From a virus: 33,457 nucleotides of DNA. Shown here piece after piece: positions 1 through 33,457 of this stretch. A program made the position numbers and the translations under genes. Below the pieces are notes generated by a model. The model was not told the DNA's origin, ran no database searches, and worked only from the letters and a program-made list of their open reading frames with translations. Where the stretch lies: positions 1 through 33,457 of the IMG/VR virus record IMGVR_UViG_3300000116_000095. One strand, 5' to 3'. Each line of letters starts with the position of its first letter. Position 1 is the first letter of the stretch.

Positions 1-163
1 TTCAATCCTTATTGAACGTTCAATAAATACTGAAAGGAGGGGCCCCCATGCGACCACAGAGCCTCTCCTAGGTAACTCTGCTATCTGGAGAATAGCTGAT
101 GTAGACATATTGTTATCTAATAACTGCCCCACAGCACAGCCTAGGGGATTAATAAACTTTATC
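1..163 (+). other. non-coding leader before terminase genes: GC-rich block, possible 7-codon leader, candidate cos/pac region
   Basis: No substantial gene is present here. After the palindrome at 9-26 comes a GC-rich block (about 36-78) containing the self-complementary octamer GGGGCCCC at 39-46, unlike the AT-rich surroundings. A very strong Shine-Dalgarno sequence, AAAGGAGG (33-40), precedes an ATG at 48 that opens a 7-codon frame (MRPQSLS, stop at 69-71). Strong Shine-Dalgarno sites are otherwise hardly seen here. Further on, GCTAT and ATAGC arms (about 80-96) could form a small hairpin. In many cos phages the cohesive end lies just upstream of the small terminase gene, so this is a candidate packaging site. 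A translated leader peptide or structured 5' leader is equally possible. Confidence 0.35.
9..26. repeat. 18-bp perfect palindrome upstream of terminase
   Basis: TTATTGAAC is followed directly by its reverse complement GTTCAATAA, with no spacer. A perfect 18-bp dyad in the non-coding leader before the packaging genes could be a binding site for a dimeric regulator or terminase, or half of a cohesive-end/packaging region. The symmetry is seen directly; the function is inference. Confidence 0.6.
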
Positions 164-604
164 ATGGCATATAACTTAGAAAGACTAAAAAGATTAGCCT
201 TAGAGGCTATAAAGGAAGAAGAGATAGTTTTCATATCTGAACTCCCTTTGTACTTACCGTGTGTTAGGACTACGTTCTATCATCACAAACTACACGAAGA
301 CAAAGACATCATAGAGGCTATACAGTATAATAAGATCTCGATTAAAGCGCAGCTTAGAAAGAATTGGGCCAAGTCTAAGAATGCTATACTTAATCTAGCT
401 CTTTACCGGTTATTAGCCAATGACGATGAGCGTAAAAGGCTTATACATAATAAAGAAGACGTCGGCGAGCTAGGTAATAAACCTAATATTCCAGCTATAT
501 CCTGGACCACTAACAATATTAACATACAACCCACCGACACAAACCAACAACCCTCAAACCCTATTGTCATCGACATCACGCCTAAAACCGATCCAGAATC
601 ATGA
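164..604 (+). CDS. terS: terminase small subunit
   Basis: This is the likely DNA-recognition subunit of the packaging motor, binding viral DNA and loading the large subunit. The 146-residue protein starts at ATG 164 (MAYNLERLKRLAL). It has a helical N-terminal region with LPCVRTTFYHH, typical of the helix-turn-helix-like segment of Bacteroidota phage small terminases, then the recurrent KNWAKSKNAILNLALYRLLA segment and ANDDERKRL. The C-terminal 40 residues are Pro/Asn/Thr-rich and probably disordered. The frame is open further upstream to an ATG at 110, but that extension has no family resemblance. The stop overlaps the next start as ATGA, implying translational coupling to the large subunit. 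No trained alignment was possible; the call rests on remembered family pattern and position. Confidence 0.82.
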   Translation: MAYNLERLKRLALEAIKEEEIVFISELPLYLPCVRTTFYHHKLHEDKDIIEAIQYNKISIKAQLRKNWAKSKNAILNLALYRLLANDDERKRLIHNKEDVGELGNKPNIPAISWTTNNINIQPTDTNQQPSNPIVIDITPKTDPES

Positions 605-1824
605 TTGAATTGAATCCGAAGTTTAAAGAGATATTAACAACAGACAAGAGGATAATAATCGTTACTGGCGGAAGAGGGTCGTCAAAGTCCTTTTCTATAG
701 CTACTATTGCTAACCTGCTTACATACGAAGTGGGACATAGGATATTGTTCACCAGATATACCATGACGTCAGCTAAGATTTCAGTTATACCTGAGTTCGA
801 GGAGAAAATAGCATTGTTGGGTGTTCAGGAGCATTTTGCTGTTAGGCAGAATCAAATAGTTAACAGGGTTACAGGGTGTGACATTATCTTTAGAGGGTTA
901 AGAGCTGGGTCCAGTACGCAGACAGCCAATTTGAAGTCTATACAGGGGATAACCACCTGGATATTAGATGAGGCTGAGGAGCTTGTAGATCAGGACGTGT
1001 ATGATAAGCTGAATCTGTCTATTAGATCTAAGGCTGCTAAGAATAGAATAATACTGGTATTGAATCCTACTACTATAGACCATTGGATTTGGAAGGAGTA
1101 TTTTGAGATGTCTCATAGGTATGATCAGATAGAAGGTTTTGACATACCGATGTCAACTCATCCGGATGTACTCCATATACACGTAACCTATAAGGATAAT
1201 GAACAAAATCTTAGTGAGTCGTTCTTAGCGGATTTAGAAAAGACCAAGATCAATAAACCTAATAAGTATAAACATAAGATCATAGGTGGATGGCTTGAAA
1301 GATCAGAGGGAGTAGTGTTCGAAAATTGGCAAGATGGCTTCTTTCCGTCAGCATTGCCTTATGTATATGTACAGGATTTAGGCTATTTTCCAGATCCGTT
1401 GACATTAGTGAAAATAGCGGTAGATAAGAAGAAGAGTATCATATATATAGATGAATTGGTATACGATGTTAAGCTATCAAACGAGGATATAATAAGGAAA
1501 TATAGAGCTTTAGTGAAGAGGAGGAGAGACCTTATATTAACTGATACTAACGAACCTAGGCTATCTGCGAATCTGAAGAAAGAAGGGTTTAACATGAAAA
1601 AGGTCTCTAAACGTAAAGTAACAGAAGGCATAAGAGAGATGCAAGATTACTTGATTGTTGTAACGAAAAGAAGCTACAATGTGAAAAGAGAGCTTAGACT
1701 ATATGTATGGAACAATAAAAAAGCATCTATACCAGTAGACTCAAATAACCATGCAATGGACGCAATGCGGTATGGATATGAGTTCCTAACAACAAGAAGG
1801 TTCAAAATGAGGAAAAAAAATTAA
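601..1824 (+). CDS. terL: terminase large subunit (ATPase and nuclease)
   Basis: This is the packaging motor and headful/cos nuclease acting at the portal. The 407-residue protein has an N-terminal ATPase with Walker A GGRGSSKS (23-30), Walker B ILDEAEE (121-127) and the coupling motif LVLNPTT (152-158). The C-terminal RNase H-like nuclease shows three acidic positions: D259 in VQDLGYFPDP, D315 in LTDTNEP and D387 in NHAMDAMRY. This matches the PBSX/Terminase_3-like group in length and motif order. The gene starts inside the small-subunit stop (ATGA). All expected catalytic residues are visible, so the protein looks functional. A promoter for the next gene lies in the 53-base gap after it. 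Confidence 0.95.
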   Translation: MIELNPKFKEILTTDKRIIIVTGGRGSSKSFSIATIANLLTYEVGHRILFTRYTMTSAKISVIPEFEEKIALLGVQEHFAVRQNQIVNRVTGCDIIFRGLRAGSSTQTANLKSIQGITTWILDEAEELVDQDVYDKLNLSIRSKAAKNRIILVLNPTTIDHWIWKEYFEMSHRYDQIEGFDIPMSTHPDVLHIHVTYKDNEQNLSESFLADLEKTKINKPNKYKHKIIGGWLERSEGVVFENWQDGFFPSALPYVYVQDLGYFPDPLTLVKIAVDKKKSIIYIDELVYDVKLSNEDIIRKYRALVKRRRDLILTDTNEPRLSANLKKEGFNMKKVSKRKVTEGIREMQDYLIVVTKRSYNVKRELRLYVWNNKKASIPVDSNNHAMDAMRYGYEFLTTRRFKMRKKN

Positions 1825-1830
1825 GACCTC

Positions 1831-1863
1831 TATGTCATTATTCAAATTTAATTTATACATTTG
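1831..1863 (+). promoter_or_regulatory. Bacteroidota-type promoter before probable tail-tube gene
   Basis: TACATTTG at 1856-1863 matches the Bacteroidota -7 consensus TAnnTTTG exactly. TATG at 1831-1834, 21 bases upstream, is one mismatch from the -33 TTTG box. The element sits 14 bases before the ATG at 1878, in the only sizeable gap between the terminase and the next gene. The short leader is typical of these hosts. Confidence 0.55.
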
Positions 1864-1877
1864 TAAGAAAAACAACA

Positions 1878-2540
1878 ATGAATTTATTTGCTCTTTTATG
1901 CTGTTCTACTCCGGGAACCGCACTTACACCTTTAACGTCTAGAACAACGCGTCAAAACTTTGGCGAAGTGCAAAGAGTTGTTTTTCAAAGACGTTTGAAC
2001 GGAACCGTAGTTAATTCGTGGACTATAGGAACTGACGATCCTAAATTAAAGGCCACCTGGACAACTACCAATGCGGCAGCAGATGCCACAAAAACTGTTT
2101 TCTCACCTTATACTGAAGGATTGGCATTCACACCAGGTGCAGCTATCTCTTTTGGAGGCAATGGCGAAACTTTGGGTGGAACTCAAAGAAACGTCGGTAA
2201 AGAGCCTACAAACGTAGAGGGTATGTTCTACGGTTTATGGCAATCTACCATTCAAGAAATTGAGGATCTGAATTGCGATGATATTAGCGTATTTTTGGTT
2301 AACGAATGTGGCCAAATTGCTGGAATCTCCGATGATCCGGTCACACCAACGACTTTCAGAGGTTTCCCAATCGCGATTGGAACTTTATTCTTTGGGGATA
2401 AGAAAATTGGTGGTAAAACTGAAGATGACTCCAATGCAGTCAAATGGCAGTTTATCGCTGGTTGGTCTAAATACTTTACGGTGTTAACTCCAACTGATTT
2501 TAGCCCTGTAGATGATGCGTCGTTAAATACTATATTCTAA
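1878..2540 (+). CDS. probable major tail tube protein (virion structural protein)
   Basis: This 220-residue protein has no helicase, nuclease or membrane features. It is rich in Gly, Thr, Phe and beta-prone segments, and its composition (FGGNGETLGG, FPIAIGTLFFGDKK, KWQFIAGWSKYF) suits a tail tube or another abundant beta-sheet virion subunit. It has its own promoter, and its codon choice resembles the major capsid gene more than its neighbours, as expected for an abundant product. No other tail-tube candidate exists in the tail block between the completion protein and the tape measure. The position between terminase and portal is unusual for a tail tube, so a head decoration or neck protein is the main alternative. 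The function is inference. Confidence 0.45.
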   Translation: MNLFALLCCSTPGTALTPLTSRTTRQNFGEVQRVVFQRRLNGTVVNSWTIGTDDPKLKATWTTTNAAADATKTVFSPYTEGLAFTPGAAISFGGNGETLGGTQRNVGKEPTNVEGMFYGLWQSTIQEIEDLNCDDISVFLVNECGQIAGISDDPVTPTTFRGFPIAIGTLFFGDKKIGGKTEDDSNAVKWQFIAGWSKYFTVLTPTDFSPVDDASLNTIF

Positions 2541-2541
2541 T

Positions 2542-2751
2542 ATGAGCGATCAAAAAACAATGACTCTTTACCATGATGGTATGTACCCTGATGGTAAAGA
2601 GTTTGAAGTTGAACATGCTAAAAGGATATTAGCCATTAAGGACAATGGCGGTATATATAAAAAGGAAAATGTCGATCAAGCAAAAAGAAGTACAAAAATC
2701 ATTAGACGAGTTACCGGTAAAAGACCAACTAAGTCAAGCGATACAGCTTGA
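2542..2751 (+). CDS. small hypothetical protein overlapping portal start
   Basis: This 69-residue ORF starts one base after the preceding stop (TAATATG). Its sequence is charged and soluble, with YPDGKEFEVEHAKRIL near the N-terminus and a basic C-terminus (RRVTGKRPTK). No family is recognised. Its last 83 bases overlap the start of the portal gene in another frame. Tight spacing after the structural gene supports translation. It may be a small virion or assembly component. Confidence 0.55.
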   Translation: MSDQKTMTLYHDGMYPDGKEFEVEHAKRILAIKDNGGIYKKENVDQAKRSTKIIRRVTGKRPTKSSDTA

Positions 2752-4432
2752 GGATAGAGTAAGGTTTCATACTGAGTCCTATGCAGGTAACAACGGCGTA
2801 GATAACTTCTATTTACATGATTACTTCAATTGGATAGGGACTTTAATACCTGAGGATAAACTCAGACTTTATAAGTCCATGTTCAGATTTCCTTCTGAGT
2901 CTTGTACCTTATCTGATAAGGTGTTTGACATATACGAAAAGATATTCGACGGGCAAGATGCAAGCTTCAACTATGATTTCAATAGCAAAGAGACTAAGCA
3001 GAATGCTTTATCTTTTTTAGAAGAAATCGAGTTTAGATACAATTGGAGAAAAGACTCCATGAGGAAGTTTAGAACAGGTCACAATTCCTTGGTAGTTATA
3101 GATTTGCCTCAAGAGCAAAAAAATGATCAGCCAAACCCCTATTATTTCTTCTTAGATATAAGAAGCGTGATTCATGTTCAAACTTCCAAAAATTGTATCG
3201 ACTGGTTAGTTTTTAGGATTAACGATGAGACTATAGCTGTATTAGATGATACATCTTACCGGTTGTTTCAAGTCGATGATGCTCAAATAACTAAACTGCT
3301 TTTTGAGAAAGAACATGGATTAGGTTATACTCCATGTTGCTGGTTAGTTGATGATTTAATCGACGAACGAACACCTATAATTAGACGCAGCCCTATAACT
3401 GCTTATCTAACCCAATACGATAAATACTTACTTTTTACGGTTTCTAAACAGGTTTTTGACCTTTACGGTCCTTATCCTATTATATGGGTATTCAGCGAAG
3501 ATTGCGAATACATGCAGGAATCGACTAGAGGAGATGAGTATACTAGAATAGAATGTAGAGGTGGGTATCTAGTAAATGAGAGTGGAGTTTCCTTGCTAGA
3601 TGGCTCTAAACTTAAAGAATGCCCAGAATGTGCTAGAAGACGGATTACAGGAGCTGGAGGTATATTGGAAGTTGAGCCCCCATCAGGTATGAATGAGAAA
3701 ACAAATCTCAGAGAGCCTGTAGGTATTGTGGAAATTGGCACTGGGCAACTCAATTACAATGTAGAAGAGGTTGAGAGACGAAAAACAGAGATACTTAAAG
3801 GACTTACAGGTAACGACATAGATTTTATAACCGAAGCAGTCAATAAGACTCAAATGGTTGGATCTTTTGAAAGTAGAAAGAGTATACTACTTAAAATTAA
3901 GATCGGTTTTGAAAAAGTGGAGAACTTCGTTACTAAAACTATGCTTAGATTACGATTCAATGAAAAATTGAATGTATCTATATCATACGGAAGTGAGTTT
4001 TATTTATATGATGCTGATACAATACTAAAGAACTACACAGATAGACGAGCTAGTAAATTGGATGTAGCTACTTTGGATTATTTACATGATCAGTATACGA
4101 GTACAAGATTTAAGAACAATAACTATGCTCTAAAGCGTAGTTTGATAGTTAATAACTTAGATCCTTTACGCCATGTAACCTTAGAAGAAGCTATAAAGCT
4201 TCAAGGATTAGATGTAATAAGCTTAGAGGATTTACAAGTAAAAGCTAATTTATCTTCTTTGATAGCCAGGTTTGAAAGAGAGCAGATAAGCATAGTGGAA
4301 TACGGAGAAGATTTAACTTTTGAAGCTAAAATTAAAGATATTAAGAAAACTATAAAAACTTATTTACATGAAAAAAGTAATCAAGACCCCAGTAGTGACT
4401 CCGAAGCAGGAGCCAACAGCACCCAAGTCTAG
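2669..4432 (+). CDS. portal protein
   Basis: This is the dodecameric portal at the capsid vertex, through which DNA is packaged and to which the tail attaches. The protein has 587 residues from ATG 2669, which follows AAAAGGAAA. An in-frame ATG at 2645 would add eight residues and lies further inside the preceding gene. The call rests on size, position between terminase and scaffold, and the C-terminal pattern VERRKTEILKGLTG...NKTQMVGSFESRKSILL followed by a helical region, which resembles the stem/wing part of Bacteroidota phage portals. A central insert has Cys residues at EDCEYM, IECRGG and CPEC (about 3500-3630), which may be a Cys4 zinc site. The end of the gene overlaps the next ORF by 65 bases. 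Confidence 0.8.
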   Translation: MSIKQKEVQKSLDELPVKDQLSQAIQLEDRVRFHTESYAGNNGVDNFYLHDYFNWIGTLIPEDKLRLYKSMFRFPSESCTLSDKVFDIYEKIFDGQDASFNYDFNSKETKQNALSFLEEIEFRYNWRKDSMRKFRTGHNSLVVIDLPQEQKNDQPNPYYFFLDIRSVIHVQTSKNCIDWLVFRINDETIAVLDDTSYRLFQVDDAQITKLLFEKEHGLGYTPCCWLVDDLIDERTPIIRRSPITAYLTQYDKYLLFTVSKQVFDLYGPYPIIWVFSEDCEYMQESTRGDEYTRIECRGGYLVNESGVSLLDGSKLKECPECARRRITGAGGILEVEPPSGMNEKTNLREPVGIVEIGTGQLNYNVEEVERRKTEILKGLTGNDIDFITEAVNKTQMVGSFESRKSILLKIKIGFEKVENFVTKTMLRLRFNEKLNVSISYGSEFYLYDADTILKNYTDRRASKLDVATLDYLHDQYTSTRFKNNNYALKRSLIVNNLDPLRHVTLEEAIKLQGLDVISLEDLQVKANLSSLIARFEREQISIVEYGEDLTFEAKIKDIKKTIKTYLHEKSNQDPSSDSEAGANSTQV

Positions 4433-4682
4433 GTTTACACCTAATGCAACACAGCAGAAAGATTTAGATAATTTACCTGATGACTTCGTAGCTGTGGTTA
4501 TTGAGAAGAGAGAAAGAGATCCTGATACAGGTGAATTGGTATCTAAACCTATATTATATATGACCGACAAAAGAAGTTGGTCTACATTCTATTCTAATAG
4601 AGCTAGTCAAGGTTATAAGGTTAATGAGGTATTAGCAGGAGTAGAGGGAGTAAAGCGGGATCCTGACAAAGGATGGAACTAA
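4368..4682 (+). CDS. hypothetical protein between portal and scaffold
   Basis: This is a 104-residue soluble protein with a Lys/Pro/Thr-rich start (KKVIKTPVVTPKQEPTAPK), then a compact region containing DDFVAVVIEKRERDPDTGELVSK. It ends in DPDKGWN. No family is recognised. The gene begins 65 bases inside the portal gene in another frame and precedes the scaffold gene by 36 bases. Its place in the head block suggests an assembly accessory or minor capsid part. Confidence 0.6.
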   Translation: MKKVIKTPVVTPKQEPTAPKSRFTPNATQQKDLDNLPDDFVAVVIEKRERDPDTGELVSKPILYMTDKRSWSTFYSNRASQGYKVNEVLAGVEGVKRDPDKGWN

Positions 4683-4718
4683 CTGATTAATTAACTAAAC
4701 ATAAAATAGAGCCTTTTT

Positions 4719-5576
4719 ATGAACACGATTTTAGACTTATTAAACGCACAAGAAGATCTTAAAACATTACCTGAAGATCAGAAAAAGCAGATTGAAAGCA
4801 TATTCACTGCTCAACTTGGAGCTCAGCACAAAAAGATCCATTCAACCTACGACGGTTTAGTAAAAGAAGTTTTAGGTGAAGATAAACCAGGAGGTACATT
4901 ATCTTCTGACTTTATCAAAAACAAGTTAACAGGATTACTTAGCGAAAGAGACACTCTTAAAGAAGAGTTAAAAGGTAAGATTCCTGAAGGAGCTGCAAAG
5001 CAGAAATTAGCTGATGCTGAAAAGCTTGTTACTGATCTTAGAACAGAACTAAGCGAAGCAGAAGCTAAATTTAATGCTAATCTACACAGCATTAAAGTTA
5101 ACAACCACCTAGCAACAGCTTTAAACAAGTTGAAATTTGTAGATGAGGAAACCATTCCTAAAGTAGTAAGAGACAGCTACGTTAAGAGTGCTTTAGCTGA
5201 AATACAAAATGAATTTAAGTTAGAGCTAGGAGAGGATGGTGGAGCTGTGTATAGAAACAAAACCACAGGTGATATACATGCCAATAAGAGCAATGCTTTG
5301 AGGCCTTATACAACTGAGGAGCTTTTAGCTGAGAAGTTAAAGCATGTAACAAAGCAAAATGTGGTGAGAGAAGGTTTAGGACTTAATACCAAGGTCATTA
5401 AAGCTCCAGGGATAGAATCTGATATAAAGATAACAGCTTCCTCTAAAATAGAGGCTGATGAGCAGATCAGAAAAGCCTTAAGTGCTAAAGGTATTGAAAC
5501 AAGCAGTAATAAATACCAAGATATGTTCTCTAAAGCGAGAGCAGCTAACAATGTTAGTGAATTACCAACGAGATAA
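4719..5576 (+). CDS. capsid scaffolding protein
   Basis: This 285-residue protein is strongly charged, helical and coiled-coil in its middle third (SERDTLKEELKGK, KLADAEKLVTDLRTELSEAEAKF), with few aromatic residues. That composition and the position immediately before the major capsid gene are typical of phage scaffolds of the Gp20 type. These line the inside of the procapsid and leave before DNA entry. The C-terminal segment (KYQDMFSKARAANNVSELPTR) may be the capsid-binding end. No protease motif is visible, so a protease-scaffold fusion is unlikely. Confidence 0.75.
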   Translation: MNTILDLLNAQEDLKTLPEDQKKQIESIFTAQLGAQHKKIHSTYDGLVKEVLGEDKPGGTLSSDFIKNKLTGLLSERDTLKEELKGKIPEGAAKQKLADAEKLVTDLRTELSEAEAKFNANLHSIKVNNHLATALNKLKFVDEETIPKVVRDSYVKSALAEIQNEFKLELGEDGGAVYRNKTTGDIHANKSNALRPYTTEELLAEKLKHVTKQNVVREGLGLNTKVIKAPGIESDIKITASSKIEADEQIRKALSAKGIETSSNKYQDMFSKARAANNVSELPTR

Positions 5577-5634
5577 TAAGCGTCTAGAGCCACGGCGTTG
5601 AAGTATATTTTTTTTAATTTATCAATGAATTTAT

Positions 5635-6684
5635 ATGTCTTTAGTAACAACGTTATCACAGGAGTTCAGACGAATGACTCCTAGGTTCGATAATTTCGAG
5701 CTACGTCTTACTACCGCTGGGCTATACGATGCTTTTTTACGTCAAACTAAAGGATCATCTAGTTTCATCACGCCTGCTTTAAAGCAGACTGCTGCGATGT
5801 CCCCCGGTAGAGATTTAAAGATCCCAGTGATCAATTACAAGGATGTTACCGTCCGGTCCACTCGTCCTCTGACGATCGTGGCTGATGAAAACACATCCGC
5901 TCTTTACACAGTTGTTTGGAACACGTATGCTTACGGTTTCAAAATGTACCGAGCACAGCACAAGAACAACGACGTGTCTTACCAGTTAGATTGGAACAAG
6001 AAGTATTTGGCAATGATTAAGAAAATGCGGTCAACGATTGAAGCTGCAGCTTATACAGCTATCGATGCAGCTAAAACGCAAGTTTTACCTACTGTTGTTG
6101 GTGGTCATACATTCGCAACGAGTTTATTGAGTGAAACCGGAATTGCAACTCTTAATGATAGTTATATCCTTAACGATTTGGATCCTTCCATGAATACTAA
6201 CGATTTTGACTTCTTCGGAGGTGATATTGTTGGTAACCAAGGTTTGAATGCGATTCTATCTCGTATGGCTGGATTTAGCAAGTTCAATAGTGAGAACAAA
6301 ACTCTTCCTTACCAGGATAAGTTTATGCACTTCTCTAATTCTATTCCTGATGCTGGTGCAGCGAAAGCTACTGGATTTGGTATTGCAGATGGTCACTTAG
6401 GACTATTAACTAGAGTTGAGCCAGATTCTGAAATGAGAACTAAGCTGAAAACAGGTCATGAATGGGATAAAGTGAATGTTCCTTTACTAGGAATCGAAAT
6501 GGGTTCTTATACTTACGAAGAAGCAGTTGATGCATCTGGTTTAGGTGCTCATGCAACCCACTTAACAAGAACAGGAGCTGAGGTATTTGACTTCGCAGTC
6601 GATATGGCTTTTGTAATTGCCTACAACTCTGATCGAACTACTATTCCAAGTGGTATCTTGAAATTTGATATTGCAACAGTATAA
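5635..6684 (+). CDS. major capsid protein
   Basis: This 349-residue protein lies between scaffold and terminator, the standard place for the capsid shell subunit. It has mixed alpha/beta composition with an N-terminal arm (LSQEFRRMTPRFDNFELRL). Central segments DLKIPVINYKDVTVRSTRPL and YKMYRAQHKNN-like text fit the HK97-fold E-loop and spine regions. Codon use is more GC-rich and uniform than in neighbours, as in highly expressed genes. The 58-base upstream gap holds TATATTTT (5604-5611), one base from the TAnnTTTG promoter box. A strong terminator follows directly. The HK97-fold assignment is inferred from position and size. Confidence 0.85.
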   Translation: MSLVTTLSQEFRRMTPRFDNFELRLTTAGLYDAFLRQTKGSSSFITPALKQTAAMSPGRDLKIPVINYKDVTVRSTRPLTIVADENTSALYTVVWNTYAYGFKMYRAQHKNNDVSYQLDWNKKYLAMIKKMRSTIEAAAYTAIDAAKTQVLPTVVGGHTFATSLLSETGIATLNDSYILNDLDPSMNTNDFDFFGGDIVGNQGLNAILSRMAGFSKFNSENKTLPYQDKFMHFSNSIPDAGAAKATGFGIADGHLGLLTRVEPDSEMRTKLKTGHEWDKVNVPLLGIEMGSYTYEEAVDASGLGAHATHLTRTGAEVFDFAVDMAFVIAYNSDRTTIPSGILKFDIATV

Positions 6685-6704
6685 AATTTCATAGTTTTCC
6701 ATAA

Positions 6705-6742
6705 GGCAGGAAGCTTTAGTGCTTAGTTTCCTGCCGCTTTTT
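6705..6742 (+). terminator. intrinsic terminator after major capsid gene
   Basis: GGCAGGAA (6705-6712) pairs with TTCCTGCC (6728-6735) around a 15-base loop that can itself pair AGC with GCT. GCTTTTT follows. It lies 20 bases after the capsid stop and before the next ATG at 6756, so it probably sets the high head-protein transcript apart from the tail genes. Confidence 0.85.
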
Positions 6743-6755
6743 AACTAACACATCT

Positions 6756-7874
6756 ATGTTTAATATAACAACTATAAAAACTGAATTTGCGGACTTAGTA
6801 GGATGGCGTCAAAGCCTAAGTACTGATGACGTTCAGATAGATGCTGCACTGTTAACTAGCACATCAGGATTATACTATTCAGACATTCACCCACTGTTGA
6901 CTTATGCTAATATAGCCTCTGTAGCTCCTGATTATGCCTCTATAGTTGGAGCTACAGAAACTATAAATGACTTCTTAACTCAAAAGACAGATCAAAGTAT
7001 TATTAACCTACTACACAAGTGGTTAGGCCAGAAGATAGTTAAGAAGACAGCAAAAAACCTCTTATCCAGAAAGAAACTATTTGAATTGTCAGGCAATCTC
7101 ACAAATTTAACTGCTTCATCAGATAAGCGAGTAGGCTATGAGATAGTGCCTAAGAGACGAACAGGGATTAAATTCACAATAACCCAATTAGGTTTATTGT
7201 TTACAGATGCTCAGCCTAGTTTAGATATAAAGCTATTTAGGTCTGGGACTAGTGCTCCTATATATACTGAGAATGTTAACTACGATACAGCTGGATCTGA
7301 AAAGTGGATTACTATAACTACTCCTTGGGAATTAGATTCAGGTTATTCTTACTACTTACAGTATGATCACAATGTTATAGCTGGTTCTTCAATCAATGGA
7401 GCTGAGGATCATACGCTTGGAGGTAATGGAACACATGCTTTTAACAGCAACCGATACTTTAGCATACATGGAATAACGACACTTAATTCAAATGCTGCTT
7501 TAGGTGACTTAGAGAATACTGTATATTCTCATGATGACAACTACGGAATAAATCTTAAGTTCGACGTTAGATGTGACTATACTAGTTTTATTGCTGATAC
7601 TAAAGGATTATTTGCTAGAGCTGTACAACTGCAGGTTGGTATAGACATGTTAAATCTACTTCAATCTAACCCTGAAAGTAGAGTTAACAGAAATGAAGCT
7701 AATATCAACTGGCAGAAGATGCAATTAGCCTTATATGGCGAATCTGATAAGAAGCCTTATGGTTTAGTACACGATTTAGACTTAGCTATTAAAGCCATAC
7801 AGTTTGATGTAACTGGAATAGATAGTGTGTGTTTACCTTGTGGTCGATCAGGTGTTAGATACAAGACAATATGA
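6756..7874 (+). CDS. head-tail connector region virion protein (function inferred)
   Basis: This 372-residue protein is the first gene after the capsid terminator. The N- and C-terminal thirds are helical, while the middle (about 130-260) is beta-rich with phrases such as DIKLFRSGTSAPIYTENV and GYSYYLQYDHNV, suggesting an inserted beta-sandwich. The C-terminus GIDSVCLPCGRSGVRYKT is a pattern I associate with Bacteroidota phage structural proteins at this map position. A neck/adaptor or decoration role is plausible. Its stop overlaps the next start as ATGA. No enzyme motif is seen. Confidence 0.5.
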   Translation: MFNITTIKTEFADLVGWRQSLSTDDVQIDAALLTSTSGLYYSDIHPLLTYANIASVAPDYASIVGATETINDFLTQKTDQSIINLLHKWLGQKIVKKTAKNLLSRKKLFELSGNLTNLTASSDKRVGYEIVPKRRTGIKFTITQLGLLFTDAQPSLDIKLFRSGTSAPIYTENVNYDTAGSEKWITITTPWELDSGYSYYLQYDHNVIAGSSINGAEDHTLGGNGTHAFNSNRYFSIHGITTLNSNAALGDLENTVYSHDDNYGINLKFDVRCDYTSFIADTKGLFARAVQLQVGIDMLNLLQSNPESRVNRNEANINWQKMQLALYGESDKKPYGLVHDLDLAIKAIQFDVTGIDSVCLPCGRSGVRYKTI

Positions 7875-8299
7875 GTTTTCTAAATAAGATAAAAGGTTTA
7901 GGTTCATACATAATCAATAGGTCTAAGATCATTGAAGAAGTATTGAATGAGCTTAAAGACGATATAGCTGAAATGAATAGGCAACAAATGCTTAGAGGAG
8001 AGACGAGTAAAGGAGGTCCTATACTACCTGAATATGCAGACAGCTACTTAAAAACCAAAAGAAAATTAAGTCAACCGTCATACGTCACCTTATTTAAAAC
8101 AGGTGATTTTCATAGTTCTATAAAAACTGAAGTGACTCGTAAGCGATTCGAGTTAATCGCCACAGATGAAAAAACAGAAAAACTATTAGCTAAATACGGT
8201 GAAGATGTTTTAGGTTTGAACGATCAAAACCTTAAGATAATAAAAGATAAAATAGCAGATAGACTAAATTCAAAATTCAAAGAAGCTATAAATGTATAA
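7871..8299 (+). CDS. neck / head-tail joining protein
   Basis: This 142-residue protein has an N-terminal helix and then RQQMLRGETSKGGPILPEYADSY and the segment VTLFKTGDFHSSI. The order 'Q-M-x-x-G ... P-x-Y ... T-L-x-x-T-G-x-F-x-x-S' recurs in minor head-tail joining proteins of phages from these hosts and resembles HK97 gp10-like or phage virion morphogenesis proteins. It is coupled to both neighbours by short overlaps (4 and 8 bases). Confidence 0.6.
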   Translation: MSFLNKIKGLGSYIINRSKIIEEVLNELKDDIAEMNRQQMLRGETSKGGPILPEYADSYLKTKRKLSQPSYVTLFKTGDFHSSIKTEVTRKRFELIATDEKTEKLLAKYGEDVLGLNDQNLKIIKDKIADRLNSKFKEAINV

Positions 8300-8882
8300 T
8301 CCAGCGAAACCTATATTAGCAGATGCCGTTTATTTCGATAAAGCTTTTGCTGAGATCGGTGATAAGCTTTCAACTGATTTAACATGGTTAACTAATAACT
8401 ATGGAAGAGCTGAATACATACCCGAATTGGATGATCTAGGGAAGGTCTATGGGAAAACCATATATTTCCCTGCAGTTTACGTCGGGGACCCTAAGAAGCC
8501 AACAGAATACCTCAGTATGATGCCAGATGAGCATCTTGATAACCACGTTTTCTTTTTACTAGAAGATGTACAAGAGATAAATCCTAGATTAGGAACTATA
8601 GGTAATATGAAATCTGAGTTCTCCATCATTTTTTGGTGGGACTACAGAAAGGTATATGTAGATCACCTTGTAAGATCTGTAGAGAATGTCAAGAAAGATA
8701 TTTTAACTGTATTATTAAAAGCAGCTTTCAAAACATGCACATTGGATATTAAGTTTAGTTACGTTGATAACAAAAATGTCTATCTAAATTTTGAAGCTGA
8801 TCAAGTTAATAGAAAGTACTTGATGCGCCCTTATGGCGGATTGAAATTATCTGGAACCATTAAATTAAACACGACATGTTAG
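8292..8882 (+). CDS. tail completion / tail terminator-like protein
   Basis: This 196-residue mixed alpha/beta protein contains IYFPAVYVGDPKKPTEYLSM, then MKSEFSIIFWWDYRKVY and a C-terminal strand segment RPYGGLKLSGTIKL. Size and position directly after the joining protein fit the tail terminator that caps the tube before head attachment. No catalytic motif is visible. The gene overlaps the next small ORF by 7 bases (ATG at 8876). Confidence 0.5.
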   Translation: MYNPAKPILADAVYFDKAFAEIGDKLSTDLTWLTNNYGRAEYIPELDDLGKVYGKTIYFPAVYVGDPKKPTEYLSMMPDEHLDNHVFFLLEDVQEINPRLGTIGNMKSEFSIIFWWDYRKVYVDHLVRSVENVKKDILTVLLKAAFKTCTLDIKFSYVDNKNVYLNFEADQVNRKYLMRPYGGLKLSGTIKLNTTC

Positions 8883-9055
8883 AACAGTTATTACTTAGAC
8901 TAGGATTTGTTAAACTCGATGTTCTTTTAAAGGAACGCCTAAAATCCTTTGAACTAGAAAAGAAACTAAAGAGAATTGAGGAAAAAAAATCCTTTGAACT
9001 AGAAAAGAAACTAAAGAGAATTGAGGAAAAAAAAACATTAGGCAAGATCTCTTAA
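8876..9055 (+). CDS. small coiled-coil protein with exact internal duplication; possible first part of a frameshifted amidase
   Basis: This is a 59-residue ORF: a hydrophobic start (MLEQLLLRLGFVKLDVLLKERL) followed by two identical copies of KSFELEKKLKRIEEK and a short tail KTLGKIS. The two copies are the 45-bp tandem repeat at 8942-9031. The heptad-like spacing of Leu/Ile and the high charge indicate a coiled coil. The ATG overlaps the upstream stop by 7 bases. The frame ends 20 bases after an A9 run. A -1 slip on that run would carry ribosomes into the amidase frame, which has no normal start of its own. The protein may therefore be a coiled-coil N-terminal domain of the amidase, or an independent small protein. 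Confidence 0.6.
   Translation: MLEQLLLRLGFVKLDVLLKERLKSFELEKKLKRIEEKKSFELEKKLKRIEEKKTLGKIS
8942..9031 (+). repeat. 45-bp exact tandem duplication (2 copies)
   Basis: The unit beginning AAATCCTTTGAACTAG recurs after exactly 45 bases (copies 8942-8986 and 8987-9031). It is a multiple of three, adding 15 residues without breaking the frame. The lack of any difference between copies indicates a very recent duplication. Confidence 0.9.
9026..9036 (+). other. A9 slippery run, candidate -1 frameshift site (or homopolymer error)
   Basis: G, nine A's and C (9027-9035 all A) end the second repeat copy. In the upstream frame this reads GAA AAA AAA ACA. A -1 slip gives AAC ATT AGG, the frame of the amidase, which stays open to 9606. 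Conversely, one extra A would fuse the two frames outright. Either programmed slippage or a miscounted homopolymer would explain the missing amidase start. Confidence 0.5.
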
Positions 9056-9606
9056 CTAACCACAACCGGCCTGCTCTCAAGAATCCTAAATTCTATAGAA
9101 TAAGAGAAGTAAAGGCTATAGTATTACATTGGACAGCGAACCTAAACAATGGCGCAAATGCAAAAGCAAACAGGGACTATTTCAATAGCACACAAAGGAA
9201 AGCCAGTGCGCACTTTATTGTAGATGAAAAAGAAGTAATACAATGTTTACCGCTTAATGAAGTGGCCTATCATTGTGGAGATAGAAACCACCGAATTTTA
9301 AAAAAGGACGTGAAAAAATATGGGTACACTAAATTTGGTTATTCCCTTTTGGATGAAAAAAGATTAACCCCAAATTTCTATACTATAGGGATTGAAATGT
9401 GTGTAAACGAGGATGGTGATTTCAAAGGAACTTTAAGGAGAACAGTAAAATTAATTCGATACCTTAAAAGCATTAATGGTAATGTTCCTTTAGTCCGACA
9501 TTATGATATAACAGGCAAAAAATGCCCAAAACACAAAGTCTTAGGTACTTGGAAACTACTAGATAAAAGGCCTTGGAAAGAATTTAAAAAAGCATGTGAA
9601 CTATGA
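9037..9606 (+). CDS. N-acetylmuramoyl-L-alanine amidase (Amidase_2, T7 lysozyme type); start unresolved
   Basis: This enzyme cleaves the amide bond between muramic acid and the stem peptide of peptidoglycan. Numbering from 9037: H31 in VLHWTA, then SAHFIVDEKEVIQ and EVAYHCGD, and H155 in RHYDITGKKCP with K161 and C163. The H-x5-K-x-C spacing equals that of T7 lysozyme zinc and catalytic residues (H122, K128, C130). The frame is open from 9025 but has no ATG, GTG or TTG until GTG 9261-9263, which would remove the first zinc histidine. ATT at 9037 is the only near-start upstream, 10 bases after GAGG. Fusion to the preceding coiled-coil ORF by -1 frameshifting is the alternative. Lying inside the tail block, it may be a virion-associated lysin or the endolysin. 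Confidence 0.85.
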   Translation: MRQDLLTNHNRPALKNPKFYRIREVKAIVLHWTANLNNGANAKANRDYFNSTQRKASAHFIVDEKEVIQCLPLNEVAYHCGDRNHRILKKDVKKYGYTKFGYSLLDEKRLTPNFYTIGIEMCVNEDGDFKGTLRRTVKLIRYLKSINGNVPLVRHYDITGKKCPKHKVLGTWKLLDKRPWKEFKKACEL

Positions 9607-10334
9607 AAGAAGTAAAGCACAAAGGTCATACGCTAGTCATGTACGATAGCATTGATGATCTACCAATAAGAAGATTTCAAGCACTCAATTTGAACCTAGC
9701 ACTTGATGCTGGTATAGGTTCTGATCAAGAAGCTGTAACTAGACATTCAGCAATGATACGTAAGTTTATACAAGCTGGTCAAACTGAAGAAGCCTTAGTG
9801 CAGTTGAATAACTACGAGCAGTGTTTAACTTTTATAGTTCAAGGTATAAATCCTAAGCTATTTTCTTTCGTGTGCCTATTACACAAACTAGATGGAAAAT
9901 TAATTACAGATTTAACTGAAGAGGGTATAAAGCAAACATTAGATAAGATGGATATAGCTAATCACAGCTTTATAACGAATCTTATGCTTGAAGCTAAAAA
10001 AAAACTTTATCAGGAGCTAGAAATATGTTTCCCAAAACTTTCCAAAGGGACAAACGAGACTAGATACTGGAACGCACTAAAAAACAATGTTATCTATAGG
10101 CTTAAGAAAGTAGCAGGACAAGAGGTAGATGACATGTTAGAAAAAATAGAACTAGGTTTATTGAATATAGTTAAACCTAAAATATATGCTGGGACTACGG
10201 GAATAGAGGTTAAAAACAAGAAGAGTTTTGAGAACCTAAGTACTAAAGTGGATAAGGAATTTAACGTAAATACGAACGATCTTAATGTTTTTCAGTTTTA
10301 TAGCAGAGTAGAACAGTTAATGAATAAAAAATGA
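9603..10334 (+). CDS. probable tail assembly chaperone
   Basis: This 243-residue mostly helical soluble protein lies immediately upstream of the tape measure, coupled by ATGA overlaps at both ends. The N-terminal half (SIDDLPIRRFQALNLNLALDAGIG, EEALVQLNNYEQCLTFIVQGINPK) has the look of tail assembly chaperones that coat the tape measure during tail growth. No frameshifted second product is obvious at its end. The assignment depends on position and helical content; a minor tail protein is the alternative. Confidence 0.5.
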   Translation: MKEVKHKGHTLVMYDSIDDLPIRRFQALNLNLALDAGIGSDQEAVTRHSAMIRKFIQAGQTEEALVQLNNYEQCLTFIVQGINPKLFSFVCLLHKLDGKLITDLTEEGIKQTLDKMDIANHSFITNLMLEAKKKLYQELEICFPKLSKGTNETRYWNALKNNVIYRLKKVAGQEVDDMLEKIELGLLNIVKPKIYAGTTGIEVKNKKSFENLSTKVDKEFNVNTNDLNVFQFYSRVEQLMNKK

Positions 10335-13300
10335 GTAATCCAGTAACTAATAGCCAGCTTTACAAAGATGACGGTAAACTCAAAGAGCTGTTAAAAACGC
10401 TCAAAGAGATACATACTGTGTATGCAACTATGTCTGATGGCATAACCAATAAAGCTAAGGCATTAGAATTAGCTCTCAATGGCGTTAATCTTAAGACTGA
10501 TGAAGGTAGAAGAGCTTTAAAAGAAGCTGCAGCTGAAACTAGTAGATTAGAAAAATTAACAGTTAAGTACAACAGAGCTTTAAGCAATAATGCTGTAGAT
10601 GTGGCTAGAGTTAATGAAGAGATAAAGAAACTAAATAGACACAACAAATTACAAGCTACTATAGTTAATTCAACAGCTACTAGTTATAATAGATTAAAAG
10701 CTACATACGACAGTAATATACAAAGGCTTAAAGCTCTTAGCCAAGGTACTAGAGACAATACAGCTGAAGGCCAGAGATTAATCCACGTCACTCAAAGAAT
10801 GAAGAATGAATTGAGACGACTGGATGATCAGTTTGGTCGTAATAGGCTTAGTATGATAGAACAGAATACATCTGCTTCTAGGCTTTGGGGATCACTTAAG
10901 AATTTAGTGTTAACTTATCTATCTATAACTACGGTGATGAGACTCGCTAATAGCGTGTTTAGAAACACTAAAAGTATAGATTCATTAAATTTTGCTTATA
11001 ATCAAGTTATCGATACTAGTGCTGAGCTTGTAAGATCTCAGCAATTCATAAAGGACATTACAACTGATTTAGGTTTAGATTATATATCTACGTCTAAAGC
11101 CTATTTAAAGTATAGAGCTGCTATAAAATCCACTAACTTAACAATAGAAGAATCAGATAAGATATTTACTAGTTTCGCTAAGGCATCAGCTGTATTAGGT
11201 TTATCAACTTCAGAAAACAAAGGTGTGTTCTTAGCCTTAGAGCAGATGATTTCCAAAGGTAAGATTAGTTCAGAGGAATTAAGACTACAATTAGGTGAAA
11301 GAATGCCAGGTGCTTTGGATATATTTGCTAAGAGTATGGGAGTGAGTGTAATGACCTTATCAGACATGCTTAAGAAAGGAGAGGTTATAAGTGCAGAAAC
11401 TTTACCTGCATTCGCTAGAGAACTTGAAAAAGCATATAATATAACAGACGTTAAAACAGTAGATACCTTAACAGCAGCACAAAACAGATTGAATAGAGAA
11501 TGGGTATTGTTTGTAGAATTTCTAGAAGGTAGCGATGCAATAAAGAGAGTATTTGATTCACTTAGAGAAGGTTTAGTTTTTATCAGGAGTAATTTCAGCA
11601 CTATTGTTAATCTTACTAAAGGAGTAGCTTTAGTTGCTTCAGCTTTTGTATCATGGCACGCAGCTTTATTAATCACTAATGTAGCACAGAGGTTATCTAT
11701 AGGAGCGACTATAGCTGATATAGCAAGTAAAGGTTTATTAGCTGCAGCTACAGGAGCAGCTGCAAGAGCTCAAGCTGCATTCAACCTAGTTTTAAAAAAT
11801 AATCCTTATGCCTTAGTGGCAACAGTATTAGCGACTATTATATCTGGTTTAGTCTTATTTGAAGAAAGAGTAGATAAAACAAAAGAAAGTTTAAAAAATA
11901 TCTCTGTACAAGCTGAGCAGAGTATAGTGGCCGCTAAGCTAAAGACTGAAGCTCTAGTAGAAGTTCTTAAGGATGAGAATGCTGAAAGAGAAGATAAAGT
12001 AAAAGCTCTCAAAGAGCTAAAGAAGATAAATAAAGATTATTTTGGTGCTTTAGACACAGAAAAAAGCAAGATAACTGATATTGATGATGCTTTAAAAAGT
12101 TATAGTGCTTCTATCCTAGTGGCTGCTAAGGCTCAAGCTGCTATTAATCGTATAATTCAACTGGAGCAGGAACTTTTAGACACAGACAAACTATGGGAGG
12201 AATCAGAAACTTCTCTTCTAGACTATGCAACAGCTGCAATAAAAAGTGGAGGCAATATATTCTTATTAGAAAACAGGCTACAAATACAAAGAGCAAAGAA
12301 TTTCCAAGAGAGGAAAAATCAGATAGAGGAAGAAATAGCTGCTTTAGGTATCTTAGCAGATCCAAAAAATATAATACCAATTAGTACTATAACTGATGAC
12401 GATGACGATGACGATGACGACGATAAAGGAAAGACTGATAAGCAATTAGAAGCTGCTGAAAAGCAGATAACTAAAATGAAAGACCTAGCAGCTGAAGGTC
12501 AAGCTATCCTTGGAGGTAAAGCAGCAGAAGCCAGATTGGAGTACGACAAGACAATACGCAAGATAGATGACATGAAAGCTAAACTAGCTGAGTTCAACAG
12601 AGACTTCAAGATGGATGTCAAAGTGGACTTCTCTCCAACAGTGCAAGTGGCTGATATAACCTTAGCTCGTAAGTTAGATGAATTGTTATTTGCTGAAAAT
12701 GATAAGATTAAAGATGGTTTCGATATACTCGAAGAGCAAATAAGAAAAGGTTTAAAGTTTTCAGTACAATCACCTTTAGAAGAAGAATTAGCTAAAAGCA
12801 TACCTGAATCATTCCTAGCTAAGAATGAAGCTAGAGCAGATGAATTAAAAAAGGCTGTAACTTCTACATTTGAAGATGATGTAAAGGATGAAGGGCTATT
12901 TGCAGCTATTGGTTTTAAGCTAGGTTTAGATGAAGATGAAATCAAAGGATTACAGACTACTTTTAGCTTTGTGAAGAAACAATTAACCTCTTTAGCTAGT
13001 TTTAGAAAGAAAATAGCTGATCAAGAGGTAACCAACTCTGCTAATGAAGTGAGATCTAAGGAAACAGCTCTTAAAAATGAGATAGCTAATAGGAATGCAG
13101 GCTATGCTCATAGTGTAGAATCTGCTACAAGAGATTTAGATTTAGCTAAAGATACCCAGAAAAAAGCATTAAAAGAACAGGAAAAGGCTCAGAAGCAACA
13201 ACTAGCTGCTCAAGCTGTGCAAGAAGCTGGAAACCTAGTAGGAGCTGCAGCTAAAATATGGTATCAGCTAGGATTTCCTTTTGCTATACCAGCAATAGCA

Positions 13301-13750
13301 CTTATGTTTGGTACTTTTGCAGCAGTTAAATTAAAAGCTGCTCAACTATCTAAAAAGAAGTTTAGTACTGGTGGTTATGAAAAGCTTGGAGGTGGATCGC
13401 ATGCAAGTGGAAAGGACACATACTTAGGTTTTGAAAGTGAGGGGAAACCAGCATTCGCTGAGAAAGATGAAGGTATAGCTATATTTAATAAAAAAGCTGT
13501 TAACAAATATGGTGATATTATACCTCAACTTGTAGAGTCTGCTAATAATCTACAGCTACATAATGTAATGGATAGACAGCAAGTTATAGCTAAAAGAATA
13601 AGTGTACAAGTCAATAATATATCTGATAATGCTAAAATGGAGTATTACTTAATGCAATTACTAGAGAATAGTAAGAATAGTTCTTACAACGAGAAAGACG
13701 GAACACCAGTAATAACTAGAAACAATGTAACTCAAAGAGTCCATGGCTAA
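10331..13750 (+). CDS. tail tape measure protein
   Basis: At 1139 residues this is the longest gene here. It sets tail length and helps DNA entry. The N-terminal 170 residues are coiled coil. The region about 200-370 matches the tape-measure N-terminal domain, with SSEELRLQLGERMPGALDIF and EVISAETLPAFARELE. Hydrophobic segments lie near 430-455, 495-511 and 981-1001. Residues 689-698 are ten consecutive Asp encoded by alternating GAT/GAC. At about 0.15 nm per residue the protein predicts a tail near 170 nm, so a long-tailed siphovirus. No lytic transglycosylase or peptidase motif was noticed. The start overlaps the chaperone stop; the stop overlaps the next start by 8 bases. Confidence 0.93.
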   Translation: MSNPVTNSQLYKDDGKLKELLKTLKEIHTVYATMSDGITNKAKALELALNGVNLKTDEGRRALKEAAAETSRLEKLTVKYNRALSNNAVDVARVNEEIKKLNRHNKLQATIVNSTATSYNRLKATYDSNIQRLKALSQGTRDNTAEGQRLIHVTQRMKNELRRLDDQFGRNRLSMIEQNTSASRLWGSLKNLVLTYLSITTVMRLANSVFRNTKSIDSLNFAYNQVIDTSAELVRSQQFIKDITTDLGLDYISTSKAYLKYRAAIKSTNLTIEESDKIFTSFAKASAVLGLSTSENKGVFLALEQMISKGKISSEELRLQLGERMPGALDIFAKSMGVSVMTLSDMLKKGEVISAETLPAFARELEKAYNITDVKTVDTLTAAQNRLNREWVLFVEFLEGSDAIKRVFDSLREGLVFIRSNFSTIVNLTKGVALVASAFVSWHAALLITNVAQRLSIGATIADIASKGLLAAATGAAARAQAAFNLVLKNNPYALVATVLATIISGLVLFEERVDKTKESLKNISVQAEQSIVAAKLKTEALVEVLKDENAEREDKVKALKELKKINKDYFGALDTEKSKITDIDDALKSYSASILVAAKAQAAINRIIQLEQELLDTDKLWEESETSLLDYATAAIKSGGNIFLLENRLQIQRAKNFQERKNQIEEEIAALGILADPKNIIPISTITDDDDDDDDDDKGKTDKQLEAAEKQITKMKDLAAEGQAILGGKAAEARLEYDKTIRKIDDMKAKLAEFNRDFKMDVKVDFSPTVQVADITLARKLDELLFAENDKIKDGFDILEEQIRKGLKFSVQSPLEEELAKSIPESFLAKNEARADELKKAVTSTFEDDVKDEGLFAAIGFKLGLDEDEIKGLQTTFSFVKKQLTSLASFRKKIADQEVTNSANEVRSKETALKNEIANRNAGYAHSVESATRDLDLAKDTQKKALKEQEKAQKQQLAAQAVQEAGNLVGAAAKIWYQLGFPFAIPAIALMFGTFAAVKLKAAQLSKKKFSTGGYEKLGGGSHASGKDTYLGFESEGKPAFAEKDEGIAIFNKKAVNKYGDIIPQLVESANNLQLHNVMDRQQVIAKRISVQVNNISDNAKMEYYLMQLLENSKNSSYNEKDGTPVITRNNVTQRVHG

Positions 13751-15878
13751 GTATAATATTACAATATCATATGATTCAGAGTCTTATACTACTCAACGAG
13801 GGTATGATAGCTCTAATCTATTTAATTATGACAAAGAGTCTGAATATGTTTTCTATAGACGTAGTCTTAATGCTGATTTAGTATTTATAGCTGAGGGTTT
13901 TTGGTTCATAGACAATGCTCCTTTTGAGACTAAGTTCGATCTATCTGTACAAGAAGTAGGAATTTATTCAGGATCTAACATAGGTGATCCTTGGATAGGT
14001 TTTTTCTACAAGACTGATTGCAAGTTTACTAAAACCACTAAAACCAAAAAAGTAATAGTAAAAGCTCAAGTAGAAGACGTGTATAAGAATGTATTAAATA
14101 GCTTAGACAAGGAAATTAACATTCTTAAGCATAGACCACTGACAACTAAAGTGAGTTATTCCAAGCAACCTTTAATCCAGATATATTTACCTGGCTCTTC
14201 GCTTATACAAAACATACTAGGTGGAGTTGTGTGGGAGTCAGAAGTTACACCTACTGAGAGTGATGCTACATTAACTAATGATTATTTATTCACTAAGTCT
14301 TTCGACAAGATAATCATAACAGGTTCAGAAGCTTCACTAGCTGAAGACATTTCAGGTATATACAATGGAGTCACTAAAGTGAGAGAGGATGGAGTTTATA
14401 CCATAATACAAGATACAGTTATACGTAGTATATGGTATGTGCGCAAAAATTCATCCGGTTTAAATGTTTTCACTGGTGGTGGGCTGGACACAGGATTGTT
14501 TGGTTTTCCACAACATTCTGACTACAATAGAACGTTCTTTAATGTAGCTGATATAACTGAACAAGTTAGAGCTTTTAGAGTTTCAGCTTATGCTAGAATA
14601 CTAACAGATGTTTCAAGTGGTAATCAAGTTATACCTGCAGTAGACATATCAGAATTTGGTTATACTCATGTAGCTTCATTAGTTACAACTGATTTTACAT
14701 TAAATGACACTAGCCAAACAACTAATAGCTCTTTTGGTCAGTTTGACAAAAATAGCATTCAGAATCCTGATTTATATTTTCCAGCTTATGATGATGTTAC
14801 TTATGGTAGAGCTACTCCAATTCTAAAATCGACTTGGAGCGAGTTCGCTATATGGTTTAGTTTAAACAGTGACCTAGTAGCTAAACAACAATCTTTAGCT
14901 GTTGAATATACAGATAGAACTACATATAAGCTGAGTGATGTTCTATATACTCTTTTAGAGGAGTTAGAAACTGGAACTACGTTCTTAGGTAATTCAGCTC
15001 ACTCACAGTTCCTATATGGTTTAGTCAATCCTATTTCTGGAATAGTAGAGCCTACACTGACCTTAACACCTAACAGTAATATATTAGCTGGAAACTATGA
15101 CACTCCAACTTCTAAAGCTAATATTAAGTTAGGTGACGTATTAACTATGCTTAAGAATGTTTATAACCTCGATTGGATTATAAACGAGGACAACAAATTA
15201 ATAATTGAACACTCATTATATTTCGAGAATGGAGGTAGTTATACAACAGCTACAGTAGGAACAGACCTTACAACACTAGTGCAACCAGCAAATGAATTGG
15301 TATGGAGTTATAGTACTGAAGAATGGGAATATGATAAAGCCGAAATGCCTGAACAAATAAGGTTCAAATGGCAACATAAAGTATCAGAGCCTTTTGATGG
15401 TTATCCAATAGATGTGATGAGTGCATTCGTGGAAAAAGGCAACATAAAGGAGAATAACATAGGTGTGTTTACTAGCGATTTAGACTACATGCAAGCTATA
15501 TCAGGTGAAATATCAAATGATGGTTTTACTTTATTGGGCGTGGATATAACTACAAATAAAGTAGCTTTTTTCAATATAGTTAAAAATGCTGAAGAATATT
15601 GGCTTATGCAAAATGGTCAACTATCACTAGTATACTTAGTTGATAAGTTCCACAAGTATAATTTACCAGCCGCGAACATTAAGGTTAATGAGGCTGTTAC
15701 TACAGCGACTACTGTCCAAAGAAATAAGATTCAGGAAGTTTCATTCCCATCGCTTGCTAACATAGATCCTATAAAGTTGATAAGAACATCGTTGGGTACC
15801 GGCAAAATAGATAAGATAGAAACTAACTTGAGTAGCAAACACATTAAAACAACTATACGACATGACACCGAGAGTTAA
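13743..15878 (+). CDS. tail tip / baseplate hub protein (putative)
   Basis: This 711-residue, largely beta-strand protein follows the tape measure, where the distal tail and tail-associated hub genes normally lie. Early residues include VFIAEGFWFIDNAPFETKFDLS. The middle includes the stretch LDWIINEDNKLIIEHSLYF, which is reminiscent of hub proteins that carry a receptor-binding or fibre-holding platform. No hydrolase motif is visible. Family assignment is by position and length, common in Bacteroidota siphoviruses. Overlap with the next gene is 17 bases. Confidence 0.6.
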   Translation: MAKYNITISYDSESYTTQRGYDSSNLFNYDKESEYVFYRRSLNADLVFIAEGFWFIDNAPFETKFDLSVQEVGIYSGSNIGDPWIGFFYKTDCKFTKTTKTKKVIVKAQVEDVYKNVLNSLDKEINILKHRPLTTKVSYSKQPLIQIYLPGSSLIQNILGGVVWESEVTPTESDATLTNDYLFTKSFDKIIITGSEASLAEDISGIYNGVTKVREDGVYTIIQDTVIRSIWYVRKNSSGLNVFTGGGLDTGLFGFPQHSDYNRTFFNVADITEQVRAFRVSAYARILTDVSSGNQVIPAVDISEFGYTHVASLVTTDFTLNDTSQTTNSSFGQFDKNSIQNPDLYFPAYDDVTYGRATPILKSTWSEFAIWFSLNSDLVAKQQSLAVEYTDRTTYKLSDVLYTLLEELETGTTFLGNSAHSQFLYGLVNPISGIVEPTLTLTPNSNILAGNYDTPTSKANIKLGDVLTMLKNVYNLDWIINEDNKLIIEHSLYFENGGSYTTATVGTDLTTLVQPANELVWSYSTEEWEYDKAEMPEQIRFKWQHKVSEPFDGYPIDVMSAFVEKGNIKENNIGVFTSDLDYMQAISGEISNDGFTLLGVDITTNKVAFFNIVKNAEEYWLMQNGQLSLVYLVDKFHKYNLPAANIKVNEAVTTATTVQRNKIQEVSFPSLANIDPIKLIRTSLGTGKIDKIETNLSSKHIKTTIRHDTES

Positions 15879-17058
15879 CTATAACCCTGTAGCTATATAT
15901 GATTCTCTGTCTTTACAGAATCATAGGCTTTCATACTCGTATGGAGATATAGCTCCTATTCCTGTATTGAAAGACAACATTTTGCCTTTTCAGTTTCCAG
16001 TGACTGTAGGCGGCAGTGTAACTGTTTTCAAGGTAGTTAAATTAGATGATGGTACTGAAACTGATATTCTATCTAACATTAATGCTAGCGGGCTACAAGT
16101 TATAGCTTTTGAAAACTACAGTTTAGTTGTTTACAATGCTACAGCAGCTCTTTCAGCTTCATTAGGAATAGGTAGATACTATTTCTATTTTACTGTAAGT
16201 GCTGTTACTTACTACTCTGAGGTATTTGCTTGGAGGGATTCAGTAGATGATTTAATTAAGATAGAAGCTTGGCATGGAGATAACATCAACTATGAAGGTG
16301 GATTGATTAGATACAGAGCTCCATACAAGTCAACTATATACATTCAATCTGATGTAGGTCAACCGACTTATCCTTACGAAGAAGAGGTACAGAAGCGAGA
16401 TGGAAGAAACTTCCCTATTCAGCAGATAAGTTATAAGCTACATAAGTTTATAATGCTTACTCCTGAGTATTTAGTTGATTTTATGAGGCTTATAAGAATA
16501 CATCATTTTGTTGAAATAACCTACAAAGGCCAAACTCACAAAGTAGATGAGTTTATAATGAATGATCCAAGCTGGCAAGGTAATGGAAACATAGCTAGTT
16601 TAACTATAGAATTTAAAACTGATTCTGTTATAGTTGAAAACTCTAGAGGTTTAGAAGATTTAACCTATGCTCAAGTTACTGTGCTTACTTCTTGTCCAAC
16701 AGCTATAGAAGGTAGGTATACTGACCATGCGGCAGCAGGTACTGGAGGTGTAGTCGCAGATGAATACTTTGCTATAACTTCTCAGTCTGGAATAGTTATT
16801 CAACTTGATGCAACTCAGTCATTTTATAATGATACTGAAGCTAGTGCTCAGTTAACAGAAGATAGCTGCTATGCAGTTGTGGTTGGTAACCAATATGCTT
16901 TACCTAAGAATGCTGTTAGAAAACTAAACCCTACATTGACATATAATACTGATGTCGATGCTACAGCTGGAGGTATAGCTGTAGATGGTATCTATTATAC
17001 TGGATTTTCCCATGAAAGAGCTGTTCCTTATGGCACAGCTGTAATACGTTTAACATGA
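15862..17058 (+). CDS. tail tip / baseplate protein (putative)
   Basis: This 398-residue beta-rich protein lies between the hub and the first exported fibre gene. About 170-270 (LHKFIMLTPEYLVDFMRLIRIHH, ITYKGQTHKVDEFIM) resembles domains in baseplate proteins at this position in related phages. The C-terminal 120 residues look like a separate small beta domain (LTSCPTAIEGRYTDHAA). It has no signal peptide, unlike the next gene, whose ATG overlaps its stop (ATGA). It marks the last cytoplasmic-type gene before the exported block. Confidence 0.5.
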   Translation: MTPRVNYNPVAIYDSLSLQNHRLSYSYGDIAPIPVLKDNILPFQFPVTVGGSVTVFKVVKLDDGTETDILSNINASGLQVIAFENYSLVVYNATAALSASLGIGRYYFYFTVSAVTYYSEVFAWRDSVDDLIKIEAWHGDNINYEGGLIRYRAPYKSTIYIQSDVGQPTYPYEEEVQKRDGRNFPIQQISYKLHKFIMLTPEYLVDFMRLIRIHHFVEITYKGQTHKVDEFIMNDPSWQGNGNIASLTIEFKTDSVIVENSRGLEDLTYAQVTVLTSCPTAIEGRYTDHAAAGTGGVVADEYFAITSQSGIVIQLDATQSFYNDTEASAQLTEDSCYAVVVGNQYALPKNAVRKLNPTLTYNTDVDATAGGIAVDGIYYTGFSHERAVPYGTAVIRLT

Positions 17059-18083
17059 AAAACTATATATTACTTTTATTTTTGGTTGCTTACTCTAATG
17101 TATATTGCCAAACTACTGATTCTTCAATTGATAAAGGCGTTGGTATCTATTACTTCACAGCTAAACCTGGTATCGTACCAGATGAGTCTTTTGGCTCTGA
17201 GATAGCAGTCAATATGCCAGCTAGAGTTTTATACTTATGGAATAGAACTGGAGCTAAGTGGGAACGATATGGCAAAATAAAATATGCTGATGGAGTTCCT
17301 AGTGGAGCACCTATAGACGATTCTTACATAGGTCAATACGACACCACTACCGGTAGGTTATATAGATGGACTGGAAACCAATGGATAACAGGATCTGAAA
17401 CTTCAATCTCTGTGGTAAGTAGTCCTATACTTTTTGATTCATCAGGCGTAATAGGTATAGACTTCGATAGATTAACTCAGGTAGATGTAGGAACCATAAC
17501 GAATACTATAATGGCCGATGAGACAGCTAGGATCGCTATAATAGATACTACTACGGCTCTGATTAATACATCAGATTTTACTGATCTACAAATAGTTAAC
17601 TTAACAGACAGGATAGTAGAAACAGACGATGCTATATCCAACATAACTAATAATGCTATCGATATTAAGAATGAATTGATAGTCAATGCTACAGGTACAG
17701 ATGCTTTTGTTAAGTATACAGGCAAAGCTCCAACATACTCTGGTAACCTAGGCATATATACTATGACGTTTGACATAGATAGTACTAATATTAAAAGTTG
17801 GAGGTTCGGAGGAGGTAGTAACGATAATATATGGGATGGTAGTGGAGACATGCAAATCAACGTAGTGTTATCTAATGCTAGTCCTACGTTGTCTGAACTC
17901 AATGCTATATTTGGAAACATACAATTTATAAATGCAGGTAACGGAGAAGTGATTAGTGATTTAAAAGCACAATTTCAAGTATCTTTATTTCAAGAAGCTA
18001 CATCATCTACTACTGTTCAGATGAGAGCTTCAAACCTAACAGGTTTTGGAACAGAGGGATTTAAAATGATTATAACGTATTAA
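17055..18083 (+). CDS. exported tail-fibre-region protein with Q-rule signal peptide
   Basis: This is a 342-residue protein. MKNYILLLFLVAYSNVYC forms a short basic start and a hydrophobic core, and predicted signal peptidase I cleavage before Q19 fits the Bacteroidetes Q-rule. The mature part begins with a region resembling fibre-tip attachment domains (YLWNRTGAKWERYG, LYRWTGNQW), then a helical/Thr-rich stalk (about 145-210) and a C-terminal beta domain. Its place directly after the baseplate genes and before collagen-like and S74 fibres implies a virion appendage. Why a phage structural protein should enter the Sec pathway is unclear. No T9SS C-terminal domain is seen. Confidence 0.6.
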   Translation: MKNYILLLFLVAYSNVYCQTTDSSIDKGVGIYYFTAKPGIVPDESFGSEIAVNMPARVLYLWNRTGAKWERYGKIKYADGVPSGAPIDDSYIGQYDTTTGRLYRWTGNQWITGSETSISVVSSPILFDSSGVIGIDFDRLTQVDVGTITNTIMADETARIAIIDTTTALINTSDFTDLQIVNLTDRIVETDDAISNITNNAIDIKNELIVNATGTDAFVKYTGKAPTYSGNLGIYTMTFDIDSTNIKSWRFGGGSNDNIWDGSGDMQINVVLSNASPTLSELNAIFGNIQFINAGNGEVISDLKAQFQVSLFQEATSSTTVQMRASNLTGFGTEGFKMIITY

Positions 18084-18085
18084 AC

Positions 18086-18853
18086 ATGAAAAGAGTTGTA
18101 TTTATATTAGTTTTAGCTTTATTAGCTTTCAACTCCTATGGACAGTTTAGAGCTAAGGTAGATTGCCAAGGTTTCACTTTGTTAGCTGATTCTACCTATA
18201 CAGGAAATTTAATAAAGTTTGTTGATCAAACCAATAATAACTTTCTGCCTATAAACACGCAAGTAGATTATGTGTTGACTGATGCTTCATATAATAACTA
18301 TGTTATTGATACTATACACAGTTATACTTTTACTAGCTTAAATGTTACAGTGACAAAATTGGAAGGAGGTAATAACTTCGCTCCATTAGGTATAAGCCAA
18401 ATAAGTAAAAACTTTGAAGAAGGCTTTATAGCTGTAGTTCCACAAAACAAAGACGGTATAAGTCCAGTTGTGAAGAGTTCAATTGAAAGTCAGAACTATA
18501 AACGAATGGCTGATTCGTTGCATTTTTTATTGGACCGGTCTATAGATTCTATAAAGTTTGAGAACGATAGCATTAGTGTTTATTACCATAGAAAGACTAC
18601 AGGTAGAATACGGTTAGGTGACGCTATAATTTCGGTAGACACCCTTACGGCGTCCTCTGGGAGTTATATAGACGTTTCTTTTGATCTACCTACCACCAAC
18701 ATAGAAAACGAATTAGAGGTCATTAGAGATGGCTTTTCGTGCTCTTACTTGAGAGACTATACAATAGGATTAGATGGTGCTGGAGATAGAAGACGGATAA
18801 CATTTGTGATTGATTTGCTATATGAATTTGTAAGAGTAAATTTAAGATTATGA
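18086..18853 (+). CDS. exported hypothetical protein in fibre operon
   Basis: This is a 255-residue protein starting two bases after the previous stop. MKRVVFILVLALLAFNSYG is a clear signal peptide, with predicted cleavage before Q20. The mature protein is beta-rich, with one charged helical segment around 145-170 (MADSLHFLLDRSIDSI) and a C-terminal strand-rich part. No family is recognised. It is coupled to the next exported gene by ATGA overlap. A fibre accessory or surface protein is likely from context only. Confidence 0.55.
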   Translation: MKRVVFILVLALLAFNSYGQFRAKVDCQGFTLLADSTYTGNLIKFVDQTNNNFLPINTQVDYVLTDASYNNYVIDTIHSYTFTSLNVTVTKLEGGNNFAPLGISQISKNFEEGFIAVVPQNKDGISPVVKSSIESQNYKRMADSLHFLLDRSIDSIKFENDSISVYYHRKTTGRIRLGDAIISVDTLTASSGSYIDVSFDLPTTNIENELEVIRDGFSCSYLRDYTIGLDGAGDRRRITFVIDLLYEFVRVNLRL

Positions 18854-19443
18854 GAAAAATATTTATAGCTTTTATGTTTTTGTATGCTGTTAACTTATCA
18901 GCTCAGGTACCATGCTCAGTAGACAGTATAGGTATTAAAGACTGTGTGATAGGTGAATACCAATATATTATACCTGTTTTTGTAGGTACTACTGGAATAG
19001 CAGATAGTGTGAAGGTAGAAGCTACAGGTTTAGACTACGACTTTCAAACACAGTACTTTAGAATGTATCAATCTTTTTCAAATCCAGGTAATGTAAATAG
19101 CTTTCATTTTCCTATCTATAGTTATGCAGATCAGATAGTAAATAATGTGGATGTAAAAGTAACATTGATTGGAGGTACGTGTGATGAGTCTACGGATTTT
19201 TTAATGGTTACACTAGGTATAGATGATCCACTATGCTTTTGTACTGAGTTTAGAGTTTTAACAGGTACGCTTAATGCGAATAAGCTATATTATGCTAGTG
19301 ACTACATAAGCAGTAGTCAAAACATTCTGAACGGAAATACTGTTTTATATTCAGCAAATAATTATGTAGAATTAACCGATGGCTTTATCTTAGAAAATGA
19401 TGCTATCTTAGAAATAAATGATACAGGATGCGTATTAAACTAA
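18850..19443 (+). CDS. exported protein with adhesin-like C-terminal beta stack
   Basis: This is a 197-residue protein with signal peptide MRKIFIAFMFLYAVNLSA, cleaved before Q19. The mature part has two pieces: an Ig-like beta region (about 25-130), then a C-terminal segment with periodic repeats (NANKLYYASDYISSS, YSANNYVELTDGFILE) ending NDTGC. That periodic pattern, ending in Gly/aromatic-rich strands and a final Cys, resembles the '3-coathanger stack' type domains found near the ends of Bacteroidota secreted proteins. Seven Cys residues in the mature region could form disulphides, consistent with export. The end overlaps the next gene by 16 bases. Confidence 0.55.
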   Translation: MRKIFIAFMFLYAVNLSAQVPCSVDSIGIKDCVIGEYQYIIPVFVGTTGIADSVKVEATGLDYDFQTQYFRMYQSFSNPGNVNSFHFPIYSYADQIVNNVDVKVTLIGGTCDESTDFLMVTLGIDDPLCFCTEFRVLTGTLNANKLYYASDYISSSQNILNGNTVLYSANNYVELTDGFILENDAILEINDTGCVLN

Positions 19444-21980
19444 TTATATTTTTCAGTTTATTTTGCTTTATGCTTTCAGCACAGAATGAAGGTATGAACT
19501 ACTATTTGATTAAGCCAGCTCCTAATCAAGGGTATGTTTTGTATTCAGCCGATATGGGAGGTAGGTTTTCTCCTGCTCTACTATCAGAGTTAGTTGACAC
19601 TTCAGGTGTGGGACTAGACTCTATAGTTACTCAAAACCAGATGGTTGCCATATCGCCTATGCTTACACAAGGTGGAGATACTACAGGAACCATTTTTATG
19701 TTATCCGGTTCAGGTGGTCAACTATATTATAAAAAAGGCTGGGGCGTTGATATTCAAACAGACGGATTGAGTACGATTATTAATTCTGATTCGACTACCT
19801 TAGATCTAAGATTCTTTAAACTAAATACTGGAAATGCTGTATTAGACACTCTAGGTTTTATAGCTGATACTCTAGATGTATTTAGAGATTCAATCGATAG
19901 TCATGAAGAAAGGTTAGACACAATAGAAGCAAATATCAGTGATAACCAAACACTAAGTTTTGTGTTTCCAGACCTTACTATCTTAAGAGGAAATACTGTT
20001 AGCCTTTCATCTTTAAGGGAGTGGGCTAACATAACAGGTAAACCAGCTACCTTTGCTCCGTCAAGCCATACACACATTGAAAGTGAAATAACAGATCTCA
20101 CTCACTTCACTTTCGCTGATGTATTAGCTGCAGACGGAACAGGTAGTACTTTAGATGCTGATTTCCTAGATGGACAAACAGGCACTTACTATCTAGATAA
20201 TACAGATGGCCAGTTAGTCAGTTGGGATGCTGTGCTTAATCAACTCACAATATCAGGAGGTAACACAACTACTTTAACAGGTTTCTCAGAATCAAGTCAT
20301 ACACATACGGAAGCTAATATAACAGATTTAGACCACTATACAGACGCTGATATAAGTGGAAGTGAAACAGCTTTTAGCGGATGGGATAAAGATGTTAGTG
20401 ATGACTTTGATGGGGTATATTCTAGTTTAACAGGTAAACCAACGACAATCAGTGAAGCTCAGGCGAGTGCCATAACAGCTAATACTGCTAAGGTCACATA
20501 CCCTAGTGCTGATGCCTCTAAACTCTCAGGAATAGCAGCAGGAGCTGAAGTCAATGTACAGAGTGATTGGAATGCAGTTTCAGGTGATGCTCTTATATTA
20601 AATAAACCTAGTTTGTTTGATGGTAACTATAATTCACTTTCAAATTTACCTAGTCTGTTTGATGGTAACTATAATTCACTTTCAAATTTACCTAGTCTGT
20701 TTTCTGGTAGTTATACAGACTTAATAAATAAGCCTACAATAAACAATCTTATTACAACTGGATTAGGTTTAGATTTAGAGGCAATAAATACAGAACTTTA
20801 TTTGAATTTTGCAGAATTGCCCACGGATGACACTCCTATAAGTACCTCTTATTTTGTGTATGCTGATGCTACAGAAGAAAAGAAAATTTCATTAACAGAA
20901 TTTAATGCTGTTATAGCCCCTACATGGGCAAATGTTTCAGGAAAGCCTACGACAATCACAGCAGGACAAGCAAGCGCAATAACGGCGAACACGGCAAAGA
21001 ATACCTATCCAAGTGCGGATGCTACAAAATTGGCGGGAATTGCCACAGGTGCGGAGGTCAATGTAAATGCGGATTGGGATGCCACTACAGGGGATGCCTT
21101 GGTTTTGAACAAGCCTAGTCTGTTTTCTGGTAGTTATACAGATTTAACAAATAAGCCTACTATAAACAACTTAGCAAGCGCCAACCAAACACAAACGGGC
21201 GCAAATGGAAGTACTAGAATATATAGTTACTATAATAAAGGGCTTTGGTTTGCTTCTAGTGGTACAGGTAGCGCATTCACGGTGCAAGCAAAAGATATAG
21301 GAATTGCAGCAACAGCAGGAGGCAGTATTTTAATAGATGGGGAAGGCGGTACAGTAAATATTCAGCCAGCCAGTGGTACGAATGTGGGCGGATTTATGAA
21401 AAATATAACTACATTTGGACAAGTCGAATTTGAAAAAATCTTAGGTACAGATGTAACCGTTACAGACCCCACCACGGCAGGAAATAACGATTTGAATACA
21501 GCACTATCTAATATAAATAGTAATGTAGGAGCACCAGGTCAGCAAGGTCCGCAAGGTCCAGAAGGTCCAGAAGGTCCAGAAGGTCCGCAAGGTCCAGAAG
21601 GTCCAGAAGGTCCAGAAGGTCCACAAGGACCAGCAGGTGTAATAACTATAGGTTATCAAGATGTTCAGAATGGAGCAGACCCTTCATTAGCCTCTTTGAC
21701 AGGATTAAATGAATTGCATGTATCTGTTTTTAGTTCAGTAGGAGGATCAAGTCAAATATTTTTCCCAGAAGCTACTAGTGCGCTAAGAGGTAAAAAGGTT
21801 TACATTACATCTGATGGAAATGGTACATATCAAATAAATAGTGATTTTGCTAATATATACATAATGCATAAGGGAGCTGTTGGAAGCGTCCAAATAAATG
21901 ATCACAGCCCTACAACTGTAATTTGTATGAAATTAGGCTCAGGTTCAGCTTATTATTGGCAAGTCTATAAATCCAATTAA
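19428..21980 (+). CDS. tail fibre with fibre repeats and collagen-like segment; Q-rule signal peptide
   Basis: This is an 850-residue fibre. [18 protein letters not shown] is followed by Q19, a signal peptide. The body carries [12 protein letters not shown] and [12 protein letters not shown] motifs and phage-fibre repeats [17 protein letters not shown] and [15 protein letters not shown]. Tandem [14 protein letters not shown] units and repeated NKPTINN segments follow. Twelve Gly-X-Y triplets (GPQGPEG type, 21528-21638) come next, and a C-terminal domain of about 110 residues that may be the receptor-binding tip. Codon use changes sharply inside the gene (see repeats). Fibre repeats and collagen triplets normally trimerise. 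This is the leading candidate for the host-range fibre. Confidence 0.8.
20448..21174 (+). repeat. two diverged fibre repeat units with different codon use, flanked by near-identical DNA
   Basis: The unit at 20448-20618 and the unit at 20955-21125 (507 bases apart) encode closely similar peptides ([27 protein letters not shown]). Many synonymous sites nevertheless differ: TANTAK is aca gct aat act gct aag in one and acg gcg aac acg gca aag in the other. In contrast, the following segments at 20691 and 21114 (423 bases apart, in frame) are almost identical DNA over about 57 bases. This pattern suggests an imported unit joined by recombination at the shared segment. Confidence 0.75.
20616..20699 (+). 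repeat. 42-bp tandem repeat (2 copies) in fibre gene
   Basis: TTTGATGGTAACTATAATTC starts at 20616 and again at 20658, a 42-base period. Each copy encodes the 14 residues [14 protein letters not shown], and the third, partial unit at 20700 diverges to [13 protein letters not shown]. The two copies are identical and in frame, so this is a recent slippage or recombination event that lengthens the fibre. Confidence 0.9.
21528..21638 (+). repeat. collagen-like Gly-X-Y repeat in fibre
   Basis: Twelve triplets, mostly GPE and GPQ, are encoded by near-perfect 9-base units (ggtccagaa/ggtccgcaa). Such segments form collagen-like triple helices in phage fibres and match its trimeric nature. Codon repetition makes this an expansion and contraction hotspot. 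Confidence 0.9.
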
Positions 21981-21981
21981 C

Positions 21982-23835
21982 ATGAAAAATATAATTTTAG
22001 TTTTTCTGCTATTTGCCTTATGGCAAACATCTTATGCTCAATTAAAAGTCATCAGTGGTGATGTCCACATAGGTGGTTCTAGTCCAACCGAAAAGCTGAC
22101 TGTCAATGGAGCTATAAACCTAGGAACAACTGCTAATAGTAATGCAGGAACTATTCGATATTTGAGTAACGTATTTGAAGGGTACAACGGAACGGCTTGG
22201 GTAGATTTGTCTAGTCCTTCAAAGTGGACACTAGCAGGTAATAATATTTATTTCAATACGGGCAAGGTCGGAATAGGCGGAGCACCAGCTACAGCTTTTG
22301 AGATTAAAGACAATGGTTCACGAATGCGTTTCCAGCGTTCAAGTGCAATTGATGGAATTGTAATAGGAGATAGCGAGCAAAATTTTGCTATTGCAACAAG
22401 GGTGCAAGGAGCAGGAGCAACTCCAATCAATTCTTATTTATTTTTCAATCATAGTTTAGGCAATTTTGGCGTTAATACACTCTCCCCCACAACTGATTTT
22501 CATATTCAAGGCGACTTTAGACTAACAGGAGGGTTTTATGATAGTTTTGTTTCAACAGGTTCTATTGGACAAATATTGACTTCAACTATTACGGGCACAA
22601 AATGGAGAAATTTATCGGAATTAGGGCAATGGTTAGAAAGCGGCAGTAATCTATATACTTTGGGTAATGTAGGCATAGGCACAACAACACCATTCGCAAA
22701 ACTAGACGTAAACGGTGATGCCTTAATAAGCAGCATCGACATAGGCAAAGGGAATAATGAATTATCAGATAATACCGTTTTTGGCGTATTGGCAGGAACG
22801 GCAATAACAAGCGGAAACTACAATACTTTTATAGGGAAAAATACAGGCATAGCGAACACGACAGGCGAAAAAAATACATTTTTCGGCAGACAAGCAGGGT
22901 ATAGTAATATAACAGGTAGCGATAATGTATTTATAGGACACCAAGCAGGGTATAACGAGACAGGCAGCGACAAGCTATATATAGACAATTCTAGTACCTC
23001 AACGCCCTTGATAGGGGGTGATTTTGCTACGGATGAAATAACGGTAAATGGGGATTTAATCGTAAAAAGTGGGGAGGGTATTAGTCTACCAACAGCAGGA
23101 AACGGAATAGGGTTTGGCTCAAGTGACCTATCCAACGAGACTTGGAAAATGGAGTGGGGAGGTAATAGGGAGTTATCTTATTATAGAAATGATACTAACA
23201 AAGTAGCTGGATGGGTAGGAGTATCTACCCAAGGCGCCCGTTTTGCAATGTATCAATTTTCTTTAAGAGGGACGGCAGACAATAACCCCGCCTATTCTTT
23301 TTTACAGGATGGCGATACTGGTCTAGTTCGATATGACGCAGATGAAGTCGGGCTAGTGACGGGCGGAGTAACTAGATTAATTTGCATGGCAGACGGTGAC
23401 ACGGGAATAGGAACGGACGCACCAAGCGAAAAGCTAGACGTTAACGGGAACGCCCGATTTAGGTCGATAGGTTCGGGAACAAGTTCGGGGGCTTTGCACT
23501 ATGAAAGTGACGGAACATTGACTACAAATACTTCTGACATAAGATTGAAAAAGAACATAACTAGAATCAAGTCTCCAATCAAAAAGGTACAACGCCTAAG
23601 AGGTGTAAAGTATAGTTGGAAAGACAGCAACGATGCGAGTAGACAAATAGGATTAATTGCACAAGAGGTAGAAAAAGTAGTTCCTGAGTTAGTTTTTACT
23701 AATCCAGTTGATGGCTATAAAGGAGTACACTACGATAAAGTAGTAGCTCTATTGATAGAAGCTATGAAAGGACAGCAGATACAGATTGAAGCTTTGCAAA
23801 AAGAAGTAAAAAGGTTATTAAAAAAAAGTCGTTAA
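21982..23835 (+). CDS. tail fibre with C-terminal Peptidase_S74 chaperone; Q-rule signal peptide
   Basis: This is a 617-residue protein. MKNIILVFLLFALWQTSYA precedes Q20, a signal peptide. The body has repeated fibre motifs (VGIGTTTPFAKLDVNG, GIGTDAPSEKLDVNG) and YadA-like beta-helix units (NTFIGKNTG, NTFFGRQAGYSN, NVFIGHQAGYNE; 22820-22990). The last 100 residues begin SDIRLKKNI and contain GVKYSWK, QIGLIAQEVEKVVPEL and YDKVVALLIEAMK. This is the intramolecular chaperone auto-processing domain (S74), which trimerises fibres and cuts itself off before S518. A terminal coiled coil follows. Codon choice in 22680-23470 is richer in GGC/ACG/GCA than in the tail genes, suggesting an acquired body on a native C-terminus. 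Confidence 0.88.
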   Translation: MKNIILVFLLFALWQTSYAQLKVISGDVHIGGSSPTEKLTVNGAINLGTTANSNAGTIRYLSNVFEGYNGTAWVDLSSPSKWTLAGNNIYFNTGKVGIGGAPATAFEIKDNGSRMRFQRSSAIDGIVIGDSEQNFAIATRVQGAGATPINSYLFFNHSLGNFGVNTLSPTTDFHIQGDFRLTGGFYDSFVSTGSIGQILTSTITGTKWRNLSELGQWLESGSNLYTLGNVGIGTTTPFAKLDVNGDALISSIDIGKGNNELSDNTVFGVLAGTAITSGNYNTFIGKNTGIANTTGEKNTFFGRQAGYSNITGSDNVFIGHQAGYNETGSDKLYIDNSSTSTPLIGGDFATDEITVNGDLIVKSGEGISLPTAGNGIGFGSSDLSNETWKMEWGGNRELSYYRNDTNKVAGWVGVSTQGARFAMYQFSLRGTADNNPAYSFLQDGDTGLVRYDADEVGLVTGGVTRLICMADGDTGIGTDAPSEKLDVNGNARFRSIGSGTSSGALHYESDGTLTTNTSDIRLKKNITRIKSPIKKVQRLRGVKYSWKDSNDASRQIGLIAQEVEKVVPELVFTNPVDGYKGVHYDKVVALLIEAMKGQQIQIEALQKEVKRLLKKSR

Positions 23836-23868
23836 ATCATAAATCATTAAAATTAAAAACTTATAAAC

Positions 23869-24522
23869 ATGAAAAAGCTATTATTCTTAAATATATTCAT
23901 ACTCATTTTAGTAAGTCTTAGCGCACAAAATTACGAGCTGGTAAAAGACCCCGTAGATACAACGTTATTTATTATTAGTCAAAGTGAAGATTTACAACCA
24001 GCCGAGGACCAGGAGGCAACGGGCAAAGATTCTGCCAGAACGCTAAATAAATTATTTAGGCTAATTGGTAACGAATATTTGAATATTTCGCAATTAGAAC
24101 AGGAACTTGAAAGAGCAAAAAAGAGCCTAAAAACATTAGTGAAATTACCCGAGAAAATCAATCCAGATACTAGCTATTCAGATTTTGCAGAAGCAAAGCA
24201 CCTTAACAAATGGCTTGGCGAATACAAGTTTTTTGTTGAAACAGTAGATACTTTTGACGTAGTGATTGACCAGACAGCAGGGGGCAACGTGCGAATAAAA
24301 GAAGATATAACACCAGCCAACGCCGCAAGGAAATACAATATTTCGATTAATTCAGAAAGAGGTCTAACTATAAAAAAACTGGACATAGGCGATATTGAAT
24401 ATAAAATAAATTTGAATCAAAACCCACTTAATCCGAGGGTATTCAATTCGAGCAACTACGATGTAAAAAGCATCAATTCGAGCATATTTATACCACGTGT
24501 AAAACTACGGCGCAAAAAGTAA
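23869..24522 (+). CDS. exported hypothetical protein after fibre genes
   Basis: This is a 217-residue protein. MKKLLFLNIFILILVSLSA precedes Q20, a signal peptide. A coiled-coil segment (ISQLEQELERAKKSLKTLVK, about 65-85) lies in the first half, and the second half has beta-prone and basic stretches ending RVKLRRKK. No family is recognised. The 33-base upstream gap is AT-rich with no Shine-Dalgarno site. It could be a fibre chaperone, a periplasmic lysis helper or a surface protein; only the export signal and coiled coil are seen. Confidence 0.5.
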   Translation: MKKLLFLNIFILILVSLSAQNYELVKDPVDTTLFIISQSEDLQPAEDQEATGKDSARTLNKLFRLIGNEYLNISQLEQELERAKKSLKTLVKLPEKINPDTSYSDFAEAKHLNKWLGEYKFFVETVDTFDVVIDQTAGGNVRIKEDITPANAARKYNISINSERGLTIKKLDIGDIEYKINLNQNPLNPRVFNSSNYDVKSINSSIFIPRVKLRRKK

Positions 24523-24558
24523 AAACCTTTTATTATCTATCTACAAAATTATAAATCC

Positions 24559-24852
24559 ATGCAACAGGTTATCCAAACAATCAAAGAAAGTTGGGAGGCA
24601 ATCGCCGTAATTATTACGGGTTTAGGGGGATTTGTTGGGACATACTTAAAATGGAAAAGAGACCAAAATAAATCCACTGCTATGCTTTACCAAGAGTTAG
24701 AAAGGTTAAAAAAGCTTATCATAGAGAAAGTTCCAAAGGATATACAGAATGCTCAGACAATAGCAGAGCAAAATTCTCTATTGGAACAGCTTAAAGAACA
24801 TTGTCCAGAATGCTACGAAAAAATTAAAAAGCTAAACAATGTGCAATATTAA
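24559..24852 (+). CDS. small membrane protein with cytoplasmic or periplasmic coiled coil (lysis-module candidate)
   Basis: This 97-residue protein has one hydrophobic segment at about 12-30 (AIAVIITGLGGFVGTYLKW), then a basic stretch and a charged coiled coil. HCPEC occurs near residue 80. A short N-terminus, one membrane helix and a coiled coil resemble phage lysis accessory proteins (antiholin/spanin-like). It lacks the lipobox or cleavable signal of its neighbours. It lies between exported fibre-region genes and a probable holin and overlaps the following gene by 14 bases. Confidence 0.5.
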   Translation: MQQVIQTIKESWEAIAVIITGLGGFVGTYLKWKRDQNKSTAMLYQELERLKKLIIEKVPKDIQNAQTIAEQNSLLEQLKEHCPECYEKIKKLNNVQY

Positions 24853-25249
24853 AGATGCTTTAGTAATAATCTCTGACATAAATCTCATATTGAGCTTAAA
24901 ATGGGATAATTTCATCTCATTTGAAAAGATTAAGTCTTGGCCTTTAGATGAGACTAGGAGTATAGAAGGAGTAGTAAACGTTAATATTCTACACAGCAAT
25001 ACGCATTGTAGGTTTTTAACTATAGTTCCTCCATTGAAATCCTTTAACATTCATTGGCATGATTGTTTTAAAACATGTAATGTTTTATCAGGCACAATGG
25101 TTGATGCAGAGAAAAATACAAAGCACAAAGTTGGAGAAACATCCAGCTACAAAGCTTTTGAGAAGCACATTCCTAGTAACCCTAGTGGTACCGACTATTT
25201 GTACCTAATAGTGGACTTTTATTCGCGTTCTAAGGAATCCTTTTTTTAA
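24839..25249 (+). CDS. cupin-like small protein of unknown role
   Basis: This 136-residue protein has a segment at about 65-90, PPLKSFNIHWHDCFKTCNVLSG, that matches the cupin motif pattern P-P-x5-H-W-H-D-x2-K-x3-V-L-x-G. A later segment KVGETSSYKAFEKH (about 97-110) could supply further metal-binding or core residues. This fits a metal-binding cupin fold. No enzyme is implied. The start ATG lies inside the upstream gene. Composition is Cys- and His-rich (HCRFL, HDCFKTC). A cupin in a phage lysis/fibre operon is unexpected. Function is unknown; fold assignment is moderate. Confidence 0.5.
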   Translation: MCNIKDALVIISDINLILSLKWDNFISFEKIKSWPLDETRSIEGVVNVNILHSNTHCRFLTIVPPLKSFNIHWHDCFKTCNVLSGTMVDAEKNTKHKVGETSSYKAFEKHIPSNPSGTDYLYLIVDFYSRSKESFF

Positions 25250-25344
25250 TTCCATGTATTCCTATGGAAAATTTAATTGGACCCCTTAGGTCTATTGTTA
25301 TGTATATTAGAATTAATTATTTATTCACATTAAAATTCATAAAC

Positions 25345-25767
25345 ATGAAGTTCCTAAAGAATTTAATATTATTCACGTGCTTGAGCATATTCTCATGCAC
25401 AGCTTTTTCACAATCAGTGGCAGATAGCGAAGCACCTACTACTGAGACATCTGTTCAGATAGATGTACCAAACGGAGACGTATTCGATGGCGAAAAGCCT
25501 GATTTAGATCTAATTTTGAATTGGTACAATGGCCTTATAGCTTTATTAACAATGCTATGGGGGTTCATTGCCAAAGCTTTCAAGATAGATAAGAAAGTAA
25601 ATAACTTTGTATTTGTAGTCCTAGCAGGTGGAATTGCTATTATAGCTATATTTGTATATTGGGGACTAGCCGGTGGGATAACAGCTGCTCTATCAGTTTT
25701 AACAGCTATGGGGATTTTTGACCTATTCAAAGGCGGAGTTAAACTAACAGCGAAAAAAGAATCATAG
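25345..25767 (+). CDS. probable holin with Q-rule signal peptide
   Basis: This is a 140-residue protein from ATG 25345; the frame is open to 25264, but that extension lacks a signal-like start. The N-terminus MKFLKNLILFTCLSIFSCTAFS has a hydrophobic core and predicted cleavage before Q23. A second possibility is lipidation at C18. Acidic residues follow, then a hydrophobic helix (about 58-78), a short basic loop (KIDKK) and a long hydrophobic stretch (about 87-128) ending in a basic tail. Size, two or three membrane spans and position at the end of the late operon suit a holin. Bases 25250-25344 upstream are AT-rich, with a weak 6-bp hairpin (25250-25269) and no clear promoter. Confidence 0.6.
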   Translation: MKFLKNLILFTCLSIFSCTAFSQSVADSEAPTTETSVQIDVPNGDVFDGEKPDLDLILNWYNGLIALLTMLWGFIAKAFKIDKKVNNFVFVVLAGGIAIIAIFVYWGLAGGITAALSVLTAMGIFDLFKGGVKLTAKKES

Positions 25768-25789
25768 TCTTCGTGTTTAATTGAAAATA

Positions 25790-25826
25790 GGCTAGTAGGT
25801 TGTGCTTCCTACTAGCCTTATTTTAT
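25790..25826. terminator. bidirectional terminator between converging operons
   Basis: GGCTAGTAGG (25790-25799) pairs perfectly with CCTACTAGCC (25808-25817) across an 8-base loop. T-rich tails flank both sides (TTATTTTATTT on the + side, TATTTTCAATT read on the - strand). It sits between the + strand late operon and the - strand replication operon, so it can serve both. Confidence 0.88.
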
Positions 25827-26012
25827 TTAGTGTCTAGCCTCTGCGCAATCATCACAAATCAATCTATTCTCGTTCCCATCAATATAGATTAAGTGAGTAT
25901 AGATAGATTTGCTTTCTTGCCAATTGCGGTTACAATCATAACAGGTTCTAAAGCATTTTCGGTATTTAATGTTACTAAGCATATCAACGTACAGTTTGAA
26001 TTGATAAATCAT
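25827..26012 (-). CDS. small Cys4 zinc-finger-like protein
   Basis: This 61-residue protein is the last gene of the leftward operon. C-x2-C (CYDCN) and a second C-x2-C (CDDC) near the C-terminus are separated by about 26 residues, consistent with a zinc ribbon. The first half is basic/aromatic (MIYQFKLYVDMLSNIKYRK). It starts within the upstream stop (ATGA at 26009-26012). The role is unknown; DNA-binding or protein-binding accessory is possible. Confidence 0.55.
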   Translation of the reverse strand: MIYQFKLYVDMLSNIKYRKCFRTCYDCNRNWQESKSIYTHLIYIDGNENRLICDDCAEARH

Positions 26013-26272
26013 TTTTTATTAGCATAGTTATTTAAAGCTCCCATGTATGCTACAGCATCTAGGAGATTATCTTCTTTGTGACTGTGCTTCTGCCTAGATA
26101 GCTTTAAGGCTAACATAGCCATAAACATATCTTCAGTTGTTAATTTATAGCCAGTCATAGCATTAAATATGTCTCGCATACTATCCATGCTATCTGAGAA
26201 GGATCCATACTGGCGTTTCTTCTCTTCAGACCGTTCGTTAACAATACGGTTGGCTTCTTTTAAGATATTCAT
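26009..26272 (-). CDS. Nmad1/DUF1599-like small protein (nucleotide-pool or modification associated)
   Basis: This 87-residue helical protein has the pattern NERSEEKKRQYGSF, KLTTEDMFMAMLALKLSR and EDNLLDAVAYMGALNNY. The order 'ER...YG', 'lT..D....m..lK..R', 'ED...D...Y' is what I recall for the DUF1599/DUF6378 group, linked to nucleotide modification and related to all-alpha NTP pyrophosphohydrolases. The C-terminal half EDNLLDAVAY would supply acidic metal ligands. It is co-transcribed with a dCMP deaminase and replication genes. The family match is from memory. Confidence 0.5.
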   Translation of the reverse strand: MNILKEANRIVNERSEEKKRQYGSFSDSMDSMRDIFNAMTGYKLTTEDMFMAMLALKLSRQKHSHKEDNLLDAVAYMGALNNYANKK

Positions 26273-26399
26273 TTATATAGCTTTTATGCTTCGAGTATAA
26301 AGCATTGTCAATAAAAGATAACTTTGCCATTATAGTGTACTTAGGCAAAGTTACTTTAAAAATTCTAAATCCTTCTTTATTATTTAGTTTAATAGTCAT
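26238..26399 (-). CDS. 53-residue hypothetical protein, strongly coupled small gene
   Basis: Read on the - strand from ATG at 26399 to TAA at 26238-26240: MTIKLNNKEGFRIFKVTLPK, then YTIMAKLSFIDNALYSKHKS, then YINEYLKRSQPYC. The start overlaps the upstream stop as ATGA (26396-26399), the same coupling used at other joints of this operon, and the end overlaps the next gene by 35 bases. Without it a 123-base gap would break an otherwise gap-free operon. No family is recognised. Confidence 0.6.
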   Translation of the reverse strand: MTIKLNNKEGFRIFKVTLPKYTIMAKLSFIDNALYSKHKSYINEYLKRSQPYC

Positions 26400-26638
26400 C
26401 TTCTTAGTTTTTTAGCTAACTTGATTCTATCCTCAAGTATAGCGATGAGTAAATGGACATTATCTAGTTTATACCAATCATGTAATTTCAATATAGCACT
26501 AAAGTAATAACCTTCTATGTCGTTAGTATTTCTCACTAACCTATAGTCTGTTTGCGTTTTTCTATTTAAGCCTTCATTCCTTAAAAACTCCCAATATGTT
26601 CTTATGTTAGGAGATAATACTGCAATAGGTTCTTTCAT
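26396..26638 (-). CDS. hypothetical protein
   Basis: This 80-residue soluble, helical protein is basic at its C-terminus (LEDRIKLAKKLRR), with aromatic segments YWEFLRNEG and LHDWYKLDN. It starts three bases after the upstream stop, and its own stop overlaps the small gene downstream as ATGA. No family is recognised; it is likely an early accessory gene given its operon. Confidence 0.55.
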   Translation of the reverse strand: MKEPIAVLSPNIRTYWEFLRNEGLNRKTQTDYRLVRNTNDIEGYYFSAILKLHDWYKLDNVHLLIAILEDRIKLAKKLRR

Positions 26639-26641
26639 GAT

Positions 26642-27058
26642 TTAATTTTTTATGTTAACTGAAATAGGTAAGAACACCTTACCTGCTGTATACTGATTGA
26701 CCCACAGCTTTTTAGTTCTAAATATTTCTTTGAGTTGCTTTTTATCTAAATTAAAGATCCAAGTTACTGGATTGGTTCTATCTATACGCTCACCAAAAGC
26801 AACTCCACCTGCACTAGCGCAAGCCTCAAGTCCCATCAAGCCTATTGTAACAGGCTGTAGATCTTCATTGAAGGTTAACTGCGTAACTGTAATACCTGAC
26901 GTTTCATAGAGTTGAGCTAATTCATTATCAGTCAATTCAAAACACATGCTATATGGAACCGATATGTTGTTTCTATGCTTGAAAATATATAAACTTTCAT
27001 AGTCTTCTTGGTCTTCAGCTAATACACAGTTGTGACCCGCAAATTTAAATGACTTCAT
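26642..27058 (-). CDS. hypothetical phage protein in replication operon
   Basis: This is a 138-residue mixed alpha/beta soluble protein. A Gly/Ala/Cys-rich segment MGLEACASAGGVAFGERIDR lies about the middle, followed by a short helix and a beta C-terminus (VFLPISVNI). No catalytic pattern is recognised. Its start overlaps the dCMP deaminase stop by four bases (ATGA). A nucleotide or host-takeover role is possible from context only. Confidence 0.5.
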   Translation of the reverse strand: MKSFKFAGHNCVLAEDQEDYESLYIFKHRNNISVPYSMCFELTDNELAQLYETSGITVTQLTFNEDLQPVTIGLMGLEACASAGGVAFGERIDRTNPVTWIFNLDKKQLKEIFRTKKLWVNQYTAGKVFLPISVNIKN

Positions 27059-27456
27059 ATTTTAGTTAATGTTACCCCAGCTTTAATTAGAAGTTTAACT
27101 CCTTCTGAGCTTCTATACTCTTTTCTGTATACAACTCTAATTATACCGGATTGGATTATAAGTTTAGCACATTGAATACATGGAACCACTAAGGTATAAA
27201 TAGTAGCTCCTGCAGAACATCTAGTAGATTTAGCTAATTTGGTTATAGCATTAGCTTCTGCGTGTAAAACATGAGCATAGGTATTACCTTCAAAATCTTC
27301 ACATGTGTTATCAAAACCTGAAGGAGTACCATTGTAACCGTCAGATATTATAGAACCGTCTTTAACTATTATAGCTCCTACTTTCAATTTCTTAGCATAA
27401 GAATTGAGGCTCCAAATTTCAGCTATTTCCATATAGCGTTTATCTAAATTCCGCAT
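27055..27456 (-). CDS. dcd-like: deoxycytidylate (dCMP) deaminase
   Basis: This enzyme converts dCMP to dUMP, feeding thymidylate synthesis for replication. The 133-residue protein shows the zinc-dependent cytidine/deoxycytidylate deaminase signature HAE at 65-67 with E67 as proton donor, and PCIQC at 92-96 (zinc Cys 93 and 96). GYNGTPSGFDNTCED (40-54) is characteristic of the dCMP-specific branch. It may respond to dCTP/dTTP as in other family members; this is not visible from sequence. The start overlaps the helicase stop by 17 bases. Confidence 0.92.
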   Translation of the reverse strand: MRNLDKRYMEIAEIWSLNSYAKKLKVGAIIVKDGSIISDGYNGTPSGFDNTCEDFEGNTYAHVLHAEANAITKLAKSTRCSAGATIYTLVVPCIQCAKLIIQSGIIRVVYRKEYRSSEGVKLLIKAGVTLTKI

Positions 27457-28840
27457 ACTTTTGTATTCTAGCTTTTACAGCATTAATTAATCCATCTTGT
27501 GATCTAGACTTTTTAGTTATGGCATTTCTTACAGCCATGTCTATCGTCCTAACAGCTATAAGATGGTGAACTATAGTTATATCTTTTTGACCTTGCCTAT
27601 GAAGCCTAGCATTTAACTGCTGATACAGCTCAAGTGACCATGTTTGTCCGAACCATATTATAGTACTACCTCCTTTCTGGAGATTAAGACCATGGCCACC
27701 TGAAGCTGGATGCATCATAAGAACTTGTATTTTTCCGTCATTCCAATCTTTAATGTCTTTTGTCTCTTTTAAATCTCTAGGCTTGTATTTCTTCAATCTC
27801 TCGTGTAGTCTGTACATATCATGCCTATACGTCCACGCAATAAGAATAGGCTTTCCGTTGTTCTGCTCTATGATCTCTTCTACAGCTTTTAACTTCATGT
27901 CATGAACAGCGTGCCAATCTTTATTCTCGTCGTATACAGCTCCGTTAGCATATTGTAAAAGTTTATTGGATAGAGCAGCCGCATTAATAGCTGTTATAAC
28001 TTTATCATCTCCGTTTTCATCTTTGCCGAAGAACTCTAATACTTGCTCTTTCTCAAACTCGTCATACTTTCTCTGTGTCTCTAAATCCATTTTAACATCT
28101 ATAAAATTGTCTATCCTATCAGGTAGTTTCAAGTAGTCTTCCTTACGCATGCTTATACATATATCTTTTATCTTACTGGATATAATCTTCTCAGCTCCTT
28201 TCTTAAGTTTGTAAGAAAATATAACTTGCTGGTTACGCTTATTAGGCTCAAAATATATCCGCCTGTAATCACTTATTGTCTTTTCTAACCTTTCGCCTTT
28301 ATCTAACAGGTATAGTTGGCTCCATAGGTCCAACAGACCATTTGGGGATGGGGTACCCGTCAATATAACCCGCCTAGAGAATGAACTGATTGTCTTTTTT
28401 AAAGCTTTGAACCTTATAGATTTAGGGTTTTTAAAGCTACTACTCTCATCCATTACAATCATGTCAAAAGGCAAATACAGTCCACCATATTGACTACACA
28501 ACCAAGCAATGTTATCTCTACCTATTAAGTATATATCTGATTTCTTAGTTAGAGCTTCTTTTCTCTGATTAGCTGTACCTGTGATAATAGTATAAGTAAG
28601 GTGATTTAAATGTTCCCACTCTGCTATTTCATCAGACCAAACATTCTCTGCAACTCTCTTAGGAGCTACAACTAAAACCCTAGATATATCTAACTCCTCA
28701 TACATGAGTTGTTGAATTGCTGTTAGAGTTATAACAGTTTTGCCTAATCCCATGTCTAGGATCAAACCGCAACTAGGGTTATCTAAAATATGCTTGACAT
28801 TATTTACTTGATACTCGTGCAATAATTTCTTTGACTTCAT
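27440..28840 (-). CDS. SNF2-family DNA helicase/translocase
   Basis: This is a 466-residue superfamily 2 ATPase. Motif I DMGLGKT (29-35), motif II DESS (131-134, a variant DEAx box), motif III TGTP (161-164), motif V-like SGGHGLNLQ and motif VI QLNARLHRQGQ (about 408-418) are all present. The SNF2-type phage helicases of this size often sit beside a VRR-NUC nuclease, as here, and may act in replication fork remodelling or recombination. Overlap with the nuclease gene upstream is 41 bases. Motif residues are intact. Confidence 0.9.
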   Translation of the reverse strand: MKSKKLLHEYQVNNVKHILDNPSCGLILDMGLGKTVITLTAIQQLMYEELDISRVLVVAPKRVAENVWSDEIAEWEHLNHLTYTIITGTANQRKEALTKKSDIYLIGRDNIAWLCSQYGGLYLPFDMIVMDESSSFKNPKSIRFKALKKTISSFSRRVILTGTPSPNGLLDLWSQLYLLDKGERLEKTISDYRRIYFEPNKRNQQVIFSYKLKKGAEKIISSKIKDICISMRKEDYLKLPDRIDNFIDVKMDLETQRKYDEFEKEQVLEFFGKDENGDDKVITAINAAALSNKLLQYANGAVYDENKDWHAVHDMKLKAVEEIIEQNNGKPILIAWTYRHDMYRLHERLKKYKPRDLKETKDIKDWNDGKIQVLMMHPASGGHGLNLQKGGSTIIWFGQTWSLELYQQLNARLHRQGQKDITIVHHLIAVRTIDMAVRNAITKKSRSQDGLINAVKARIQKYAEFR

Positions 28841-29102
28841 CTATGAATTTTTTTATTGTATCGTGGTTATCAATCACCCTAACATCAAATCCCATATAGC
28901 GTAGTTTCCTATGATATACGAGTTGTAGCTTTCTAGGCTTTTCACCTGGAGCTTTTACTTCCACGAATATAACTAAACCAGTAGGAAATAAGCACATTCT
29001 ATCAGGTATTCCACCTTCAAATTCAGCACTAAGCTTAATGCACCTACCTCCAATTTCTTTGACTTTCTTTCTTAGGTAGCTTTCTACTCTAGATTCTAAC
29101 AA
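28800..29102 (-). CDS. VRR-NUC domain nuclease
   Basis: This 100-residue stand-alone VRR-NUC (PD-(D/E)XK fold) protein has GIPDR with D34, FVEVKAPG with E48 and K50, and Q60 after KPRKLQ. These are the expected metal-binding and catalytic residues. Viral VRR-NUC proteins cleave branched or flap DNA in replication or recombination. It sits between the primase-helicase and the SNF2 helicase in the operon, overlapping both by 14 and 41 bases. Confidence 0.9.
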   Translation of the reverse strand: MLESRVESYLRKKVKEIGGRCIKLSAEFEGGIPDRMCLFPTGLVIFVEVKAPGEKPRKLQLVYHRKLRYMGFDVRVIDNHDTIKKFIDEVKEIIARVSSK

Positions 29103-31455
29103 AATAACGTTGTGTGCCGTAAAGACTAAACTTCTTTACGCTGTTAATTAATGTCCAACCTTCCATTGATTTCATAACATCATTTACGGATCTGGTTTTA
29201 TATCTAGTCATCTCATTCTTTTCTTTGCATAAACACTCACACCATATTTCAGCTACACATACAATATCACGTTGAATGTCACCTTTTCTGTCTTCGTCAT
29301 CAAAGTATATTCTTCGTTCGTATAAACCTAAACTGTCCCAGTTCCTAGGTAGTTTTATATCAAGGAATTGACCTATAACTCCTTTTCTTTCGTCATAACC
29401 ACTATGGCTACTTTGCTCTATTCTAGCTATCTTGTTTCCAGCTTCATTCAAGTATAGTTTCTCACCTCTCTTGTATCTAGCAACAGCCTCAGCCCACATT
29501 TGATCTACGGTTTTCTCGTCTAAACCAAATATGTCTTTAGAGGCTTCCCTCATATTTATGTCTATAGGCATGAAACGTCTATTACCAGTAGGATCAGTTA
29601 AAAAATCCTTATTATTAGTAGTGCCTATAAACACACATTGTCTAGGAAACGTTTCTGTAGCTCTAGCATAAGCGGGTCTGAATGTATCTTCCTGTTTGGA
29701 TATGAAGTGCTTAACTGATTCGATTTCAGCTTTTCTTAAACCAGCTAATTCAGCCATTTCTATTATCCAAGCTCCTTGTAGTTGTTCAAAAGAATCTTTG
29801 CCATTAACAGTATTGAACGAATCACTAAACCAATCTTTTCCTAGTTTCTTAGCTAAGGTACTTTTACCTGTTCCTTGTTTACCAACAAGGGTTAAAACCA
29901 GATCGAACTTACTACCAGGCTTATATATTCTAGCAACAGCTCCGACCAATGTTTTTACTATGGATTGCCTTGTGTATTCATTGTTAGAGCATCCAAAATA
30001 GTCTACAAGCAGCATATCAATTCTTTCAACACCGTCCCAACGTATATTGTCTAGGTACTTCTTAACTGGGTGGAAAGCGTGCTTTTGAAATATAAGAGCT
30101 AGTGAATCATCTATTTTGCTACTAGACACAATACCATAGATAGACTCTATGTAGTTTCTAATACCTGCATAGTCTACATTCTTTATAGGCTCTGGTTTAG
30201 CTACTTTTCTCCATGGTACGTCTCTGTAAATGTATCTTTTGTTATCAAACTGGTTGTATTTAAACACTTCCTTCAAGTGTGGATCATTGGTGAATATAAG
30301 GTTTAGATTCGTAGCTGATGAAAGGTATCTACCTTTAGTATCTATTACTAATCTTGATAGCCATTCATCTGGTTCATCTGGTTCATCCGGGACTTCAGGT
30401 TCAACAACATCAAAATCGTATTGAGCTCTGCTTATTATATCTTTAGCTATAGTCTTCTTTACTTTAGCGTCTCTTAACACTAACTTTTCTAACTCCTTGT
30501 AGCTCTTAGCTTCTTTGCCATCTTTCCTAAGTAGATCCATAGTGCCAAACAGGTGTATTCTTGCTAAATCCCAAGCATTACATAATCTACCGCTTATAGG
30601 ATCTGTACCATGAAATGAAAAGCAAAAAAGATCGTCATATACAATCAATCCACCTGCTGTAGATCCATTTATATATGTGTATCTATCTTTATCTAACCTG
30701 TTGTATTTATCTTTAAGCAATCCATCTAATACCTCCGAAACTCCATAGGTCCTACAAAAAGCACCTACTATTCCTAGTTTCTTTCTTGGGTCCTGTTGCT
30801 TGTGCCTATTGAAATCTACAGTCTTCATAAACTTCTCTGATGTAGGCCAAGAGCTAGAATCTTTCCAATCCAAATAGGTATTCAGTACATCATCAACATT
30901 AAGAAATTCACCTTTTTGATGTTTAACATAAAACTCTACGTCTTTAGAACATGAAGGCCAAAACATTAATCTACTAGCCTGAAAGGTAGTGTTGTCAAAA
31001 TATTCTATGTTTATATCACCTGCTACTCTTCTAGCTAAAGCGACATATTCATCTGGTGCGACCTCTCTATTCAAAGGCATAATAAGTCTATACCGTGGAG
31101 TCTTGGCAGAATGTGAATGAGTTGAATGCAGGATAGCTTCATTTGTGAACAACTCCTTAAACTCATGCCAAACATCTAATGTGGCATAATCTAAATCCAG
31201 AGTTAGTATTTGCCTATGCATTACATTATCTGGTTTCCGTCTTCCTCCTCTTAGAAAACCTCCAACATAGCCACCGACATCTTTTATTTGTTGCCTTTCG
31301 TCTTTGGATGCCTGACTATATTCAACTTTAGTTTCTCTTGTTCTATGAGGTTTTAGTAGCTTATCTCTTATGTAAATCCAGCTCCATCTTTTATTAGCCC
31401 ACTTTTTAGATTTATACGAGCGTCCCAAGCTTATATCCATAGTGCTTTCATGCAT
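29089..31455 (-). CDS. primase-polymerase / VapE-type helicase fusion
   Basis: This is a 788-residue protein from ATG 31455, one base after the polymerase stop (TAGTATG). An earlier ATG at 31497 lies in the polymerase frame overlap and is less likely. The N-terminus has archaeo-eukaryotic primase hallmarks: LDLDYA (D87, D89), HSTHSHS (H113) and QASRLMFWP (R162). An acidic DEPDEPDE linker (about 352-365) follows. The C-terminal VapE/superfamily 3-like ATPase carries Walker A GKQGTGKST (525-533), IIEMAEL (Walker B) and GTTNNKDFL (sensor 1), with an arginine in TGNRRF. It is likely the phage replicative primase-helicase, and it should both prime and unwind. Confidence 0.85.
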   Translation of the reverse strand: MHESTMDISLGRSYKSKKWANKRWSWIYIRDKLLKPHRTRETKVEYSQASKDERQQIKDVGGYVGGFLRGGRRKPDNVMHRQILTLDLDYATLDVWHEFKELFTNEAILHSTHSHSAKTPRYRLIMPLNREVAPDEYVALARRVAGDINIEYFDNTTFQASRLMFWPSCSKDVEFYVKHQKGEFLNVDDVLNTYLDWKDSSSWPTSEKFMKTVDFNRHKQQDPRKKLGIVGAFCRTYGVSEVLDGLLKDKYNRLDKDRYTYINGSTAGGLIVYDDLFCFSFHGTDPISGRLCNAWDLARIHLFGTMDLLRKDGKEAKSYKELEKLVLRDAKVKKTIAKDIISRAQYDFDVVEPEVPDEPDEPDEWLSRLVIDTKGRYLSSATNLNLIFTNDPHLKEVFKYNQFDNKRYIYRDVPWRKVAKPEPIKNVDYAGIRNYIESIYGIVSSSKIDDSLALIFQKHAFHPVKKYLDNIRWDGVERIDMLLVDYFGCSNNEYTRQSIVKTLVGAVARIYKPGSKFDLVLTLVGKQGTGKSTLAKKLGKDWFSDSFNTVNGKDSFEQLQGAWIIEMAELAGLRKAEIESVKHFISKQEDTFRPAYARATETFPRQCVFIGTTNNKDFLTDPTGNRRFMPIDINMREASKDIFGLDEKTVDQMWAEAVARYKRGEKLYLNEAGNKIARIEQSSHSGYDERKGVIGQFLDIKLPRNWDSLGLYERRIYFDDEDRKGDIQRDIVCVAEIWCECLCKEKNEMTRYKTRSVNDVMKSMEGWTLINSVKKFSLYGTQRYFVRI

Positions 31456-31456
31456 A

Positions 31457-33403
31457 CTAATCTTTTTTATAAAATGTTGACATAAAACCATCAGCACTAA
31501 GAGGTAAGCCCTTAGCCCATGGTATTTCCCTAGACATTATTCCGCACATGTCGTCTAACACTTCTTGCTCATTTGGTATTTCACATACGACTTCATCATG
31601 TATGTGCATAGTTATCTTATAACCTTCATTGTGTAGAGACATCATACTAAATGCAAGTATATCTCTAGCAACAGCTTGAACTATGTTCTCAGTTAGTTTA
31701 CCACCGTAAGTGTCAATGTATGTCCATTGCTTAGTCATACCGTCTACACCTTTGTATTGAACAGCTGTCTTGCCCCATCTGTTTTGACCTAACTTAGGTT
31801 CCCTGTAAAATAGTTCTCTTCCACTTGGTAGTTTAACTATAAAGTTCAATTTATCAGAGTAAAACTCTAGTCCATGGTTTCTAACAACTTTTCTTTTCTG
31901 GCTAATAGCGATCAAAGCTGCTTTTTCTACAGAATACCAGAACTTAACTATGTTAGGATTGGCTGTACGCCACTTCTTAACTATGAGTTTCATCTCCTCA
32001 TCGCTAAGTCCCATAGACTCTCCACCCATTGCTTTTAAGGCTCCAAGTGATCCTTGATAACCTAAAGCTAATTCAGCTATCTTACCTTTTGTTCTTAGTT
32101 CAGATCCTTTTTCTATGCTTTCTATCGGTACATTAAACATCATGGAAGCGGAAGCTTCATAGATTTTACCGTGTGATTTGAATACGTCTAATCGCCATTT
32201 TTCATCAGCAAGCCAGGCAATAACTCTGGCCTCAATGGCACTAAAATCAGCTACACCTAGAATCGTTCCTGGTGGTGCTATAAAAGCAGTTCTTATCAAT
32301 TGGGAAAGTAGAGAAGGTATATTGTCGTGGCAGTGTTTAGATTCTTCAATGTTCTTAGTTCTTATTATGTTTCTAGGTACGTCTATATCCTTAATGTAGT
32401 TTCTAGGTAGATTTTGCAATTGAACTAAACGTCCAGCCCATCTACCGGTTCTATTAGCTCCATAATATTGAAATAAACCTCTTACTCTGTTATCTTCACT
32501 TGAGGCGCAATTCAACATCGATATGTATTTCTTGGTTGATGTCTTTGAGGATTTAGCTCTTAACTCTAAAACGTCCCTAACAGCACCAGGTTCGCATTCA
32601 GCGATAAGGCTATTTAACTTATCCTTAGCTAGACTTTTTATTTCGTTACCTGTTTGGATAGTCAGCCATGCTTTTATTTGAGCTGGACTGTTAGGGTTGT
32701 CTATTCCTGTTATGTCTTTTATTTTGCTTCTTATCTCACCTGACATGTGATCATCTAATCTGTAAGCCATTATAGCTAATTGCATATCCACTAGAACACC
32801 GTTATCATTTATGATTTGATCTAAGATATAGTTTTTTCGTTCAAAATCAGAGATTTTATAAGCTGATAACTGCCTGTGTATCTCCCTCTCTGCTATAACA
32901 TCGCCTACGCAGTATTCTTTGAATTGCTCCCACTGTTTCTCGTCGTGGTGCCAAAAATTCCTTAGCCTAACTGATCTCTTATTAGTATTAGGCATACAGA
33001 AATATCTTATAAGAGCTCTACCTGTTTTTAACTTAGCTTTATCTGTTAGTTCTAAGGCTTTAGAAAGAGCTTCAAGGCCTAATGGTAATCCGCAGTAAGC
33101 AGCTTTAACCATAGTACATCTCCACTGATCTATAGGCACGTCATAGCCTATAGCTTTTAATATGTTTCTTTCAAATGATGCATTGTGAGCGTATTTTTTT
33201 ATGTTAGGATCCATCAAAGCGTCTGTGAACCTAAACGGTAACTTTTCTCCTTTAGCTAAATCTATTATTTGGACATTTTCATCATCAAAACAATAAGCTA
33301 ACATGAGAATTTCAAAATCTAGCGAAGAAACATATTTGTATAAACCACTTGATTTAATGTCTATACTTGAATACGTTTCACCGTCTATATGGAGTCTAGG
33401 CAT
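31457..33403 (-). CDS. DNA polymerase, family A with 3'-5' exonuclease
   Basis: This is a 648-residue replicative polymerase. The start is taken at ATG 33403 (MPRLHIDGETYS); the only earlier option is a TTG at 33439 lying inside a palindrome. Exonuclease: D7/E9 in HIDGETYS, H73-N74 in HNASFE, and Y164/D168 in YCVGD. Polymerase: TGRWAGRLVQLQNLP, motif A ADFSAIEARV (D386), motif B R437-x3-K441-x7-Y449 (RTKGKIAELALGYQG) and motif C HDE (602-604). The residue aligned with E. coli Pol I F762 is Leu. It heads the leftward replication operon. Confidence 0.95.
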   Translation of the reverse strand: MPRLHIDGETYSSIDIKSSGLYKYVSSLDFEILMLAYCFDDENVQIIDLAKGEKLPFRFTDALMDPNIKKYAHNASFERNILKAIGYDVPIDQWRCTMVKAAYCGLPLGLEALSKALELTDKAKLKTGRALIRYFCMPNTNKRSVRLRNFWHHDEKQWEQFKEYCVGDVIAEREIHRQLSAYKISDFERKNYILDQIINDNGVLVDMQLAIMAYRLDDHMSGEIRSKIKDITGIDNPNSPAQIKAWLTIQTGNEIKSLAKDKLNSLIAECEPGAVRDVLELRAKSSKTSTKKYISMLNCASSEDNRVRGLFQYYGANRTGRWAGRLVQLQNLPRNYIKDIDVPRNIIRTKNIEESKHCHDNIPSLLSQLIRTAFIAPPGTILGVADFSAIEARVIAWLADEKWRLDVFKSHGKIYEASASMMFNVPIESIEKGSELRTKGKIAELALGYQGSLGALKAMGGESMGLSDEEMKLIVKKWRTANPNIVKFWYSVEKAALIAISQKRKVVRNHGLEFYSDKLNFIVKLPSGRELFYREPKLGQNRWGKTAVQYKGVDGMTKQWTYIDTYGGKLTENIVQAVARDILAFSMMSLHNEGYKITMHIHDEVVCEIPNEQEVLDDMCGIMSREIPWAKGLPLSADGFMSTFYKKD

Positions 33404-33417
33404 GTTGAAAGGATTAA

Positions 33418-33447
33418 ATATAGGCTTGTAGTTATACAAGCCTATAT
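33418..33447. repeat. perfect palindrome, 13-bp arms, before DNA polymerase
   Basis: ATATAGGCTTGTA (33418-33430), loop GTTA, TACAAGCCTATAT (33435-33447). It lies 15-44 bases upstream of the polymerase ATG on the - strand. It could be an operator, a leader hairpin, a terminator of a preceding - strand gene beyond the window (the - strand side continues TTTAATCC), or a replication/packaging element. The symmetry is certain; the function is not. Confidence 0.8.
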
Positions 33448-33457
33448 GTTTAGTGTT

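Follow-up and report, generated by a model that had tools for sequence, protein, structure and literature searches.

The morphogenesis of tailed phages is regarded as a process of the cytoplasm. Virion proteins with Sec signal peptides are found among the filamentous phages, whose coat proteins carry them and whose whole virion is assembled at the membrane and extruded. The fibre proteins described here are likewise predicted to be virion proteins with Sec signals, but the phage they belong to is tailed, and its head and tail proteins have no such signals. In Bacteroidetes, 71% of the substrates of signal peptidase I (SPI) on average follow the Q-rule (Bochtler 2018, PMC5837995; Szczesniak 2023, PMC10653852), in which a Sec signal peptide is followed by Gln at +1. 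The genes considered below have this same layout (signal peptide with Gln at +1, SP-Q); the rule, however, was described for bacterial proteins, and here it appears on the fibre genes of a phage. Porphyromonas gingivalis phages carry five Q-rule genes of unknown function, whose products, in the authors' reading, may modify the host outer membrane (PMC10367356); these too are Q-rule phage genes, but with no tie to tail fibres or virions. The Cellulophaga phages phi10:1, phi19:1, phi18:3, Nekkels and Ingeline have runs of SP-Q genes between the tail and lysis genes, as the present phage does, but with pectate lyase fibre families and in other phage families. The lyase-bearing proteins of Ingeline and Nekkels have been noted as having ‘signaling peptides’, and the parts of that paper considered here mention these signals once and propose no model of export or assembly (PMC8776804). 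Prior mention of such phage signal peptides, in PMC10367356 and in those parts of PMC8776804, is in passing. Bacteroidota chromosomes encode ‘tail fiber domain’ proteins that combine S74 with SP-Q, like the protein encoded at 21982 here, though theirs are chromosomal and ours is encoded by a phage.

The stretch of DNA analysed (the window: 33,457 nt, IMG/VR record IMGVR_UViG_3300000116_000095) has 33 called genes, seven with SP-Q and 26 without, and a near-identical record, IMGVR_UViG_3300025645_000147, adds 10.9 kb of the remaining genome. Signal peptides were called by a home-made n/h/c-region detector, not by SignalP. The initial annotation had proposed that seven late genes begin with a host-style signal peptide and Gln at +1; all of these open reading frames exist, and the detector picks out these seven and no others in the window, at 17055, 18086, 18850, 19428, 21982, 23869 and 25345, each with a basic n-region, a hydrophobic h-region and small residues at -3 and -1. 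The predicted sites are VYC-Q, SYG-Q, LSA-Q, LSA-Q, SYA-Q, LSA-Q and AFS-Q; Gln at +1 holds for all seven as first listed, with the correction that the signal peptide of 17055 ends in Cys. By the same detector, SP-Q is found in 0/26 of the other genes in the window and nowhere in the 10.9 kb of the second record, and no non-Q or lipoprotein-type signal is called in the window. The signals are restricted to the adhesion and lysis part of the genome. Since the detector favours Q at +1, its control rates are valid for the class ‘SP with Q’: it calls SP-Q in 2/2904 spurious ORFs and, once N-termini are shuffled, in 0.16% of genes. With both rates <0.2%, the binomial P for 7/33 is about 1e-13 or less, which upholds the earlier claim that seven matches are unlikely by chance. 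Gln in 7/7 is also compatible with host-like signals (0.71^7 = 9%).

The seven genes, all on the plus strand, span the region from the tail-tip gene to the point where the rightward late operon ends, those of the fibre region starting directly 3' of the tail-tip gene within this operon. They are preceded by two plus-strand genes without signal peptides. One encodes a 711-aa tail protein (13743..15878; phrog_19383 by PHROG profile match), which groups the phage with the B40-8 / B124-14 / P2559S / PDS1-like siphophages; where the phage relatives of this contig have named hosts, these are Bacteroidota. The other encodes the 398-aa tail-tip protein (15862..17058; PHROG 35885, tail fibre protein family), whose 143-aa C-terminal extension occurs elsewhere, among the loci compared, only in the SP-Q relative G302 and is a candidate docking site for exported fibres. 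No fibre gene of the usual type without a signal peptide is present in the window or the additional 10.9 kb. In relatives without signal peptides and with readable sequence, a large fibre usually occupies the slot of the SP-Q cassette.

Two of the seven products are recognisable as fibres from their domain matches. The long fibre of 850 aa (19428..21980; signal peptide 1-18, LSA-QNE) has phage shaft repeats and a collagen Gly-X-Y stretch, and the 617-aa fibre (21982..23835; signal peptide 1-19, SYA-QLK) ends in a Peptidase_S74 chaperone with an SDIRLK motif at 518. Such fibre domains were not recognised in 17055, 18086, 18850 or 23869. The first of these encodes a fibre-like protein of 342 aa (17055..18083; signal peptide 1-18, VYC-QTT), for which neither the phage collection nor 297 Bacteroidota genomes gave a homologue, the genome searches being run without a positive control. 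The second, of 255 aa (18086..18853; signal peptide 1-19, SYG-QFR), has two Cys conserved in G302, and its C-terminal ~105 aa share homology with the C-terminal end of an 814-aa protein without a signal peptide at the same position in the relative G301. This G301 protein gave no significant match to the 711-aa tail family in a profile comparison, and its tail-tip role therefore rests on position. A 217-aa protein (23869..24522; signal peptide 1-19, LSA-QNY) precedes the lysis-region genes; it and the 18086 protein have no homologues in Bacteroidota genomes or phages, again with genome searches lacking a positive control. The last SP-Q gene starts at an internal ATG, 25345, of an ORF listed from 25264, and encodes a holin-like protein of 140 aa (25345..25767; signal peptide 1-22, AFS-QSV; weak PHROG holin match, E 0.044) with two hydrophobic segments after the signal peptide. 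SP-Q holin-like proteins of similar layout are found in four related contigs.

The remaining protein (18850..19443; 197 aa, signal peptide 1-18, LSA-QVP) was searched for only in phages, where it has no homologue. Six of its Cys are conserved across three lineages, and its C-terminus, ending in GCVLN, matches GCX_COOH (3-coathanger stack, NF045639; 33.5 bits against a cut-off of 26), a C-terminal domain of Bacteroidota proteins; both features fit an extracytoplasmic location. The AlphaFold model of this protein (pLDDT 38) is too poor for use. The suggestion of disulfides comes from two proteins, 18850 as a strong case and 18086 as a weak one. The set had been described as having no clear T9SS C-terminal domain, and indeed none matches in Pfam or NCBIfam, so that a reading as T9SS cargo was set aside for want of a supporting domain, but the description missed the sorting-type domain at the end of 18850. 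Exclusion lipoproteins of the Llp/Cor type have a lipobox with Cys at +1. No such lipobox was found in the window, nor any lipoprotein-type signal, and a lipoprotein reading was likewise set aside.

The cassette is kept in G301 and G302, with signal peptides on diverged homologues; across three lineages they are retained at 27-72% identity. The homologues of 21982 (95% identical in G301, 89% in G302) keep SP-Q in both. In G302, the signal peptide of 23869 is identical at the DNA level although identity over the full protein is about 33%, and the homologue of 17055 (46% identical) has a signal peptide but has lost the Q at +1. There are also homologous proteins headed by different signal peptides of the same layout. 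The window and G301 share 95-100% protein identity for the head genes, and also for the S74 fibre and everything to its right. The stretch that runs from the tail genes to the S74 start differs, and in it G301 has distinct versions of 18850 and 19428. The host-style export signals first noticed on the fibre-region proteins thus hold up: relatives conserve them, with the single lost Gln as the exception, and chance falls far short of explaining them. They are no general trait of the tail family: SP-Q fibres are absent from about 65 viral contigs and MAG loci, and from the isolates compared, that have the 711-aa tail protein; all that turns up there are holin-like proteins with SP-Q, spanin-like proteins with a single TM segment and a scatter of weak calls. 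One distant member of the family (L192) does have a run of SP-Q fibre genes, but most distant relatives of the tail use ordinary fibres.

Among cultured Cellulophaga phages, three families (Assiduviridae, Pachyviridae and Duneviridae) have members with runs of SP-Q fibre or lyase genes; phi10:1, phi18:3 and phi19:1 can be grown on Cellulophaga baltica. The products of gp091-094 of phi10:1, gp101-103 of phi19:1 and gp085-087 of phi18:3, ten SP-Q proteins in all, are virion proteins according to their GenBank annotation, ‘experimental MS/MS proteomics’; Holmfeldt et al. 2013 is reportedly the likely source. The predicted start at +1 of phi10:1 gp094, for example, is pGlu-TVEGTVGSDGSLIPYNVSGGLDETAVDTK. 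The annotation is silent on removal of the signal peptide, and exported proteins might be carried along when virions are purified. A lyase domain sits on SP-Q N-termini in phi10:1, phi19:1, phi19:3, phi46:3 and Ingeline, and the same domain sits on N-termini without a signal peptide in phi4:1 and phi14:2. Because the domain occurs both ways, the signal tracks the fibre's N-terminal part and not the enzyme; and because the versions of phi4:1 and phi14:2 are MS/MS-annotated too, export is not required for the presence of the lyase in the virion. The same fibres without signal peptides, which the initial annotation had said would refute it, were not found in G301 or G302; in the distant phages the homologous lyase domain does occur without one, joined to another N-terminal part.

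That the seven proteins leave the cytoplasm is, as a prediction from sequence, well supported by the Q-rule sites, GCX_COOH, the conserved Cys of 18850 and the host S74 homologues with SP-Q. We lean, with modest confidence, towards a host-attachment module made as Sec/SPI pre-proteins obeying the Bacteroidota Q-rule, whose fibres pass out of the cytoplasm, lose the signal peptide by cleavage, fold in the periplasm and join tails at or after lysis. Late in infection, Sec would translocate the fibre proteins; they would be cut before Gln, which host glutaminyl cyclase would convert to pyroglutamate. Having left the cytoplasm, they would fold, trimerise and acquire disulfides. Virions assembled within the cytoplasm would end in the tail-tip protein, which has no signal peptide, and the mature fibres would dock onto it once lysis opens the envelope. 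For the present phage we infer the place and time of assembly, the actual cleavage and pyroglutamate formation, the docking and the presence in the virion.

The proteins might instead be exported and stay out of the virion, as secreted or surface adhesins, depolymerases or decoys that alter the infected cell, by receptor masking, superinfection exclusion or polysaccharide removal, with the extended tail-tip protein as the receptor-binding part. We give this a small but appreciable chance. It would suit a GCX_COOH domain that belongs to Bacteroidota proteins, chromosomal S74 relatives that are SP-Q proteins, and a tail-tip extension that occurs only with the SP-Q cassette; it would, however, leave the phage without a conventional fibre, and sits poorly with the phage shaft repeats of 19428. 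The equivalent SP-Q proteins of three Cellulophaga isolates are annotated as virion proteins, and for this reason we prefer a place in the virion to a role purely as decoys or in exclusion.

It is unlikely, in our view, that the proteins are built into the tail in the cytoplasm with the hydrophobic N-terminus retained as a membrane-active or docking segment in the virion, its likeness to a signal peptide being secondary. A docking segment could explain why a near-identical signal peptide and short following stretch are common to different Cellulophaga fibres, and N-termini without a signal peptide serve the same role in phi4:1 and phi14:2. The exact Q at +1 and small residue at -1, which are the Bacteroidota cleavage rule, would then be without reason. 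Homologous proteins also bear different signal peptides of the same layout, and the signal peptides would direct the chains to Sec.

Recent capture of host genes, with signal peptides as leftovers that have no function in the phage, seems improbable. S74-type proteins bearing SP-Q are frequent in Bacteroidota chromosomes, with S74-type relatives in 65/248 genomes, and GCX_COOH is a host domain, but the same pattern recurs in several phage families, the signal peptides are kept on the diverged homologues of three lineages, and for four proteins the searches (for 18850, of phages only) gave no recognisable homologue. Hydrophobic starts that arose by chance, or a chimera made in assembly, can be dismissed almost entirely, given the control rates against 7/33, the agreement of separate records over most of the region and the same pattern in isolates.

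Export, periplasmic maturation and late attachment of the fibres may extend beyond this phage. It seems to us an even call whether several unrelated families of Bacteroidota tailed phages split their assembly, with heads and tails made in the cytoplasm and the adhesion module passed through Sec, SPI and glutaminyl cyclase, matured in the periplasm and added at or after lysis. If virion fibres are indeed synthesised as Sec pre-proteins, the morphogenesis of tailed phages would gain a further compartment, and with it a route by which disulfide-bonded or host-derived surface domains enter virions. Consecutive fibre genes with a signal peptide and Q would then be a hallmark of adhesion modules, and of the likely host phylum, in metagenomic phages.

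The 33,457-base window is a single contig with a siphophage-like genome, in which packaging and head genes are followed by the tape measure (10331) and by the genes of two tail proteins, one of 711 aa (13743; phrog_19383) and a tail-tip protein of 398 aa (15862). Next come a region of genes whose products start with predicted Sec/SPI signal peptides (SPs) with Gln at +1 (SP-Q), genes of lysis type and a replication block that runs leftward. The initial annotation held that seven late genes (17055, 18086, 18850, 19428, 21982, 23869 and 25345) carry such host-style signals and that chance could hardly account for them. Both points stand. A purpose-written n/h/c-region detector (not SignalP, and biased towards Q, with controls scored by identical code) picked precisely those seven among the 33 called genes, and gave no SP-like start of any type for the others. 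In the controls it called SP-Q for 2 of 2904 spurious ORFs, and shuffled N-termini scored at a rate of 0.16%; at such rates, seven hits among 33 genes have a P of about 1e-13 or lower. Since Q at +1 averages 71% in Bacteroidota hosts (PMC5837995), seven of seven is unremarkable for host-like signals (9%). We are nearly certain that the seven are functional Sec signals.

A sister record of 42,394 bases (IMGVR_UViG_3300025645_000147) matches window 1-20608 and 22899-33457 at 99.8-100% identity, and the detector found no SP-Q gene in its additional 10.9 kb. The sister record terminates, with a variant tail, inside the shaft repeats of the long collagen-like fibre 19428 (window 20435-21140, about 175-195 bases each), so members of the population may differ in the number of copies. 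An overlapping direct repeat of about 49 bases (8941-9034) lies beside the reading frame that ends at 8882. Sequences of two relatives, G301 and G303, stop at or near this repeat, which suggests that it is assembly-breaking or strain-variable. Short tandem repeats with several frames open lie upstream of the first packaging gene, at window 1-110 and at about 20820-21470 of G001. Two further products were judged by eye: a 114-aa protein (9262-9606) between head-tail and tape-measure genes, away from the lysis genes, may be amidase-like (its G302 homologue has 83% identity and a longer N-terminal stretch), and a 136-aa protein (24839-25249), which has a membrane protein on either side in the lysis-type region and is 60% identical in G302, may be cupin-like.

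A search with the S74 fibre (21982) led to two further phages, G302 (3300022072_000001, also present in 3300022061_000008) and G301 (3300000101_000053). Identities in the G302 cassette are 46% for 17055, 66% for 18086, 56% for 18850, 72% as aligned for 19428 and 33% for 23869, with 89% across the first 360 aa of the S74 fibre; every homologue carries an SP, and all except that of 17055 carry Q. The 23869 SP is DNA-identical (60/60 bases) in G302 within an otherwise different gene, so the segment seems to be exchanged whole by recombination; the identity is no evidence for codon-level selection. G301 is about 100% identical in head and lysis/replication genes and diverges between the tail region and the S74 gene start, where an 814-aa SP-less protein precedes SP-Q versions of 18850 (41%) and 19428 (27%); S74 (95%) and 23869 (100%) follow, SPs present. 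As this stretch covers tail genes together with G301's own 18850 and 19428, the fibre versions move with the adjoining tail region, as tail parts should. Residues 694-814 of the 814-aa protein are homologous to the C-terminus of 18086 (33% over 121 aa, E 3e-11), which suggests a common docking or assembly domain, SP-less in G301 and predicted to be exported in the window.

Other features of the proteins fit an extracytoplasmic location. The product of 18850 matches the GCX_COOH model NF045639 at 33.5 bits (cut-off 26), its homologues scoring more weakly and under the cut-off; its mature part has 6/6 Cys conserved across three lineages, and both Cys of 18086 are kept in G302. GCX_COOH occurs above cut-off in 9 of 118 sampled genomes of the phylum of the Bacteroidetes MAG G003 and in none of 14 control genomes. 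Within the same phylum, 65 of 248 genomes contain S74-type relatives; of those with a start apparently inside the fetched locus, most are SP-Q.

Relatives of the 711-aa tail protein (about 26-34% identity) were found in phages of Bacteroides, Parabacteroides, Alistipes, Croceibacter and Elizabethkingia, in 75 viral-contig loci (sister record counted) and in six MAG loci. In the isolates read, and in contigs that extend far enough, the slot after the tail-tip gene usually holds an ordinary SP-less fibre. SP-Q was called on 15 of 1221 genes of these relatives, four being holin-like proteins about 131-134 aa long and the others mostly single-TM lysis-type proteins or weak calls; within this sample, SP-Q holin-like proteins recur in the tail lineage but SP-Q fibres do not. 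The four (L036:1358-1753, L053:2020-2418, L073:1648-2052, L074:342-743) show an SP, a short linker and two hydrophobic segments, and lie directly upstream of a major-capsid-like gene, distant from lysis genes. The window counterpart 25345 stands at the end of the late operon. A more distant family member, the contigs L192 and L193, has an SP-less fibre-type gene and then an SP-Q run of 394, 625, 1407 and 112 aa; a 224-aa protein (LNG|Q) scored as SP-Q only with its first residues omitted. This locus (L192:41-14005, the same in L193) has the same tail-protein families as the window with four or five SP-Q genes, the 1407-aa product resembling the window S74 fibre, and is possibly an intermediate architecture.

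The strongest evidence comes from cultured Bacteroidota phages. In Cellulophaga phage phi10:1, gp091-gp095 form an uninterrupted run of five SP-Q genes, of which gp091-gp094 bear the annotation 'experimental MS/MS proteomics'. Homologous SP-Q modules occur in phi19:1, Nekkels_1, phi19:3, phi46:3 and phi18:3, which with phi10:1 represent Assiduviridae and Pachyviridae; phi19:1 gp101-gp104 (gp104, also with an SP, has Lys at +1) and phi18:3 gp085-gp087 are likewise MS/MS-annotated. In phi46:3 and phi19:3 most annotations derive from similarity to a related phage. At the equivalent position Ingeline (Duneviridae) carries four SP-Q genes; phi46:1, phi18:1, 11b and the first 50 kb of phi38:1 have no SP-Q module. 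We consider the SP-Q proteins probable virion components of the window phage; that they are exported yet stay out of the virion is unlikely. Five Q-rule genes of unknown function were reported in Porphyromonas gingivalis phages (PMC10367356), and a North Sea flavophage study attributes signalling peptides, in a single sentence, to the lyase-bearing proteins of Ingeline and Nekkels (PMC8776804). The literature searched, mostly outside subscription journals, contained no account that treats SP-Q fibre modules as one class or ties them to virion assembly.

phi10:1 gp093 contains a pectate-lyase domain (about residues 120-777) that is also joined to SP-Q N-termini in three other phages, phi19:1, phi19:3 and Ingeline; in phi46:3 the SP-Q start ahead of it is a different one. 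The domain also follows SP-less N-termini in phi4:1 gp052 (49.5%) and crAss-like phi14:2 gp083 (44%), both MS/MS-annotated too, so export is unnecessary for making the enzyme or for its presence in the virion. In this natural domain swap, export, as predicted here, tracks the N-terminal part, the region usually attaching a fibre to the virion, and not the enzyme.

The best reading, to which we give somewhat more belief than doubt, is that the fibre-module proteins would be exported via their Sec signals, cleaved by SPI with pyroglutamate then formed, folded outside the cytoplasm, and docked onto SP-less tail tips at lysis or later. That the proteins sit in the virion with uncleaved N-termini we find unlikely, slightly more so than export without incorporation. 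Vestigial signals are very improbable. Stabilisation of extracytoplasmic proteins by pyroglutamate has been reported (PMC10653852), and under export, cleavage and late docking such stabilisation would suit a particle that persists outside the cell.
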